Source: JBBIPZ01 sp037442505 [NCBI: Deltaproteobacteria bacterium]
GTDB lineage: Bacteria; CALINM01
DNA length: 64,000 bases
Direction of reading: 5' to 3'
Assembly (NCBI GenBank): GCA_037442505.1
Contig: JBBIPZ010000012.1
Coordinates: 1-64,000 of the forward strand
The notes below the pieces were generated by a model. The model did not search any database, was not told the origin of the DNA, and was given only the letters and a program-made list of their open reading frames with translations. Made by a program: the position numbers and the translations under genes. Shown here one piece after another: positions 1-64,000 of this stretch. Positions within the stretch are counted from its first letter, which is position 1, and every line of letters starts with the position of its first letter.

Positions 1-10
1 CCAGGAGTTA

Positions 11-18
11 CCTCCTTT
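11..18 (-). promoter_or_regulatory. Ribosome binding site of a minus-strand gene off the left edge
   Basis: Read on the minus strand this is a perfect Shine-Dalgarno core (AAAGGAGG). No start codon lies in the ten bases left before the window edge, so a minus-strand gene probably starts just outside the window, downstream of the GntR regulator gene. Confidence 0.5.
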
Positions 19-47
19 GTTTAAATAAAATTTGTAATTGTAAATAA

Positions 48-62
48 TGGACCTGTCCCCTA
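48..62 (+). repeat. 15-bp repeat, copy 1 (TGGACCTGTCCCCTA)
   Basis: This 15-mer is identical to positions 7869-7883 in the same orientation. An imperfect inverted copy with the shared core GGGACAGGTC lies at 7764-7785. The two direct copies sit on either side of the whole malonate gene island. It could be a REP-like motif or a scar of recombination. No transposase is visible. Confidence 0.6.
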
Positions 63-95
63 ATTAAAAAAAACAAATTTGTTATTGAAAAAATT

Positions 96-776
96 TTACT
101 TAGCTTCAACTGTTAGATTTTTGATAGTGGAAAGTAAATCTGAAAAGCGTTCGCCTTGAACGAGGATATGTTCTTTAGCAAGTTTTTCGGCTTTGTCAGC
201 ATCACCATTAGCAATGGCATTTATTATTGCTTCATGTTCTTTCAGTGACGACTCTATTCTACCTCTAACCCTTAACTGCAGTCTTCTATAAGAGGCTAAT
301 CTTTTATGTAGTTGTGATGTTTGCTCAATTAAGAAGTCATTATGACTTGCTCTGTATAAAGCTAAATGAAAAGCTTCATTTTTGTGATAGTAAAGATCTG
401 GATTTTTACATACCTCTTTCTTTTGACATTCCCTGTGTGTGTCTATAAGGTTTTTCAGTTCTTCTTCTGTTATTCTTCTTGCTGCCAATCTTGCACACAT
501 ACCCTCTAACTCAGCCATTACTTCAAACATTTCGTAAAGTCCTTTTGGATCAATGGAGGTTACGATTGCACCTCTTCTTGGCCTAATCTCTACTAATCCT
601 GAGGAGCTTAGTTGAATCAATGCTTCTCTTATTGGTGTTCTTGATACACCAAACATGTTTGCTAACTCGATTTCATCTAATTTCTTTCCTGGAGGAAATG
701 TGCCTGTTGCAATGAGCTCCTCTATTTTCTCTCTGAGCTCGAAAGATAGTTTTGAAGGAGATGTCCGTTTTTTCAT
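96..776 (-). CDS. GntR-family regulator, FCD subfamily (MatR/MdcY-like)
   Basis: This 226-residue DNA-binding repressor or activator has a winged-helix GntR domain at about residues 10-75 (core GVSRTPIREALIQL). An all-helical FCD ligand-binding domain follows at about 80-215, with several His/Asp residues that in this family bind a metal and a small carboxylic acid. The gene is divergent from the TRAP transporter and malonate genes, and the 117-bp gap holds a TGTATACA palindrome typical of FCD operators. FCD regulators often control organic-acid uptake, and MatR controls malonate genes in rhizobia. The inferred role is malonate-responsive control of the island. The family is certain; the ligand is inferred from neighbours. 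Confidence 0.85.
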   Translation of the reverse strand: MKKRTSPSKLSFELREKIEELIATGTFPPGKKLDEIELANMFGVSRTPIREALIQLSSSGLVEIRPRRGAIVTSIDPKGLYEMFEVMAELEGMCARLAARRITEEELKNLIDTHRECQKKEVCKNPDLYYHKNEAFHLALYRASHNDFLIEQTSQLHKRLASYRRLQLRVRGRIESSLKEHEAIINAIANGDADKAEKLAKEHILVQGERFSDLLSTIKNLTVEAK

Positions 777-824
777 AATTTTTAGAACTAATATATACCA
801 AAAATTTTTTTGTGTAAATAATTA

Positions 825-851
825 TTGACTTAGTATTCAAAATTTTATAAA
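825..851 (+). promoter_or_regulatory. Putative promoter of the TRAP/malonate operon
   Basis: A -35-like TTGACT (825-830) and a -10-like TATAAA (846-851) are separated by a short 15-bp spacer. The box lies 43 bases before the dctP start and abuts the TGTATACA palindrome. The short spacer suggests a weak or regulated promoter. This is sequence inspection only. Confidence 0.4.
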
Positions 852-864
852 TTGTATACACAAA
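851..864 (+). promoter_or_regulatory. Putative GntR/FCD operator
   Basis: The stretch contains TTGTATACACAA with the perfect 8-bp palindrome TGTATACA at 853-860. It lies between the divergent regulator and dctP, at the end of the putative -10 box. It closely resembles the TTGTATACA-type sites reported for FCD regulators, including the MatR operator. Binding here would block transcription of the transporter operon. Confidence 0.5.
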
Positions 865-893
865 CAATGTTTTACTAAAAAAGGAGGGAGGGT

Positions 894-1922
894 ATGCATA
901 ATTTAAAGGTAAAAATTGGTATTTTGGTAGTGTTAGCTCTAATTTTGGTTGTCTCAAAAGTTAACACTGTTTCATCTAAGCAGCAAAGAGTTATAAAAAT
1001 TTCTCATCAGTTTCCTGCAAGTACTGGTGATAAGGGTGATTTTAGAGACTGACTGTGTCGCAAATTTGCAACAGAGGTTGAGAAAAGAACAAAGGGACAA
1101 CTTAAATTTGAAATCTATCCATCAAGTTCTCTTTTTAAAGCAACATCTCAAATATCGGCAATGAGAAAGGGTGCACTGGATATGGGGCTTATTCCTATAT
1201 CTTATGGCAGTGGAGAAATTTCAGAGGCAAATTTAGGTCTTATGCCTGCCTTGGTTACGAGTTATGAACAGGGCTTGAGATGGAAAGATGCACCAATTGG
1301 CAAAAAATTTGCAGAAATTCTCGCAAAGCACAATATTATAATTCTTACGTGGGTATGGCAGGGTGGTGGAATAGCATCTACTAAGGGTAAGTTAGTAGCA
1401 CCTGAAAATTTTGTGGGTGTGAAGATTCGTGGCGGGAGCAGAGAGATGGATATGATGCTAAAGGAAGCTGGTGCATCGGTAGTTAATATGCCGTCAAGTG
1501 AGATTTATAATGCCATGCAATCAGGTGTTATTGATGCTGCTCTTACATCAAGCACGTCTTTAATAAGCTATAGGTTATATGAGTTTACAAAAAATGTAAC
1601 TACAGCAAGAAAAAAATCTTTCTGGTATATGTTAGAACCTCTTGTAATGTCAAAAAGTCTTTTTGATTCGCTAACCCCGGAGCAGCAAAAGATTGTATTA
1701 GAAGTAGGTGCAAGTCTCGAAAAGTTTGGTATGGAAGAAGCTAAGAAAGATGACCAGAGAATGGCAGAAGTCTATGCAAAAGCTGGTGCTAAAGTTCACG
1801 ATATGGATGAAAAAACCTTTGAAAGGTGGAGAGAGATAGCCAAAAAAACCGCTTATAAAGATTTTATGGCAAAAGTTAAAAATGGCAAAGAGCTTCTTGA
1901 TATGGCACTTAGTGTTAAATAA
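894..1922 (+). pseudogene. dctP: TRAP transporter solute-binding protein, DctP family, with in-frame TGA
   Basis: This is the periplasmic binding subunit of a TRAP carboxylate transporter, 342 codons if read through. The start at 894 follows a strong AAGGAGG (881-887) and encodes a signal peptide (hydrophobic residues 8-21). Codon 53 (1050-1052) is TGA within the conserved stretch GDFRD*LCRKFA, where homologues usually have Arg, so a single CGA-to-TGA change explains it. The rest of the frame is undamaged over 290 codons, with the usual motifs (MRKGALDM, GVKIRGG, NAMQSGVIDAALTS). Possible readings are a recent nonsense mutation, recoding as selenocysteine or another residue, or a sequencing error. 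A small stem-loop (1053-1074) follows the TGA but does not look like a good bacterial SECIS. An internal restart at 1161 would lose the signal peptide. Confidence 0.75.
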
Positions 1923-1930
1923 TGATTATA

Positions 1931-1957
1931 GGGGCTAAAGCTTTAGCCCCTTTTTTT
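1931..1957 (+). terminator. Hairpin terminator between dctP and dctQ
   Basis: A perfect 10+10 palindrome, GGGGCTAAAG followed by CTTTAGCCCC, is followed by seven T residues. It lies within the operon, so it probably acts as a partial terminator or mRNA stabiliser that makes binding protein more abundant than the membrane subunits. This is a common arrangement in uptake operons. Confidence 0.85.
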
Positions 1958-1970
1958 AGAGAGGTCCTGA

Positions 1971-2510
1971 ATGAAAGTAATATCATCTTTTATTAAGAAG
2001 TTTAACACCTTAATGGGATTTGTGTCGGCTATTGTAATAATGATAGTTTCTGGCACCCTTTTTTTTGGAGTGTTTGTTAGATACTTTCTTTCATGGCCTA
2101 CAGATTGGGAGATTGAGCTTAGTGTTATGCTTCTTATAATCTCAACTTTTATGGCTGCGGGTTTTACCCAGATTTCGAGGGGGCATGTTAATATCGAAAT
2201 CATCGATAGCCTGTTGTCAAAAAGGTTAATTAAGTGGCGTATTTTGATATCTGATATTATTTCATTTCTGTTTTGCGGTTTTATAAGCTATAGCAGCTGC
2301 AAGCTTTTTTATGAAGCATTCACCGAGGGTAGAATGAGTGAGTCTTCGTGGGGACCAAAGCTCTGGCCGGTATTTTTGTTTATGGCATTTGGTATGACAA
2401 TGTTAACTATTCAAATAGTTGTCCAACTTTTTGAAGAAAGTATACCGAATGTTTTGAAGAAAGACGTTACTACTGAACATAAAGTTTCTGATGCTGAATT
2501 AATGGAGTAG
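1971..2510 (+). CDS. dctQ: TRAP transporter small membrane subunit, DctQ family
   Basis: A 179-residue inner-membrane protein with four predicted membrane helices (about 12-34, 45-65, 85-107, 127-150), the size and topology of DctQ. It contains the family feature of a tryptophan-rich second segment (SWPTDWEIE). It pairs with DctM to form the Na+- or H+-driven channel that accepts substrate from DctP. The ATG follows an AGAGG ribosome site. The substrate is inferred to be malonate from the downstream enzymes; rhizobial malonate uptake (MatPQM) is also of TRAP type. Confidence 0.9.
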   Translation: MKVISSFIKKFNTLMGFVSAIVIMIVSGTLFFGVFVRYFLSWPTDWEIELSVMLLIISTFMAAGFTQISRGHVNIEIIDSLLSKRLIKWRILISDIISFLFCGFISYSSCKLFYEAFTEGRMSESSWGPKLWPVFLFMAFGMTMLTIQIVVQLFEESIPNVLKKDVTTEHKVSDAELME

Positions 2511-2519
2511 GAGCTTAAA

Positions 2520-3854
2520 ATGAGCACACTCGAGATAGGTATTTTATATACTATTGCAACAGTTTTGATAATGTTTTCTGGTGTTCCCATTGCTTTTGCT
2601 GTTGGAACTGTAGCTTTAATATTTATGTTTGTGTTTATGCCCATGTCACAGGTTTTGATTGTTGCTGAAAACATTTACAGTGAGCTTAATAATTTCACAC
2701 TTCTTACAATACCCCTTTTCATATTTATGGGAGCTTCTATTGGGAAGTCTAAAGCAGGTTCTGACCTTTATAATTCCCTTAACAAATGGCTTTATAAAAT
2801 TCCTGGCGGCTTGGGCGTTGCTAATACAATTGCTTGTTCTATATTTGCAGCAATGTGTGGTTCCTCACCGGCTACCTGTGCAGCTATTGGAAGCTCTGGA
2901 ATACCGGAGATGAGAAAAAGAGGTTATTCTAATGCCCTTGCAACAGGAATTATTGGTGCTGGTGGTACTTTAGGTATTTTAATCCCGCCAAGTTTAACGA
3001 TGATTTTGTATGGTCTTGCAACGGAACAATCTATAGGTAGGCTTTTTATGGCGGGTGTTGGTCCTGGAATTCTTCTTACATTGCTATTTTCAATCTGGGT
3101 AGTAATTAAATACTGGCTTGAAAAGAGGTCAAAAAAGAGTGCTGATAAAAACAATCAGGAGATAATGATTGAAAGATATACTATTAAGGAAAAGTTAGCT
3201 ACCATTCCAAGATTGTTACCATTTTTAGTTCTTATCCTTTTTATTATGTATGCTCTTTACGGTGGCGTTGCTACACCATCTGAGGTTGCAGGGATCGGTG
3301 CTATTGGTGCATTTGTTCTTGTTGCGATAGTTTACAGAACATGGAGATGGAAAGATTTAAAACCCATATTCGCTGGAACGGCTAAGGAATCAAGTATGAT
3401 TATGTTAATAATAGGCATGTCCTTTTTGTTTACCTATGTTATGAGCTATCTTCATATAACACAGGAAGTTGCGGCATGGCTTGTATCATTAAATCTAAGC
3501 AAGTGGCAATTTATTTTCTGGATTAACATTTTGTTACTTTTTCTTGGTTGTTTATTACCACCTGTTGCAATTATTTTGATGGTAATGCCGATTATACTAC
3601 CACCATTGAAGGCTTTGAATATTGATTTGATATGGTTCAGCGCAATTTTAACAGTAAACATGGAAATGGGGCTTATAACACCCCCTATGGGTTTGAATCT
3701 TTTCGTTATAAATGGTGTCGCATCTGATATACCTTTTAAAGACATCATGAAGGGAATTGTTCCTTTTTTAATTATTATGGTTATTGGCATTGTGTTAATG
3801 TGCATTTTCCCTGAAATTGTGATGTGGCTACCAAACAAATATAAAGGAGTATGA
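2520..3854 (+). CDS. dctM: TRAP transporter large membrane subunit, DctM family
   Basis: A 444-residue polytopic permease with about twelve membrane helices and the DctM signatures SSPATCAAIGSSGIPEM and GTLGILIPPS near residues 120-160, plus ITPPMGLNLFV near 385. This subunit forms the ion-coupled translocation path. The ribosome site overlaps the dctQ stop, and the end overlaps the matB start by four bases (ATGA), so translation is coupled. No defects are visible. Confidence 0.93.
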   Translation: MSTLEIGILYTIATVLIMFSGVPIAFAVGTVALIFMFVFMPMSQVLIVAENIYSELNNFTLLTIPLFIFMGASIGKSKAGSDLYNSLNKWLYKIPGGLGVANTIACSIFAAMCGSSPATCAAIGSSGIPEMRKRGYSNALATGIIGAGGTLGILIPPSLTMILYGLATEQSIGRLFMAGVGPGILLTLLFSIWVVIKYWLEKRSKKSADKNNQEIMIERYTIKEKLATIPRLLPFLVLILFIMYALYGGVATPSEVAGIGAIGAFVLVAIVYRTWRWKDLKPIFAGTAKESSMIMLIIGMSFLFTYVMSYLHITQEVAAWLVSLNLSKWQFIFWINILLLFLGCLLPPVAIILMVMPIILPPLKALNIDLIWFSAILTVNMEMGLITPPMGLNLFVINGVASDIPFKDIMKGIVPFLIIMVIGIVLMCIFPEIVMWLPNKYKGV

Positions 3855-5383
3855 AAGTGAGAGAAAATTTATTTAATGTCTTAAGTTCAAGTTTTCCTGT
3901 TGATTCAAATGCACCATGCTTAATCTTGCCTGATGGCAGGATAGTAACATATGTTGAACTTGTAAGAGAATCGGCAAGGATGGCAAATTTGCTTGTAAAT
4001 AAATTCAATGTCGAACCAGGAGATAGGGTGGCTGTGCAGATTAGAAAATCACCCTATGCTATCTTTTTGTATTTTGGGGTTTTAAGAGCTGGAGCTATAT
4101 ATTTGCCGATGAATGATGCTTATCAGAGGCATGAAGTTGAATACTTTTTAAAAGATGCCAGGCCAAAGGTATTTTTCTGTGTGCCTGAAAAAAAGGAAGT
4201 TTCAATTGATATGGCAAAAAATTCCGGCGTTCCGTATGTACAGGGTATTGATGAAAAAGGTACAGGTGAGTTTTTTGATATTTTCTATAAAGAGTCTGAT
4301 AGTTTTGAGACAATCGATACTGATTCAGATGATATTGCTGCAATTTTATACACCTCAGGGACTACAGGAAGACCTAAGGGAGCAATGCTTTCTCATAAAA
4401 ATCTTATTGTAAATGCTAAAACCCTTCATAGTTACTGGGCATTTCAAAAAGGTGATGTGCTTCTTCATATGCTGCCCATATATCATGTTCATGGGCTTTT
4501 TGTAGCAAACCACTGCACTTTGCTAAATGGTAGCCCCATACTTTTTGAGCCCAAATTCGATGTAAAAAGGGCAATAGAGCTGTTGCCAAAAGCAACTGTA
4601 TTTATGGGCGTACCTACTTATTATGTTAGGCTTCTTCTGGATGAAAATTTTACTGCAGATGTTTGTAGAAATATGAGGTTGTTTATTTCTGGATCTGCAC
4701 CACTTTTGCCAGAAACTTTCGAGGAATTTAAGAAAAGAACGGGGCATACAATTCTGGAAAGATATGGCATGACAGAAGGGGGTATGTTTACATCCAATCC
4801 TTACGATGGGTTAAGGAAATCCGGGACAGTGGGATTTCCTCTACCAGGTGTTTCGATAAGAGTTGTAAATGATGAGGGTAAGGAAGCTGGTATAGACGAA
4901 GTTGGCTATATCCAGGTCAAAGGAGAAAATGTTTTTAATGGTTATTGGAGTATGCTAGAAAAAACAAAAGAAGAGTTTACTGAAGATGGTTATTTTAAAA
5001 CTGGTGATATGGGTAAATGGGATAAGGATGGCTATTTATCCATAGTTGGCAGGTCAAAAGACTTAATAATAACTGGTGGACTTAATGTCTATCCAAAAGA
5101 GATAGAAGAGGTGATTGATAAGATTCCAGGGGTTTTTGAGTCTGCAGTTGTTGGATTGCCTCATGCTGATTTTGGTGAGGCTGTAACAGCCTTTGTTGTC
5201 AAAAGAAATGATGATGCGGGGAGAAAACTCTCAGAACAGGAAATAATTGAGACATTGAAGAAAACTATCGCAAATTTTAAAGTCCCCAAAGCAGTTTATT
5301 TTATAGATGAATTACCACGGAACAGTATGGGGAAGGTTCAAAAAAATGTGTTAAGAGAAAAATTTGCAGCCCTGTTCAAATAA
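3851..5383 (+). CDS. matB: Malonyl-CoA synthetase, MatB type (AMP-forming ligase)
   Basis: A 510-residue acyl-adenylate-forming enzyme that would convert malonate, ATP and CoA to malonyl-CoA, AMP and PPi. Seen in order are the phosphate loop YTSGTTGRPKGAM (about 168-180), the MatB-typical stretch ERYGMTEGGMFTSNPYDG (about 303-320), the hinge GRSKDLIITGGLNVYPKE (about 402-420) and the C-terminal catalytic lysine in NSMGKVQK. The TSNPYDG stretch after the A5 motif is characteristic of malonyl-CoA synthetases among AMP ligases. It overlaps dctM and is followed three bases later by mdcD. A general fatty-acid ligase is the main alternative and is less likely given the neighbours. Confidence 0.85.
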   Translation: MKVRENLFNVLSSSFPVDSNAPCLILPDGRIVTYVELVRESARMANLLVNKFNVEPGDRVAVQIRKSPYAIFLYFGVLRAGAIYLPMNDAYQRHEVEYFLKDARPKVFFCVPEKKEVSIDMAKNSGVPYVQGIDEKGTGEFFDIFYKESDSFETIDTDSDDIAAILYTSGTTGRPKGAMLSHKNLIVNAKTLHSYWAFQKGDVLLHMLPIYHVHGLFVANHCTLLNGSPILFEPKFDVKRAIELLPKATVFMGVPTYYVRLLLDENFTADVCRNMRLFISGSAPLLPETFEEFKKRTGHTILERYGMTEGGMFTSNPYDGLRKSGTVGFPLPGVSIRVVNDEGKEAGIDEVGYIQVKGENVFNGYWSMLEKTKEEFTEDGYFKTGDMGKWDKDGYLSIVGRSKDLIITGGLNVYPKEIEEVIDKIPGVFESAVVGLPHADFGEAVTAFVVKRNDDAGRKLSEQEIIETLKKTIANFKVPKAVYFIDELPRNSMGKVQKNVLREKFAALFK

Positions 5384-5386
5384 AAT

Positions 5387-6169
5387 ATGTCTGAGGATTC
5401 TTTTTTCAGTCTAACTGCAAGAGAAAGGGTGTATAGTATCTGTGACGATGATGACTTTTTGGAGATAAATATCACTGTTGATCTAACAAATTCTCATCTG
5501 AAATCACTGGGGCTTATTGTTAGAGAAGATGATGGGGTTATCATTGGGTTGGGTAAAATAGACGATGCAAAAGTAATTTTAATTTCTCAGGATTGCACCT
5601 TTTATGGTGGTTCTGTAGGTGAAATCCACGGTGCTAAGATAAAAGGCATTTTAGACCATTCTCTAAATTCAAAACCAGATGGGGTTATTTTTATAATAGA
5701 TTCTGGTGGTGTTAGGTTACAAGAGGCAAATTCAGGGTTAGTTGCATTATCAGAAATTATAAAGTCCCTTCTCCATATAAGAAACACATGGGTACCAGTA
5801 ATTGCTGTAATTGGTGGCTATTGTGGCGCCTTCGGCGGTATGGGAATTTTGGCAAGACTTTGTAGTGAAATAATAATGACAGAAAAGGGTAGAATGGGTT
5901 TAAGCGGTCCCGAAGTTATAAAAACAGTTAAAGGGGAGGACGAATTTAACTCTAACGATAGGGAACTGATAATAAAAACAGTTGGTGCTTATGCAAGAAA
6001 GGAAATTGGTGAAGTCAAATATGTAGTGAAAGACAGCGTTAAAGTGGTGAGAAATACTATTGTTAAAGTGTTAAGGAAACTTAAAGTCAATACTACAAGT
6101 TTATACAATGAAATTTTTGCTGAACATGAGGAATTAAAAAAACGATTGAAAGTTTACAAAAATGAATAG
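5387..6169 (+). CDS. mdcD: Malonate decarboxylase beta subunit (carboxyltransferase fold)
   Basis: A 260-residue crotonase-fold subunit. The block GGSVGEIHGAKIKG (about 72-85), the stretch DSGGVRLQEANSGL (about 105-118), GGYCGAFGGMGI and GRMGLSGPEVI match biotin-independent malonate decarboxylase beta subunits closely. In characterised systems MdcD and MdcE together decarboxylate malonyl bound to the acyl-carrier subunit MdcC. No MdcA, MdcB, MdcC, MdcG or MdcH is encoded nearby; a malonyl-CoA synthetase sits directly upstream instead. The inferred substrate is therefore malonyl-CoA. The ATG is only three bases after the matB stop, with a weak ribosome site that suggests coupling. Confidence 0.85.
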   Translation: MSEDSFFSLTARERVYSICDDDDFLEINITVDLTNSHLKSLGLIVREDDGVIIGLGKIDDAKVILISQDCTFYGGSVGEIHGAKIKGILDHSLNSKPDGVIFIIDSGGVRLQEANSGLVALSEIIKSLLHIRNTWVPVIAVIGGYCGAFGGMGILARLCSEIIMTEKGRMGLSGPEVIKTVKGEDEFNSNDRELIIKTVGAYARKEIGEVKYVVKDSVKVVRNTIVKVLRKLKVNTTSLYNEIFAEHEELKKRLKVYKNE

Positions 6170-6890
6170 TGAGATACTTTTCAACAAATTATTCGGTATA
6201 GGCAATTATACTATAATTATAGATGGTTACTTTCTCTATGGTGATGCAATTGCTGGGGGAGAGAATTTAAAGATTATTGGAACGTGCAAGAGCGTTGCCA
6301 TAGATTCAAAACTGGCTCTTCGAATTTCAGAAAAGGTTTTGGAAACCATCAAAGAGGATAAAGGTAGAGAAACAGATAAAAGGCCTATAGTTTTTCTCGT
6401 TGATACACAGGGGCATAAACTATCACGATTTGAAGAGTATATAGGCATAAATGGTTACTTTGCCCATATGGCAAAATGTATATTTCTTGCAAGTGCATCG
6501 GGACATAAAACTATCTCTATCGTTCATGGCGAGGCAGTTAGTGGTTGTTTTTTAGCCTTTGCGATGATGGCAGATAAAGTTTGTGCTTTAAAAGATGCTA
6601 AAATATGTGTTATGGATTTAAAAGCAATGTCACGTATAACAAAAATTGAATATGAAAAACTTGTTGAGCTTTCAAAGATTTCTCCGATTTTTGCCCCCGG
6701 TGTTTATAATTACTGGCTGATGGGTGGTGTGCATGAGATATGGGAAGAGGATGAAAACTGGCAGGAAAATCTTTTAAAATCAATTCAGAATCTGGGAAAA
6801 ATAGACAGTAGATACAATTTAGGCTTTCAAAGAGGCGGAAGGATTGTTGCCAAATCGGTAATTGAACAAATAAAAAATTATAAGGCTTAA
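6162..6890 (+). CDS. mdcE: Malonate decarboxylase gamma subunit
   Basis: A 242-residue partner of MdcD. It shows GYFLYGDAIAGGENLKIIG near the start, the signature LVDTQGHKLSRFEEYIGIN (about 80-98), GEAVSGCFLAFAMMAD (about 124-139) and VMDLKAMSRITKI, the pattern of MdcE proteins. The subunit forms the thioester-binding half of the decarboxylase. Its start overlaps the mdcD stop by eight bases, so the two are translationally coupled in the expected 1:1 pairing. It is shorter than many MdcE proteins, but no core block is missing. Confidence 0.85.
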   Translation: MNSEILFNKLFGIGNYTIIIDGYFLYGDAIAGGENLKIIGTCKSVAIDSKLALRISEKVLETIKEDKGRETDKRPIVFLVDTQGHKLSRFEEYIGINGYFAHMAKCIFLASASGHKTISIVHGEAVSGCFLAFAMMADKVCALKDAKICVMDLKAMSRITKIEYEKLVELSKISPIFAPGVYNYWLMGGVHEIWEEDENWQENLLKSIQNLGKIDSRYNLGFQRGGRIVAKSVIEQIKNYKA

Positions 6891-6894
6891 GAAG

Positions 6895-7692
6895 TTGGTT
6901 TACTTTCTTTTATACATTCTTATTGGATGCTTTGTTGGTTTTGTTGCTGGGCTTTTTGGTGTGGGTGGTGGAACAACTCAGGTTCCATTGCTGCTAATGA
7001 TTTTCAAAGCTCAGGGATTTCCTGATAAATATGTAATGCATTTGGCTCTTGGCACATCTATGGCTTCCATTTTTTTTACTTCCCTATCCAGTATGAGGGC
7101 ACACTATTTAAAAGGTGCTGTAAGATGGGATATTTTTAGGGGTATGGCTCCAGGGTTACTTTTTGGCACATTTATAGGTTCCTTTTTTGCTGGAAGTTTG
7201 CCATCAAAAAGCTTAAAAATATTTTTTGTTTTTATAATGTATTTTGCGGCATTCCAGATAATTTTTGAATTTAAACCTAAGGGACATACAAAATTGCCTG
7301 GGAGGTTGGAACTTTTTATTGTTGGACTGCTTATTGGAGGAATATCTTCCCTTGCTGCTGCTGGTGGTGGATTTCTTACTGTGCCATTTATGCTTTTTTG
7401 TAATGTCATTATTTATCAGGCTGTTGGTACTGCAGCCGCATTGGGTTTTCCTATCGCACTGGCTGGTTTTTTGGGTTATGTAATAAGTGGGTTGAAGGTT
7501 AGTGGTATTCCCCACTATACCTTAGGATATGTGTATCTTCCTGCACTAATAAGCATTGTTTCAATGAGTATTTTCACAGCACCAAAGGGAGCAAATTTAG
7601 CGCATAGACTACCAGTTAAAAAGCTAAGAAGGCTTTTTGGTCTATTTTTAGCCTTACTCGCAACAAAGATACTTTTGGGTATAATTGGCTAA
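6895..7692 (+). CDS. TSUP (TauE/SafE) family membrane permease
   Basis: A 265-residue membrane protein with the two-fold repeated TSUP signature: AGLFGVGGGTTQVPLLLM (about 19-36) and a second GGISSLAAAGGGFLTVPFM (about 149-167). About eight membrane helices are expected. TSUP proteins carry small anions such as sulfite, sulfonates or carboxylates. Here it may export or import a carboxylate of malonate metabolism, but the substrate cannot be read from sequence. The TTG start is four bases after mdcE. A diverged copy of its C-terminus recurs 120 bases downstream (7787-7828). Confidence 0.8.
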   Translation: MVYFLLYILIGCFVGFVAGLFGVGGGTTQVPLLLMIFKAQGFPDKYVMHLALGTSMASIFFTSLSSMRAHYLKGAVRWDIFRGMAPGLLFGTFIGSFFAGSLPSKSLKIFFVFIMYFAAFQIIFEFKPKGHTKLPGRLELFIVGLLIGGISSLAAAGGGFLTVPFMLFCNVIIYQAVGTAAALGFPIALAGFLGYVISGLKVSGIPHYTLGYVYLPALISIVSMSIFTAPKGANLAHRLPVKKLRRLFGLFLALLATKILLGIIG

Positions 7693-7745
7693 AACCCCAG
7701 ATCTTAGTTAATAATACAAAATCAGTTAACCTTGGTTTTTTCTTA
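7693..7745 (+). terminator. Possible terminator after the malonate operon
   Basis: AAAACC shortly after the stop codon can pair with GGTTTT near 7734-7739, with additional weak pairing inside (AGTTAA with TTAACC/TTAACT) and a following T-rich run. The fold is imperfect and judged by eye. Confidence 0.35.
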
Positions 7746-7763
7746 GAGACATTAGGGGTATAC

Positions 7764-7785
7764 AAGGGACAGGTCTATAATTCAT
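7764..7785 (-). repeat. Inverted, imperfect copy of the 15-bp repeat
   Basis: The core GGGACAGGTC and the flank ATTCAT are shared with the reverse complement of 7861-7883, at roughly 18 of 23 positions. With copy 7869-7883 it forms an inverted pair around a relic of a permease gene. Confidence 0.55.
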
Positions 7786-7786
7786 T

Positions 7787-7828
7787 TTCTTATTGGCAAC
7801 AAAAATACTCATTGGCATAATCAGCTAA
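7787..7828 (+). pseudogene. Relic of a second TSUP permease gene (C-terminal 13 codons)
   Basis: The frame reads FLLATKILIGIIS then TAA, against FLALLATKILLGIIG at the end of the intact permease. Most base differences from the intact gene are synonymous, as expected for a diverged paralogue rather than a fresh duplication. The rest of the gene is absent. The relic lies between the inverted repeat copies. Confidence 0.6.
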
Positions 7829-7868
7829 AATCACAAGTCTTGACATATTGACATAAAAGTATGAATAG

Positions 7869-7883
7869 TGGACCTGTCCCCTA
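7869..7883 (+). repeat. 15-bp repeat, copy 2 (TGGACCTGTCCCCTA)
   Basis: Identical to 48-62 in the same orientation, with similar flanking bases (aata before both). It is followed by a low-complexity TATTGTG-rich stretch to about 7907. It lies just beyond the last malonate-island gene. Confidence 0.6.
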
Positions 7884-7961
7884 TTGTGTTGTGCTATTGT
7901 GTATTGTGAACCTGCACTATATTGCGATTTTATTCATCCTATATGTTCTGGCTTTTCTGGC

Positions 7962-9152
7962 TTAGTTTTCTCTTTTGATTATGGCAGCAACGGTTACACC
8001 TCCAGCACCACAAATCGCAGCAACATCAAGCTCTTTGTCAAGCCTTTTTAATGCATTGTAGAGGGTAACGACAATCCTTGCACCACTACAGCCTGTTGGA
8101 TGCCCAAGTGCGATAGCCCCACCATTTACATTAACCTTGCTTCTGTCCCATTTTAAAACTTTCTCATTTGCAAGCACTTGAGCAGCAAATGCTTCGTTTA
8201 CCTCAATTAAGTCAATATCTGACAGCGTCATATTTGTCTTTTTTAAGACAGCAGGAATTGAATAACCGGGACCATCTCCCATGTATGCATTTTCAACCGC
8301 TAATTGCGCGTATTCAACAACGCTAAATAATGGTTTTAACCCTAATGCCAGTGCCTTTTCTCTTTTCATTGCTATTAGCATAGCAGCACCGTCTGTCAAA
8401 CCACATGAATTGCCTGCGGTAACCGAACCACCTTTTTTGAATGCAGGTGGAATTTTTGCCATTTTCTCAAGTGTGGCATCTTCTCTAATAGATTCATCTT
8501 CTTCAAAAAGGAGCTCGTTGCCTTTTTTATCTTTAACTGGGATGGGTGTTATCTCATTTTTAAACCAGCCATTTTCCCTTGCTAAAGCAGCCTTCTTGTG
8601 GCTTTCGGCAGCAAACATGTCTAACTCTTCCCTTGTAAAACCATACTTATCCACTAAGTTTTCTGCAGTTTGTCCCATTCCCATATTGATAATCGGATCT
8701 ATGCTGTCACTCCATCCATCCATCAATATTTTATCGCCCATACGAAAGCCTTCCCATCTAACACCTTTCAGCAAATAAGGTATCGTGCTCATACTTTCCA
8801 TACCACCGCAGAGTACAACATTACTGCCATCTTTTATCGCTCTAATAGCATAAACGATTGAGATTAATCCCGCCGGGCATGCCATATTTAATGTAACAAC
8901 GGGGGTGTCTTTTGTAAGCCCACCATTTAAAATTGCTGATCTTGCAGGATTTGGTCCATTGCCAGCCTGACGGCAATTGCCTATTATTGCCTCGTCAATT
9001 TCTTCTGGAGTAATGCCAGCCCTCTTGACAACTTCTTTAATGACGTAGCCACCTAACTCGTAAACTGGCATATCTTTTAGTGTTCCTCCAAATTTGCCCA
9101 TTGGGCTTCTTACTGCGCTAACAAATACGATATCGTTATACTTTCCAGACAT
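7962..9152 (-). CDS. Thiolase (acetyl-CoA C-acyltransferase family)
   Basis: A 396-residue thiolase of full length. Expected catalytic positions are present: nucleophile Cys92 in NMACPAGL, NEAF at 319-322, His351 in GHPTGCSGAR and the acid/base Cys381 in CGAGG. The dipeptide after Cys92 is Pro-Ala instead of the usual Ser/Ala-Ser, and the CGAGG box differs from the usual CxGGG, so substrate range may be unusual. A strong ribosome site (GGGAGGG) precedes the ATG. It is the last gene of the minus-strand redox operon, 18 bases after the ferredoxin gene. It would cleave or form a 3-ketoacyl-CoA. The specific pathway is not shown. Confidence 0.9.
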   Translation of the reverse strand: MSGKYNDIVFVSAVRSPMGKFGGTLKDMPVYELGGYVIKEVVKRAGITPEEIDEAIIGNCRQAGNGPNPARSAILNGGLTKDTPVVTLNMACPAGLISIVYAIRAIKDGSNVVLCGGMESMSTIPYLLKGVRWEGFRMGDKILMDGWSDSIDPIINMGMGQTAENLVDKYGFTREELDMFAAESHKKAALARENGWFKNEITPIPVKDKKGNELLFEEDESIREDATLEKMAKIPPAFKKGGSVTAGNSCGLTDGAAMLIAMKREKALALGLKPLFSVVEYAQLAVENAYMGDGPGYSIPAVLKKTNMTLSDIDLIEVNEAFAAQVLANEKVLKWDRSKVNVNGGAIALGHPTGCSGARIVVTLYNALKRLDKELDVAAICGAGGVTVAAIIKREN

Positions 9153-9170
9153 TAGTAACCCTCCCTTTTT

Positions 9171-9560
9171 CTATTTTTCATAAATCTGGAGTGCACCCTG
9201 TGAGCAAACTTTTACACACTTTGGGTCACCTTCACACAAATTACAATGATATACCTTGCCTTTAAACTCAAAACATCCGTTGAAAGGACAGTCTTTTGCT
9301 CTATTAGTCCCATCCCAGATAAACTTTTTTCTCTCTTGATCTATGTCAAGTTGTGGAAAATCATTAAGTTCGCTTTCCAAACAATTCATGTTTTTGCACT
9401 GTTGACAAACAAATGGCCTGTGAATGCTCTCGCCAAGGTCATCCATCTTTATCTTTACTGCAGAGCAGTTTTTATCTACAATACCGATATGTGAAAGGCT
9501 GCATATATTTTCACAAAGACCGCAACCAGTGCATTTTTCAGCAAAGACTTTTATCTTCAC
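9171..9560 (-). CDS. Four-cluster-type ferredoxin, AOR partner
   Basis: A 129-residue iron-sulfur protein of the HycB/DmsB electron-transfer type. Cysteines cluster at residues 10-13-16-20, 52-55-60, 91-96 and 106-109-115-119, enough for three or four [4Fe-4S] clusters. Its start overlaps the end of the aldehyde:ferredoxin oxidoreductase-like gene by four bases, so it is very probably that enzyme's dedicated electron carrier, as in the AorA/AorB or BamC/BamB pairs. Confidence 0.85.
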   Translation of the reverse strand: MKIKVFAEKCTGCGLCENICSLSHIGIVDKNCSAVKIKMDDLGESIHRPFVCQQCKNMNCLESELNDFPQLDIDQERKKFIWDGTNRAKDCPFNGCFEFKGKVYHCNLCEGDPKCVKVCSQGALQIYEK

Positions 9561-11416
9561 ATTGTACCTCCTGCTATTGATAAACGTTCCAGTGTTTCTT
9601 TTTTAGGGAATCCTTGGTTATCCCATCCATGTAGTTCGTAGTATTCATCAAGCATTTTATGGAATTCGTCCCGATCTATGTAAGCACCTTTTGAAGGACC
9701 GTCCGGAACAGGCACGTCAAAATAATAGTCAGGAAGGGTATCGTCTTTTCTTGTTATCCCTTCTCTGCACAGAAAGTTTCTTTCTATGGTATATACCCTT
9801 TCGCCAATATCAGCCAAATCTTTTGGAGAGAGTTCAAATCCTGTAACGCTAGCAAGGATTTCTGATATATCATTATAGTCTATTGCATTGATACTGCTAA
9901 AAACACTTGCAAAACGACAAATACCTACAGAGTCAACTAAAGCATTAAAAATTTCATGCCAGTGCACCATCCTTGCTTTGCCTTCATAACTTTTATAATT
10001 TTCTCCTACTTCACCACCATAGAATTTTCTTAAGACGTCACGTGGATACTGCACAACATCAATAGAAACCCTGCTTCGCATATGACAACAGCCTCTCGTA
10101 GCTGTAGCAAGGCCTAATGCAAAAGCCTTTACTGTTCTTTCATCAGTCATCTCTATACTTACGTTTTTGATATGCATAAGATATTTTTTTGCTTCATCAG
10201 GTAGTCTATCTGTAGCAAATACACCATCTGCAAGTATGTCTCCGAAGCCTTCTCTTTTTGAAACCATATACAACATCTTTTCAATTGCGTCTATATTACC
10301 CCACTCAAAAGGAACACCTAACTCTTTTTCAGTTAGTATTCCTTTTTCATATAAGGTCATAATCCAGCCAAAGTAGCCACCACCTGAGATTGTATCAATG
10401 CCTAACCTATTGCATATTCCGACAAGATGTAAAACGCCCTCCAAACTCAAGTTACCTAACTGGTTTCCAAAAGATGAGACAGAGGCGTATTCTGGACCTT
10501 CCCCTTTTAACAAGCCAAAGATTGAATGTGACTTGTACCTGTGGCGACAATGAACGGGACATCCGCTACAGGCGACCATTCCCGTTGCATATTTATCTAA
10601 GCTTTCTGCTTCTAAATTTTCTGCATCACGCCCTATATGAGTCTTTTGATGATATCTGTAGCTTAAGAAACCTTTTTCATTTGCATAATGTAGTAACAAT
10701 GGTGAACCGTACCTACCTAAAGCCTTAGCCCATCCTGTCTTTAAAAGCTTATCGGTCACATTTATCATCGCATTTGTCAATCTTTCCGGGTTTTTTATAT
10801 TAAAATGCTTGTCGCCAATAGCGACAATTGCCTTGAGCTTTTTACTGCCAAAAACAGCCCCCATGCCTGTCCTTCCTGCCATGCTTTTGTACCCTGAAGC
10901 AACAGTTGAATATCTAACAAGATTTTCTCCTGCGGGTCCTATGCATATGATTTTCGCATCGTCGTTATTTAGTTCGCTTCTAATATTGGTTTGTGTATCG
11001 TAGGTATCCAATCCCCATAGGTGAGATGCAGGTTTAAATTCTACCTTATCGTTATTAATAAGGAGATACACAGGTTCTTTGCTCTTTCCGGTAATAATCA
11101 CATGACTTATGCCGCAACGCGTAAGCTCAGACGGGAAATATCCCCCTATGTTAGAGTCTCCGAGATATCCGCTTTCTGGCGATTTGCCTGAAATATTCAT
11201 TCGTCCGAAGTAGATACCGTTTAGCAGACCGCAGCCCAAAATAATCGGATTTTCTGCATCAAAAGGTTTAATATTTTTATCAACCATATTGTTGAGATAA
11301 GCCATATTTAATCCCCTGCCGCCCAGATAACGTTTTCTAAGCTCCAATGGAATATCTTCTAAGGCATAGGTTTTGTTTGTAAGGTCTATTTTTAATAGTT
11401 TTCTGCTTAAAGGCAT
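9557..11416 (-). CDS. Aldehyde:ferredoxin oxidoreductase family tungsten enzyme
   Basis: A 619-residue cytoplasmic enzyme of normal AOR length. The N-terminal pyranopterin-binding signature GGRGLNMAYL is at 32-41. The four cluster ligands are Cys283, Cys286, Cys290 (CSGCPVHC) and Cys500 (VGICRF), matching the spacing of the Pyrococcus enzyme. It would carry tungsto-bis-pyranopterin plus one [4Fe-4S]. Family members oxidise aldehydes or reduce acids, and BamB of class II benzoyl-CoA reductase also belongs here. The operon pairs it with a ferredoxin downstream and a GNAT gene upstream (touching at 11416). The substrate is unknown; an acyl-CoA- or acid-linked reaction is inferred from the activase and thiolase genes. 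Confidence 0.88.
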   Translation of the reverse strand: MPLSRKLLKIDLTNKTYALEDIPLELRKRYLGGRGLNMAYLNNMVDKNIKPFDAENPIILGCGLLNGIYFGRMNISGKSPESGYLGDSNIGGYFPSELTRCGISHVIITGKSKEPVYLLINNDKVEFKPASHLWGLDTYDTQTNIRSELNNDDAKIICIGPAGENLVRYSTVASGYKSMAGRTGMGAVFGSKKLKAIVAIGDKHFNIKNPERLTNAMINVTDKLLKTGWAKALGRYGSPLLLHYANEKGFLSYRYHQKTHIGRDAENLEAESLDKYATGMVACSGCPVHCRHRYKSHSIFGLLKGEGPEYASVSSFGNQLGNLSLEGVLHLVGICNRLGIDTISGGGYFGWIMTLYEKGILTEKELGVPFEWGNIDAIEKMLYMVSKREGFGDILADGVFATDRLPDEAKKYLMHIKNVSIEMTDERTVKAFALGLATATRGCCHMRSRVSIDVVQYPRDVLRKFYGGEVGENYKSYEGKARMVHWHEIFNALVDSVGICRFASVFSSINAIDYNDISEILASVTGFELSPKDLADIGERVYTIERNFLCREGITRKDDTLPDYYFDVPVPDGPSKGAYIDRDEFHKMLDEYYELHGWDNQGFPKKETLERLSIAGGTM

Positions 11417-11856
11417 TAAAGCACCTCCAGTTCTAAATTTAATCTTTTTGATGGACTAAAACCGTGATTGCTGAAAAAATTGATAAGTTTAACGTCTCCA
11501 AAGTTTACTAAAGTGTAAATTTTATTAATTCTGCAAGCCTTCATATTGGCAATAAACTGTTCAAGTAGTTTGCTCCCTACGCCTAATTTGTTGTACTTTG
11601 GCATTATGCCTATTGTATCAATATAAGCCACATCTTCTGGTATCCCATACTCTCCTTGATATACCTGACCAATTAAAAATCCAACTGGCATATTATCAAC
11701 CTCTGCAATTAATGATACTGATAGCCTTCCAGAACCAAAAATCTCCTCAAATTTTCTGTTGTAATAAGCCTCCCTGTTCCTGTTAGTGACTTCTCTATCA
11801 ATGAGTATGAGAGCCTGTAAATCTTGTTTTTTCAATGGTCTGATATTTATTTCCAA
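11416..11856 (-). CDS. GNAT-family N-acetyltransferase
   Basis: A 146-residue GNAT protein. The acetyl-CoA motif A region IDTIGIMPKYNKLGVGSKLL (about 80-99) contains a variant of the R/QxxGxG/A loop, here NKLGVGS. N-terminal RPLKKQDLQALILID is typical of the fold. The gene overlaps the AOR gene by one base and is nine bases from the small Cys-protein gene, so it belongs to the operon. What it acetylates is not evident. Confidence 0.8.
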   Translation of the reverse strand: MEINIRPLKKQDLQALILIDREVTNRNREAYYNRKFEEIFGSGRLSVSLIAEVDNMPVGFLIGQVYQGEYGIPEDVAYIDTIGIMPKYNKLGVGSKLLEQFIANMKACRINKIYTLVNFGDVKLINFFSNHGFSPSKRLNLELEVL

Positions 11857-11865
11857 GCTAAGCTC

Positions 11866-12093
11866 CTATTTGCATTTTCTTGTATATACCACTTTATAAC
11901 GTGTGTTGTCTTGAGCTTCTTCTAAACAGATTGAGCAATCCGAATCCAACGATCTTTCGTAATCCACCACCAACACTTCAAATCCTAACTCTTTATACAT
12001 CTGAAGTATTTCAGAAAGTCTTGGCTCATCATAAATTCCTCTTTTTTCAAATCCTTCCTGCTCAAGCATTTTTCTGTCAATTTTAGTATCCAT
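11866..12093 (-). CDS. Small protein of unknown function with C-terminal cysteines
   Basis: A 75-residue soluble protein starting MDTKIDRKML. The start at 12093 is chosen because a longer reading would overlap the upstream ferredoxin gene and encodes an unrelated hydrophobic stretch. Residues 15-48 look like a small alpha/beta unit (GIYDEPRLSEILQMYKELGF then EVLVVDY). The end carries Cys53, Cys56 (CSIC) and Cys74. It is co-transcribed with the activase, ferredoxin, GNAT and AOR genes, so a metal- or redox-linked accessory role is possible. I do not recognise a named family with certainty. Confidence 0.65.
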   Translation of the reverse strand: MDTKIDRKMLEQEGFEKRGIYDEPRLSEILQMYKELGFEVLVVDYERSLDSDCSICLEEAQDNTRYKVVYTRKCK

Positions 12094-12097
12094 AAGC

Positions 12098-12382
12098 CTA
12101 CCAGCTATGCTCCATAGCACCATAAGGACACGCAGATACACATGGTAAAGGTTCACGGTTCTTTTTTGGCTTGCATTCAGAGCAAATGTTTTCTAAGCTC
12201 TTTTTGTATTCATCTTTTATTGTTATTATCTTGTCACCATAATCATCTTCTGATATAGCAAAAACACTTTTTGGACAAGCAAAGACACATCTTTTCTCTT
12301 TACATTTTGCACATTTTGAGGTATCGACGGCAATAAAATATTCACCAGAACTATCTGTATATCCATAATGGGCTATCGTCAT
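12098..12382 (-). CDS. 2[4Fe-4S] ferredoxin-like protein
   Basis: A 94-residue protein with two cysteine sets: Cys24, 27, 32, 36 (CAKCKEKRCVFAC) and Cys67, 70, 81, 85 (CSEC then PCVSACPYGAM). Two [4Fe-4S] clusters are expected, with a longer insert in the second motif than in classical clostridial ferredoxins. The start overlaps the end of the activase gene by four bases, which suggests that it delivers electrons to the activase or its partner enzyme. Confidence 0.85.
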   Translation of the reverse strand: MTIAHYGYTDSSGEYFIAVDTSKCAKCKEKRCVFACPKSVFAISEDDYGDKIITIKDEYKKSLENICSECKPKKNREPLPCVSACPYGAMEHSW

Positions 12383-13254
12383 TTATTTTCCTTTTCATAA
12401 AGGAATTTTGCGAACATTGCTGCCCCCAGTGCGCCTGCTATTTGAGTATCAATTCGTGGTTTTATGGCCTCTAATCCTATAATTTTCTCCACACGTTTAA
12501 CTATACCAATGTTTTTGCTAATTCCACCTGTGATGAGAAATTCTGGTTCAATACCTATACGCATCAGAAGATTAGAAACCCGTTCAGCGGTTGCCCTGCA
12601 ATATGCCGCCAACACTTTATTTTTTGACCAGCCTTTTTTTAGTAGTAACATCGCTTCTGACTTTGCATAAACAACACATACAGTACTAACAGGATCAGGC
12701 TCCTCATCTACGTCTAATGAACGAGTGCCTAATTCTTCGATAGGAACCTCTAACAGCTCCGCTAATAGCTCCAATCCTCTGCCTGTTCCTGCTGCACATT
12801 TATCGTTCATAAGGAAATTTGTTACCTTACCGTTCTCATCTATATGTATTGCTTTACAATCCTGTCCGCCCATATCTAAGATTGTTCTAACTTTGTTGCC
12901 GCCAATAATATGAGCACCCATTCCGTGACATGAAATCTCTGTCACAGTTTTCTTTGCAAACGGAATGTTTATTCTTCCATAACCGGTTCCGACAATATAA
13001 TGGCAATCTTCTATCTTTAATCCTGTGGCAGCTTCAATAATCGAAAATGCTCGTTCTGCATTCTCCTTGCTTACAGCACCGGTTCTTATTATGCTATACG
13101 AATAAATCTCACCGTCAAGACAAACTACGGCTTTTGAGCTGACAGACCCAACGTCAATCCCACAGGTGATAAGCTTAGCATTTCTCCAATCCTTACTGTC
13201 ATCCACAAATTTTTTTTCTGCCCAGCGCCAATAATAATTTCCATTACTAAACAA
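12379..13254 (-). CDS. CoA-substrate reductase/dehydratase activase (BcrD/BzdQ/HgdC family)
   Basis: A 291-residue ASKHA-fold ATPase. Motifs: phosphate-1 GIDVGSVSSKAVV (32-44), VGTGYGR (88-94), MGGQDCKAI (128-136) and the dimer-interface [4Fe-4S] ligands Cys153 (CAAGTGRGLE) and Cys193 (VCVVYAKSE). The N-terminal YYWRWAEKKF extension resembles BzdQ subunits of class I benzoyl-CoA reductases. Such proteins couple ATP hydrolysis to low-potential electron transfer into a reductase or 2-hydroxyacyl-CoA dehydratase. No BcrB/BcrC- or HgdAB-like partner gene is present in the operon. The TTG start is chosen from the AAGGGGTGAG ribosome site just upstream. Family assignment is sound; benzoyl-CoA reduction is only a possibility. 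Confidence 0.85.
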   Translation of the reverse strand: MFSNGNYYWRWAEKKFVDDSKDWRNAKLITCGIDVGSVSSKAVVCLDGEIYSYSIIRTGAVSKENAERAFSIIEAATGLKIEDCHYIVGTGYGRINIPFAKKTVTEISCHGMGAHIIGGNKVRTILDMGGQDCKAIHIDENGKVTNFLMNDKCAAGTGRGLELLAELLEVPIEELGTRSLDVDEEPDPVSTVCVVYAKSEAMLLLKKGWSKNKVLAAYCRATAERVSNLLMRIGIEPEFLITGGISKNIGIVKRVEKIIGLEAIKPRIDTQIAGALGAAMFAKFLYEKENK

Positions 13255-13604
13255 AACTCACCCCTTAATAATTGCTGTTAAGATGATTAAGCAATGGATA
13301 TGCCAAAGGTTATTTGTAATTAATATAAATAAAAACAGTTAGTTGTTATCCGTAATTAACAAAAAAAGAACATCGTTTTACTTAACAGGATAAAATCTAA
13401 CCAACCTTGCTGGTTGTTTTTTACCATAAAAGAGACCTTTGAAAAATGTCTCCTACTTTGGGTCACATCCGAAAGCCCCAAGGGGTAAGTTATTAAAAAA
13501 AATTATCCCCATTGATTTTTATAACCTTAGCAAGGTTTTGCATAGGTCTTATTTTAGATATCCAATAAATAAATTATGATACGGACGATGGTGGTAAATT
13601 TTTC
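13255..13604. other. Intergenic leader region between divergent activase operon and rplU
   Basis: No gene is seen here. The region must hold the minus-strand promoter of the activase operon. Reading rightward it contains a weak hairpin followed by six T (13402-13422), a hairpin with arms GAGAC and GTCTC (13432-13452) and a short CCCC-AA-GGGG palindrome (13476-13485). The 13432 hairpin shares GAGACCTTT with another hairpin at 47129-47153. Much of the rest is A/T-rich. Confidence 0.6.
13402..13422 (+). terminator. Weak rightward terminator-like hairpin upstream of rplU
   Basis: CAACC, loop TTGCT, then GGTTG followed by TTTTTT. No rightward gene ends nearby, so it might end a small RNA or a leader transcript. 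The five-pair stem is marginal. Confidence 0.3.
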
Positions 13605-13633
13605 TTGACGGTAATAAATTTATTGCATATAAT
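13605..13633 (+). promoter_or_regulatory. Promoter of the rplU-rpmA-obgE operon
   Basis: A near-consensus housekeeping promoter: TTGACG (13605-13610), a 17-bp spacer and perfect TATAAT (13628-13633). The start site is expected near 13640, followed by GGAGG (13655-13659) and the rplU ATG at 13669. Confidence 0.85.
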
Positions 13634-13668
13634 AAACAATCTTAACGAAACGTTGGAGGTGTGTGGTT

Positions 13669-13983
13669 ATGTATGCGGTTATTAAAACTGGTGGCAAACA
13701 ATATAGAGTGTTTCCCGGAGAAACCATTTGTGTTGAAAAGTTAGATGTTGAAGCTGGTAATAACGTGACTTTTGGTGAAGTTTTGTTTTTAAAAAGAGAT
13801 GACGACTCTGTAGTTGTTGGCGCACCAATAGTTGAAGGTGTGACTGTTTCTGGCAAAGTTTTAAAACACGATAAGGCAAAAAAGGTGCTTGTTTTTAAGA
13901 AAAAGAGAAGAAAAAACTTTAGCAAACTTTATGGTCACAGGCAGCCTTATACGCAGGTTTTGATTGAAGAGATAAAAGGTTAA
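13669..13983 (+). CDS. rplU: 50S ribosomal protein L21
   Basis: A 104-residue large-subunit protein binding 23S rRNA. It begins [14 protein letters not shown], the invariant L21 start, so ATG 13669 is chosen over an in-frame GTG six bases earlier; GGAGG lies nine bases upstream. The C-terminal [20 protein letters not shown] is the conserved rRNA-binding tail. It is the first gene of the universal L21-L27-Obg operon. Confidence 0.98.
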
Positions 13984-13999
13984 TCAGGAGGTCAATTTT

Positions 14000-15282
<1,283 letters not shown>

Positions 15283-15284
15283 AG

Positions 15285-16415
15285 ATGGTCCAGCGAAAAG
15301 ATATCAAAAAGGCTAAGCGAATTGTTGTTAAAATTGGCAGTAGTATTATCACAAACGAGTTTGATGTTATTGATGAGGCTTTTCTGGATTCTCTTGCAAA
15401 ACAAGTATTATATTTAACTAAAAAAGGCAAGGAAATTGTTATCGTTTCATCCGGTGCCGTTGCAGCTGGAATGATGGTTTTAAAGCTTAAGGAAAAGCCA
15501 AAAAAGATTTCTGAAAAACAGGCAGTTGCAGCATGCGGTCAGGGATATCTGATACATAAATACAGTGAGATTTTTGCACGTTATGGTCTTATAGTAGCGC
15601 AGATTCTTTTAACATCTGAAGATATTTCTGCAAGATCTCGTTATCTTAATGCAAAAAACACGCTTGAAAATCTAATCTCAAGAAAAATTATCCCCATCAT
15701 AAATGAGAATGATACCGTTGTAACAAAAGAGATAAAATTGGGCGATAATGATAATTTATCTGCTGAAGTTGCTTGTATTATCGAGGCAGACCTGTTAATA
15801 ATTTTAAGTGATGTGGAAGGGTTTTACGATAAAGACCCAAGAGAACATAATGATGCAAAGGTTATAACTACAATTCAAAATATAGACAAATATTTGAAGA
15901 AAGCTTCTAATAAAGCTGGTTCTAATGTTGGAACAGGTGGAATATACACAAAACTGGAGGCTGCAAAAAAAACTATTGTTGTAGGAATACCAACGGTACT
16001 TGCAAAGGGACGAGAAGAAAATATTATATTAAAGGTGCTGGATGGTAAAGATGTGGGAACACTTTTTTGTCCAGGAGAGAAAAAGATATCGCACAAAAAA
16101 TATTTCATTGCGTTTAATGTCAAGCCAAAAGGCAAGTTGTATATTGATAAAGGTGCTATGGAGGCGATTACTAAAAAGGGTAAAAGTTTATTGCCGTCTG
16201 GCATACAGAATGTTGTTGGCAACTTTAAGGCTGGCGATGTTGTAGATATTATTTATGATAAGGAAGTAATTGCAAGGGGACTTATAAATTACAATCTGCT
16301 CGAAGTAGAAAAGATAAAAGGCGGACACACTTCTGAAATTGAAAAAATTTTGGGATACAGGTATGATGATGAAGTGGTACATAGAAACAACATGGTTTTA
16401 GTTAAAGCTATTTAG
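15285..16415 (+). CDS. proB: Glutamate 5-kinase with PUA domain
   Basis: A 376-residue enzyme that phosphorylates glutamate to gamma-glutamyl phosphate in the first step of proline synthesis. An amino-acid-kinase fold spans about 1-260 ([38 protein letters not shown]), and a C-terminal PUA domain about 278-370, the usual long bacterial form. It is directly followed by proA. The obgE-proB-proA order is common in many bacteria. Confidence 0.97.
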
Positions 16416-16423
16416 GAGGCTTT

Positions 16424-17668
16424 ATGTCTAAGATTTTAGAGATCGCAAAAAAGGCTAAAAAGGCATCTATTTTACTTGCAAAAGCTGACACAAAAGTCAA
16501 AGATGAAGCGCTTTTAAACATGGCAAAACTTCTTGTTAAAAATAAAGAAAAGATTTTAAAAGCTAATAAAAAGGATCTTGATGAGAATGCAAAAAACTTG
16601 AGTAAGGCAATGGTTGACAGATTAACACTGACAGAAAAAAGGATAGAAGAGATGGCGGCAGGTATAACTGAAGTGGCTGCTTTAAAAGACCCAGTTGGTG
16701 AAGTGGTTAAGATGTGGAAACGCCCAAATGGACTTATGGTAGGCAAAATGCGCATACCTTTGGGGGTTATCGGCATTATTTATGAAGCACGTCCCAATGT
16801 TACCGCAGATGCTGCTTCCTTATGTATCAAGTCTGGCAACGCTGTGATTTTAAGAGGTGGCAAAGAGGCGTTTAACTCAAACATTGCTATTGGAGAGGTT
16901 TTGAGAGAGGCTTTGTTAAATGCAAAGTTATCAGAGGATTGTGTTCAGATTATTCCGGTGAAAGAGCGAGAAGCAATGGTAGAAATGCTAAAATTAGAAG
17001 AATATATAGATTTGATCATTCCACGTGGTGGTGAAGGTTTGATAAGATTTGTGGTAGAAAATTCAAAAATACCCGTGATAAAGCATTATAAAGGTGTCTG
17101 TCACATTTTTGTTGATAAAGACGCTGATATTAAAATGGCGGTGGACATTGCTTACAATGCAAAGGTTCAAAGACCCGGCGTATGTAATGCGATGGAGACT
17201 TTACTTGTTCATCAAGATATTGCTGATAAATTTTTACCAGAAGTCTTTAAAGCCCTTGATAAGGCTGGTGTTGAGATTAGAGGCTGCAAAAAAACACAAA
17301 AAATACTCAAGAAGGTAAAGCTTGCAAAGCCAGAGGATTTTGGCTGTGAATTTCTTGACCTTATTCTGGCGGTAAAAGTAGTTAAAGATTTAGATGAAGC
17401 TATTGAACATATAAACACATACAGCTCATTGCATACAGAAGCTATAATAACAAGCAGCTATAGCAATGCGCAAAGGTTTTTAAAAGAAGTTAACTCTTCT
17501 ACGGTCTTGGTTAACGCCTCGACAAGATTTTCAGATGGCTTTCAGCTGGGATTGGGCGCTGAAATTGGAATAAGTACTACAAAAATTCATGCCTATGGGC
17601 CTATGGGTGCGGAGGAGTTAACCACGACGAAGTTTATAATTTATGGGGATGGGCAAATCAGGAGCTGA
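16424..17668 (+). CDS. proA: Gamma-glutamyl phosphate reductase
   Basis: A 414-residue NADPH-dependent enzyme that reduces glutamyl-5-phosphate to the semialdehyde, the second step of proline synthesis. It has the aldehyde-dehydrogenase-like fold with [20 protein letters not shown] (about 113-132) and the catalytic cysteine in [12 protein letters not shown] (about 247-258). AGGAGG precedes the ATG. Length and motifs are normal. Confidence 0.97.
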
Positions 17669-17672
17669 TTGA

Positions 17673-18302
17673 ATGAAAATTGGCATTTTTGGCGGTTCTT
17701 TCAATCCTGTTCATCTGGGTCACATAAAGGTTGCGCAGGATGTAAAATCATTGTTAAAGCTCGATGAAGTATGGTTTATGTGTGCAAGTTTTCCTCCCCA
17801 CAAAAGGGATGTTCAACCTTATTTTCATCGCTATAACATGTTAAATTTGGCACTGAAGCATAATCCGTATCTTTTCCCGTCTGACCTTGAAATAAAGAAA
17901 AAGTTTTTGTTCACAGTAGATACCTTATCTTATTTGAATAATGTTTATGGAGAACAACACGATTTTTATTTTTTAATTGGGTTTGATGCGTTTTTAGAAA
18001 TAACAACATGGAAAAATTGGAAGAAACTTTTTACCCTTGCCAACTTTGTAATTTTTAACCGTTCTTCAAGTCAGGAAAATCTTAAAAAGCTGCTGAAAAA
18101 CTTTTTTTCTATTGATGTAAAGCATAATCCTGCTACAGACACTTATAATTACAAAAACAAGACGATATATAGCATTAAAGTCAAGAGCTTAAACATTTCA
18201 GGAAGTGAAGTGAGAGAATTAAGTAAAAAAGGTGGAGATATCTCTACTTTTGTTACAAAGGAGGTATTGGATTACATTGAAGCAAACAATCTTTACAGAT
18301 AA
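17673..18302 (+). CDS. nadD: Nicotinate-nucleotide adenylyltransferase
   Basis: A 209-residue enzyme of NAD synthesis that joins nicotinate mononucleotide and ATP. It has the nucleotidyltransferase start GIFGGSFNPVHLGH (residues 3-16, with the HxGH box) and a C-terminal ISGSEVRE in place of the usual ISSTxIR. The substitution keeps Ser and Arg. The tail is overlapped by the rsfS start. Confidence 0.95.
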   Translation: MKIGIFGGSFNPVHLGHIKVAQDVKSLLKLDEVWFMCASFPPHKRDVQPYFHRYNMLNLALKHNPYLFPSDLEIKKKFLFTVDTLSYLNNVYGEQHDFYFLIGFDAFLEITTWKNWKKLFTLANFVIFNRSSSQENLKKLLKNFFSIDVKHNPATDTYNYKNKTIYSIKVKSLNISGSEVRELSKKGGDISTFVTKEVLDYIEANNLYR

Positions 18303-18675
18303 GTTTTTGAGAAAGAAAAAGATAACTAAATACGCAAAGATAATTAAAGAGTTATGGGAAAAGAAGGCTGAAAAAGTTGTTGCGCTTGATATCACTAAGT
18401 TTTACACCTACGCTGATTATGTGTTAATTTGTACAGGTACTTCTACTAAACATACGCAAAGTATTGCAGATGCTATCTACGAAAAGGCGAAAGAACAAAA
18501 AAAACAGATATTAATTGAAGGATACGATGAAGGGACATGGATACTTTTGGACATGGGAGAGCTGGTAGTTCATATCTTTACGGAGGACAAACGTGATTTG
18601 TATAATCTGGAAGGGCTATGGTTTGATGCTCCCTATTACCAGATAATAGAAAAGGAAGCCATTGCTAATGGATGA
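18277..18675 (+). CDS. rsfS: Ribosomal silencing factor RsfS
   Basis: A protein of about 132 residues that binds L14 and blocks subunit joining under starvation. The conserved domain runs from ITKYAKIIKELWEKKAEKV to the end, with DITKFYTYADYVLICTGTS and EGTWILLDMGELVVHIF. The start is uncertain: TTG 18277 is preferred because AAAGGAGG lies 12 bases upstream inside nadD. An upstream in-frame ATG (18232) would add an unrelated tail. The nadD-rsfS pairing is widespread. Confidence 0.9.
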   Translation: MKQTIFTDKFLRKKKITKYAKIIKELWEKKAEKVVALDITKFYTYADYVLICTGTSTKHTQSIADAIYEKAKEQKKQILIEGYDEGTWILLDMGELVVHIFTEDKRDLYNLEGLWFDAPYYQIIEKEAIANG

Positions 18676-19522
18676 AAGCCACATTGAATCATTTATTGAT
18701 GAAGTTACTTTCAGAAAAATATTACATTATCTTTCCTCTGAAAAAGCAATAAATGTCAATGCTTTCAAAGAAAATTATTTAAAACGCAGAATTTATTTTA
18801 GAGCGATAGCTCTAAAGTTTCAGGATATTAATGCTTATTGGCATTACCTTATTTCTAATGATGCCGAAATTGAAAAGTTCAGAGACATTTTAACTGTTAA
18901 TGTAACGTCTTTTTTTAGAAATCCAGAAGTTTTTGATACGATTAAAAGAAGTTTACTCCCAGAACTTTTTGATTTAAAACTGAAAAATAAAGAAAAATTT
19001 ATTAAAATTTTAAGCATTGGATGTGCATCAGGCGAGGAGCCTTATTCAATAGCGATAATGCTAAAAGAGTATTTTCCCGAAGAAATCAAGGTTGTTAAGC
19101 CTTACATTCTTGGTATAGATTTTGATAATCAATCAATAAATCATGCGAGGTTTGGTGTATACGAAACGCAAAAAGTTGCCGGTTTATCAGAAACTTTAAA
19201 AAAAAAATATTTTGGTATGATTGATAATAGACATTATGAGATAAAATCTGAAGTGAAGAATATGGTTATTTTCAGGCAGGACGATATCTTTTTGAGGGAT
19301 TTGAAAAAGTCTTGGGATATTATTTTTTGTCGAAATGTTTTGATTTATATAAATCCTGAATCACAAATAGTGTTGTTGACGAAAATTATTTCTGCATGTA
19401 GGGAAGGTGGATATTTAGTTTTGGGAAAGTCTGAAGGATTGATTGGTAAGTTGAGAAGTTATTTTTACCCAAAGTACCCCAAAGAAAGAATATATGTAAA
19501 AAGGAGAGTTTATGAGAGTTAG
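18668..19522 (+). CDS. cheR: Chemotaxis protein methyltransferase CheR
   Basis: A 284-residue SAM-dependent enzyme that methylates glutamates of chemoreceptors. The N-terminal CheR domain (about 10-75) includes the helix [16 protein letters not shown]. The catalytic domain has [18 protein letters not shown] (about 117-134) and FCRNVLIYI. It starts inside the end of rsfS (ATG 18668) and overlaps the receptor gene downstream by 11 bases, showing that the chemotaxis genes are co-transcribed with the housekeeping run. Confidence 0.95.
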
Positions 19523-20768
19523 CCTGAGCCAAAAATATCTTTTAGGTAACATCGTAATTATTTTGATTGTTGTCTTTATACCGCTTATTTTTCAGATATT
19601 TAATGTCAATATTGAGTATGGCAGGATTATCGCGGTAATCATAGCGGTACTGAGCGGTTTTGGTTTTGGGATCCTTTTTTCTAAAAGCTTCACATCCGAT
19701 ATAAAAAGACTTTCCAACTTAACGGTAAATATAAGTCAGGGTGATTTGACAGAGATGCCTTCTGCGGAAAGGAAAAAGTTCGATGATGAGGTTGATGACT
19801 TAAAATTTTCTATAGCCCAGATGACAAATTCTATAAGAACACTGCTTGAACATTTGCAAAACACTTCAGAAAAGGTGTCAACTTTGGCACAGTCGCTCTC
19901 TATCACCGCACAGGAGATCAGTAATTCTGCAACTGAAATTGCTACAACGATCGAAAACGTATCGCTTGGGGCAGAAAATCAAAAAGAGATGGTTGATAAG
20001 ACATCCAAACTAATCAAAGAAATGGTTGTGTATATGAATCAGATATCGTCAGGGGCGAAAGATAGTTATGATTTTTCACTTAAGTCTGTCAAGGCAGCTG
20101 AAGATAGTATGCAGTTGATTCTTTCGGGATTGGAAAAATTAAAGAGCGTATTTAGTAAAATGGAAAATAATGCAAATCTTGTTATAAATTTTAGCGAAAA
20201 GACAGGGCAAATTGGCAAGATTGTTGAAGTTATCACAAACATTGCTCAGCAAACAAATTTGCTTGCGCTTAATGCAACGATAGAAGCGGCAAGGGCTGGT
20301 GAATATGGTAGAAGTTTTGCGGTAGTAGCTGAAGAGGTTAGAAAGCTTGCAGAGACGACAGGACGTTCAGCAGAACAGATAAAAGAGTTGATTGAAAATG
20401 TTGAAAAAGAAAGTAAAACTGTTGTTCAAAACATACATCAGGGCAAAAGTGAACTGATTGAAGGAGAAAAGTTCTTGGAGATGACAAACAAATCACTCAG
20501 TAATATTGTTAATATGATTAAAGATGTTGCTGGAAAGGTTGGTAAAATAACACTGCTAACAGAAAAAGTAGATATGGGAACAACAGAAATGGTTAAGGCT
20601 GTGGACGATATATTTAAGGTAACCAATGATAATGCCGCTGCTACGGAAGAAGTTTCTGCTGCTACTGAAGAACAGACAGCAGCGATGGAAGAAATGGCGC
20701 AATCTGCGAAGGAACTCTCCGTACTTTCTGAAGAACTTAGAAACATCATTTCTGAATACAAGGTTTAG
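19512..20768 (+). CDS. Methyl-accepting chemotaxis protein without a periplasmic sensor domain
   Basis: A 418-residue receptor with two closely spaced membrane helices (about 10-30 and 36-55) joined by only a few residues, so it has no extracytoplasmic ligand domain. A HAMP-like linker (about 55-110) follows, then a long coiled coil. The signalling tip [44 protein letters not shown] is conserved (about 238-285; described, not listed in full). It probably senses a membrane or cytoplasmic state such as redox or energy. It lies between cheR and cheW with overlaps. Confidence 0.92.
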
Positions 20769-20772
20769 ATTG

Positions 20773-21222
20773 ATGAAGTGTTTGGTGTTTGAATTAGACA
20801 ATTTAAAGTTTGGTATTCCTATAAACAATATAGAACGTATTGTAGAAGCCAGCGGGAAAGTATTTTCCCTTCCAATGTTGCCAAAATTTATTTTTGGCAT
20901 AACAAATTATCAAGGAAGAATTTTAACTGTGATAGATTTAGGTTTGTTTTTAAACTCAAAAGTTGTTTCTGAACTTAACTTAATTGTGATTTCTAATAAC
21001 CTTAAACATTTAGGCTATAGTATATCTAAGCTACATGGATTTGTAGATGTTGCAGAAAGTGATCTGGAAGATATTGAAAAGTTTAATCTTGAAGAAAAAA
21101 CAAAGGAATACCTAAGATGTATAGCTAAAACATGTGATAACAGTTTTATTTCTATTATTGATTTTGACAAGTTAGAAGGTTTTTTTCAAAATCCAAAAAA
21201 CTGGAGCTATTATGAAGTATAA
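20773..21222 (+). CDS. cheW: CheW-like adaptor protein
   Basis: A 149-residue CheW-fold protein starting MKCLVFELDNLKFGIPINNI. The RGxILxVIDLG-type core appears as YQGRILTVIDLGLFL (about 51-65). It would couple receptors to CheA. The C-terminal half is diverged from classical CheW (ISKLHGFVDVAESDLEDIE), so it may be a specialised adaptor. The start is ATG 20773, four bases after the receptor stop. A longer frame upstream overlaps the receptor gene and is rejected. Confidence 0.85.
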   Translation: MKCLVFELDNLKFGIPINNIERIVEASGKVFSLPMLPKFIFGITNYQGRILTVIDLGLFLNSKVVSELNLIVISNNLKHLGYSISKLHGFVDVAESDLEDIEKFNLEEKTKEYLRCIAKTCDNSFISIIDFDKLEGFFQNPKNWSYYEV

Positions 21223-21583
21223 GGTATTAGTATGTGATGATGCAGAGTTTATGAGGACTCTTATCAAGGATGTCCTGTTAAAAGGTGGGTACGAGATAGC
21301 TGGTGAGGCTGAAAATGGTCTTGAAGCTGTTGAAAAGTATAAGGCACTGAAGCCCGATTTAGTAACGATGGATATCGTTATGCCTATTAAAAGTGGTATT
21401 GATGCACTTAAAGAGATCGTTGCGTATGATCCTAAAGCCAAAGTCGTTATGTGTAGCGCTTTGGGACAAGAAATTCTTGTTATGGATGCTATTGAGGCTG
21501 GTGCAAAAGACTTTATCGTCAAGCCTTTTACAGAGGAAAATGTGTTAGAAGTCATCGGAAAGGTTATCGAAAGTGAGCTTTGA
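21212..21583 (+). CDS. cheY: Chemotaxis response regulator CheY
   Basis: A 123-residue single receiver domain. The acidic pair is in VCDDAEFMR, the phospho-Asp in TMDIVMP (about residue 54), the switch Ser in MCSALG and the Lys in VKPF, all intact. It would carry the signal from CheA to the motor or another effector. The start overlaps the cheW stop and the end overlaps cheA by 11 bases. Confidence 0.95.
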   Translation: MKYKVLVCDDAEFMRTLIKDVLLKGGYEIAGEAENGLEAVEKYKALKPDLVTMDIVMPIKSGIDALKEIVAYDPKAKVVMCSALGQEILVMDAIEAGAKDFIVKPFTEENVLEVIGKVIESEL

Positions 21584-23453
21584 TGTAGAAAAATATAAAA
21601 GACTTTTTTTGACTGAGTCGAAGGAACATCTCGAAAATATAACTAAAATCCTCGATAAATCTCAGCTTAGTTTATCAGAAGAGGAAGTTAACACGCTTTT
21701 TAGAGAGGCTCACTCCCTCAAGGGTATGGCTGCGGCAATGGGTTATCAGCATATATCAGACCTTGCACATAGTATGGAAAACATTATGCAGGAGGTTAGG
21801 ATTGGCAGGCAGCCTTTTGATGAAAGAATTAAGGATTTACTAATCTCTTATAACGACAATTTATGGAAGATGATAGAGGAGATAGAAGCTGGCAAGCCAG
21901 ACAAAAGCTTAAAAACTGTTAGTGATGAAATAAAAGGCTCATCACAAATTATAACAGACAATTTCAAGGTAGGTGAACCTATAGTTCTGGAAATTAGTTT
22001 TGCTGAGAATGCACCCTCTGTTTTAGCAAGGGCGTTTTTAGTTTATAAAAATATAGAAACTTTTGGAACGATAAGAAATAGTTTGCCATCAATAGATGAA
22101 ATTAAAAAAGGTAGTATGCCGGACAATTTCTTGAAAATAGAGTTGATACCCTCAAAAACTATTGAGCCTTTGATGACTTATCTGTCTAAAATAAGAGAGA
22201 TAACAAGTATAAACTGTGTAACTGCAGACAGTGCTAAATCAAAACAGGACAAGGAATATAAGGAAGAGCAAAAAGAACAGAAGACAGATGATAAGCTCGT
22301 ATTACCCCAGAGTGTGAAGGTTGACATAGCCTTTTTGGATAACTTTGTCAATATAACTGGAGAGTTGTTAACTATAAAATCAAGAATACGTGAAACGACC
22401 CAGCATATACAGGATATAGAGATATCAAATGCACTTAATCAGATGGAGATACTTCTTAAAGATATGCAGGAAAAGGTGATGCGGTTGAGGTTGATGCCTT
22501 TAGAGATGATTTTTTCGAGAATACCAAGATGGGCGAGAGACATTTCTAAAAAATTAGGCAAAAAGGTTGAAGTAGATATTTCTGGTGAAGCAATTGAGCT
22601 GGATAGGGCAGTTGTAGAGGCGCTTTTTGATCCCGTTCTTCATATAATAAGAAACTCAGTTGATCACGGCATCGAATCACCAGAAGAACGGCAGTCGTTT
22701 GGAAAAACACCAGTTGGTAAAATTGTTGTAAATGCAGAAAAAGAAAGGGAAAATATAGTCGTTACAATTTCTGATGATGGTAGAGGTATTAACGCTGATA
22801 AAGTGTTTGAAAAGGCTAAAACAAGCGGAAAATTTAGCGAAGAGTTTTTACAAAGCCTTAAGACTAAAAAAGACAGGCTTTATTTAGTAGCATATCCTGG
22901 TATCACGACTAAAGAGGAAGTTACTGATGTTTCTGGGCGGGGAGTAGGGCTTGATGTTGTAAAATCTACGATAGAAAGCTTTGGTGGTAGTTTTAGTATT
23001 GATTCTGAGGAAGGGAAGGGTACCAGCATAAAATTGGTATTGCCATCTTCTATCTCGATTGTTAATGTGTTGTTGTTTTCTTTAGATAAATATCTTTTTG
23101 GTACTCCAGTAGATAAGATAGTTAGAATTTTAGATGTGAAAAGGGACGAGATTGAGCAAATTGGAGAAAATAGCCACGTCTTGTTTTTCAATAATGAACA
23201 TATCCCGTTATATTTTTTACACGATAGTTTGAAGGTGCCAAAGAATGATAAAAAGATTGAGCTTTCTGTGATTTTGCTGCCTGTTAAAGGCGTTGTTACT
23301 GCTGTTGTTGTTGATGAGTTTAGAGGACACAAAGAAGTTTATTTAAGACCTCTCAATCCACCACTTTCTTATGTGCCAGGTTTTTATTCTTCTACAATTT
23401 TAGGGGATGGAAGTCCAGCCATTATCTTAGATATACAGGGAGTGAAATTCTAA
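21573..23453 (+). CDS. cheA: Chemotaxis histidine kinase CheA
   Basis: A 626-residue kinase. The HPt domain carries phospho-His47 in REAHSLKGMA. A divergent P2-like unit (about 130-225) and a charged linker rich in K, E and Q follow. The dimerisation helices lie at about 240-320. The ATPase has HIIRNSVDHGIESPEERQ (N box), DDGRGI and GRGVGLDVVKS. The last part, about 485-620, is the CheW-like regulatory domain. It starts with GTG inside the cheY end. All catalytic elements are present. Confidence 0.95.
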   Translation: MSFDVEKYKRLFLTESKEHLENITKILDKSQLSLSEEEVNTLFREAHSLKGMAAAMGYQHISDLAHSMENIMQEVRIGRQPFDERIKDLLISYNDNLWKMIEEIEAGKPDKSLKTVSDEIKGSSQIITDNFKVGEPIVLEISFAENAPSVLARAFLVYKNIETFGTIRNSLPSIDEIKKGSMPDNFLKIELIPSKTIEPLMTYLSKIREITSINCVTADSAKSKQDKEYKEEQKEQKTDDKLVLPQSVKVDIAFLDNFVNITGELLTIKSRIRETTQHIQDIEISNALNQMEILLKDMQEKVMRLRLMPLEMIFSRIPRWARDISKKLGKKVEVDISGEAIELDRAVVEALFDPVLHIIRNSVDHGIESPEERQSFGKTPVGKIVVNAEKERENIVVTISDDGRGINADKVFEKAKTSGKFSEEFLQSLKTKKDRLYLVAYPGITTKEEVTDVSGRGVGLDVVKSTIESFGGSFSIDSEEGKGTSIKLVLPSSISIVNVLLFSLDKYLFGTPVDKIVRILDVKRDEIEQIGENSHVLFFNNEHIPLYFLHDSLKVPKNDKKIELSVILLPVKGVVTAVVVDEFRGHKEVYLRPLNPPLSYVPGFYSSTILGDGSPAIILDIQGVKF

Positions 23454-23456
23454 ATA

Positions 23457-24044
23457 ATGAGTGAAATTACCAATAAACTTGATATGTTAAAAGAGTTTTT
23501 CAATGTTGGGGTAGGCGGCGCTGCAACAGCGTTAAATAAGCTCGTCAAAACTAAACTGATGATTACTGTTCCAGAAGTATATCTTGTCTCTCCAGACGAG
23601 GTGATAGAAATATTAGGACCTGCAGAAAGGCAGGTATTATCAATATACATAAAGGTGTCTAACAATTTTCCCGCCGGTATCTTGCTGATGTTTGATGACG
23701 AATCTGCAAAAAAGCTTGTTAAATTGTCAATGGCAGGGATTGATATACAAAAGATAGATGAACTGATGTTCATATCTGTTTTAAAAGAGATAGCAAACAT
23801 TATGTCATCTTATTTTTTAAACAACTTTTCACAGTTTGTAAAAATGCCACTGTCACCGGGACTCCCACATTTTGCTTTAGATATGGCTGGAGCAATTATT
23901 CAGTCAATCATTTCTGAACATGAACAAACGGCTGAGGATATTCTTATTGTAAAAACAGAAATATTTAACGAAGCAGAAAAGATTCTCATGGATTTTGTTT
24001 TAGTTCCAGAAGAAATATCTTTAAAACTTTTGTTCGAAAAATAA
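23457..24044 (+). CDS. cheC: CheY-P phosphatase CheC
   Basis: A 195-residue CYX-family phosphatase. Both active motifs (D/S-x3-E-x2-N-x22-P) are intact: DMLKEFFN (about 8-15) with Pro 23 residues after the Asn, and SVLKEIAN (about 107-114) with the correctly spaced Pro in SPGLP. It therefore belongs to the two-site CheC class rather than the one-site CheX/FliY classes. It follows cheA by three bases and precedes cheD, its usual regulator partner. Confidence 0.95.
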   Translation: MSEITNKLDMLKEFFNVGVGGAATALNKLVKTKLMITVPEVYLVSPDEVIEILGPAERQVLSIYIKVSNNFPAGILLMFDDESAKKLVKLSMAGIDIQKIDELMFISVLKEIANIMSSYFLNNFSQFVKMPLSPGLPHFALDMAGAIIQSIISEHEQTAEDILIVKTEIFNEAEKILMDFVLVPEEISLKLLFEK

Positions 24045-24049
24045 TTCTG

Positions 24050-24511
24050 ATGTCAGATACTACTTATGTTGCAATAGGTAACTGTGTGTGGGAAAAATCC
24101 CCATCAACTTTGTATTGTAAAGGGCTTGGCTCATGTTTAGCAATTTCCTTTTTTGACATAGAGAGAAAAGAAGGTTGCCTGCTGCATGTCCTTTTGCCGC
24201 ATTGCGAGCAGAGTTCAAAACCATTCTATTATGTAAACTTAGCGATTATAGAGATTGTAAAGAAGTTTAACAACAGAATTAAAGAAGGAAAAATAGTAAC
24301 AAAACTTTGCGGCGGTGCAACTATTTTCCCTTTAACAGGCAAATCTGTGGGCGAAAAGAATATAGAGTCTGCTAAATATTGGTTATCGTTTTACAATATA
24401 CCAATAGTAGCTGAAGATTTAGGTGGTAATGAAGGGAGAAATGTTGTGTTTGAGTTGAGATCCGGTAATATGTTAATATCTACAGTAAAAAGAGGAAGCT
24501 TTATTATATGA
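24050..24511 (+). CDS. cheD: Chemoreceptor glutamine deamidase CheD
   Basis: A 153-residue enzyme that converts receptor glutamines to glutamates. The catalytic Cys29 is in GLGSCLAI, with His46 in GCLLHVLLPH. The GxTxVxRGSF-type end is seen as STVKRGSFII. It follows cheC by five bases; CheC and CheD form a complex in species with this pair. Its end overlaps larB by four bases, so larB continues the same transcript. Confidence 0.95.
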   Translation: MSDTTYVAIGNCVWEKSPSTLYCKGLGSCLAISFFDIERKEGCLLHVLLPHCEQSSKPFYYVNLAIIEIVKKFNNRIKEGKIVTKLCGGATIFPLTGKSVGEKNIESAKYWLSFYNIPIVAEDLGGNEGRNVVFELRSGNMLISTVKRGSFII

Positions 24512-25257
24512 ACAGTGACTTTTTAAAAAGATTACTAAAAGATGTTGCTGAAAAAAAGATTGATATGGAAGAAGCTTACGAAAAGATTAAGGATTTGCCG
24601 TATTTTGCAGTAGAAAATGTTAAGTTTGATATGCATCGTAATGTGAGACGAACTTTACCAGAAGTTGTTTATGGGGAAGGCAAACTTTTTAAAGACATCA
24701 AAGCTATACTAACAGTCTTTAATGAGAAAGATGAAAATGTGATAGTTACAAGGCTTAAAAGCAGTTATGCAATAAAGCTAAAAAAATTTTTTAACAATAG
24801 TGTTTATGATGAAGGAAGTAAGGTTTTTTTTCTACAAAATAAAGAGATAAAAGTTACTGGCAAAGGCAGAATTCTTGTTCTTGCTGCGGGCGCGTCAGAT
24901 TATCCTGTTGCAAAGGAGGCAGAGCTTTGCTGTCGTTACTTAGGAAACGAGGTAGAATTAATCACTGATATTGGAATTGCCGGATTTCACCGTATAGTCG
25001 ATTTCAAGTCAAAAATTAAAGAAGCAAGGGTGTTGATAGTTATTGCTGGAATGGAGGGCGCATTGCCTTCTTTTGTGGCAGCAATGGTTGACAAACCAGT
25101 GGTTGCAGTTCCTACAAGTGTTGGTTATGGCGCAAATCTTGGAGGATTTACTGCCCTTTTTAGCATTCTGTGTAACTGTAGTGGTGGTGTGGCAACTGTT
25201 AATATTGATAATGGTTTTGGTGCAGCATACTTTGCATCTTTAATAAACAGGATATAG
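24508..25257 (+). CDS. larB: Nickel-pincer cofactor biosynthesis protein LarB
   Basis: A 249-residue AIR-carboxylase-like enzyme that carboxylates the pyridinium ring of nicotinate adenine dinucleotide, the first step to the Ni-pincer nucleotide of lactate racemase. The signature block AAGASDYPVAKEAELCC (about 126-142), ITDIGIAGFHR, PTSVGYGANLGGFTAL and the end SGGVATVNIDNGFGAA are typical. One gene separates it from larC. No larE or larA is visible here. Confidence 0.92.
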   Translation: MNSDFLKRLLKDVAEKKIDMEEAYEKIKDLPYFAVENVKFDMHRNVRRTLPEVVYGEGKLFKDIKAILTVFNEKDENVIVTRLKSSYAIKLKKFFNNSVYDEGSKVFFLQNKEIKVTGKGRILVLAAGASDYPVAKEAELCCRYLGNEVELITDIGIAGFHRIVDFKSKIKEARVLIVIAGMEGALPSFVAAMVDKPVVAVPTSVGYGANLGGFTALFSILCNCSGGVATVNIDNGFGAAYFASLINRI

Positions 25258-25261
25258 CGTT

Positions 25262-25945
25262 GTGATACCTTTAAAAGATAACATACCAAGCAAGACTATA
25301 CCCATTGTAAACTATTTGATTATCCTCATTAATGCTATCATTTTTGTGTTGGAAATAAAAAAGGGCAGTAATGTTATGCAGTTAATAGAGGCTTATGCAT
25401 TTTATCCCAACGAACTAACATTTTTAGTTCAGGGTAAAATTGCTTCCCTGACTCCTATAAAAAAGATGTTTACCTCGATGTTTTTGCATGGTGGTTTTGG
25501 CCATTTTTTTGGTAATATGCTGTTTCTTTTTATATTCGGAGATAACGTAGAAGATAGATTTGGCCATATCAAGTATTTGTTTTTTTATATTTTTTGTGGA
25601 TTGGCTGCAATAATTTTACACTATATTTTTAATGCTTACTCTGCCATCCCAACGCTTGGTGCAAGTGGGGCGATTGCGGGTGTGATGGGTGCATACTTTA
25701 TATTTTATCCTTATGCAAGGGTGTTAACTCTGATACCAATCTTTATTTTTATTCAGTTTATTGAAATACCGGCATTTTTCTTTCTTATTTTTTGGTTTAT
25801 TATGCAGTTTTATCTTGGCACGGTATCGCAACTCTTGGGTAGTTCTAACGTAGCATGGTGGGCTCATGTTGGTGGATTTGCCACAGGACTTCTGGTTGCT
25901 ATATTCTGGTCTTTGTATAAAAAAGTAAGGAGGACATTTTTTTAA
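25262..25945 (+). CDS. Rhomboid-family intramembrane serine protease
   Basis: A 227-residue protein with about six membrane helices. The catalytic Ser135 lies in GASGAIAG and His202 in AHVGGFATG, with MFLHGGFGHFFGNM near residues 73-86, so all rhomboid signatures are intact. GTG start. It is sandwiched between larB and larC with gaps of four and zero bases, an unexpected position for a protease. Its substrate is unknown. Confidence 0.92.
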   Translation: MIPLKDNIPSKTIPIVNYLIILINAIIFVLEIKKGSNVMQLIEAYAFYPNELTFLVQGKIASLTPIKKMFTSMFLHGGFGHFFGNMLFLFIFGDNVEDRFGHIKYLFFYIFCGLAAIILHYIFNAYSAIPTLGASGAIAGVMGAYFIFYPYARVLTLIPIFIFIQFIEIPAFFFLIFWFIMQFYLGTVSQLLGSSNVAWWAHVGGFATGLLVAIFWSLYKKVRRTFF

Positions 25946-27106
25946 ATGAATATAGCGTATTTTGAACCAGTGTTCGGAGCAAGTGGAGACATGATTCTTT
26001 CTGCTTTTATTGATGCTGGCATGCCAATTTCGATATTGAAGCAAGCCTTGATAAATATTATCCCAAACAAGTTTGATTTAAAAGATATTAAAGTTAACGA
26101 AAAAGGAATAACAGGAACACGTTTAGAGATATCCATTGAAGAAAAAATTAATTTTAGAGGATTATCTGACATTAAGAAACTTTTGTTTGAATCTAATTTA
26201 AAGAAAGATATTGCAAAAAGTGCTTTTTCAACATTTAGCACGTTAGCAGAGGTTGAAGCCAGAATTCACGGTATCAATATTGAAGATGTTCATTTTCATG
26301 AGTTAGGGGCAGTGGATACAATCATTGATATTGTTGGATTTTTTATAGCTTTGGACTTTTTTAAAATAGATAAGGTCTTTGTATGTGAGATACCATTGGG
26401 AAAGGGAGTTGTTAATACAAGCCATGGTGCGATACCAGTTCCTGCATTTGCAACCTTAGAGTTGCTAAAACATTTTCCTGTTTATGGTGTCGATATTAGT
26501 TTTGAAAATGTAACACCAACTGCAGCTGCAATCTTTAATACGAACGCCAAGTTTTCACTTTTTCCAAAAATGAAGCTTACTCATATAGGATATGGGGTTG
26601 GAAACAAAAGTTTTCCCAATAAAAGAAACCTTATAAGACTGAGCATTGGAGAAAATGAAGATTATCCGACGCATGATAGTGTGTTAGTTATCGAATTTTC
26701 TGTAGATGATATGTCACCAGAGTTGTTAGGATGTTTGATAGACAAAATTTTAAATGCTGGAGCGAAAGACTGTTTTTTTACATCCTTAATTGGTAAAAAG
26801 GGCAGACCTGCTATCCTGGTAACAGTCCTTTCGTCGCTTGATGTAAAAGATAAAATATGTGATATAATTTTTTCAGAAACAACAACAATAGGAATAAGGT
26901 TCAGGTGGGAGGATCGGATTATTCTAAAAAGGGAAGAAGAAGTTGTGAAAACATCTTTAGGAAATATAAGGGTTAAAAAGGCTTATTTCAAAGGCTTTAC
27001 CAATATTAAACCCGAGTTTGATGATATGAATAAAATAGCTATCGAAAAAGGCATTCCGTTAAAACAGGTTTATTCGATAATTTTGAGTGAGATAAAACAA
27101 ATATGA
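25946..27106 (+). CDS. larC: Nickel insertion protein LarC
   Basis: A 386-residue single-frame LarC, which uses CTP and inserts nickel into the pincer cofactor. N-terminal YFEPVFGASGDMILSAF (residues 5-21), VHFHELGAVDTIIDIVG (about 113-129) and GVVNTSHGAIPVPAFATLELL are diagnostic. In some lactobacilli LarC needs a programmed frameshift; here it is continuous. It overlaps the NfeD-like gene by four bases. Confidence 0.93.
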   Translation: MNIAYFEPVFGASGDMILSAFIDAGMPISILKQALINIIPNKFDLKDIKVNEKGITGTRLEISIEEKINFRGLSDIKKLLFESNLKKDIAKSAFSTFSTLAEVEARIHGINIEDVHFHELGAVDTIIDIVGFFIALDFFKIDKVFVCEIPLGKGVVNTSHGAIPVPAFATLELLKHFPVYGVDISFENVTPTAAAIFNTNAKFSLFPKMKLTHIGYGVGNKSFPNKRNLIRLSIGENEDYPTHDSVLVIEFSVDDMSPELLGCLIDKILNAGAKDCFFTSLIGKKGRPAILVTVLSSLDVKDKICDIIFSETTTIGIRFRWEDRIILKREEEVVKTSLGNIRVKKAYFKGFTNIKPEFDDMNKIAIEKGIPLKQVYSIILSEIKQI

Positions 27107-27405
27107 GCATGTTTGCTATTATAGTAATTTTTGTTTTATTGCTACTTCTGGTGATCTTTCTTACTAAAGGGTTAGTCGTGCAAAAGATGCCAAAGGTTGG
27201 TGGAGATGCTGGAATTATAGACGCCAAAGGACAGTGTGTTAAGAAATATTCTGAAAAGGAAGGGAAAATTTTTGTAAATGGTGAGTTTTGGGAAGCTCGT
27301 TTTACAGAGCCAGTTGAAGAAGGTGATAAAATTGTGGTATTGAATGTGGTTGACACTAAAGCCATTGTGAGAAGGATGAAAGAGAGTGAAGAGAACATTT
27401 ATTAG
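27103..27405 (+). CDS. Small NfeD-like membrane protein
   Basis: A 100-residue protein with one N-terminal membrane helix (about 4-24) and an OB-fold-like NfeD C-terminal domain (GQCVKKYSEKEGKIFVNGEFWEA, about 44-66). The terminal VVLNVVDTKAIVRR is the usual NfeD end. Such proteins often partner with flotillins or SPFH proteases. No such gene is adjacent, but a rhomboid protease lies two genes upstream. Confidence 0.8.
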   Translation: MSMFAIIVIFVLLLLLVIFLTKGLVVQKMPKVGGDAGIIDAKGQCVKKYSEKEGKIFVNGEFWEARFTEPVEEGDKIVVLNVVDTKAIVRRMKESEENIY

Positions 27406-30400
27406 TGATTTTTTAATAAAATTGGCTTTGGTATTCATTTTTGCGTTTTGTATAAGTTTTATCATTTCTTATCTTTATTTTTCGAAACAAATTTTGAGAC
27501 AGAATCTTGAAACATTAAAAAAGGTGTCACAATTTATAATTAAAGAAAAGCTTGCGTTATATACCCAAAAACAGAATAAACAAACAGATATATTAAAATC
27601 TTTGCTTATGCGGCAGCCTACAGATATTCAGATATCTTTCAATGCAAATTTTGTAGTTATATTAAACGCAAAAGGAATGGTGGAGAACGTTTCAGGAATA
27701 GTTGCTGAAAATTTAATTGTCGATAAATATATTCAGGAACTCATCAAATTAAACAAAGAGGTGAAATTTGTCCACAAAATGCCGTCAAAACTGTTTCTTA
27801 TAGAAAACAATCCCGGAACAAAAGAGCAATTAGTATTTTCGGTGATCGCTCCGATATCATCATCTGGTGGCTACAAGTTTGTCTGGATAGGCAATCTTTT
27901 AGAGAATATGGTAGACAAAATTTTTGCTGATTTACCTTATTTAGATATAGATAAAGGCTTTATTTTTACAGGTGAAGATTTATTTAGTGTTGGGCTCGAT
28001 GATATTGATAAGGCAGAAATAATAAGATCATTGAATGTTAATAGTGAAAAGATAGAATTCATAGCAAAGGGTATAAAATATATCGCTGTAAAGGTTCCTT
28101 TTTATGATTATAAATCTGAAGTGGCAGGATATATTGTTCTTGCAAAACGTTATAATTTAGTTAAACAGCTTCTTGACAGATACCTATTTTCAATGCTTTC
28201 AATCTTTTGTTTTTCCAGCATCGTTGGATTAATATTTGTCTGTTTATACTTTAGAAAAATCTTTCTCTTTTTCAGAGAATTCATAGAAGCATTAGAACGT
28301 TTCAAGAAAAATGATTTCTCTACCAAATTAGACGAAGAGTATGACATAAAAGAGTTTTCTTTTATCGCTAAAGAGTATAATGCTCTGGCAACCCAGCTAA
28401 ACTTTTACATCAACAAAATGACAGAAGAGATAAATGTCCGTGTGCGAGAAATTATTGAACTTAACAGGGCTATCAGAATACTCGATAAACAATACAACTA
28501 TGACACACTGGTAGAAACAGCAAAAAACTTCCTTAGCAAAAATTTAGGCTTTGAAGTAGTATCACTTGAAGAATGTATGAACAAGCTGGCTTGCGGAGAG
28601 TGTAATCTTAGTCTCATCTTATTCCAGACGGAAAACACAAAGGTTGGCATGTGTATCGAAAAGGGAAAAAATAGGTTTGGTTTTCAGGAAGATTTTCTGA
28701 TGCTTTTTGAAGATGTTTTTAAGATTAATTGCGAAAGGATTGCAAATATTAAGAAAAAAGAAGAAGGTTTTGCCGAAGCCACCTTGCTTTCAGACATATT
28801 AATATCTCTTTTGAAAAAAAGGAGTGTACAGGAAATTTTCACTTTTATACTTGAAAAGGCTCGTGAATACTGTAATAGTGATGCATCTTTTATTGGTATT
28901 TATGATTACAAGGAAGGCAAAATCAATCTTAAATTTTTCCAGAATATCTTTACAGAAGAGTTTAAACAGCTATCATTTCCTGCGGATACTGGGCTGGGAG
29001 GCATTGTTTTGAGAGAAAAAAGAGGTGTTTTTGTCAAAAACTATTTTGAAGATCCTCGGATAAGATTTCCTTATATCGATGTTGTGCTAAATGAAGGGCT
29101 TGTCTCTAATATTGCAGTTCCTATCTTTTATAAAAGTGAAGTTTATGGTGTGTTGTATGTTAGCTATAGAAAACAAAAAGATGTGTTAGGCAGGGAGATT
29201 GGTTTTCTTGAAAAGCTTGCTAATGCGGCATCTGTGGCAATAGAAAAAGAGATGTTGATATCAGATACAAAACGAAAAGAAGAGGAGTTAAGAAAGGCTT
29301 ATGAAGAGATAGTAGCAAGACGTAAAGAAATAAATGATATTTTAAAGAGTTATAAGGATGCAAACATAGAATTAGAAAGAACAAATAGAGAACTTACAGA
29401 ACAGTATGATGTTATAAAAAGGTCTTATGAAGAATTAAACAGACTAAACAAAGCAAAAGATACCTTTATAGGTATTTTATCTCACGAGCTAAAGACCCCG
29501 GTAACAATTTTAAGGGGATATTTAGACACACTTTTGTCTGACAAAATTACTTCAAAAGATAATGCTAAATCTATTATGCAGGCAGCTAAAAAAACTCTTA
29601 TTTCACTTACCTCAATGATAGACGACATACTGGATTATGCAAGGATCGAAATGGGTAGGGTAGAAATAAAAAAGATGCCATATTCGTTAAAAAATCTTTT
29701 TAACCTTGTTTATCGTGATGTTGAGCCTTATTTGATAGAACGTAATTTAACATTGGAACTGGAGATGAAAGATGATGTTGTAATAGAAACTGATGGCAAA
29801 TGGTTCAACAAAGCGATGTTTAATTTAGTTTGTAATGCGATAAAGTTCACCCCTGATGGCAGAAAAATAAAGATAAAAGCTTTTATACAAAGTAAGGCGG
29901 ATACGGTTCTTCCCAACTACGTTTTACAAAAACTGCCCACATCAGAAATTTATACAGTGATAAAATTGATAGACGAAGGTGTTGGAATTGATTATGAAGA
30001 TCTGAATAAAATATTTGATAAGTTTTATGAAACAGGTGATATCAAGACACACTCTACAGGTGTTTTCAAGTTTCAGGCTAAGGGCTTAGGCATGGGATTG
30101 TCGCTGGCAAAGCAAGTAGTTAATCTACACGGTGGAATTATATATGCAGAAAGTAGCGGATACGATCCAAAAGTCTGTCCAGGCGCTACTTTTACTATAA
30201 TTCTACCTGTAGGCACACTAAAACACGACAATTTGGAATCGTCATCAGTGCGAAAAAGAATTCTTATTGTAGAAAACGAAAGCGAAATAACAAAGTTTTT
30301 CGATCTCGTTTTTTCTAAGGATTATGATACCTACTTTGCTACTGATGGTGCAGCAGGATACAAAAAGGTTTTAGAAATAAAACCAGATCTTGTTTTTATT

Positions 30401-30622
30401 AATATCAACTTGCCAAAGCATGACGGTTATGAATTATGCAGCATGATAAAAGAAGATAAGAAGATAAGAAAAATACCAGTAGTGTTATATGTTTCTGGTG
30501 GAGATGTTATCGACGAGATGAAGGCTACGAGTGTTAAAGCAAATATGGTTTTCTCTCCAATTTTTGATATAGAAAATTTAAAACGCATAGCCAATTTTTA
30601 TCTAAAAAAAGAGGAATCGTGA
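27386..30622 (+). CDS. Large membrane hybrid sensor kinase with a degenerate receiver
   Basis: A 1078-residue sensor. Order: membrane helix (about 10-32), periplasmic domain (about 33-265), second helix (about 266-288), HAMP-like linker, a degenerate GAF-like region (about 360-450), a clear GAF (about 470-625), a coiled coil (about 625-690), HisKA with His700 in ILSHELKTPV, an HATPase with NLVCNAIKFTPDG, and a C-terminal receiver (about 955-1075). In that receiver the phospho-accepting Asp is Asn1006 (LVFININLP), the acidic pair is VENE and the switch Lys is replaced (FSPIF), so it cannot be phosphorylated in the normal way. The start overlaps the NfeD-like gene. Confidence 0.9.
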   Translation: MKRTFISDFLIKLALVFIFAFCISFIISYLYFSKQILRQNLETLKKVSQFIIKEKLALYTQKQNKQTDILKSLLMRQPTDIQISFNANFVVILNAKGMVENVSGIVAENLIVDKYIQELIKLNKEVKFVHKMPSKLFLIENNPGTKEQLVFSVIAPISSSGGYKFVWIGNLLENMVDKIFADLPYLDIDKGFIFTGEDLFSVGLDDIDKAEIIRSLNVNSEKIEFIAKGIKYIAVKVPFYDYKSEVAGYIVLAKRYNLVKQLLDRYLFSMLSIFCFSSIVGLIFVCLYFRKIFLFFREFIEALERFKKNDFSTKLDEEYDIKEFSFIAKEYNALATQLNFYINKMTEEINVRVREIIELNRAIRILDKQYNYDTLVETAKNFLSKNLGFEVVSLEECMNKLACGECNLSLILFQTENTKVGMCIEKGKNRFGFQEDFLMLFEDVFKINCERIANIKKKEEGFAEATLLSDILISLLKKRSVQEIFTFILEKAREYCNSDASFIGIYDYKEGKINLKFFQNIFTEEFKQLSFPADTGLGGIVLREKRGVFVKNYFEDPRIRFPYIDVVLNEGLVSNIAVPIFYKSEVYGVLYVSYRKQKDVLGREIGFLEKLANAASVAIEKEMLISDTKRKEEELRKAYEEIVARRKEINDILKSYKDANIELERTNRELTEQYDVIKRSYEELNRLNKAKDTFIGILSHELKTPVTILRGYLDTLLSDKITSKDNAKSIMQAAKKTLISLTSMIDDILDYARIEMGRVEIKKMPYSLKNLFNLVYRDVEPYLIERNLTLELEMKDDVVIETDGKWFNKAMFNLVCNAIKFTPDGRKIKIKAFIQSKADTVLPNYVLQKLPTSEIYTVIKLIDEGVGIDYEDLNKIFDKFYETGDIKTHSTGVFKFQAKGLGMGLSLAKQVVNLHGGIIYAESSGYDPKVCPGATFTIILPVGTLKHDNLESSSVRKRILIVENESEITKFFDLVFSKDYDTYFATDGAAGYKKVLEIKPDLVFININLPKHDGYELCSMIKEDKKIRKIPVVLYVSGGDVIDEMKATSVKANMVFSPIFDIENLKRIANFYLKKEES

Positions 30623-32688
30623 AAGATATTTTAGAGACTATCCAACGCTGCTTTAAAGGTTCATTTCATTATAAAAATTTAGCCAAAATTTTAGGGATAA
30701 AAGGAGAAAGAAGAAAGGCACTTCTTCAGCAACTAACAAAGCTATCAGAAAAGGGTGTTTTAATGAACACTGCAAAAGGCAGGTTTATTTTGTCAGATAA
30801 TCAACAATTTATTAAGGCAAAGGTTGAATGTCACAGGGATGGATTTGGTTTCGCGATACCCTTAGATTCGAAATCAGAAGATATTTTTTTGCCTCGATAT
30901 ACGTTAAAAGATGTTTATGATGGTGATATTGTGCTTGTTAGTCTTAGAAACAATCGTAAAAAGAAAAGAGAAGGAGAAATTGTTAAAATTTTAGAACGTG
31001 GAGTAAAAAAGATCTTAGGCACAGTTTACAGAGTTAAAAATCGTTTTTATCTTAAACCCTATGACTCAAAACTATTCTGGCATCTTACTTTAAAAGAAAC
31101 TAAAACTTCGTTTAAAGCAGGAGATACAGTTGTAGCGGACATTTTACAGTATCCTGTAAATAAAATTGGTTTGGGTACTGTTGAAGAAGTATTAAAAGGA
31201 GATGACTACACATTTGAAGTGTCTAATCTCATTTTAAAATCAGGAATTGACAGTGTTTATCCATCAATTGCTGCAAAAGAGGCTGAACAAATTATACGAA
31301 ATAAAAATGGGAAACAAGAAAAAGAAAGAAAAAATCTGACAGATGTTAACTTCGTTACCATTGATGGCGAAAAGGCAAAAGATTTTGATGATGCCGTATG
31401 TGTTGTAAAGGATAGAAAGGGTTTCAGACTTTTTGTGGCTATTGCAGATGTAAGTTTTTATGTTACACAAGGAAAACATCTTGATAAAGAGGCGCTTTTT
31501 AGGGGAAATAGTTACTATTTCCCCGACAGAGTGTTACCTATGCTGCCCGAATCTCTATCAAACGAAGAATGTAGTTTAAATCCAAATCAAGAAAGACGCG
31601 CATTTGTGGTTGAGATTTTTTATAACAAAAAGGGCGAAAAGTTAAATGCAGATTTCTATCCAGCAAAAATCAAAAGCAAGGCAAGGCTAACTTATGAGTG
31701 CGTCGAAGAGTTTTTTTGCGGTAAAGGTGGTATGTCTGAAGAGTTAAGCAAAATGCTTTTTAATATGAGAGAACTCACTGAACTGTTATTCTCTCATCGT
31801 TACAAGAAAGGCACTATAGACTTTGATTTTCCAGAACCAGAAATAATAATTGGAATTAATGGAAATATCGAAAATATTGCAAGAGTAAACAGACTTTCTT
31901 CCCACAGAATCATTGAAGAATTTATGATTGCTGCAAATATTGCCGTTGCTGAGTGGTTTCAAAATAACAATCTTCCAACAATTTATAGAATTCACGAACC
32001 GCCCGATGTTGAAAAAATTAGGAATCTTAAGGTTTTGCTAAAGCGATTAGGAGTGGAGCTTAAAGAAAAACCCGATCCAAAAGACGTTCAACAGATTATC
32101 AAAAACTTTAAAAACACCCCTTACGAAAAGCTTGTTAGTACTTTAACGCTTCGCTCAATGAAACAGGCAAAGTATAGTAGCCAGAATCTGGGACATTTTG
32201 GGCTTTCACTTGAAAATTATCTGCACTTTACATCCCCAATCAGGCGATACGCAGACCTTATTGTTCATAGAAATCTGCGCAATTTTATGTTACTAAAAAA
32301 GGATATTGCAAACATAGAAAAGTTTGAAAAAGATTTAGAGGATATTGCAGTACAGTTAAATAAACGTGAACGATTAGCGTTTGATATGGAAAAAGAGGTA
32401 TTTAGTTTTGCCTGTGCTAAATTTATGAAAGATATGATTGGAGAAGAGTTTAAAGGTATAATCTCTTCTGTTACACCACATGGCTTTTATGTTGAACTGT
32501 TACAATATTTTGTGGAAGGTTTTGTTCCTGTTGAAAATTTAAAAGATGATTATTATCATTATGATGAACTTCATCTTGCACTTATAGGTAGAAGGGTTAA
32601 GAGAAGGTACACAATTGGCAAAGAAGTTGTTGTTAAGGTTATTAATGTTAGCATGTCATCGAAAAGGATAGAACTGGAGGTCATATGA
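30619..32688 (+). CDS. rnr: Ribonuclease R
   Basis: A 689-residue 3'-5' exoribonuclease. N-terminal winged-helix region (about 1-60), cold-shock domains (about 65-210), RNB catalytic domain with the acidic cluster VTIDGEKAKDFDDAVCV (about 243-259), and a C-terminal S1 domain (about 610-689). GTG start overlapping the kinase stop. It ends with an ATGA overlap with the decayed ubiB gene, showing that the two were once an operon pair. Confidence 0.95.
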   Translation: MKDILETIQRCFKGSFHYKNLAKILGIKGERRKALLQQLTKLSEKGVLMNTAKGRFILSDNQQFIKAKVECHRDGFGFAIPLDSKSEDIFLPRYTLKDVYDGDIVLVSLRNNRKKKREGEIVKILERGVKKILGTVYRVKNRFYLKPYDSKLFWHLTLKETKTSFKAGDTVVADILQYPVNKIGLGTVEEVLKGDDYTFEVSNLILKSGIDSVYPSIAAKEAEQIIRNKNGKQEKERKNLTDVNFVTIDGEKAKDFDDAVCVVKDRKGFRLFVAIADVSFYVTQGKHLDKEALFRGNSYYFPDRVLPMLPESLSNEECSLNPNQERRAFVVEIFYNKKGEKLNADFYPAKIKSKARLTYECVEEFFCGKGGMSEELSKMLFNMRELTELLFSHRYKKGTIDFDFPEPEIIIGINGNIENIARVNRLSSHRIIEEFMIAANIAVAEWFQNNNLPTIYRIHEPPDVEKIRNLKVLLKRLGVELKEKPDPKDVQQIIKNFKNTPYEKLVSTLTLRSMKQAKYSSQNLGHFGLSLENYLHFTSPIRRYADLIVHRNLRNFMLLKKDIANIEKFEKDLEDIAVQLNKRERLAFDMEKEVFSFACAKFMKDMIGEEFKGIISSVTPHGFYVELLQYFVEGFVPVENLKDDYYHYDELHLALIGRRVKRRYTIGKEVVVKVINVSMSSKRIELEVI

Positions 32689-34355
32689 GGCTTTATTCCC
32701 TTTCCTTAACATATCGCAATATTGCCAGAATGAAAGAGATTGTTTCAGTTTTTCTTAAGTATGGTTTTTTAATATCATAGAAAATACGGATTTGAAAAAA
32801 TCTATCCCCTTTTATAAACGCCTGCTGAAGAAGGTAAAACACTATATCAAAGGTGGCTTAGAAACACAACTAAGAATGGCTTTTGAAGAGTTAGGACCAA
32901 CGTTTATTAAGTTTGGGCAAATATTGTCAAGAAGAGAAGACCTGTTTGGGAGTATGTTTGTGGAGGAGTTTACAATGTTAGAAGATATGGCAAATCCAGT
33001 TCCTTTAGAAAAGGTCAAAAACATCTTGGATAGATAATTTAAAGATATTGGAGTCACATTTAAACATATAAATCCTGATCCTGAGGCATCTGCATCATTG
33101 TCTCTTGGTTTATTTAGCTACATTACTTGATGGCAGAGAAGTGGTTTTAAAGGTAAAACGTCCAGATATTGAAAATACAATACAGGATAATTTAGTACTT
33201 ATAAAGTTGTTAGCTCTTTTTTTGAGAGACACTTCCCAGAGTTAAGTTATCTAAGGATATATGATACTGTCGTAGAATTTGAAATGACAATAAAAAAAGA
33301 ACTTAATTTTTTATACGAAGTAACAATATGGAAAAAATGGCGGCAGCATTTTCTGATACCCCTGATATTATTATTCCTAAACCAGAAAAGCATTTATGCA
33401 GCAAAAATATCATTGTGATGGAAAAGATTAGCGGTATAAAGCTAACAGATGAAGCCTCTTTAACAACGTTAGGCATTGATGTCGCAGAATTACTTAAGAG
33501 AGTTTTAAAATCTTTTCTCAAAAAACTTTTAAAGATGGAATTTATCACGGCGATCTACATATGGGTAATATTGGGATAACATTTGAAGGCAAAATTGTGT
33601 TTTATGACTTCGGTAATGTTGGATTTTTGACTAAAACAACCAGAGAACTTTTAAAAGATTTATTGGCAACACTTATCTCAAAAGATTATGAAAGTTTGAC
33701 TGCAAAATTTCTTGAATTTAAACTTGTCACAGATGAGGGCAGTTTGATAGGTATGGAAAGGGAACTTAGGGACTGTTTTGAGTTTCGTTTAAGCATGTCT
33801 TTAAAACAACTTGAATTTACCTAGTTAATAAGAGACTTGCTTGGTATTGTATCTAAGTATAAAGTTAGCCTTCCAGTTGAACTTTTGAATTTTTTCCGAA
33901 CGTTACTTTACATTGAGACGATTGGGAAAAATACAATTCCTGATTTTTCGTTAGGAGATCTTATTACAGAACTTTTTCAGGAGAAAACTGTTTTTGATTT
34001 TAATGCTAAGGAAGCCGTTGCAGACTCGATAAAAACTCTAAATGACTTTAGAAAGCTTGCCTTTGGCTTTCCAAAAAGAATGGACAAATTACTGAACAAG
34101 ATGATAAACGACAAATTTACGGTAGATTTTTATCATATGAATCTGTAGCCATTGACAGATGAAATGAAAAGAAGTAGCAACAGGATTTTCGTAAGTCTGA
34201 TGGTGGCTTCACTTATTATCGGCTCTTCACTTGTGTTTATATCTGATAAAGGAGCGCACATTTTTGGCTATCCTTTGCTTGGGATTGTTGGATTTTCAAC
34301 ATCTGCTATATTAGGTGTTTATCTTCTGTTTGCTATAATTCGTTCAAAACTTTAA
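32685..34355 (+). pseudogene. ubiB: Decayed UbiB/AarF (ABC1) family kinase-like gene
   Basis: Read across frames, the region encodes a complete UbiB-like protein of about 555 residues. The parts seen are NIARMKEIVSVFLKYGF, ELGPTFIKFGQILSRR, LLDGREVVLKVKRPDI, the catalytic HGDLHMGNIG (about 33543-33572) and DFGNVGFL, followed by two C-terminal membrane helices. It is broken by frame changes near 32770, 33100, 33245, 33320 and 33527, and by in-frame stops at 33035, 33822 and 34146. This many lesions in one gene indicates true decay rather than sequence error. It had a translationally coupled start overlapping rnr. Confidence 0.93.
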
Positions 34356-34360
34356 CTTTA

Positions 34361-34402
34361 TCTATCAATTGCTATGTTTTGATAGAAATTATCTATTTTT
34401 TG
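34361..34402 (+). terminator. Putative terminator after the ubiB pseudogene
   Basis: A perfect 8-bp inverted repeat, TCTATCAA and TTGATAGA, around a 10-base loop is followed by a short stretch containing TTTTTT. The stem is AU-rich, so it would be weak. Confidence 0.4.
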
Positions 34403-34432
34403 TTATGACAGTTATTGCATAAAATTAATAAG

Positions 34433-34777
34433 ATGAGAAAACTCATTTTCTTGCTTATCCTCCTCCTCCTTACCTGTGTGACGATAAACTCTGACATTTC
34501 AGCTTCAGAAATGAAGTATCTGGAACAAGCTATAAAGGGAAAACCGCTAATTATTAATAAAAAGGGGAAAAAGGTTCTTGCCTATACTGATGTGAGAAAT
34601 GCAAATCTAAAAAAACAGAAATACTCACTGGTGTGTTGTAAAGATGGAAAACTAAGCGATAAAGCGGTATTAAACGCATACGTTGATCATTTAGATTTTT
34701 ATGATGGTCTATTTAAGTATTTTGGTGCTGGAAATAATCTTAACAAAGGCAGTGTTGGTAGGTATATTGAAAATTGA
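34433..34777 (+). CDS. Small exported YdjY-like protein
   Basis: A 114-residue protein with an N-terminal signal peptide (MRKLIFLLILLLLTC, cleavage probably after ISA). The mature part resembles the YdjY domain, including KYSLVCCKDGKLSDKAVLNA and a following FYDGLFKYFGAGNNL, which fits the family pattern of a lid helix and a GxxxGN loop. Function of the family is unknown. The start is taken at ATG 34433; an in-frame TTG 18 bases earlier has no better ribosome site. Its end overlaps the glycosyltransferase start by four bases, tying it to the arsenosugar-like genes. Confidence 0.6.
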   Translation: MRKLIFLLILLLLTCVTINSDISASEMKYLEQAIKGKPLIINKKGKKVLAYTDVRNANLKKQKYSLVCCKDGKLSDKAVLNAYVDHLDFYDGLFKYFGAGNNLNKGSVGRYIEN

Positions 34778-35451
34778 ATAGATACACGTTGTCTGTAATA
34801 ATTCCAACATTAAACGAAGAGCTATATATTAAAAGATGCATAGATTCGGTTAAAATGCTAAATCCCACTGAGATTATCGTCGTAGATGGTGGAAGCACTG
34901 ACAGCACAGTAGAGATTGCAAAATTAGAAGGCATTCAGGTTATAAAGTCTGAAAAAGGTAGAGGCATACAGTTGCAAAAAGGTGCTTTATCTGCTACAGG
35001 AGACATCCTTTTATTTATACACGCAGATGCTATTATCAAACAAGAGGTAGATTTTGATAAAATAATAGATGCAGGGTTTGGAGGGGGATTTTTTAAATTG
35101 AAATTTGATGCTGACTCTTTCACAATAAGGTTGGTAGAAATATTTGCAAATTTCAGAGCGAGATTGCATTCGTTACCGTATGGTGATCAAGCAATCTTTG
35201 TCAAAAAGGATGTGTTTCAACAAATGGGTGGTTTCAAGCCTTATCCTTTCCTTGAGGATATTGATTTTGTCCTCAGATTGAGAAGAAAATATAGGTTATA
35301 TTGTTTGTCAGATTATGTAATTGTGTCCTCGAGAAGGCTTATAAAACCGATACCATTATCCCCTATTTTGGTTAGTGTCAGAAACGTTTTGATTGTTTTG
35401 TTAATGTTTTTGGGTGTAAAGCCAGATAAACTTATAAAACTTTATAAATGA
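34774..35451 (+). CDS. Family 2 glycosyltransferase, TIGR04283 (arsenosugar/rSAM-associated) type
   Basis: A 225-residue soluble GT-A enzyme with LSVIIPTLNEE, IIVVDGGSTDST (about 33-44), a metal-binding HADA in place of DxD (about 82-85) and the subfamily mark SLPYGDQAIFV (about 131-141) with FLEDIDFVLRLRR. This subfamily occurs next to ArsS-like radical SAM proteins in putative arsenosugar clusters, which is the case here. It would transfer a sugar, but donor and acceptor are not shown. The TTG or GTG-like start overlaps the preceding gene. Confidence 0.8.
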   Translation: MNRYTLSVIIPTLNEELYIKRCIDSVKMLNPTEIIVVDGGSTDSTVEIAKLEGIQVIKSEKGRGIQLQKGALSATGDILLFIHADAIIKQEVDFDKIIDAGFGGGFFKLKFDADSFTIRLVEIFANFRARLHSLPYGDQAIFVKKDVFQQMGGFKPYPFLEDIDFVLRLRRKYRLYCLSDYVIVSSRRLIKPIPLSPILVSVRNVLIVLLMFLGVKPDKLIKLYK

Positions 35452-35460
35452 GGTGTTTTT

Positions 35461-37440
35461 ATGGAAGATGCAGTATTGTATAGGTACAAAAAGGCGGCAA
35501 AGGCATTTGAGAAAAAGCTTTGTTGCCCAACCGACTATAATCAAGAATTTTTGAGAAACATTCCGCAAGAAGTCCTCGAAAAAGACTATGGATGTGGTGA
35601 TCCTTCAAAGTATGTTAGGAATGGGGAAACGGTACTTGATCTTGGTTCAGGAGCCGGGAAACTTTGTTACCTAATTTCTCAGGTTGTAGGTCCCGATGGT
35701 AAAGTGATTGGTGTAGATATGAATGATGAAATGTTAAATATTGCAAGAAAATATAGACTGGAATTTGGTAAAAAGCTTGGCTATTTTAATGTAGATTTTT
35801 TTAAAGCAAGAATTCAAAATCTAAAACTAAATCTTGAAAAGGTTGATGAATACTTAACCCTACACCCCATCAAAAATTCTGAGGATTTAACGCTTTTTAA
35901 TGCATACTGTGAAAAGTTAGAAAAAGATGAAACTCTCATTCCCGATAACTTTGTAGATGTTGTTGTTTCTAACTGTGTATTAAATCTTGTCAAGACTGAT
36001 GAAAAAAACAAGCTTTTTCAAGAGATATACAGAGTTTTAAAATATGGTGGTAGGGCTGTAATAAGCGACATCGTTTCAGATAAAGACATCCCACAGTATT
36101 TACAAGACGACCCTGAGTTGTGGTCAGGCTGTATATCAGGTGCTTTTAGGGAAGATTTGTTTTTAAAGGCATTTGAAAATGCAGGCTTTTATGGTGTAGA
36201 GATTGTAAAGTGGGATGATAAGCCTTGGCAGATTGTTGATGATATTGAGTTTCGTTCGGTGACGGTAATAGCAAGAAAGAGCAGCAAAGAAAACAATATT
36301 AGAAAAAGAGAAACAGTAATATACAAAGGACCATATAAAAAGGTAGAAGATGATGCTGGAAATATTTATGAGAGAGGAAAAAGAATTGCTGTTAGCAAAA
36401 CCATCTTCGAACGGTTATCTCGGGAACCATATGATACAGATTTTATTTTAAGTCATACTGGTGCAGACGTTTTATATACAACAGAAAGCAAGGTTGTGCA
36501 ATCTTGTTGTGATAGTTATCAACCTTTCTCAGAAAAAATTATGCTTATGGGAAAAAAGCTTAAAAAAACTAATATCTCGACACTGCAGATTAATCTGGGG
36601 AATTTATGCAATCAGGCATGTTTGCACTGCCACATTGATGGTGCTCCTTCTGGCAAGCTAATGAAAAGGGATATAATGGAGAAAGTGATTAGCTTTATCA
36701 AACAGAATAAAAATCTTATTGTTGATATTACTGGTGGAGCCCCCGAACTTCATCCCGACCTGCCATATCTTATAGAAAATATTTCAAAATATGCAAAAGA
36801 AATCTACGTAAGAACCAATCTAACCGCTTTAGAGAAAAATATTGGATTGATTAACGTCTTCAAAAATTATAACGTAACATTATTTGCATCACTGCCTTTT
36901 ACCTCGAAACAAGAGACAGATTACGTAAGGGGCGATGGAGTTTTTGAAACTTCTATAAGAATGTTACAGTTACTTAACAAAAATGGTTTTGGGACTAACA
37001 TCCTTTTACATATTGTACACAATCCATCGGGTTTTAGTCTGCCAGATTTACAGCCGGTTATTGAAGAGAAATATCGGCAGTGTTTGCTAAAAGATTTTGG
37101 AATAGTTTTTAACAAACTGTTTGTGTTAAACAATATGCCCATAGGAAGGTTTAAAAAACTTCTCGAAACAAACAATAAATATGACGAGTATTTGAAAATG
37201 GTTTACTCAAGCTTCAATCCCGATACGCTAAATAATCTGATGTGTCGAAACGTCCTTAACATCGGATATGATGGCAGGCTGTATGACTGTGACTTTAACA
37301 ATGCTCTAAATATGGAAAGAATCGAAAAGCTTGATGATATTAAGATAGAAACATTGATTTCAAGTGATATAATTGTTTCGGAACACTGTTATGTTTGCAC
37401 AGCGATGAAAGGCTCGGGATGCTATGGAAGTGTCGTATAA
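35461..37440 (+). CDS. arsS: Fused ArsM-type methyltransferase and ArsS-type radical SAM enzyme
   Basis: A 659-residue two-domain protein. Residues 1 to about 355 are an ArsM-like SAM methyltransferase: VLDLGSGAGKLCYLISQVVG (58-77 region), GVDMNDEM, and the arsenite-binding-type cysteines in VVSNCVLNL and SGCISGAF, with a terminal QSCC. Residues about 360-659 are a radical SAM protein with Cys383, Cys387, Cys390 (CNQACLHC) and a cysteine-rich end (DCDF, HCYVCTAMKGSGC) like ArsS, which joins a 5'-deoxyadenosyl group to dimethylarsinous acid. Usually these are separate genes. The fusion implies that methylated arsenic is passed within one chain. Arsenic as substrate is inferred from family knowledge. 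Confidence 0.85.
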   Translation: MEDAVLYRYKKAAKAFEKKLCCPTDYNQEFLRNIPQEVLEKDYGCGDPSKYVRNGETVLDLGSGAGKLCYLISQVVGPDGKVIGVDMNDEMLNIARKYRLEFGKKLGYFNVDFFKARIQNLKLNLEKVDEYLTLHPIKNSEDLTLFNAYCEKLEKDETLIPDNFVDVVVSNCVLNLVKTDEKNKLFQEIYRVLKYGGRAVISDIVSDKDIPQYLQDDPELWSGCISGAFREDLFLKAFENAGFYGVEIVKWDDKPWQIVDDIEFRSVTVIARKSSKENNIRKRETVIYKGPYKKVEDDAGNIYERGKRIAVSKTIFERLSREPYDTDFILSHTGADVLYTTESKVVQSCCDSYQPFSEKIMLMGKKLKKTNISTLQINLGNLCNQACLHCHIDGAPSGKLMKRDIMEKVISFIKQNKNLIVDITGGAPELHPDLPYLIENISKYAKEIYVRTNLTALEKNIGLINVFKNYNVTLFASLPFTSKQETDYVRGDGVFETSIRMLQLLNKNGFGTNILLHIVHNPSGFSLPDLQPVIEEKYRQCLLKDFGIVFNKLFVLNNMPIGRFKKLLETNNKYDEYLKMVYSSFNPDTLNNLMCRNVLNIGYDGRLYDCDFNNALNMERIEKLDDIKIETLISSDIIVSEHCYVCTAMKGSGCYGSVV

Positions 37441-37557
37441 ATTCAGATAAAACCTTTTTAAAAGATTACAATGATTACGCTGCCTATGGGCAATGCGTGT
37501 AGTTAAAAGTTACAGTCAGCCAATACGCTGCATTTGTTATTGAAAATCTTAAACAAC

Positions 37558-38082
37558 CTAAAGTTTATTTACCTTTTCTAAAAAGGTTACGAGATGGCTT
37601 ATTATATCCATAGGTGTTGGAGGACAGCCGGGAATATAAATGTCTACAGGTATGATGTCTTTTAAGCCATTTGTGACTGCATAGCTGTCTTTGAATATGC
37701 CACCATCTATTGTGCAGTCACCACAGGCTATAACTAACTTTGGTGATGGTGTTGCTTTATACGTTTTTATTAAAGCTAACTGCATCTGTCTGGATATCGG
37801 TCCTGTTACAAGTATTGCATCAGCATGTCTTGGAGATGCTACAAAGTCTATACCATATCTCTGGATATCATAAAAGGGATTTGTAAGTGCTGTACATTCC
37901 CATTCACAGGCGTTGCATGAACCGGCATCTACCTGTCTGATCCTGAATGATCTCCCGTAGATTTTTAAAATTTTCTCTCTTAGTTCTTCAAGTTTTTGAA
38001 TTTCTTCTTCGTAAAGCCTGGCTTCCGGTATCATTTCGCATGGCTTTTTCTGTATAAAGTTTGTAAGTATCTTTTTTATCAT
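37558..38082 (-). CDS. hyfI: Hyf/NuoB-like small subunit of a membrane redox-like complex
   Basis: A 174-residue PSST/NuoB-family protein. The [4Fe-4S] ligands are present as Cys56, Cys59 (GSCNACEWEC), Cys123 in ACGDC and Cys153 in PGCPPTP, so the proximal N2-type cluster is likely retained. It is the last gene of the six-gene minus-strand operon. Sequence is closer to HycG/HyfI than to true NuoB. It would dock on the large subunit at the membrane arm. Confidence 0.88.
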   Translation of the reverse strand: MIKKILTNFIQKKPCEMIPEARLYEEEIQKLEELREKILKIYGRSFRIRQVDAGSCNACEWECTALTNPFYDIQRYGIDFVASPRHADAILVTGPISRQMQLALIKTYKATPSPKLVIACGDCTIDGGIFKDSYAVTNGLKDIIPVDIYIPGCPPTPMDIISHLVTFLEKVNKL

Positions 38083-38090
38083 TTTATCAC

Positions 38091-39659
38091 CTACATATCA
38101 CAACCTGAGTATGATAGATTGAAGCTTTTGTTACATAAGGGGAAATCAGGAACAATATTCCCATGAACAGCATAGGGCATAAGTGGCCAATTACAGTAGG
38201 AAGATGAACGTACCTTTACGCGCTCCACACCCCCATTTTCTCCCGATTTAACATAGTAAAACACCGAGCCTCTTGGAGACTCAACATAACCAACACCCTC
38301 AGAATGGGATTCTATGTGAATCTCCTTAGCTTCAATGTTTTTAGGATAATCTTTTTCAATAAGCTGTTTAATAATTTTTATTGATTCATCAGCCTCTCTG
38401 GCTCTAACCATCATTCTTGCAAGAACATCACCTTTTCCCTCAGTAATCAGATCAAATTTTAATCTATCGTAAAGTAGATAAGGGTGAGCAAATCTTATAT
38501 CATCGGCAATCTTAGATGACCTTGCAGCTATACCAGTAGCACCGAGTTTCAAGGCTATGTCTGTTGCGAGTTTGCCCGTATTTTCTAAACGCTCTACGTG
38601 AGAAACAGTATTAAGCAGTAAATCTAAGAACTTTCCTTTTTCTTTTTCTAACTCTTTCAGGAAGTTTAAAATAATTTCTTTATTTTCAAGCACATCTTTA
38701 TTAACGCCACCAATTTTGTTAATACCACGTAAGTATCTGTGCCCTGTTAAACATTGATTTAGTCTCATCAGTTTCTCTTTTATATATGCCCCTGCCGCAT
38801 TACCAATTTGCAAACCTGTTCCCGCGCACATATTCCCGATATCACCTATGTGGTTATATAATCTTTCTAATTCCAAAAGCAGTGTCCTTATAGCCTTTGC
38901 TCTTTCAGGTATATCTATCTTAGCCAAATCTTCTACTGCCATGCAATAGGCTGTAGAGTGGGAAAAAGATGAAGTTCCGGAAATTCTCTCAGACAGCAAA
39001 ACGCCTCTTTTGAACCCCAATTTTTCAAACTGTTTTTCAACGCCTTTGTGTGTATAGAAAAGCCTTGCCTCTAAAAAGAAAATCGTCTCTCCAACAGCAC
39101 TAAACCTGAAGTGCCCCGGCTCTATTATGCCAGCATGTACAGGGCCAACAGGTATTTCATATACACCTTCGCCTTCAACTTTGAAAAATTTGTATGGTGA
39201 TTTTATTTTTTGCCCCTCTCCCCAATCTTCTAACTCTTCCCTTGCTATCTGCCAGTCTTTCCTTAAAGGATAGGAGTTTTCAGGAAAACTTTCGTGAAAA
39301 ACTAACCTTCTTGGGTCTGGATGTCCAACCATCTCTATACCGAACATATCTTTGATTTCTCTTTCGTACCAGTGTGCAGCGGGTACAAAGGGCGTTATTG
39401 ACTGGTATTTTTCTCCTTCTTTTAAGCTAAATTTGATGATATATAAATTTTTATCCCCGGGAATTGAAAATATGCATCTTACCCAGAAAGCGCCATTTAG
39501 GTGCCTTTCATCAGTTGCAAACATAACCCTTAATATAGCTTTTTTCTGTTCGTGTATGTATCTTGAAATCGCTACAAAATCATCTTTTTTTATCTCAAAG
39601 ACTTTTTTGCCCTTTTCTTCTTTGTAAGAAACACATTTTTCTTTCACCATCTCCATCAT
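38091..39659 (-). CDS. hyfG: Hyf-like large subunit (NuoC-NuoD fusion) lacking Ni-Fe ligands
   Basis: A 522-residue protein: a NuoC-like part (about 1-150) fused to a NuoD/HycE-like part (about 165-522), as in HycE/HyfG. The first Ni-Fe motif RxCGxC is replaced by RISGTSSF (Ser227 and Ser230). The second, DPCxxC, is replaced by NLSYSG at 514-519. All four metal cysteines are thus missing, so it cannot hold the hydrogenase Ni-Fe site. This matches the group called Ehr (energy-converting hydrogenase-related) complexes. The EIPVGPVHAGIIEPGHFRF block that faces the quinone or active-site cavity is conserved. Overlaps the hyfF stop by four bases. Confidence 0.9.
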   Translation of the reverse strand: MMEMVKEKCVSYKEEKGKKVFEIKKDDFVAISRYIHEQKKAILRVMFATDERHLNGAFWVRCIFSIPGDKNLYIIKFSLKEGEKYQSITPFVPAAHWYEREIKDMFGIEMVGHPDPRRLVFHESFPENSYPLRKDWQIAREELEDWGEGQKIKSPYKFFKVEGEGVYEIPVGPVHAGIIEPGHFRFSAVGETIFFLEARLFYTHKGVEKQFEKLGFKRGVLLSERISGTSSFSHSTAYCMAVEDLAKIDIPERAKAIRTLLLELERLYNHIGDIGNMCAGTGLQIGNAAGAYIKEKLMRLNQCLTGHRYLRGINKIGGVNKDVLENKEIILNFLKELEKEKGKFLDLLLNTVSHVERLENTGKLATDIALKLGATGIAARSSKIADDIRFAHPYLLYDRLKFDLITEGKGDVLARMMVRAREADESIKIIKQLIEKDYPKNIEAKEIHIESHSEGVGYVESPRGSVFYYVKSGENGGVERVKVRSSSYCNWPLMPYAVHGNIVPDFPLCNKSFNLSYSGCDM

Positions 39660-41134
39660 CTGACTCCCAAAATTTCTACTGAGTTTCTAATAAGCATACT
39701 GATGGTTTCTGGAACATAGATGCCAAGTAAAATAGCAAGAATTGCTAATAAAATCATAACCACATAGGAAAGTATTTCGTCGAATGTGATAGAATGAGTA
39801 TCGTTAAAGGTTATATCTGCTTTGCAATCGCTTTTGAAGAGCATTTTACCAAAATTAGAAAGTAAACCAAAAAATACAAAAATTACAAAAAACAGGAATA
39901 AAGCCAGAGGCAACCATTTACCAGCATCAGCAGCAGCTTTGAGTATTGTAAACTCACTGATAAAAACGTTTAAAGGTGGTGAGCCAGCAAGGGACAGAAT
40001 GCCTATAAATGTTAACACTCCAAGTACAGGCATTTTTGAGATTACATCACATACCCTGTCAATGCTTGTGGAACCAAAACGAGATTGAATCTTGCCTGAG
40101 ACAAAGAACATAAGTGGTTTGGCAATTGCATGATTTAGCACATGCAGCAAAGCACCATAAGCAGCTAATTTACCACCTATGCCAAATCCAAAGGAAATGA
40201 TACCCATATGCTCAATGCTCGAGTAAGCAAGCAGTCTTTTAAAGTTGCCCTGAACCATTAAGAAAATTGAGGCTATAGCTATCGAGAATAAACCAAAGAC
40301 CAACAATAGGGTGTTGCTAAACTCGCTACCGACAGATGGTTGAACAATTGCCAGAAATCTTAAAACTCCATAAAAGGCAGTATTTAAAAGTATTCCTGAG
40401 AGTAAAGCGCTTACTGGAGTAGGTGCCTGACTGTGGGCATCGGGTAGCCAGCTGTGGAGTGGCGCAAGGCCTGCCTTGGTTCCATATCCAACAATTATGA
40501 ATATAAAAGCTAACTTCATCGTTACAGGATTGAACTGTTTTGCATATTCTTTTAAAACAACAAAACTAAGTGAGCCTGACTCACCAAGTACGTTTGTTGC
40601 TCCATAATAGGCTATAAATGTTCCAAGAAGGGCAAAGGTAATTCCTACTGTGCATAATATTATGTACTTCCAAGCAGCCTCTATAGCTAACTCCCTCTTT
40701 GTAAAGCCAAGACCGATAAGCGGGGCGGATATGATAGTAGTTGCTTCTATGGCAATCCACATAATTGCAATATTTTCGGTGGTAACGACAAGAATCATCG
40801 ATGTTACAAACATATTCAAAAGTAGATAAAACCTTTGAACATATTTTTTGTCAGTAAGCCCAGACGAAAGCTCATGCCCTAAATATTCTATGGAGTATGC
40901 TGTTGACATCATTGATAGAAAAACTATAACGCATAAGATATATGAAGATAGGCTATCAAGATAGAATATTCCCTCTCTTATTGCATTGTTGTTTATTATT
41001 TGTGAACAAAGTTTTGCAGTCAGAATAGATGTAATAATCATTCCGATAAGACTTAGATAGCCATTTAACTTTGGCTTTGGAATAAAAAAACATAATAGTC
41101 CAGTTACAATAGGTATCAAAAGTATCGCTAACAT
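39656..41134 (-). CDS. hyfF: HyfF-like proton-channel subunit (NuoL/M/N family)
   Basis: A 492-residue antiporter-like membrane subunit with about 14 helices. It has the HSWLPDAHSQAPTPVSALLSG block (about 225-245) and the conserved Lys/Glu of ion-translocating subunits, plus AYSSIEHMGIISFGFG. It is one of two such subunits in this operon and would move H+ or Na+. A terminal membrane helix follows a loop at about 440-455. Confidence 0.9.
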   Translation of the reverse strand: MLAILLIPIVTGLLCFFIPKPKLNGYLSLIGMIITSILTAKLCSQIINNNAIREGIFYLDSLSSYILCVIVFLSMMSTAYSIEYLGHELSSGLTDKKYVQRFYLLLNMFVTSMILVVTTENIAIMWIAIEATTIISAPLIGLGFTKRELAIEAAWKYIILCTVGITFALLGTFIAYYGATNVLGESGSLSFVVLKEYAKQFNPVTMKLAFIFIIVGYGTKAGLAPLHSWLPDAHSQAPTPVSALLSGILLNTAFYGVLRFLAIVQPSVGSEFSNTLLLVFGLFSIAIASIFLMVQGNFKRLLAYSSIEHMGIISFGFGIGGKLAAYGALLHVLNHAIAKPLMFFVSGKIQSRFGSTSIDRVCDVISKMPVLGVLTFIGILSLAGSPPLNVFISEFTILKAAADAGKWLPLALFLFFVIFVFFGLLSNFGKMLFKSDCKADITFNDTHSITFDEILSYVVMILLAILAILLGIYVPETISMLIRNSVEILGVR

Positions 41135-41140
41135 TTCATC

Positions 41141-41800
41141 TTATCCCTTAAGTTTGGTAAGCTGATCCAGATCTGTTGTAGAAAATAATCTTTTTATTTG
41201 TATTGCAAAAACACCAAGGATTATTACACCCATTAACATATCAAAAAACACACCTAATTCTATAATCAAAGGCATACCGTAGGTTAGAGAAAAACCCGCA
41301 AGAAAAAGCCCATTTTCCATAAATAAAAGTCCAATAACCTGTGTAATAGCCTTTCTTCTCGAAATCATAACAAAAAGGCTTATAAGAATAACCGCAACAG
41401 ATATTTGTAAAACGTTTTTAGATAATCCTGTCACGTAAACGCCTTTAGAAATAGCGGAATAAACAATTGCAATAAGTATCCCGGAGATTACTAACGAAAG
41501 AGAGTTACTAACAAATGGCTCTACATCATGTGTTACTTGCATCTTTTTTACAATGTTGCTTATAAATAAAGGTATTACAAAGCATTTAACTATAAAATTT
41601 AAAAGGGCAGCAAAGTAAAAGTGGGATTCACCTTTAACCACTGCAACGGAGACAATCAACAAAGTAAGAAACAGGGAGTTAAAAAAATAAGCCTTAATGC
41701 AAGACTCGAGCCTCTTTAAACTATTCATAGATATCGCTGTAAGAAGTATTCCTACTGATAAAAAGTCAATCAAAGATGCAAAATCTATCAAATCTCTCAT
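41141..41800 (-). CDS. hyfE: HyfE-like membrane subunit (NuoK-like half)
   Basis: A 219-residue protein with about seven membrane helices and the NuoK-like C-terminal stretch GLLFMENGLFLAGFSL (about 157-172) with the conserved buried Glu. Size and position between HyfF and HyfC agree with HyfE/HycC-type partners. Weakly conserved, so the call relies on context as well as on the NuoK motif. Confidence 0.8.
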   Translation of the reverse strand: MRDLIDFASLIDFLSVGILLTAISMNSLKRLESCIKAYFFNSLFLTLLIVSVAVVKGESHFYFAALLNFIVKCFVIPLFISNIVKKMQVTHDVEPFVSNSLSLVISGILIAIVYSAISKGVYVTGLSKNVLQISVAVILISLFVMISRRKAITQVIGLLFMENGLFLAGFSLTYGMPLIIELGVFFDMLMGVIILGVFAIQIKRLFSTTDLDQLTKLKG

Positions 41801-42718
41801 CTATTTCCCCAGCATCAAATAAGTCAAAAGCGATACAAAGGCAAGAACAAACCCACCCCCAAGTAGCGAAGGGAGCTGAAAAAACCTCATCTTAGCCCTT
41901 GAAGACTCAATTAAAGCCATCGTAAAGCCGATGACCAGCATCTTAATTGAATAAACGATAAAAGCCTTTGTTAAATGTATCATATCAAAAGATGTTGCAA
42001 CCCCAAAGGGTAGGAATATATCAGCAAGTATAGTAAATAGAAGCATCTGCTTTATATAGTGTGCATACTCCATCATCGCAAGATACCTTCCCGAATACTC
42101 TAAAATCATCCCCTCATGAATCATTGTTAATTCTAAATGTGTATCGGGATTATCTACTGGAATTCTACCGGTTTCAGCAATAATCGCCACCATAAAGGCA
42201 GAAAAAGCGAGAACCTTAGATGGAGTAAGTATAGGATTGTCAATATTTACAATGTCTGCAAGGTTAGTGGAACCAGAAGGGATAGCTGCAGTAAATAGAC
42301 ATAACATCATCATTGGTTCCACAAGGGTTGAAACCGTCATTTCTCTGCTGCTTCCTTCACCACCAAAGGCTGTCCCGGCGTCAAGCCCAGCCAAAGCCAT
42401 AAAAAATCTTGCTAAAGCAAAGGTATAAACGATAGCTATGACGTCTCCAAAATAATAGAAATTGCTTGCAGACGTAATAACAGGCACTAAAAAACAAACA
42501 GTTATTACAGAGGCGAGAACAATGTAAGGTGTAATCTTGAATATAACCGAAGCAGTATTTGATATAACCATGTCTTTATTAAAAAGCCTGATTAAATCAC
42601 AATATGGTTGAACAATTGATGCACCTTTCCTGCCCTGCATCAAAGCCTTCACCTTCTTTATAAATCCCTGTAACAAAGGCGCAAACAATAAAATAATCAA
42701 AATCTGAAGCTTTTCCAC
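41801..42718 (-). CDS. hyfC: HyfC/HycD-like membrane anchor (NuoH family)
   Basis: A 305-residue NuoH-family subunit. It has GRKGASIVQPYCDLIRLFNKD (described at about 29-48), the Glu-rich loop AETGRIPVDNPDTHLELTMIHE around residues 180-202, and EYSGRYLAMMEYA, all typical of HycD/HyfC. The loop links the soluble arm to the membrane channel. GTG start overlapping the hyfB stop. Motifs are complete. Confidence 0.9.
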   Translation of the reverse strand: MEKLQILIILLFAPLLQGFIKKVKALMQGRKGASIVQPYCDLIRLFNKDMVISNTASVIFKITPYIVLASVITVCFLVPVITSASNFYYFGDVIAIVYTFALARFFMALAGLDAGTAFGGEGSSREMTVSTLVEPMMMLCLFTAAIPSGSTNLADIVNIDNPILTPSKVLAFSAFMVAIIAETGRIPVDNPDTHLELTMIHEGMILEYSGRYLAMMEYAHYIKQMLLFTILADIFLPFGVATSFDMIHLTKAFIVYSIKMLVIGFTMALIESSRAKMRFFQLPSLLGGGFVLAFVSLLTYLMLGK

Positions 42719-42721
42719 CCT

Positions 42722-44689
42722 TTACATCCCAAAAATTAATAAAACAACCAAAGTAATTAAAATATATGACAGATAAAGCTGTAAACTACCTGATTGCAAA
42801 AACTTCAGTCTATCAGAAACATTGTTTATAAAGTTAAACATGGGTGATAAAATATACTTCGTCAAAAATGGTGCAATATCACCGCCATATCTCATAGAAG
42901 AAACAAAAAGCTTATCCACTGAATAGGTAATCTTAACTTCTCTTTTTGGCATGTATACACGTTTAAAAATAATTTTCAAGGGTTTAATAAATGCCGTTGC
43001 GGTATACTGCATTCTACTGTCAAGAGTAAAAATACCACAATCCCAGGAATCACCATGCTCAATCTTTGGCTTTCCAAAAAATGATCTGCTTAAGAGCAGG
43101 ATAAAAATAATTGTCATAATTAATGACAATGCAATTGCTTGAGTTGATAACGACCCTGCTGCAATCGTAATAGAACCTCTTGTTAGAAAAGATAAGCTTC
43201 CACCGGTTAAATTAAAGACTGGATAAGAAAATAAAGTAATGAAATAATTTGGAAAAATGCCAAGAACAAGGCAAATGACTGACAAAAACAACATTGCAGA
43301 TGTCATCGTGGGAGAAGCATCATGCCCATGGTCGGTATTTGAACTTCTTGGCAATCCCAGAAAGGTGATCCCAAAAGCTTTTACAAAAGCTGTGGCTGCT
43401 ATAGCACCTGTTAAAGCTAAAGAAGCTCCAAAAATAGGAGAAATAATCTTAACGATGGATGGTGGTGCATTAAATCCCGAAATCAAAGCCTGATATGTTA
43501 GCCATTCGCTCACAAATCCATTAAAAGGTGGTAAAGCACAGATAGAAATGGCGCCTATTAAAAAACAAAAGGCGGTCATTGGCATCTTCTTAATCAGTCC
43601 ACCCAAAAGTTCCATATTCTTTGTATGGGTTGCATGAAGTATTGAACCTGCACCCATAAAAAGCAGTCCTTTAAATACAGAGTGATTCAATATGTGATAA
43701 AATGCTGCTGTCAGTGATAATGCGGCAAGGGCGTTCATACTGTAAAACTTAAAAAGCATTGCACCGCCCAGTCCTAAAAGTATAATACCGATATTTTCTA
43801 TGCTCGAGTAAGCTAATAATCTTTTTATATCTTTTTCCATAACTGCTTGCATAATTCCCAATACGGCAGATATAGCACCTAAAGCCAGAACCAGGATGCC
43901 CCACCAGTAAGCTCCCACGCCCAGAATATCAAGACCTATCCTCACAATGCCATAAATACCTGTTTTTATCATAACCCCAGACATTATTGCAGACACATTA
44001 GAAGGTGCAGTTGGATGAGCAATAGGTAGCCAGTAGTGAAATGGCATAATACCAGCTTTAACGCCAAAACCAATCAAAGCAAAGATAAAAATGATGTTTT
44101 TTATTGGGAGTGGTATATTGTTGGAAAGGGCTTTAAAAACAGAAAAATCAGAGCTCTTAGTATAGTAACTAAGCAAAAGAAAAAGTGCTATGATAAATGC
44201 CGTCCCTATGTGAGTCATCACAGCATAAATAAGTCCAGCTTTTGAAGATTTTTCGTTATTTTCAAAAACAACAAGAAAATAAGATAAAACAGACATTGTC
44301 TCCCAGCAGATAAGAAAAGAAATAATGTTTGTCGAAAGTATAACACCATACATTGACGGGATAAATAAGCTAAAAATAAAACCAAAGAAACGCTTATTTT
44401 TAAGACTTTTTGTGTATCCAATAGAATATAGGCAAACAGCAATTGTTAAAAGCGAGATGACGATTAAAAAAAATCCTGAAATATTGTCACCACCGAAGGA
44501 TAAGTCGAAAAAGGGGGTCAGTTTAAAAATGTAATTTCCTGATGCACTATTCGAGAGCAAAGACAGCCCAAGAACGAAAAAAGAAAACGCCCCAGCTATA
44601 GATATCAGGTATGCAAGAGATGGTAAAAAAAGGGATATTAATGCTGCTATGACAAAAAGTAAAGTAGATTCCGACAAATCCATAACCAT
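42722..44689 (-). CDS. hyfB: HyfB-like proton-channel subunit (NuoL/M family)
   Basis: A 655-residue antiporter-like subunit, the first gene of the operon. It contains PFHYWLPIAHPTAPSNVSA (about 215-233), AYSSIENIGIILLGLG and SVFKGLLFMGAGSI, typical of HyfB/HycC, with about 16 helices. The ATG at 44689 is chosen because AAAGGAC lies ten bases upstream; an in-frame ATG at 44767 lacks a ribosome site and adds a hydrophilic tail with a chance CKSCH motif. With HyfF it gives the complex two pumping modules. Confidence 0.9.
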   Translation of the reverse strand: MVMDLSESTLLFVIAALISLFLPSLAYLISIAGAFSFFVLGLSLLSNSASGNYIFKLTPFFDLSFGGDNISGFFLIVISLLTIAVCLYSIGYTKSLKNKRFFGFIFSLFIPSMYGVILSTNIISFLICWETMSVLSYFLVVFENNEKSSKAGLIYAVMTHIGTAFIIALFLLLSYYTKSSDFSVFKALSNNIPLPIKNIIFIFALIGFGVKAGIMPFHYWLPIAHPTAPSNVSAIMSGVMIKTGIYGIVRIGLDILGVGAYWWGILVLALGAISAVLGIMQAVMEKDIKRLLAYSSIENIGIILLGLGGAMLFKFYSMNALAALSLTAAFYHILNHSVFKGLLFMGAGSILHATHTKNMELLGGLIKKMPMTAFCFLIGAISICALPPFNGFVSEWLTYQALISGFNAPPSIVKIISPIFGASLALTGAIAATAFVKAFGITFLGLPRSSNTDHGHDASPTMTSAMLFLSVICLVLGIFPNYFITLFSYPVFNLTGGSLSFLTRGSITIAAGSLSTQAIALSLIMTIIFILLLSRSFFGKPKIEHGDSWDCGIFTLDSRMQYTATAFIKPLKIIFKRVYMPKREVKITYSVDKLFVSSMRYGGDIAPFLTKYILSPMFNFINNVSDRLKFLQSGSLQLYLSYILITLVVLLIFGM

Positions 44690-44929
44690 AAAATAGTAGT
44701 CCTTTATAAAATTATTAGTCAAGTTAATTTTTGTTAATTTGTGGCAACTTTTACAATTCATTTTCATTTTTGATAGAGTTTAGGTGCTTAGGAGATTCTT
44801 AGCGTAAATTTAGAATAACATAGTTTTAGGCTTACAATGACAGATGAAAATTGCCCAAAATGGCAATCTTACGACAGCTATGGTTTAATTCAAGAATTTA
44901 GCCAAAAATTTTTGTGATTTTATGTTATA

Positions 44930-46969
44930 TTAAATCAACAAGCAGGAGGGATTGTCCTTAATAACATTTATAAAAAGCTCTACCAACCTTGGGTCAAATT
45001 GTGTTCCTGCACATCGTTTTATCTCTTCAAGTGCATCAGTATAAGCCATAGCCTTTCTATATGGTCTATCAGAGGCCATCGCATCAAACGCATCGGCTAT
45101 CGAAATTATGCGAGCCTCAAGAGAAAGCTCTTCTCCCTTCTTGCCATCAGGATAGCCTTTGCCGTCAAACCTTTCGTGGTGTTCAGTGATTATTGTCTTT
45201 ACATCTTGTAGAAAACTAATTGGTTCTAATATTTGGGAGCCAATCAAAGGATGTTCCTTAACACTTTCATACTCTTCATCTGTTAAAAGCCCATTTTTGT
45301 GAAGTATATTTAGGTCGGTCCCAATCTTTCCTATATCATGCAAAATAGCAGCATGTTGCAAAATTTCAAGCCTTTTGGGTGATAAATTTAACCTCCTCCC
45401 CATCTCAAGTGAGTAGCAAGTTACACGTTCTGAATGTCCTCTTGTATATGGGTCTTTTGCTTCTATTGCATTGACAAGAGCCCTGATTGTATCGAAATAA
45501 CTTTTCTGCAAATCAATGTAAAGTTTGGCGTTTTCTAAAGAAACAGCTGTTTGTCCCGCAAGCGTATTTAACAATTCTAACTCATCTTCCGTAAATTCTG
45601 AACCATCAACCTTGTTATTGACATTTAAAACACCGACAACCTCTCCCTTTACAATAACAGGCGAAGATATAAGGGATTTTGTTTCATAATGATTTTTACT
45701 GATTCTTTTAAAACGTTCGTCTGTTTCAATATCTTTAACTATTATGGGCTTTCCCTCTTTTGCTACCCAACCAGATATTGAATCTCCAACCTTCACCCTT
45801 GCGTTTGCAACAATCTCTGGTTCCATACCAAGTGCGTATTTTATATATAATTCGCCTTTTTCTTTATCAACAAGCATCAGTGAACCCGTCTTTGCCCTCA
45901 TTATACTAACAGATTTTTCAACAATCATTTTAATAACATCATCAGGATTAAGAACTGTCGTTAAGCATCTGCTAATCTTGTAGAGTATCTTAAGCCTGTC
46001 AATAGCCTTTTCTAAGTGATAGTTTTTTTCTTCTACATCTTTAACCATCATCTCAATCTGATTGTTTGCAGCTTCTAATTCCAGAACACGTGCTTTCAGC
46101 TGGGCATTTAGCGCCTCTAACTCTGCTTTATATCTGAGACTTTCTTGCATCTTTGCGATTTCGTGTTCTTTTTTTAGATTATTCTCATGAAAATCTTTCA
46201 GTTTTTGAAGCATAAAGTTAAAGGTCTTTGCGAGTACGCCCACTTCGTTGCCAGAAGGGATTTTGACCTCTACATTAAGGTTTCCTCTTGCTGCATCAAT
46301 CATTGCCTTCATCAAGTCTTTAATAGGACATGTGACAAGCAAAGTGATTACAAGAAAAACCAATATAATCATTACGATAAAAGCTATCGCAGATGAAAAT
46401 ATCATTTTGTAGAGACTATTTTTAATCAGCCCATTAATATCTTCTGATGAAACATCAAGCACTAATGCGCCTAAAACCCTTTTTGTAGGGGAGTGGTGCT
46501 GGCTACAGGTTGGACCGTTAAAGAGCAGGTTTACAACTTTTAACGAGTTGTTAGACTCAAAAATTACAAATTTATCCATCTTGGGCATACTGCCGTCGTG
46601 ACAACCTTCACAGAGCCCATCTTCTTTTGAAAGAAATGTCCCGACTTCATTTTTCTGTGTTGAGACGAGAATTTTGCCTTTTTTATCAAGTAATCTGATA
46701 GATTTAAGTTTACCTTCGTATTCTGAAGTTTTAACTACTTCTGCTACCATTGAATCAATAATTTTAAAGTCATTTTTTTCCATTGCGTAATACATCGACT
46801 TTTCTAAGGCAAGGCTTAGATGCTTGACAATTTCTTTTTCGTGTTTAATGATTTCTCTTTTTTGATAATTGATTAGATAATAAAATGTAGCAAAAATAAC
46901 AACACCGATAATTACGCTTATTCTTATAAGAACCTCAAACCAAAGATGTTTATGAAACGGGATATGCAT
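44930..46969 (-). CDS. HD-GYP phosphodiesterase with periplasmic c-heme sensor
   Basis: A 679-residue membrane protein. Order: membrane helix (about 12-32), periplasmic sensor with a c-heme site CEGCH (about 121-125) and a degenerate second site CSQHH (about 157-161), second helix (about 190-215), HAMP, coiled coil (about 265-330), GAF (about 345-490) and HD-GYP domain with HDIGKIGT (about 560) and HHERFDGKGYP. All residues for c-di-GMP hydrolysis are present. Members with heme in this position are thought to sense redox state or gases such as NO or O2. ATG 46969 is preferred to an in-frame TTG six bases earlier. Confidence 0.9.
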   Translation of the reverse strand: MHIPFHKHLWFEVLIRISVIIGVVIFATFYYLINYQKREIIKHEKEIVKHLSLALEKSMYYAMEKNDFKIIDSMVAEVVKTSEYEGKLKSIRLLDKKGKILVSTQKNEVGTFLSKEDGLCEGCHDGSMPKMDKFVIFESNNSLKVVNLLFNGPTCSQHHSPTKRVLGALVLDVSSEDINGLIKNSLYKMIFSSAIAFIVMIILVFLVITLLVTCPIKDLMKAMIDAARGNLNVEVKIPSGNEVGVLAKTFNFMLQKLKDFHENNLKKEHEIAKMQESLRYKAELEALNAQLKARVLELEAANNQIEMMVKDVEEKNYHLEKAIDRLKILYKISRCLTTVLNPDDVIKMIVEKSVSIMRAKTGSLMLVDKEKGELYIKYALGMEPEIVANARVKVGDSISGWVAKEGKPIIVKDIETDERFKRISKNHYETKSLISSPVIVKGEVVGVLNVNNKVDGSEFTEDELELLNTLAGQTAVSLENAKLYIDLQKSYFDTIRALVNAIEAKDPYTRGHSERVTCYSLEMGRRLNLSPKRLEILQHAAILHDIGKIGTDLNILHKNGLLTDEEYESVKEHPLIGSQILEPISFLQDVKTIITEHHERFDGKGYPDGKKGEELSLEARIISIADAFDAMASDRPYRKAMAYTDALEEIKRCAGTQFDPRLVELFINVIKDNPSCLLI

Positions 46970-47038
46970 AAACAATAATTATATTTTAAGAAAAAAAATT
47001 GGTCAATTTTAATTTTTTGTGGTTACATAGATAGATAT

Positions 47039-47108
47039 GTCCCTTTCAAAATCTTGCAAAGGTCCTTAAAATCATTACAAATGATTTTAAATTGTTTTTG
47101 CACGGGAC
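47039..47108. repeat. Large imperfect inverted repeat between HD-GYP and GH13 genes
   Basis: An 11-bp perfect stem, TTAAAATCATT (47066-47076) and AATGATTTTAA (47080-47090), around ACA is framed by TGCAAA/TTTGCA and GTCCC/GGGAC. The whole could fold into a long hairpin of about 70 bases. It may be a small repeat element or a structured leader RNA. No gene lies within it. Confidence 0.5.
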
Positions 47109-47128
47109 TTTCAGATATGCTAAAAAGT

Positions 47129-47153
47129 AAGAGACCTTTTTCGAAGGTGTCTT
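47129..47153 (+). repeat. Hairpin just upstream of the GH13 gene, related to 13432-13452
   Basis: AAGAGACCTT, loop TTTCG, AAGGTGTCTT: ten pairs with one mismatch. It ends 22 bases before the GH13 start codon. It shares GAGACCTTT with the hairpin upstream of rplU. Confidence 0.5.
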
Positions 47154-47175
47154 ATTATGGTAAGATATTGACGCT

Positions 47176-50100
47176 ATGAACAAAACAGATTTGACCAGAG
47201 AATACTTGTTATATGGTGTTCCAATTTTGAGGAAATACTGGAAGAAGGCAAATATTCCAGAACTTTACAAAGTTTACAAAAAACCTATCAAGTTTTTTAC
47301 AATGTTTAATCTTAATTTGTCAAAAAAAGAACATAAAAAAGCTTTCACTTTATCGACAAGTGAAATATATATATTTTCCTGTCTAAATAGGGCATACAGA
47401 TATTTAATTTTCAAATATTTAATTGATTCACACAGCGGTATTTTATCTAATTTTTTTAATAGGCTTAAAAAATACAACGATAATTTACGGAAAATTTTAG
47501 AAGTTTTCGTGAAAATTTTCCCGGGCAAACCATTTTTAGAGCCAACAACTACAACTGAAAAATATCTGGAAAAGATTTATTTTGATGACAAAGAACAGTC
47601 TTATATATTATGCGATATTATACTGCTACATCTTGCAGAACTTAATCCTGCTACAGATAAACTAAAGCCTCTGTTTTATTCAAAAACTTTTTATAAATCG
47701 AGTTATTATCAGAATTTGATAAATAGCATCTTTTTTGAGTTTGAAAATACACCAACCTTTACTACGACTGGTATTGCAAGCAATCTCAAAGAACTGCTAT
47801 TAGCTCCAATAAAACACAATTCACAATCACTTTATGCCCAGCTGTTGTTTATAGTTCAAAATTTTGGTTACCTTTTGCCTCCTGAGATATACTCTGAAGC
47901 TTTGCTTTCACTTGATTTATACAAAGAAGAAAATTCTAAAAGGGAGATTGTCAAGTCAAACACTGAGGTTATAGAGTTTAATAGTACTGACACTCACGAT
48001 CATTATCCAGAACCAGAACTTTTTACACCGGATAAAGAATGGATGGCTAATATAGTTCTTATTGCAAAGATGGTTTATGTGTGGCTTTATCAGTTATCTA
48101 AGAAGTATAATCGAGAAATATCCAGACTTGACCAGATACCAGATGGGGAGTTAGATCAGTTTGCAAATTGGGGTATCAATGCAATCTGGCTAATTGGCGT
48201 GTGGAAACGTTCTCCAGCCTCACAAAAAATTAAACATCTAACGGGCAACAAAGATGCTATCGCTTCAGCATACTCTTTATATGATTATGAGATTGCAGAA
48301 GACCTGGGGGGATACGATGCATTATTAAATTTTAAAGAACGTGCTGCAAAAAGAGGAATTAGATTGGCAAGCGATATGGTGCCAAATCATACCGGAATTT
48401 ATTCGGAATGGATACTAAGACACCCGGAATGGTTCATACAGACTGATGAACCGCCTTATACCAATTATAAATTTACAGGGGAGAATCTATCTTTCTCGCC
48501 AGATGTTGCCATTTTTATTGAGGATGGTTACTGGACAAAAACTGATGCAGCGGTAGTTTTTAAACATATTGATAACAGGACAGGCAAAATAAGATATATT
48601 TATCATGGTAATGATGGAACAAGTACTCCATGGAACGATACCGCACAACTTAACTATTTACTACCAGAAGTTAGAGATGCGGTAATAAAGACTATTATAA
48701 AGGTTGCCAGGCTTTTCCCCATAATTCGATTTGATGCTGCCATGACATTAACAAAACGTCACTACCAGAGGTTGTGGTTCCCACAGCCGGGGCATGGAGG
48801 GGCAATTCCTTCTCGCTCTCATTTCTCTATGACAAAACAGGAGTTTGATAATAAGATGCCCAATGAGTTCTGGCGTGAGGTGGTTGATACAGTATCAGAA
48901 ACGGTTCCGGATACACTTTTATTGGCAGAGGCATTCTGGCTAATGGAAGGTTATTTTGTCAGAACACTTGGAATGCACAGGGTTTACAACAGTGCTTTTA
49001 TGAATATGATTAAAATGGAAGAGAACTCAAAATATCGAAAAACAATTAAAAATGTTATAGAGTTTGATCCAGAAATCTTAAAACGCTTTGTAAACTTTAT
49101 GAACAATCCAGATGAACAAACTGCCATAGAACAATTTGGCAAAGAAAAAAAGTATTTTGGTGCAGCAGTAATGTTGGTTACAATGCCGGGATTACCTATG
49201 TTTGGACATGGTCAAATAGAAGGCTTTAAAGAGAAGTATGGGATGGAGTATAAAAGGTGTTACTGGGATGAACAGATAGATTATGAACTGGTCATGGAGC
49301 ATGAAAAAAGAATTTTCCCATTGCTAAAAAAGAGGCACATCTTTAGTGGTTCAGAACACTTTGTTCTTTATGATTTTTATGCAGGCGAACATGTAGATGA
49401 AAATGTGTTTGTTTACTCAAATATGTTCCACAACGAAAGGGCGATTGTAGTTTATCATAATAAATTTGCATCTACAAAGGGATGGTTTAAGACATCTACT
49501 CCATTTCGTAAAAATGGAATGACACCCAATTTGATCAGAAAATCTATAGGAGAAGCTTTAAAATTAAAAAGTGATTCCGATTGTTTTTACGTATTCAAAA
49601 ATTACAGTAACAACCTGTATTATATAAAAAATAGCAAACAATTATGTGAACAGGGATTTTATCTCGAGCTCGATGCTTATGACTATCATGTGTTTATGGA
49701 GTTTGAAGAGATTATAGATGATGAGGAAAAAACATGGAAACAGCTTCACGATTATCTTAATGGAATGGGAGATGAAAACATTTTTGATTTACACAAAACA
49801 ATTAAATTTGGCAATGTCTTAGAAATGTTGAAAAGTCTTATCATCGAAATCCCTAATATCATAGAAAACATCCTCGATATCGAAGTCAAACGTCATAATG
49901 AAAAAGTTGAAATAAAGAAAATCTATATAGACCTGATTTGTGAGTTGAAAAGTAAAAAACTTATTAGCGAGTCACAAGTTGAAGTTATTGAAAATGATCA
50001 CTTCAAACTAATAAATTTTTTAAAGTTTTTGCAAAAGCATAAGAGACTTTTTAATATTTATGTGAAAGACAAAAAAAACAGCTATTATTTATTCTCCCTT

Positions 50101-50538
50101 TCAGTAATAAAAGATTTGTTAGAAAAACTTGGATTGTTTTCTTCAGAACACGATACAATAGGGTTAATTCGCTATCTTGAAAGAACGGGAAGTCTTCCCA
50201 CAAATGGACTTACTGTAAAAGAGCTGTTTAAAATAATATCAAAATCAAACTTTTTTACAATAAAAGATGAAGCCAGATATTATGATAAACTTTTATCATT
50301 CTTTGGGGAAAAAGAAGTAAAAAACTACATAAAAGCCCATCACCACGACAATACAGAATGGTTCCACAAAGAGAGCTTTGAGGAGTTAATTAGCTATTTC
50401 CTGTTAAATACAACCAGAAAAACACTTAACAATCACACCCCCGAGGTTTCGATGGGAGCTATTATTAAGAGATTGACAAAATTACTACTTTCTGCAACAA
50501 AGGCCAATTACCGTCTTATTGAGACATTTTCAATCTAA
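47176..50538 (+). CDS. Giant GH13 family (alpha-amylase superfamily) protein
   Basis: An 1120-residue protein. A central GH13 barrel spans about 290-830: SDMVPNHTGIYSEW (first acid region), nucleophile Asp520 in IRFDAAM, acid/base Glu585 in LLAEAFW, and NNPDEQTA near the third acid. About 280 N-terminal residues and about 290 C-terminal residues are mostly helical and unlike known carbohydrate modules. It has no signal peptide and is probably cytoplasmic, perhaps acting on storage glucan or trehalose-like sugars. No clear ribosome site precedes the ATG. The exact activity cannot be assigned. It stands alone between oppositely transcribed genes. Confidence 0.8.
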   Translation: MNKTDLTREYLLYGVPILRKYWKKANIPELYKVYKKPIKFFTMFNLNLSKKEHKKAFTLSTSEIYIFSCLNRAYRYLIFKYLIDSHSGILSNFFNRLKKYNDNLRKILEVFVKIFPGKPFLEPTTTTEKYLEKIYFDDKEQSYILCDIILLHLAELNPATDKLKPLFYSKTFYKSSYYQNLINSIFFEFENTPTFTTTGIASNLKELLLAPIKHNSQSLYAQLLFIVQNFGYLLPPEIYSEALLSLDLYKEENSKREIVKSNTEVIEFNSTDTHDHYPEPELFTPDKEWMANIVLIAKMVYVWLYQLSKKYNREISRLDQIPDGELDQFANWGINAIWLIGVWKRSPASQKIKHLTGNKDAIASAYSLYDYEIAEDLGGYDALLNFKERAAKRGIRLASDMVPNHTGIYSEWILRHPEWFIQTDEPPYTNYKFTGENLSFSPDVAIFIEDGYWTKTDAAVVFKHIDNRTGKIRYIYHGNDGTSTPWNDTAQLNYLLPEVRDAVIKTIIKVARLFPIIRFDAAMTLTKRHYQRLWFPQPGHGGAIPSRSHFSMTKQEFDNKMPNEFWREVVDTVSETVPDTLLLAEAFWLMEGYFVRTLGMHRVYNSAFMNMIKMEENSKYRKTIKNVIEFDPEILKRFVNFMNNPDEQTAIEQFGKEKKYFGAAVMLVTMPGLPMFGHGQIEGFKEKYGMEYKRCYWDEQIDYELVMEHEKRIFPLLKKRHIFSGSEHFVLYDFYAGEHVDENVFVYSNMFHNERAIVVYHNKFASTKGWFKTSTPFRKNGMTPNLIRKSIGEALKLKSDSDCFYVFKNYSNNLYYIKNSKQLCEQGFYLELDAYDYHVFMEFEEIIDDEEKTWKQLHDYLNGMGDENIFDLHKTIKFGNVLEMLKSLIIEIPNIIENILDIEVKRHNEKVEIKKIYIDLICELKSKKLISESQVEVIENDHFKLINFLKFLQKHKRLFNIYVKDKKNSYYLFSLSVIKDLLEKLGLFSSEHDTIGLIRYLERTGSLPTNGLTVKELFKIISKSNFFTIKDEARYYDKLLSFFGEKEVKNYIKAHHHDNTEWFHKESFEELISYFLLNTTRKTLNNHTPEVSMGAIIKRLTKLLLSATKANYRLIETFSI

Positions 50539-50561
50539 TAGCAATCAGCCTTTAACAAATA

Positions 50562-50936
50562 TTACTTTTTAGAAGTAGTCTTTTTTGCAGCCACAGTCTT
50601 TTTAGGAGCAGCAGCCTTTGTAGTAGCTTTTTTCGCGACCACCTTTTTTTCAGTCGCTGCTTTAACAGTCTTTGTTGCAGTCTTTTTTACTGCCTTTTCT
50701 GGTCCAGCTTTTTTTGCTGCAGCCTTTTTGGTGGTCGCAGTCTTTTTCACTGCAACTTTTTCGGCTTTCACCTCTTCAGACTTTGTAGTTTTTTTAGGGG
50801 CGGTATCCTTCTCAGCTGCCTTAACTTCAATGGTCTTTTTTGCAGCACACCTTGTTCCACATTTTCTTGTTTTAGTTTCTTTTTTCACTTCTGTTTGCTT
50901 TGTTGCCGTTTTTTGTGTTGCCTTTTTTTCTGCCAT
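50562..50936 (-). CDS. Histone H1-like Lys/Ala-rich protein
   Basis: A 124-residue, extremely basic, low-complexity protein made of repeated AAKKA, KTATK and AAPKK units, like bacterial histone H1 homologues that coat DNA. It contains one unusual Cys pair (KCGTRCAAKK, about residues 27-36), possibly for a disulfide or metal. The start at 50936 follows GGAGGG. It has its own promoter (51007-50980). Role in nucleoid organisation is inferred. Confidence 0.75.
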   Translation of the reverse strand: MAEKKATQKTATKQTEVKKETKTRKCGTRCAAKKTIEVKAAEKDTAPKKTTKSEEVKAEKVAVKKTATTKKAAAKKAGPEKAVKKTATKTVKAATEKKVVAKKATTKAAAPKKTVAAKKTTSKK

Positions 50937-50979
50937 AAAACGCCCTCCTTTTTTAAAAAAAATCAAAAACTTAACATTG

Positions 50980-51007
50980 ATTATACAACCATTGAAAAGC
51001 ATTGCAA
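50980..51007 (-). promoter_or_regulatory. Promoter of the histone H1-like gene
   Basis: On the minus strand: TTGCAA (51007-51002), a 16-bp spacer and perfect TATAAT (50985-50980), 44 bases before the ATG. Confidence 0.65.
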
Positions 51008-51127
51008 GAAAAAAATGATTTAAGACGTTATTCTGTTTTTATTTTTATGGTGATTTAATCAAAATAGCGTACACTTTATCCTAATCAGCTTGACTTTTTG
51101 TTAGCTAAATTGATAATTTAGTAAAGT

Positions 51128-52300
51128 ATGGACGAGATTAAACAGCTTGTTGAACATTTTATGCCAGCCATCATTGGTATAAGGCGGACTTTACATTCAA
51201 TCCCGGAGCCTTCCTATGGAGAAGAGAAAACCGCTAAATTTATCGAAAATTTTTTAAAAGATCTAAATGTTAATTATCGAAGGATTGGAAAAACGGCGAT
51301 CGTTGCAGACTTTGATACGGGTAAAGATGGTGTCTTTGTTGCTGTTAGAGCAGATATGGATGCATTACCGATTGAAGAAAAGACCGGGCTTGAATTTGCA
51401 TCAGAACATCCCGGATATATGCATGCGTGTGGCCATGATGGCCATATGGCAATATTGTTAGGTTTAATAATGGCTGTAAACAAAATCAAAAATAGATTTT
51501 CTGGCAGCTTTAGATTTATTTTTCAGCCTGCGGAGGAGAAGCCACCTCATGGCGGAGCAAAAGGGTTAATAGAATCGGATGTTTTAAAAGGAGTAAATTT
51601 CATTCTTGGTTATCACATTATCCCGACTCTTGAAACTGGCAAATTAGCTATTTTAAGTGGTCCTGTAATGGCTGCAGCAGATGAGTTTGAAATCACAATC
51701 AAGTCTAAAGGTGGACATGCATCATGTCCAGAGAAAACTGTTGATACTATTCTTGTTGCTGCAAAGGTAGTTGACGCACTAAACAGTATTGTATCAAGGA
51801 TGATATCTCCATTTGAACCGGTGGTGATTTCCTGTGGAGAGATTCACGGGGGCTTTGCATTCAACATCATTCCTGACAGTGTCGTGATTAGAGGAACTGT
51901 TAGGGCGTTTAATAATGAACTGCGTGCATTTGTTCCCCAGAAAATTGAAGAAATTGTTGCAGGTATTACTAAAGCATTTGGGGCAGAGTTTGATTTTACT
52001 TATGTAAAATGTTATCCCCCTTTGATTAACGATGAAAGCACAGCACAGTTTCTACAAAACGTTGCAATGTCAACATTTGGTAAGAATTGTATTGTGGATA
52101 TGAAGCCATTGATGGGGGCTGAAGACTTCTCTGCGTATCTAAAACATATAAAAGGATGTTACTTTTTTATAGGTGGCGGTAAACAGAATGCCAGAAATCA
52201 TTATTTACATAGTCCATTCTATGATTTTGACGAACAGGCTTTGAGAATTGGTGTAACAATTTTAGCAAAAGCATTGCTTAATGCCTCGTTATGGAAATGA
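51128..52300 (+). CDS. M20 family amidohydrolase
   Basis: A 390-residue zinc or manganese hydrolase of the M20D group (N-acyl amino acid or hippurate type). Metal ligands are seen in HACGHDGH (Cys101, His103), Glu in QPAEEKPPHGGAKG (about 132-145) and His161 in GYHIIP, with a final His in HYLHSPFYDF. It releases a carboxylate from an N-acyl amino acid. Nine bases separate it from the next gene, so they are probably co-transcribed. Substrate is not evident. Confidence 0.92.
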   Translation: MDEIKQLVEHFMPAIIGIRRTLHSIPEPSYGEEKTAKFIENFLKDLNVNYRRIGKTAIVADFDTGKDGVFVAVRADMDALPIEEKTGLEFASEHPGYMHACGHDGHMAILLGLIMAVNKIKNRFSGSFRFIFQPAEEKPPHGGAKGLIESDVLKGVNFILGYHIIPTLETGKLAILSGPVMAAADEFEITIKSKGGHASCPEKTVDTILVAAKVVDALNSIVSRMISPFEPVVISCGEIHGGFAFNIIPDSVVIRGTVRAFNNELRAFVPQKIEEIVAGITKAFGAEFDFTYVKCYPPLINDESTAQFLQNVAMSTFGKNCIVDMKPLMGAEDFSAYLKHIKGCYFFIGGGKQNARNHYLHSPFYDFDEQALRIGVTILAKALLNASLWK

Positions 52301-52309
52301 CTTTTATTT

Positions 52310-53437
52310 ATGTCTGCTCTTTTTGAAATTATTAGATTAGAAATTGGAAAAAATGGTCCTATCACTTTTTCTCGTTTTATGGAACTGTGTCTCTATCACC
52401 CTCAACATGGATATTATCGTAAAAAAAGCTTGCCAATAGGAAAAACTGGCGATTACTATACAAGTCCAACTGTTCACAAACTTTTTGGCTATCTAATCGC
52501 AAGACAGATTAAAGAAATAGTTGATTCAAAAGAGTTTGGGAAAATTACTTTTGTTGAGGCTGGTGCAGGCAAAGGCCATCTTGCAAGAGACATCGGTGAG
52601 TACTTTAAAAATTATGAAAAAGATATACACAATAAACTTGAACTCCTTATTATTGAGCCTCATACGCCTTACCGAGACGTTCAGTTGAAGGAAACAAGAG
52701 AGTTTTATAATGCCATTAACTTTATCAGTCATGAGTCTGAACTACAAACTTTTGATGGAGTTTTTTACTCAAACGAGCTTTTTGATGCTTTTCCTGTCGA
52801 GATTTTAGAGTTTGATGAAGGTAGTATTAAGCAAGTATATGTTGATTGTGATGGCAAACAGTTTTATGAGTTAAAAAAGGATGTTTCGCCTTACATACGA
52901 GACTTTTTGACTGCTTTCAATGTGAATGTGTCGAGTCGTCTTAGAACAGAAGTTTCGCCTATAGCTGTATCTTTTTACAAATCAGTTGCAGAAAAAATAA
53001 AAAAAGGGGCTATATTGACCGTTGATTATGGATACACTATGGGCGAATATTTTAGTCAGACGAGAAATAGAGGCACATTAATGTGTTACTACAGACATCA
53101 AGCATTTGAAAATCCTTACATACGCGTAGGAGAACAGGACATGACTGCACATGTCAATTTTAGTATGTTGAATATTGCTGGAAAGTCCGCAGGTCTAAAA
53201 ACATCAGGTTATACTGAACAGCAGTATTTTTTAATGGGCTGTGGGTTTATTGAAGAAGTTGAAAAACTCAAATCATCAATGCCTCAGGAACTGTTTGAGC
53301 AGGAGATGCAGAAGATAAAAGCGCTGATTATGCCGGGGGGGATGGGAACTACCTTTAAGGTTCTGGCGCAAACTAAAGGCATTTTAAGAGAAGATTTTAG
53401 AGGGTTTATTTATAGAAACTCCAAAGATCAATTATAA
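52310..53437 (+). CDS. MidA/NDUFAF7-like SAM-dependent methyltransferase
   Basis: A 375-residue protein of the DUF185 group. It starts with RLEIGKNGPITFSRFMELCL (described at about 8-27) and KTGDYYTSPTVHKLFG (about 45-60), and has the SAM site FVEAGAGKGHLARDI (about 79-93) and TVDYGYTMGEYF. Mitochondrial NDUFAF7 methylates an Arg of complex I subunit NDUFS2. Here a NuoD-like protein exists in the Hyf-like complex 13 kb away, but no functional link is shown. It follows the amidohydrolase gene closely. Confidence 0.88.
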   Translation: MSALFEIIRLEIGKNGPITFSRFMELCLYHPQHGYYRKKSLPIGKTGDYYTSPTVHKLFGYLIARQIKEIVDSKEFGKITFVEAGAGKGHLARDIGEYFKNYEKDIHNKLELLIIEPHTPYRDVQLKETREFYNAINFISHESELQTFDGVFYSNELFDAFPVEILEFDEGSIKQVYVDCDGKQFYELKKDVSPYIRDFLTAFNVNVSSRLRTEVSPIAVSFYKSVAEKIKKGAILTVDYGYTMGEYFSQTRNRGTLMCYYRHQAFENPYIRVGEQDMTAHVNFSMLNIAGKSAGLKTSGYTEQQYFLMGCGFIEEVEKLKSSMPQELFEQEMQKIKALIMPGGMGTTFKVLAQTKGILREDFRGFIYRNSKDQL

Positions 53438-53457
53438 TAGAGGCTTGGCAAATTTCT

Positions 53458-56343
53458 ATGATAAAAAGGCTGTTTTGTTTCCTCTTAATATTTTTCCCCT
53501 TAAGCTATGCATCTGCAGACACATATCTTATCTACAGGATGGAAACTCCAGACCCTTATAAAACGTTTTACACGATTAATACCAGCCACTTTTCTATACA
53601 CTACCACAATGGCTTAGAACATTGGGCAAAAAAGGTCGCTTATATATCTGAGAATGTTTATAAGCTCTTAACAGACGAGTTTCAATACTCACCTGATGAA
53701 AAAACTCAGGTGGTGATTATGGACAACAACGACCTGGTTAACGGTTATTCGATAGTATTTCCTTACAATACAATCTTTTTAAATGTTGGTTTTCCTGACT
53801 TAGATACAACAATTGGTGAATATGATAATTACTTGTTTAATTTATTTGTTCACGAGTTTGCGCATATCCTTAGTATGGATGTTAATAGTGGATATTCTAA
53901 GACATTTAGGAAAATTTTTGGAAAACCTATACCAGCAGAAACACCCACATCCGGGTTGTTTTTCTTATTACTTTCGCCACCAAATATATTTATGCCAAAA
54001 TGGTGGCACGAAGGAATAGCAACAGAGATGGAAAGTAGCTATGGCTATGGTGGAAGAGGGAAAAAAAGTTTTTACGATATGATATTCAGGATGGCTGTAT
54101 TTCAGCAAAAATTACCACGAATTGACGAGATTAATGGCGACATACCATACTGGACGAAAGGACACACGCCATATATTTTTGGCTATAATCTTTTTGCTTA
54201 TTTAAGGGCTCGACATAATCTAAAGTATTCTCTGCTTACAAAAAGGCATTCTGAACGTTTCCCATACTTTATAAATGCTGTCCCAATGGACCTTTTTAAT
54301 AGTAAAGATTATAACATTCTCTACCAAGAAAGTCTTGATTGGCTAAGGAATAAACAACAGTCTAACATCGACACCATTTTAAACACTACATTGTTAGAGG
54401 GCGAAAAACTCGCATTTGATTTTGAAATAATAAAAAATCCACGCCTATCTAAGGACGGTTCTAAGTTAGCCTTTCGTATTGAAGATCTGGATTTAGGCAA
54501 TGCAGTGGTAATTGCTGAAAGAAAGACCAATAAAATTATTGCAAAAATTCCCGCAAGATATTCTCGAGGTTCATTGGTTTTTAGTGATGATGGTAAAAAG
54601 CTTTACTATACCAGGCTGGAGAGGAGAAAACAGGCGGGCTTTTTCCAGAATCTTTACGAATATGACATAGAAACAAAAAAAAGTAAAAAACTTATAGAAT
54701 GGCTCAGAGTAGAAGATATCGATTTATCGCCTGACGGGGAACAGTTAGCAATCATATTTGTGGAAGATGGAAAAGAAGGAATAGCTTTGACGTCTTTTTC
54801 ATCATTGAATGAGAAGAAGTATGACGTCTTGATTGGTTTAGATTACACTCATCTGGGGCAGGTCAGGTGGGCACATTATAAAAAACAGATAATTTTTAGC
54901 AAAAAAAATGACACTAAAAGTGGCATATATCTTTATGATATTAATAACAAAGAGCTAAAGAAAATCATCGAAAAAGAATGTATCCTTGAATACCCCGTTT
55001 TTAGCAATGATGATGAATCGATCTATTTTGTATCTGATGAAAGTGGTGTTTTTAATATTTACTCCTATAGTCTAAGCGATGGTAGCCAGAAAACATTAAC
55101 AAATCTTATCGGAGGTGCACTTTCTTTCGATGTTTCTAATTCTGGAGAAATAGTCTTCAGTTCTTATAATGCCAATGGGTTTGAACTAAGGTTGCTTCGA
55201 CAGAGTACTATGGATACAGTCAACGTCCCGATATTAAATAGACAAATCACTTCACAAAATAGAGTCATGTCTATTGATCAGGAGAGTTTTAAAGCGAGTA
55301 AATACTCATCACTACCCACAATCACACCAAAGTTTTTCATTCCTGATGTTTATTCCGATTATAAAGGCGGGGTTCTGGGTGTTTTTACGGCAGGGCAGGA
55401 CGCAATTGGTTATCATACTTACACATTGGAAATAAGCAGGGGGATAAACAGTAGCGAGACATACTATAACTTAAGCTATCTAAATAACATGTTTGTCCCG
55501 AAGATTAAACTAAACATTTACTCGCAGCCAATTGTGTATAGTAATTTTGCTAATTTTGTAGATTTGTGGGAAAAAAGTGAGGTTGTGCATATTGAAACAT
55601 TACTGCCATTTGGCCCAGCTTTTTTTAAGTTAGGTTATGAATATGAAGAGAAAACACCTTTAAATAGCTACGCTAAGCGGTTAAAAGGTTACTTCTATAA
55701 TGGCGATGTATCATCTATTTTGTTTGGTGTTGATTTATTCAGGCCACGGAAGTACCCAAACTCTATTAGCTATGAAGAAGGAAGGAAACTTTCTTTGCTT
55801 GCAAGGATATCTGGAACGTTTTTAGGTGGAGAACTTTCAAAAGCGCAGTATATTTTGTTTTACGATGAGTATGTCGGTTTAGAATTAACAAAAGCGATTA
55901 AACACGATGTTTTTCATTTAAATGTTAACGCTGGGGTTTCGACAGGCAGAGAGGTAGCTCAAGGTGCGTTTCAGTTAGGTGGTTTTCCCACGCCATTTTT
56001 AACCTTTCCATTGAGAGGATACGCACCAAGATTTGAAACGGGAAAGTATATTTACACTGGTAGTTTTGAGTACAGATTTCCTGTAACAGCATTTTATAAA
56101 GGCAGGGGCACCACCCCGATATTTTACGAAAAGCTATCTGTGAACGCTTTTTTAGATTTTGGTAATATTTGGGGCTATGGTAAAGAGTTTTCGGATGATA
56201 TAAAGTTAGGCTTGGGTTACGAGTTAAAGTTAGACATTACTCTGGGATACTGGTTAAAAGTAACACCAGCCTTAGGTATTGCTAAAGGTTTGAGTAAAGA
56301 AGGAGAAAAACAGCTTTATTTTACAATCTATAGTAACTTTTAA
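53458..56343 (+). CDS. Secreted metallopeptidase/beta-propeller/beta-barrel surface protein
   Basis: A 961-residue exported protein. A signal peptide spans residues 1-20 (cleavage after ASA). A gluzincin-type peptidase domain (about 40-300) carries His132-Glu133...His136 (HEFAHILSMD) and the downstream WWHEGIATEME (Glu near 185) third-ligand motif. TolB/WD40-like propeller repeats (about 310-600, with SKDGSKL, SPDGEQL, SNDDES) follow, and then a C-terminal Omp85/BamA-like barrel (about 640-961, ending in an aromatic Phe). The peptidase would be displayed on the outer surface. The function is unknown, though the domain combination is also seen in other Gram-negative anaerobes. Confidence 0.85.
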   Translation: MIKRLFCFLLIFFPLSYASADTYLIYRMETPDPYKTFYTINTSHFSIHYHNGLEHWAKKVAYISENVYKLLTDEFQYSPDEKTQVVIMDNNDLVNGYSIVFPYNTIFLNVGFPDLDTTIGEYDNYLFNLFVHEFAHILSMDVNSGYSKTFRKIFGKPIPAETPTSGLFFLLLSPPNIFMPKWWHEGIATEMESSYGYGGRGKKSFYDMIFRMAVFQQKLPRIDEINGDIPYWTKGHTPYIFGYNLFAYLRARHNLKYSLLTKRHSERFPYFINAVPMDLFNSKDYNILYQESLDWLRNKQQSNIDTILNTTLLEGEKLAFDFEIIKNPRLSKDGSKLAFRIEDLDLGNAVVIAERKTNKIIAKIPARYSRGSLVFSDDGKKLYYTRLERRKQAGFFQNLYEYDIETKKSKKLIEWLRVEDIDLSPDGEQLAIIFVEDGKEGIALTSFSSLNEKKYDVLIGLDYTHLGQVRWAHYKKQIIFSKKNDTKSGIYLYDINNKELKKIIEKECILEYPVFSNDDESIYFVSDESGVFNIYSYSLSDGSQKTLTNLIGGALSFDVSNSGEIVFSSYNANGFELRLLRQSTMDTVNVPILNRQITSQNRVMSIDQESFKASKYSSLPTITPKFFIPDVYSDYKGGVLGVFTAGQDAIGYHTYTLEISRGINSSETYYNLSYLNNMFVPKIKLNIYSQPIVYSNFANFVDLWEKSEVVHIETLLPFGPAFFKLGYEYEEKTPLNSYAKRLKGYFYNGDVSSILFGVDLFRPRKYPNSISYEEGRKLSLLARISGTFLGGELSKAQYILFYDEYVGLELTKAIKHDVFHLNVNAGVSTGREVAQGAFQLGGFPTPFLTFPLRGYAPRFETGKYIYTGSFEYRFPVTAFYKGRGTTPIFYEKLSVNAFLDFGNIWGYGKEFSDDIKLGLGYELKLDITLGYWLKVTPALGIAKGLSKEGEKQLYFTIYSNF

Positions 56344-56404
56344 GGGCCTTATAACTTATTATATACTGAACGAAATTGAGGATACTTACTACCTTCTTTA
56401 GCCT

Positions 56405-56433
56405 TTGCAAATTTTTGCAAACTCCTATACAAT
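56405..56433 (+). promoter_or_regulatory. Promoter of the M50-trpS-scpAB operon
   Basis: TTGCAA (56405-56410), a 17-bp spacer and TACAAT (56428-56433). The start site would lie about three bases before the ATG at 56443, so the first gene may be read from a leaderless or near-leaderless message; no ribosome site is seen. Confidence 0.5.
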
Positions 56434-56442
56434 AATCTTGCT

Positions 56443-57093
56443 ATGAATGAGCTTATTGTTAATATTGCCATATATGCTGTGCCTGTCCTTCTTGCTATCA
56501 CGTTGCACGAGTTTTTTCATGGATACGTAGCATATAAGTTAGGTGATGATACGGCAAAGATAATGGGTAGATTAACTCTAAACCCAATACATCATATCGA
56601 GATTTTTGGAACTGTGCTATTACCACTGATGTTAATACTGATAAGGTCTCCTTTTTTAATCGCTTGGGCTAAGCCTGTGCCGATAAATGCAGTTAATTTT
56701 AAAAAGCCTTATAGGGACATGGCGTTATCTTCTGCAGCTGGTCCTTTATCAAATCTTGTGTTGTGTATCTTTTTTATATTTTTTTACTATTACGTAGGAA
56801 AACCTGAAGGTGCGTTTTTGGGAAGTTATCAAGAGATGTTTTTTAAGATGAGCAGGGCGGGAATTTATCTTAATTTTACACTTTTTGCATTTAATCTGTT
56901 GCCAGTTCCCCCACTTGACGGTAGCAGGATATTGGTGGCGTTTCTGCCACGTAGATACAAACTGCTTTTTGACCGTATTGAGCCTTATGGTTTTTTTATA
57001 ATCATGATTTTAATCGTATTACGATTTTTTGATATTTATATGTCGTTTATGTTCAAAATCTTTATTTCTATTCTTGGAGGTTTTTTTGCATGA
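56443..57093 (+). CDS. Site-2-protease-family (M50) membrane metallopeptidase
   Basis: A 216-residue protein with about six membrane helices. The zinc site HEFFH is at His22-Glu23...His26, and the second part NLLPVPPLDGSR (about 149-160) carries the third ligand Asp. It is of the short S2P form without a PDZ domain, like proteins found next to trpS and scpA in many bacteria. It cleaves membrane-spanning regulatory proteins; the substrate is unknown. It overlaps trpS by four bases. Confidence 0.92.
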   Translation: MNELIVNIAIYAVPVLLAITLHEFFHGYVAYKLGDDTAKIMGRLTLNPIHHIEIFGTVLLPLMLILIRSPFLIAWAKPVPINAVNFKKPYRDMALSSAAGPLSNLVLCIFFIFFYYYVGKPEGAFLGSYQEMFFKMSRAGIYLNFTLFAFNLLPVPPLDGSRILVAFLPRRYKLLFDRIEPYGFFIIMILIVLRFFDIYMSFMFKIFISILGGFFA

Positions 57094-58070
57094 AAAGTGT
57101 ATTGAGTGGTATGAGACCTACCGGTAAACTACATTTTGGCCATCTTCACGGAGTTTTAAAAAATTGGTTAAAGCTTCAGGATAATTATTCTTGTTACTTT
57201 TTTGCAGCTGATTGGCATGCACTAACAAGTGAATACGAAGATACAGACAACATTAAATCTGATATTCACGAGATGTTTATAGATTGGCTTTCTGTGGGTA
57301 TAGACCCGGCAAAATCTGTAATATTTGTCCAATCAAAGATAAAAGAACATGCTGAACTGTTTTTGTTGTTTTCGATGATTACACCGCTTTCGTGGTTGGA
57401 GAGAAATCCTACTTATAAAGAACAGTTACAGGAGATTAAAAACAAAGATTTGAGTACCTTTGGATTCTTAGGGTATCCTGTTCTTCAGGCAGCAGACATT
57501 TTAATTTACAAGGCGGCTTACGTCCCTGTAGGTATAGATCAGGTACCACATGTCGAGTTGACAAGAGAGATAGCAAGAAGGTTTAATTTTATATTTAAAA
57601 AATCGGTATTCCCGGAGCCTGAAGCACTGCTTACGGATATTCCTAAGCTTTTAGGAGTTGATGGCAGGAAGATGAGTAAAAGTTACAATAATGCTATTAA
57701 TCTTTCTGACAAACCTGAAGTAGTGAAAAAAAAGATACTTACTATGATGACAGATCCTCACAGGATTAAGAGAACCGACCCCGGAGATCCAGAGTTATGT
57801 CCACTCTTTTTGTTCCACAGGGTTTACTCATCTGAGGAAGAGCGTCTTGAAATTACAAAGGAGTGTAAACAAGCATTAATTGGATGCGTTGACTGTAAAA
57901 AACGGTTGTTGGCGAAGATGGATGTAGAAATTGAGGCTTATTGGGAAAAGAGAAGACATTATGAGGCTAACCCGGAAATAGTTGAAGAGATAATAAGAAA
58001 TGGCAATGAACTTGCCCGCAACAAAGCAAGAGAAACTATGGCAGAGGTTCTGGAAGTAGTTAAAATATGA
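57090..58070 (+). CDS. trpS: Tryptophanyl-tRNA synthetase
   Basis: A 326-residue class I synthetase. The HIGH-like motif is GKLHFGHLHG (residues 12-21) and the KMSKS loop is GRKMSKSYNN (about 191-200). FAADWHALTSEY and MTDPHRIKRTDPGDP are typical. Overlaps scpA by four bases. No additional domains. Confidence 0.97.
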   Translation: MKSVLSGMRPTGKLHFGHLHGVLKNWLKLQDNYSCYFFAADWHALTSEYEDTDNIKSDIHEMFIDWLSVGIDPAKSVIFVQSKIKEHAELFLLFSMITPLSWLERNPTYKEQLQEIKNKDLSTFGFLGYPVLQAADILIYKAAYVPVGIDQVPHVELTREIARRFNFIFKKSVFPEPEALLTDIPKLLGVDGRKMSKSYNNAINLSDKPEVVKKKILTMMTDPHRIKRTDPGDPELCPLFLFHRVYSSEEERLEITKECKQALIGCVDCKKRLLAKMDVEIEAYWEKRRHYEANPEIVEEIIRNGNELARNKARETMAEVLEVVKI

Positions 58071-58807
58071 GTGGCATTTCTGTAAAGTTAGAAACTTTTG
58101 AAGGTCCCTTAGACCTGCTTCTTCACCTTATAAAAAAAGAAAAGGTCGATATATACGACATACCTATTGCTGAGATTACACACCAGTATTTAGATTATCT
58201 TGATAAAATGAGGGAACTTAATATTTTTATTGCTGCAGAGTTTCTTCTAATGGCTGCAACCCTTGTTTATATTAAATCAAAGATGCTTCTTCCCAAAAAG
58301 GTGGATATAGAGGGCGAAGTAGATACATTGGATACAAATCAGGAACAGGAAGACCCTCGAAAACCATTGGTGGAGAGGCTCATAGAGTATCAAAAAATTA
58401 AAGATATGATGTCTATTCTCGAAGGCGGAGACCTTTTATACAAGAGCTTTTTTCCACGAGGCTATACTGAGTTTAAGTTTGATTATTTCGATGGAGAGTT
58501 TGATGCGTACGAACTGGTTAAAGCCTTTTATGACCTTGTGAAAAAAATGCCTGAAGAGAAGTTTTTAAGTATCGAACTGGAGAAGCTTTCTATCGTAGAT
58601 ATGATGAATAACGTTGTGGAGTATCTGAAAAAGGAAAATAGGTTAAACTTTTTCGAGTATGCAAAACGTTTCAGAACAAAATTGGAACTAATAGTTTTTT
58701 TCCTTTCCTTATTGGAACTGGCAAAGTTGAGAATGATTTATATAGCACAAAATGCCCTCTTTTCCGATTTGGTAATTGAACTAAGAGTTAGAGATATTGA
58801 AGATTAA
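58067..58807 (+). CDS. scpA: Segregation and condensation protein A
   Basis: A 246-residue kleisin of the SMC condensin. It starts KLETFEGPLDLLLHLIKKEK (described at about 7-26), the invariant ScpA opening, and ends with the winged-helix domain that binds SMC heads. Works with ScpB encoded next. Length is normal. Confidence 0.95.
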   Translation: MSGISVKLETFEGPLDLLLHLIKKEKVDIYDIPIAEITHQYLDYLDKMRELNIFIAAEFLLMAATLVYIKSKMLLPKKVDIEGEVDTLDTNQEQEDPRKPLVERLIEYQKIKDMMSILEGGDLLYKSFFPRGYTEFKFDYFDGEFDAYELVKAFYDLVKKMPEEKFLSIELEKLSIVDMMNNVVEYLKKENRLNFFEYAKRFRTKLELIVFFLSLLELAKLRMIYIAQNALFSDLVIELRVRDIED

Positions 58808-58818
58808 TTTTTTAGAGG

Positions 58819-59421
58819 TTGGAGTTGAATAGATTAGAGTTAATGTCACTTATCGAAGCAATAATTTTCGCATCCGAACAGCCATTGGATGCAGAAAAAA
58901 TCGCCAAAATTGTAGATATAGAAAAAGATAAAGTTATTGAAATTGTTGAAGAAATTAAGTCTTACTATGCCCTTAACGAAGTGAGAGGTATAGAGATTGC
59001 AGAGATAGCAAATGGTTACTTTTTCAGAACCAAGCCCGTCCACGCCCCTTACATTAAAAAGATTGTTTTAGGTAGAGAAGCGCAGCTTTCAAGGTCTGCT
59101 TTGGAAACTTTATCAGTTATAGCGTTCAAACAACCGGTTACAAGGGCGGAGATAGAGCATTTGAGAGGCGTTGATTCAAGTAATGCTATTAGAACTTTGT
59201 TGGAAAAAAAACTTATCAAAATTGTTGGGAAAAAAGATGTGCCGGGAAAACCTCATGTTTATGGTACAACAAAAGAGTTTTTAAAAAGCTTTGGTTTGAA
59301 AGACCTTTCTCAATTGCCAAATTTAAAAGAGATCAAAGAACTTGAAAGGGAGCGAGAACCACAACTAAGGCTTATAGGAGATGATGAGTATGAAGATAAG
59401 ACTTCAGAAGATATTGGCTGA
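58819..59421 (+). CDS. scpB: Segregation and condensation protein B
   Basis: A 200-residue partner of ScpA with the conserved RSALETLSVIAFKQPVTRAE (about 93-112) and IRGVDSSNAIRTLLEKKLI-type region. The start is uncertain among TTG 58819, TTG 58825 and ATG 58843; the first is kept because AGAGGT precedes it. The end overlaps the rluB start region. Domain content is complete either way. Confidence 0.93.
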   Translation: MELNRLELMSLIEAIIFASEQPLDAEKIAKIVDIEKDKVIEIVEEIKSYYALNEVRGIEIAEIANGYFFRTKPVHAPYIKKIVLGREAQLSRSALETLSVIAFKQPVTRAEIEHLRGVDSSNAIRTLLEKKLIKIVGKKDVPGKPHVYGTTKEFLKSFGLKDLSQLPNLKEIKELEREREPQLRLIGDDEYEDKTSEDIG

Positions 59422-60121
59422 TGCCGGAGTTGCATCAAGGAGAAAGGCAGAAGAGCTGATAAAAGAAGGCAGGGTGTCTGTAAATGGCAAAGTTGTTACT
59501 GAGATGGGTTTTAAGGCTTCGCCGTTTGAAGATCACATAAAGGTTGATGGCAAGTTAATAAAATTTTCTACTCAAAAAGCTGTTTACTTTATGTTAAATA
59601 AGCCAAAGAAGGTTATGTGCACCGTGGAAGATCCCGAAGGCAGGCAGACAGTTATTGATATAATACGTAACAGGATTAAAGAACGTGTCTGGCCTGTAGG
59701 GAGGTTAGATTACCATTCAGAAGGTTTGGTAATTCTCACAAATGATGGGGAACTTACCCTCAGATTGACTCATCCACGTTATAAAGTGCCCAAGGTCTAC
59801 GAAGTTAAGGTGAAAGACCTGCCTGCTGAAGAAAAGTTAGATAAACTTCGCAAAGGCGTTTATTTAGAAGATGGAAAAACTCAACCATGTGAGATTTATT
59901 TTCTAAAGACTACCAGGGAGAATTCAAGGTTTAAAGTTGTATTGAAAGAAGGTAAAAAACAACAGATAAGAAGAATGTTTATGAAGATTGGGCATCCAGT
60001 AATGAAGTTAAAACGCATCGAATATGGTCCTTTAAAACTGGGTAAGCTGGCAATTGGTGATTTTCGTCCTCTTTCAGAAGAAGAGATACAAGAACTTAAA
60101 AAGGCTTGTAAATTATTATAA
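59390..60121 (+). CDS. rluB: Ribosomal large subunit pseudouridine synthase B family
   Basis: A 243-residue RNA-modifying enzyme of the RluB/RsuA group. S4 domain at 1-60 (RLQKILADAGVASRRKAEEL), catalytic Asp in VGRLDYHSEGLVILTNDGE (about 100-118), and KEGKKQQIRRMF. ATG 59390 is preferred because TAGGAG lies nine bases upstream; an in-frame ATG at 59381 abuts that site. It converges with the kinase gene, with a six-base overlap at 60116-60121. Confidence 0.95.
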   Translation: MKIRLQKILADAGVASRRKAEELIKEGRVSVNGKVVTEMGFKASPFEDHIKVDGKLIKFSTQKAVYFMLNKPKKVMCTVEDPEGRQTVIDIIRNRIKERVWPVGRLDYHSEGLVILTNDGELTLRLTHPRYKVPKVYEVKVKDLPAEEKLDKLRKGVYLEDGKTQPCEIYFLKTTRENSRFKVVLKEGKKQQIRRMFMKIGHPVMKLKRIEYGPLKLGKLAIGDFRPLSEEEIQELKKACKLL

Positions 60122-62143
60122 CTGGTCTATTTTGTTAAATTCAGCGGGCAGCTTTATTGTAAACTTAGTGCCGATACCTTTTATACTGTCAACTTGAATA
60201 TTTCCGTAATGTAAATTAACGATCTCTCTTACCAAATATAGACCAATGCCAGCGCCTCTTGTGGTTTTGTTTGGACCTGCGTCTAACATATAAAATTTTT
60301 CGTAAATCTGGTTAAGCTGCTCTTCAGGGATACCCTTCCCATAATCTTTTATTATAAGGTATGCAACACTACCACTCAGCATAGTTGATATTTCTACTCG
60401 GCTATCCTGATGAGAGTATTTAACGGCGTTAGAAAGCAGATGGTATATTGATTGGGATAAAAGCTCTGTATCTCCTTCAATGTAAATAGGCTGTTCAAAA
60501 AGATTTACTAAAAAAGTTATTCCTTTAAGGTCAGCCTCAGGTTTGATTTCGTTGATGCAGGTTTGCACCAGCTCGTTAAGCTCTATTCTGGAACGCTTTA
60601 TTTTGAAAATTGTGGGAATGTTTTCAAATTTACTGATTGTCAACAGATTATCAATTAAACGAGTTAATTTATTTACTTCATTCAACATATTGTTCAAGAT
60701 ATTTTTTTTGCTAACCTCGTCCTTTAGCACGTCTCCACAGAGTATTTCGTTAAAGCCCTTTACAATTGTTAAAGGCGTTCTAAGTTCATGAGAAATATTC
60801 GCCATATAGTTTTGGCGCCAGATATTTAGTTCTTTTAACTTGCGATAACGCATAGCGTTTTCGAGCGCAACACTTCCAAAGCTGACGAGCGATTGGAAAA
60901 GGTCAGCAGAAAATTCTTTAAAATCCCCTTTCATTTTTAGAAAAATTAACGTTCCAAGGCAATGATTCCTATACTTAATTGTGTGAACAATAGCTTTGTT
61001 GGGTTGGTATCCTACACCATCGACTATAAAACTTAATTTTTCCTCAATCTCAGCAGGTTTATTTATAACTAATGGAGTAATACTATCAAGTGAACATCTG
61101 CTCGCGAGAAAACTTGATATATAATTGTTTCCAACCGTTAACTTTTTGTTGAGCCCCACAACGTCTTTGAGAATCAGACTACTTGGCTCATTGTCTTTAA
61201 ACAAAAATAACAAGGCTGTATCTGGTCCTACAAATTCGCCAAGCTCATTCAACATTTTGTTTACAACATCTTCTAACTCAATTTCTGACGATATAGCCCT
61301 TGCAAAATTATTTACTGATGTGAGGGCAGAAATTTTTTGTGATAGTTCTGTTACATCTTCCAGAACGATTAATACACCATGCTCTATCGAAGTCGTCTTA
61401 AGTGCATTAATATGAATTGAATAAAATTTTAAGCCCAGTTCCATGCAAAAGTTAAACGAAAAATCATCATTGTTTGTGATATATTCGGGGGTTGGAAAGT
61501 AATCCTTTATGTCGGAATGTTTTCCGTTTAGCCCTAAAACTTTAAATAGGTTGTACCCGACTATTTCTGTTTCCTTTTTATTAAGAAAATTAATAGCTGC
61601 TTGATTTGCGAAAAATATCTTGTATTCGTGGTCGCATTCTATTACACCCTCGGACATGCTACTTAAAATCTTTGAAAGATGATTTTCAATCTCTATAAAC
61701 TCTTTTGTCATCTCGCGGGGATAAATTTTATCGACACCAATAACCTTCTCTTTTAGGTCCGCTGTATCAGCACCTGAATCATATTGTTTAAGAACAAATA
61801 AAAGGTCGGAGATAAAGTTTTGAACAGGACTTTTTGCCACATAGGCATCCGCATTTATCTCCTTTACTTTGGCAGACGCCTCGATAGCCACTCCTGTTAA
61901 TATAATAACTGGTGTATGCTTAGAATTTGGTAAGTTTTTAAGATAGCTACAAAGCCTCATGCCGTCAATCTTTGGCATGACGTGATCTACAAAGATATAA
62001 TCAAAATGATGATTTTTAACAGCATCCAGTGCTTGCAACGGGTCATTAAAAGTAAAAACTAAATAACCTTCTGCTTCGAGAGACTTTTTTATCACCTCTA
62101 AAAAGAACGGATTATTATCAACAACAAGTATCTTTTTCGACAT
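60116..62143 (-). CDS. Soluble receiver-PAS-GAF histidine kinase
   Basis: A 675-residue cytoplasmic kinase without membrane helices. Order: receiver (1-125, phospho-Asp53 in FVDHVMP, switch Thr in ILTG, Lys in AKSP), PAS (about 155-275), GAF (about 285-430), HisKA with NISHELRTPLTIV (about 450-463) and HATPase with YHLLSNAVKYSH, DYGKGIP and GAGIGLYLVREI. The receiver at the N terminus suggests it is an intermediate in a phosphorelay, perhaps fed by another kinase. Partner regulators are not adjacent. All catalytic parts are intact. Confidence 0.92.
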   Translation of the reverse strand: MSKKILVVDNNPFFLEVIKKSLEAEGYLVFTFNDPLQALDAVKNHHFDYIFVDHVMPKIDGMRLCSYLKNLPNSKHTPVIILTGVAIEASAKVKEINADAYVAKSPVQNFISDLLFVLKQYDSGADTADLKEKVIGVDKIYPREMTKEFIEIENHLSKILSSMSEGVIECDHEYKIFFANQAAINFLNKKETEIVGYNLFKVLGLNGKHSDIKDYFPTPEYITNNDDFSFNFCMELGLKFYSIHINALKTTSIEHGVLIVLEDVTELSQKISALTSVNNFARAISSEIELEDVVNKMLNELGEFVGPDTALLFLFKDNEPSSLILKDVVGLNKKLTVGNNYISSFLASRCSLDSITPLVINKPAEIEEKLSFIVDGVGYQPNKAIVHTIKYRNHCLGTLIFLKMKGDFKEFSADLFQSLVSFGSVALENAMRYRKLKELNIWRQNYMANISHELRTPLTIVKGFNEILCGDVLKDEVSKKNILNNMLNEVNKLTRLIDNLLTISKFENIPTIFKIKRSRIELNELVQTCINEIKPEADLKGITFLVNLFEQPIYIEGDTELLSQSIYHLLSNAVKYSHQDSRVEISTMLSGSVAYLIIKDYGKGIPEEQLNQIYEKFYMLDAGPNKTTRGAGIGLYLVREIVNLHYGNIQVDSIKGIGTKFTIKLPAEFNKIDQL

Positions 62144-62190
62144 TAATTATATTTTACTTTTTTTTATTAACTTAGCAAGCAAATAATAAA

Positions 62191-63195
62191 TCAACATATT
62201 CGCGGCAGAATTTCTCCCAACGGCATGTCGAGAACAGTTCTGCCACCAAATGATGTCTCCAATACAACTATCGGCTTATCTTTTCCTACCACTTCCCCTA
62301 TAACTGCAACATCCTTAGAAACATCAAATTTCTTTAGTATTGAAACAGCTTCATCTGCCTGACTTTCATTAAACACCATAACCATCCTGCCTTCACATGC
62401 AAGGCTGTATATATCAAAGCCATAAATTTCGCATATGGCTTTAACTTTTTCGTTAACAGGAATATTTTCTTCTGAAATAGCGATTTTTATTTTGCCTGTT
62501 ATAGAGAGCTCGTTTAATACTGTAGCCGCCCCCCCACGTGTTACATCCCTTATAAACTTTGGATTTATACCTGCATCAAACAATGCTTTTACTATGTCCC
62601 ATAAAGGAGCAACATCAGAATTCACAACGCCATCAAAATTTATCGTTCCTTTTGCCTTTAAAACCGCAACAGAGTGTTCTCCGAGAGGTCCAGTCAAAAT
62701 TATCTTATCACCTACATTATAATCACTAAGGGGTAGTTTGTAGTTGCAATATCTTTTACCAATGCCAGTAATGTTAATATGTATGCCTTCCATCTTGCCT
62801 TTTTCTACTATTTTTGTATCCCCGGTAACGAGTTTAACATTATATTTTTCAGCTAACTTTTTTATTTCATCAAGGATTTTTATAACAGTTTCGTAATCAA
62901 AACCTTCTTCTATAACAAGTGCCATAGTCATATACATTGGTTCAGCAGCCATCGATGCAAGGTCATTTATCATTCCACAAAAAGCAAGAACACCAATATT
63001 TCCACCGTCAAAATATGGGGGATAAACAGTAAAAGTGTCTGTAGTGATAACCAACTCATTTTCAATGTTTGCACCATCAGCAAGAACAACAAGCGAATCA
63101 TTAGAAAATCGAGACACGATCTCGTTATTAATAAAATGAAAACTTTTTCTGCCTCCACTGCCTAAACTTAACGTTACTTTACTCAAATTTGCCAC
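62191..63195 (-). CDS. hypE: NiFe-hydrogenase maturation protein HypE
   Basis: A 334-residue PurM-like enzyme that converts a C-terminal cysteine thiocarboxamide to thiocyanate, the cyanide source for the Ni-Fe site. It ends in LPRIC, the required terminal Cys. It has TDTFTVYPPYFDGGNIGVLA (described at about 52-71) and GDTKIVEKGKMEGI. The start overlaps the hypD stop by 17 bases, the usual hypD-hypE order. Its presence implies that a real NiFe-hydrogenase exists in the genome. Confidence 0.97.
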   Translation of the reverse strand: MANLSKVTLSLGSGGRKSFHFINNEIVSRFSNDSLVVLADGANIENELVITTDTFTVYPPYFDGGNIGVLAFCGMINDLASMAAEPMYMTMALVIEEGFDYETVIKILDEIKKLAEKYNVKLVTGDTKIVEKGKMEGIHINITGIGKRYCNYKLPLSDYNVGDKIILTGPLGEHSVAVLKAKGTINFDGVVNSDVAPLWDIVKALFDAGINPKFIRDVTRGGAATVLNELSITGKIKIAISEENIPVNEKVKAICEIYGFDIYSLACEGRMVMVFNESQADEAVSILKKFDVSKDVAVIGEVVGKDKPIVVLETSFGGRTVLDMPLGEILPRIC

Positions 63196-64000
63196 TCCAT
63201 TTATAATATGCCAAACACGTACCCTCGTGGGAGACCATACACGGGCCTATTGGATTATCTGGATTGCAGGTCTTTCTGAACAAGGGGCACTGTTCTGGAG
63301 AAAACTTGCCTATTAACACATCTCCACATTTACAAGCACTGTTTTTTTGTTTGAAACCATCCTTTGGTATATCAAACCTAACACGAGCGTTATAATCACT
63401 ATAGGCATCTCGAATCTCGTATCCACCATCTTTAACAATACCAATGCCTCTCCAGGGCGCATCTTTTAGATAAAACAGTTCTTCAACCTTCTTCAGCATT
63501 TTAGTATTGCCTTTTTCGTCAACTGCACGTTTATATGCACATCTAATATCAATGTCTTTTTTTTCAATCATATCAACAAGTTCTAAAATACCCAGGAGTA
63601 TATCAAGAGGTTCAAAGCCAACTACCACAGCGGGGATTCCAAAACTTTTTACGGCGGAAAAATAATCCCAGCCAACTACTGCGGAGACGTGTCCTGGAAG
63701 AATCACCCCATCAGCGTAAAGTGTGCCAAAACTTCCCAGTGCTTGTAAAACTGACCGTGTATTTTTATGAAACGACAAAAATGTTAAATTTTTTAACGAT
63801 TTTTTCGTTGCAAAGTCAATTGCAGCTGCTGTTGCTGGAATGGTCGTTTCAAATCCGACGCCTAAAAACACCCATTGTTTATCTGGATATTTTTCAGCTA
63901 TAGAAATAGCTTCAAGAGCAGAATAAACAATTTCAATGCTATAACCATCAGAGCGGTAATCTGCAAGACTCTTTCCTGAAACAGGAACTTTTAGCAAATC
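63179..64000 (-). CDS. hypD: NiFe-hydrogenase maturation protein HypD (5' end off window)
   Basis: The C-terminal 272 or so residues of HypD, which with HypC builds the Fe(CN)2CO unit. Visible are LKVPVSGKSL, GFETTIPATAAAI, LPGHVSAVVGWDYF, GFEPLDILLG and the cysteine-rich end CKCGDVLIGKFSPEQCPLF, TCNPDNPIGPCMVSHEGTC that binds a [4Fe-4S] cluster. HypD is normally about 360 residues, so about 90 N-terminal residues lie beyond 64000 and any start inside the window is an artefact. Confidence 0.96.
   Translation of the reverse strand, partial: DLLKVPVSGKSLADYRSDGYSIEIVYSALEAISIAEKYPDKQWVFLGVGFETTIPATAAAIDFATKKSLKNLTFLSFHKNTRSVLQALGSFGTLYADGVILPGHVSAVVGWDYFSAVKSFGIPAVVVGFEPLDILLGILELVDMIEKKDIDIRCAYKRAVDEKGNTKMLKKVEELFYLKDAPWRGIGIVKDGGYEIRDAYSDYNARVRFDIPKDGFKQKNSACKCGDVLIGKFSPEQCPLFRKTCNPDNPIGPCMVSHEGTCLAYYKWSGKFE

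What the first reader, a model, noticed from the sequence alone, without database searches (positions are those of the whole stretch)
3851..6890. Hybrid malonate route: MatB plus Mdc beta/gamma without acyl-carrier machinery
Classical malonate decarboxylase uses MdcA, MdcC and the cofactor enzymes MdcB/MdcG/MdcH, while the CoA route uses MatB with MatA. Here MatB is directly joined to MdcD and MdcE, and no MatA or other Mdc gene is seen in the island. The likely reading is that the MdcDE pair decarboxylates malonyl-CoA itself, since the natural ACP prosthetic group resembles CoA. This would be a third, simpler pathway.
Basis: partly seen in the sequence, partly recalled or inferred. Interest (0 to 1): 0.7.

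Follow-up and report, generated by a model that had tools for sequence, protein, structure and literature searches.

The report
Malonate pathway without its carrier protein
A bacterium seems to have stripped a known malonate-degrading machine down to its two-subunit decarboxylase core and fed it ordinary malonyl-CoA made by a companion enzyme, which would give a side activity so far seen only in the test tube a real job in a cell.

Summary
In detail: an intact, tightly packed run dctM-matB-mdcD-mdcE-tauE lies behind a malonate-type GntR gene and operator, and no mdcA, mdcC, mdcB, mdcG, mdcH, matA or biotin subunit is found in the 64 kb. Five genomes of the Geobacter class carry dctM-matB-mdcACDEGB (mdcH in view in four); the window has that order with exactly the ACP modules missing. 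Window MdcD nests inside ACP-dependent MdcDs on a very long branch, breaks 20 of 78 near-invariant positions (median of others 1) and scores closer to a CoA-type decarboxylase family than eight relatives; MdcE breaks 1 of 20. Malonyl-CoA decarboxylation by MdcDE in vitro is already published. Every fetched MdcD/E locus keeps mdcA or mdcC beside it, except two cut before the neighbouring gene, so the window is unique here. Not shown: enzyme activity, and absence of mdc genes or matA elsewhere, because no whole genome is held. dctP carries an in-frame stop. New variant of a known kind.

The parts
96..776 (-). GntR/FCD regulator, malonate type (MdcY-like by context)
   Evidence: Pfam GntR+FCD; 52-58% identical to the GntR genes of TRAP-mdc loci where one was found, in the 20 loci printed
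852..861 (.). putative operator TTGTATACAC between gntR and dctP
   Evidence: 14 of 16 homologous stretches before dctP have a site within 1 mismatch of TTGTATACAA; PMC4494728 (passage) lists MdcY among regulators whose sites have GT and AC 2 nt apart
894..1922 (+). dctP, TRAP binding protein, interrupted by an in-frame TGA at 1050-1052
   Evidence: translation of 777-1200; codon and frame checked; the part from 1161 matches DctP and is up to 72% identical to DctP of mdc operons
1971..2510 (+). dctQ, small TRAP membrane subunit
   Evidence: Pfam DctQ
2520..3854 (+). dctM, large TRAP permease
   Evidence: TIGR00786 370.8 bits; 71% identical to DctM of a Dechloromonas mdc operon, L013
3851..5383 (+). 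matB, malonyl-CoA synthetase
   Evidence: PRK07514 768 bits; best solved matches are MatB 4gxq/4fuq; 61-64% identical to MatB inside five mdc operons of the Geobacter class
5387..6169 (+). mdcD, decarboxylase beta subunit, C-terminally short and strongly remodelled
   Evidence: PRK07189 271 bits; AlphaFold mean pLDDT 84, best fold match Pseudomonas MdcD 5vit; 20 of 78 near-invariant columns changed
5912..5998 (+). segment of mdcD for residues 176-204 (lid region, my reading), window GPEVIKTVKGED where relatives have GPEVIE
   Evidence: 9 of 18 conserved columns changed here against 11 of 59 elsewhere
6162..6890 (+). mdcE, decarboxylase gamma subunit
   Evidence: Pfam MdcE 171 bits; AlphaFold mean pLDDT 93, best fold match MdcE 5vj1
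6414..6416 (+). MdcE codon 85 (His), where 84 of 86 other MdcE have Gln
   Evidence: corresponds to Gln100 of Pseudomonas MdcE by the alignment with a 16-residue numbering offset that I inferred from the Gln-x-Tyr and Ser positions
6895..7692 (+). TauE/SafE family membrane protein at the operon end, as in several mdc loci
   Evidence: Pfam TauE 172.6 bits; about 63% identical to TauE of Azonexaceae mdc loci L010 and L013

Best explanation
The operon encodes an ACP-free malonate catabolic route. Malonate is taken up (TRAP system and/or TauE), MatB converts malonate + ATP + CoA to malonyl-CoA, and the MdcD-MdcE pair acts directly on malonyl-CoA as a two-subunit decarboxylase, giving acetyl-CoA + CO2. 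It arose from a complete mdc operon that already contained matB, by loss of mdcA-mdcC (transferase and carrier) and mdcG-B-H (carrier maturation and priming), with adaptive change in MdcD, the subunit that holds the CoA-like part of the substrate. Shown: gene content, order, intactness, nesting within ACP-type MdcD, and change concentrated in MdcD. From the literature: MdcDE of other species decarboxylates malonyl-CoA in vitro. Inferred: the reaction here, the history, and absence of the other mdc genes and of matA from the rest of the genome.
For: (1) No MdcA/C/B/G/H, MatA or Mad component in 64 kb. (2) Same frame of malonate genes as bona fide mdc operons: gntR, operator, dctPQM, tauE. (3) Five genomes of the Geobacter class have dctM-matB-mdcA-C-D-E-G-B; mdcH follows in four, the fifth contig (L190) ends inside mdcB; whole dctPQM is in view in three. 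Removing the ACP blocks gives the window order. Window MatB groups with these five and one plasmid MatB at 100/99. (4) MdcD lies in a 15-row set (SH-aLRT 98) of ACP-linked MdcD with end branch 2.76, median 0.29. Without outgroup, the window's end branch and the median by the program's tables are MdcD 4.17 and 0.29, MdcE 1.19 and 0.27, DctM 0.62 and 0.13, GntR 0.83 and 0.12, TauE 0.42 and 0.07, DctP 0.31 and 0.10. Among 31 TRAP-mdc loci MdcD identity is never under 49.8% in the 423 of 465 pairs that fell into bins; the window has at most 47% in the 20 of 31 loci printed. (5) Conserved-site breaks: MdcD 20 of 78 (median 1, next 11 and 7); MdcE 1 of 20. (6) Residue 179 is Lys as in propionyl/methylmalonyl-CoA-type carboxyltransferases (K or R in 14 of 14), against Glu in all 144 MdcD with a letter there; residue 184 is Glu as in 12 of 14 of those, mostly V or I in MdcD. 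mmdA score 93.6 bits against 52.6-79.7 in eight full-operon MdcD. (7) MdcD V109, G151, R169 are kept, and MdcE Ser127. (8) Pseudomonas and, as cited there, Acinetobacter MdcDE decarboxylate malonyl-CoA in vitro (PMC5534430).
Against: No assay. No whole genome. Only one example: 84 of 84, 20 of 21, 42 of 42 and 12 of 13 loci inspected keep mdcA or mdcC next to mdcD (the two exceptions are cut before the neighbouring gene). The malonyl-CoA decarboxylase family (PF05292, MatA type) occurs in 3 of 10 mdc-bearing genomes searched, so an unlinked matA that serves MatB is possible here too. dctP carries an in-frame stop. MdcE is not relaxed: it keeps the C-terminal RGGR motif, in the part that I equate with the Pseudomonas tail contacting MdcA. 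Lys179 is not a clean CoA mark: E. coli AccD, which also uses a CoA thioester, has Glu there. His85 replaces the Gln whose Q100E change cost Pseudomonas MdcDE about tenfold activity, although one complete operon (L031) also has His. The changed MdcD segments are among the less confident parts of the model (pLDDT about 59-70 for residues 31-50, 71-80, 171-190).
Confidence: 0.66

Rival explanations
1. The missing partners lie elsewhere in the genome or just left of the window: either mdcA, mdcC and the maturation genes, with MatB only supplying malonyl-CoA for priming, or an unlinked matA that decarboxylates the malonyl-CoA made by MatB.
For: No whole genome is held; the window begins 95 bases beyond gntR; five mdc operons do contain matB; MdcE keeps its C-terminal motif; 3 of 10 mdc-bearing genomes have a PF05292 gene.
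Against: Every fetched MdcD/E locus whose neighbouring genes are visible has mdcA/mdcC adjacent. Unlinked partners would not explain why MdcD broke 20 near-invariant sites.
Confidence: 0.15
2. The operon is a decaying remnant: the ACP genes were lost, MdcD drifted, and the route no longer works.
For: In-frame stop in dctP; very long MdcD branch; Gln to His in the MdcE active site.
Against: matB, mdcD, mdcE, dctQ, dctM, tauE and gntR are intact frames. A branch of 3 to 4 changes per column without a stop or frameshift, kept catalytic residues and models that fold like the Pseudomonas subunits argue for selection. MdcE is hardly changed at conserved sites.
Confidence: 0.1
3. MdcDE works on another acyl-CoA (for instance methylmalonyl-CoA) or as the carboxyltransferase of a biotin-dependent decarboxylase whose other parts lie elsewhere.
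For: MdcD scores closer to mmdA than eight relatives do; the subunits of the Mad-type cluster on a Rhodobacter capsulatus plasmid are homologous (L116).
Against: No MadB or biotin carrier in the window; MdcD groups with biotin-independent TRAP-type subunits and not with L116; transporter, regulator and operator are those of malonate mdc operons.
Confidence: 0.09

Closest known systems
Biotin-independent malonate decarboxylase (Mdc; Klebsiella, Pseudomonas, Acinetobacter)
   Same: MdcD-MdcE decarboxylase core, same fold (5vip/5vit/5vj1), and the operon frame, regulator and transporter of TRAP-linked members
   Different: No MdcA, MdcC, MdcB, MdcG or MdcH in the window; MatB in their place; MdcD remodelled and shortened (260 aa against 291-318 in 83 of 89 homologues; five rows are fused or overlong and one of 249 aa was not looked into)
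Mat pathway (MatB malonyl-CoA synthetase + MatA malonyl-CoA decarboxylase)
   Same: MatB and the chemistry malonate to malonyl-CoA to acetyl-CoA
   Different: The decarboxylase in the operon is MdcDE (crotonase fold, two subunits), not MatA/MCD (Pfam PF05292)
Hybrid operons of the Geobacter class, dctM-matB-mdcACDEGB(H) (L017/L195, L189-L192)
   Same: matB directly behind dctM and before the mdc genes; MatB 61-64% identical
   Different: They keep mdcA, mdcC and the maturation genes
Biotin-dependent malonate decarboxylase (MAD, Malonomonas type; here Rhodobacter capsulatus plasmid L116)
   Same: Homologous carboxyltransferase pair
   Different: No biotin carrier, MadB or ACP in the window

Membership tests
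Mdc malonate decarboxylase | MdcD and MdcE catalytic subunits | tested here: met
   TIGR03133 and TIGR03134 scores fall below their curated cut-offs, PRK07189 and Pfam MdcE above theirs
Mdc malonate decarboxylase | MdcA transferase and MdcC acyl carrier protein in the operon | tested here: not met
   tblastn, none in 64 kb; present in every other fetched locus whose neighbours are visible
Mdc malonate decarboxylase | MdcB, MdcG, MdcH for the prosthetic group and priming | tested here: not met
   none in 64 kb
Mdc malonate decarboxylase | the same genes elsewhere in the genome | not testable with these tools
   no whole genome held
Mat pathway | MatB malonyl-CoA synthetase | tested here: met
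   PRK07514 768 bits, tree with MatB
Mat pathway | MatA malonyl-CoA decarboxylase (MCD) | tested here: not met
   no tblastn match in 64 kb; rest of genome not testable, and 3 of 10 other mdc-bearing genomes have the family
MAD biotin-dependent decarboxylase | MadB and biotin carrier | tested here: not met
   none in 64 kb
Malonyl-CoA decarboxylase (as a function) | decarboxylates free malonyl-CoA | not testable with these tools
   needs an assay; published for Pseudomonas and, as cited there, Acinetobacter MdcDE

The most novel reading that the evidence does not exclude
MdcDE has become a free-standing two-subunit malonyl-CoA decarboxylase, a kind of MCD unrelated to MatA/MLYCD, evolved by shedding the acyl carrier protein, its transferase and their helper genes after matB joined the operon, with the MdcD lid rebuilt from the phosphoribosyl-dephospho-CoA arm to free CoA and towards the sequence of propionyl/methylmalonyl-CoA carboxyltransferases.
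Probability: 0.5. Interest if true: 0.7.

Novelty: new variant of a known kind. Interest (0 to 1): 0.57.

Why it matters
[quoted passage not shown] This operon is a natural case in which that activity would be the only one left. It also offers a traceable route, full mdc, then mdc with matB, then matB-mdcDE, for how an ACP-bound enzyme can be freed onto CoA, and a compact three-gene cassette for malonate use.

Tried and rejected
The organism's own group could not be reached or named: handles exist only for groups met through loci.

Lys179 as a plain marker of CoA use: weakened, because E. coli AccD has Glu there. An ancestral, never-ACP-dependent MdcD: rejected, because the window nests inside ACP-type MdcD. 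That tree is a quick one, warns of long branches, and put AccD, meant as outgroup, inside the MdcD part, so the exact sister of the window is unsure. Change in MdcE as a sign of a lost MdcA interface: not borne out; two other MdcE rows (L082, L001) have longer branches than the window and rows L004 and L118 break 13 and 12 conserved sites. Chimeric assembly: rejected on uniform GC/GC3 and tightly packed genes. The segment 176-204 for the enrichment test was chosen after seeing the data (Fisher p 0.013). Rows L004, L028, L068, L082 and L118 were left out of the MdcD conserved-site count as fused or overlong frames; the MdcE count left out none of its 86 other rows, so the two sets differ. One search printed 20 of the 31 loci for the window.

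In checking this report I corrected the MdcD end branch to the program's 4.17 (my script read 3.26 from the rooted newick), added, and lowered the main confidence from 0.68 to 0.66 and raised the first rival from 0.13 to 0.15.

Literature: the listings showed no paper on matB-mdcDE without mdcA/mdcC. Of PMC5534430 I read the outline and sections 4, 6, 10, 12, 13, 14; of PMC12303837, PMC8307300, PMC5845375 and PMC4494728 only found passages. The 2012 Suvorova paper on malonate regulation (PMC3370838) is not held, so whether it already notes such operons is unknown; a DOI tried from memory was not held either.
Full report
What is there. The window holds, from left to right, a GntR/FCD regulator on the minus strand (96-776), a TRAP transporter (dctP 894-1922 with an in-frame TGA at 1050-1052, dctQ 1971-2510, dctM 2520-3854), matB (3851-5383), mdcD (5387-6169), mdcE (6162-6890) and a TauE-type membrane protein (6895-7692); all but the regulator are on the plus strand, and from dctM on they overlap or lie within 4 bases. 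MatB scores 768 bits with NCBIfam malonyl-CoA synthase and its best solved matches are MatB. MdcD and MdcE match their families strongly but fall below the TIGR cut-offs. GC and GC3 of the operon genes are like those of seven other window genes.

What is missing. tblastn with MdcA, MdcC, MdcB, MdcG and MdcH of a complete plasmid operon, MatA from a mat operon, and MadB, MadL, MadM, a biotin carrier and further Mdc proteins from the Rhodobacter capsulatus plasmid found nothing in the 64 kb at E<0.01 apart from matB, mdcD and mdcE themselves. The rest of the genome is not held. As a warning, a search of ten mdc-bearing genomes for PF05292 (MatA-type malonyl-CoA decarboxylase) rang in 3 of 10, so an unlinked matA is possible.

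How unusual. In one search, 84 of 84 loci (80 from the genome scan, 4 from plasmids) have mdcA and/or mdcC beside mdcD. Five more plasmid loci that I opened also have mdcA (and 55 for L118). Surveys by taxon found MdcE or MdcD relatives in 14 of 277, 2 of 44, 36 of 398 (30 fetched), 2 of 247, 9 of 193, 1 of 145 and 11 of 121 genomes. In one search, 297 of 395 genomes passed E<=0.001, but only one, at 234 bits against 52 for the next, looks like a true MdcE; I take the rest for carboxyltransferase cross-matches. Of the loci fetched, 20 of 21, 42 of 42 and 12 of 13 show mdcA/mdcC; the two exceptions (L139, L207) end before the neighbouring gene. Several genomes appear in more than one call. No second matB-mdcDE locus without a carrier was found, so the window stands alone here, with the caveat that its own group was out of reach.

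Where it came from. The operon frame (gntR, operator, dctPQM, tauE) is that of TRAP-linked mdc operons: DctP and DctM are up to 72% and 71% identical to those of Azonexaceae mdc operons, and a TTGTATACAC site sits before dctP as in L010, L013 and L016. A site within one mismatch of TTGTATACAA occurs in 14 of 16 such stretches (mostly about 0.4-0.6 kb, two of about 2 kb), against 8 in the whole 64 kb window, this one included. PMC4494728 (a found passage) lists MdcY among regulators whose sites have GT and AC two bases apart, which fits. Of ten enlarged regions, five, all of the class of the Geobacter genome G001, carry dctM-matB-mdcA-mdcC-mdcD-mdcE-mdcG-mdcB; mdcH follows in four and the fifth contig (L190) ends inside mdcB; whole dctPQM is in view in three and gntR in two. 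The other five lack matB there (L197 has a 36% identical gene some kilobases away). One Acidiferrobacteraceae locus (L069) has matB after mdcH. Window MatB is 61-64% identical to the five and groups with them and one plasmid MatB at 100/99. The simplest history is loss of mdcAC and mdcGBH from such a hybrid operon; this is inferred.

What changed. MdcD lies inside ACP-type, TRAP-linked MdcD (SH-aLRT 98 for the 15-row set) on an end branch of 2.76 against a median of 0.29 (quick method, long-branch warnings, AccD misplaced). Without outgroup the window's end branch is 4.17 for MdcD by the program's table (3.26 in the newick as rooted; the next longest row is 1.5), 1.19 for MdcE, where L082 and L001 are longer, 0.83 for GntR, 0.62 for DctM, 0.42 for TauE and 0.31 for DctP. 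The change is thus concentrated in MdcD. Among 31 TRAP-mdc loci, 423 of 465 pairs fell into bins by DctM identity; bin means of MdcD identity are 57.8-60.5% and no pair is under 49.8%; the window reaches at most 47% in the 20 loci printed, while its MdcE (39-47%) lies at the low edge of the others (minimum 40.0%). At columns conserved in at least 95% of 84 homologues, MdcD deviates at 20 of 78, the next rows at 11 and 7, median 1; MdcE deviates at 1 of 20, others at up to 13, median 0. Nine of the 20 fall among the 18 conserved columns of residues 176-204, 11 among the other 59. These residues follow the pyrophosphate-contacting Arg (Pseudomonas Arg180, by the alignment) and overlap the predicted helix 175-181; that this is the alpha-6 lid of the Pseudomonas paper is my reading. 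Position 179 is Glu in all 144 MdcD with a letter there, Lys or Arg in 14 of 14 propionyl/methylmalonyl-CoA-type carboxyltransferases, Lys in the window; position 184 is Glu in the window and in 12 of 14 of those, mostly V or I in MdcD. E. coli AccD has Glu at 179, so this is a likeness to one carboxyltransferase family, not proof of CoA use. In line with it, window MdcD scores 93.6 bits with mmdA against 52.6-79.7 for eight complete-operon MdcD. The MdcD C-terminal extension is lost (260 aa; 83 of 89 homologues have 291-318, five are fused or overlong, one of 249 aa was not looked into). In Pseudomonas the C-terminal MdcD helices clash with a carboxyltransferase-like 2:2 assembly.

What was kept. 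Val109, Gly151 and Arg169 of MdcD (Pseudomonas Val121, Gly162, Arg180) are present, as is MdcE Ser127 (Ser142). MdcE His85 stands where Pseudomonas has Gln100; of 86 homologues 84 have Gln, one (L031) His, one (L116) Asn. The C-terminal RGGR motif of MdcE is kept although the Pseudomonas tail, which I take for the same segment, contacts MdcA; this goes against a simple loss of that interface. AlphaFold models have mean pLDDT 84 and 93 and match the Pseudomonas subunits best; in MdcD the segments around residues 31-50, 71-80 and 171-190 are less sure.

How it most likely works. MatB: malonate + ATP + CoA to malonyl-CoA + AMP + PPi. MdcDE: malonyl-CoA to acetyl-CoA + CO2. The second step is published in vitro for Pseudomonas MdcDE (kcat 2.3 per s, K0.5 100 uM; weaker than human MCD, 14-fold in kcat) and, as cited there, for Acinetobacter (PMC5534430). 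From established biochemistry, not from a call: the classical route yields acetate, which then needs ATP-dependent activation, so the ATP cost per acetyl-CoA is about the same; the gain is dispensing with a carrier and its maturation genes.

Verdict. Observation confirmed; interpretation likely (0.66) but untested by assay or whole genome. A new variant of a known kind.

Noticed in passing
window 1050-1052: In-frame TGA in dctP after 52 codons; the frame behind it continues with good similarity. Real loss, strain variant or sequencing error cannot be told apart.
   Followed up: partly
L195 (L017), L189, L190, L191, L192: mdc operons of the Geobacter class with matB between dctM and mdcA; no paper on this was seen in the listings.
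   Followed up: yes
L036 6473-16700: A Geobacteraceae contig with one MdcA/C/D/E set and, behind it, a MadB gene followed by a second MdcA/C/D/E set, so biotin-independent and Mad-type genes appear side by side.
   Followed up: partly
window 37558-44767 (-): Cluster that by eye looks like a membrane-bound hydrogenase-4/Ech-type complex (ion-pumping subunits, large and small subunit); not tested.
   Followed up: no
window 35461-37440: A 659-aa ORF that by eye joins a methyltransferase and a radical-SAM part, perhaps an ArsM/ArsS-like fusion; not tested.
   Followed up: no
window 47176-50538: A 1120-aa alpha-amylase-like protein with only 22-26% identity over 34-48% of its length to the eight plasmid records that match it.
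   Followed up: partly
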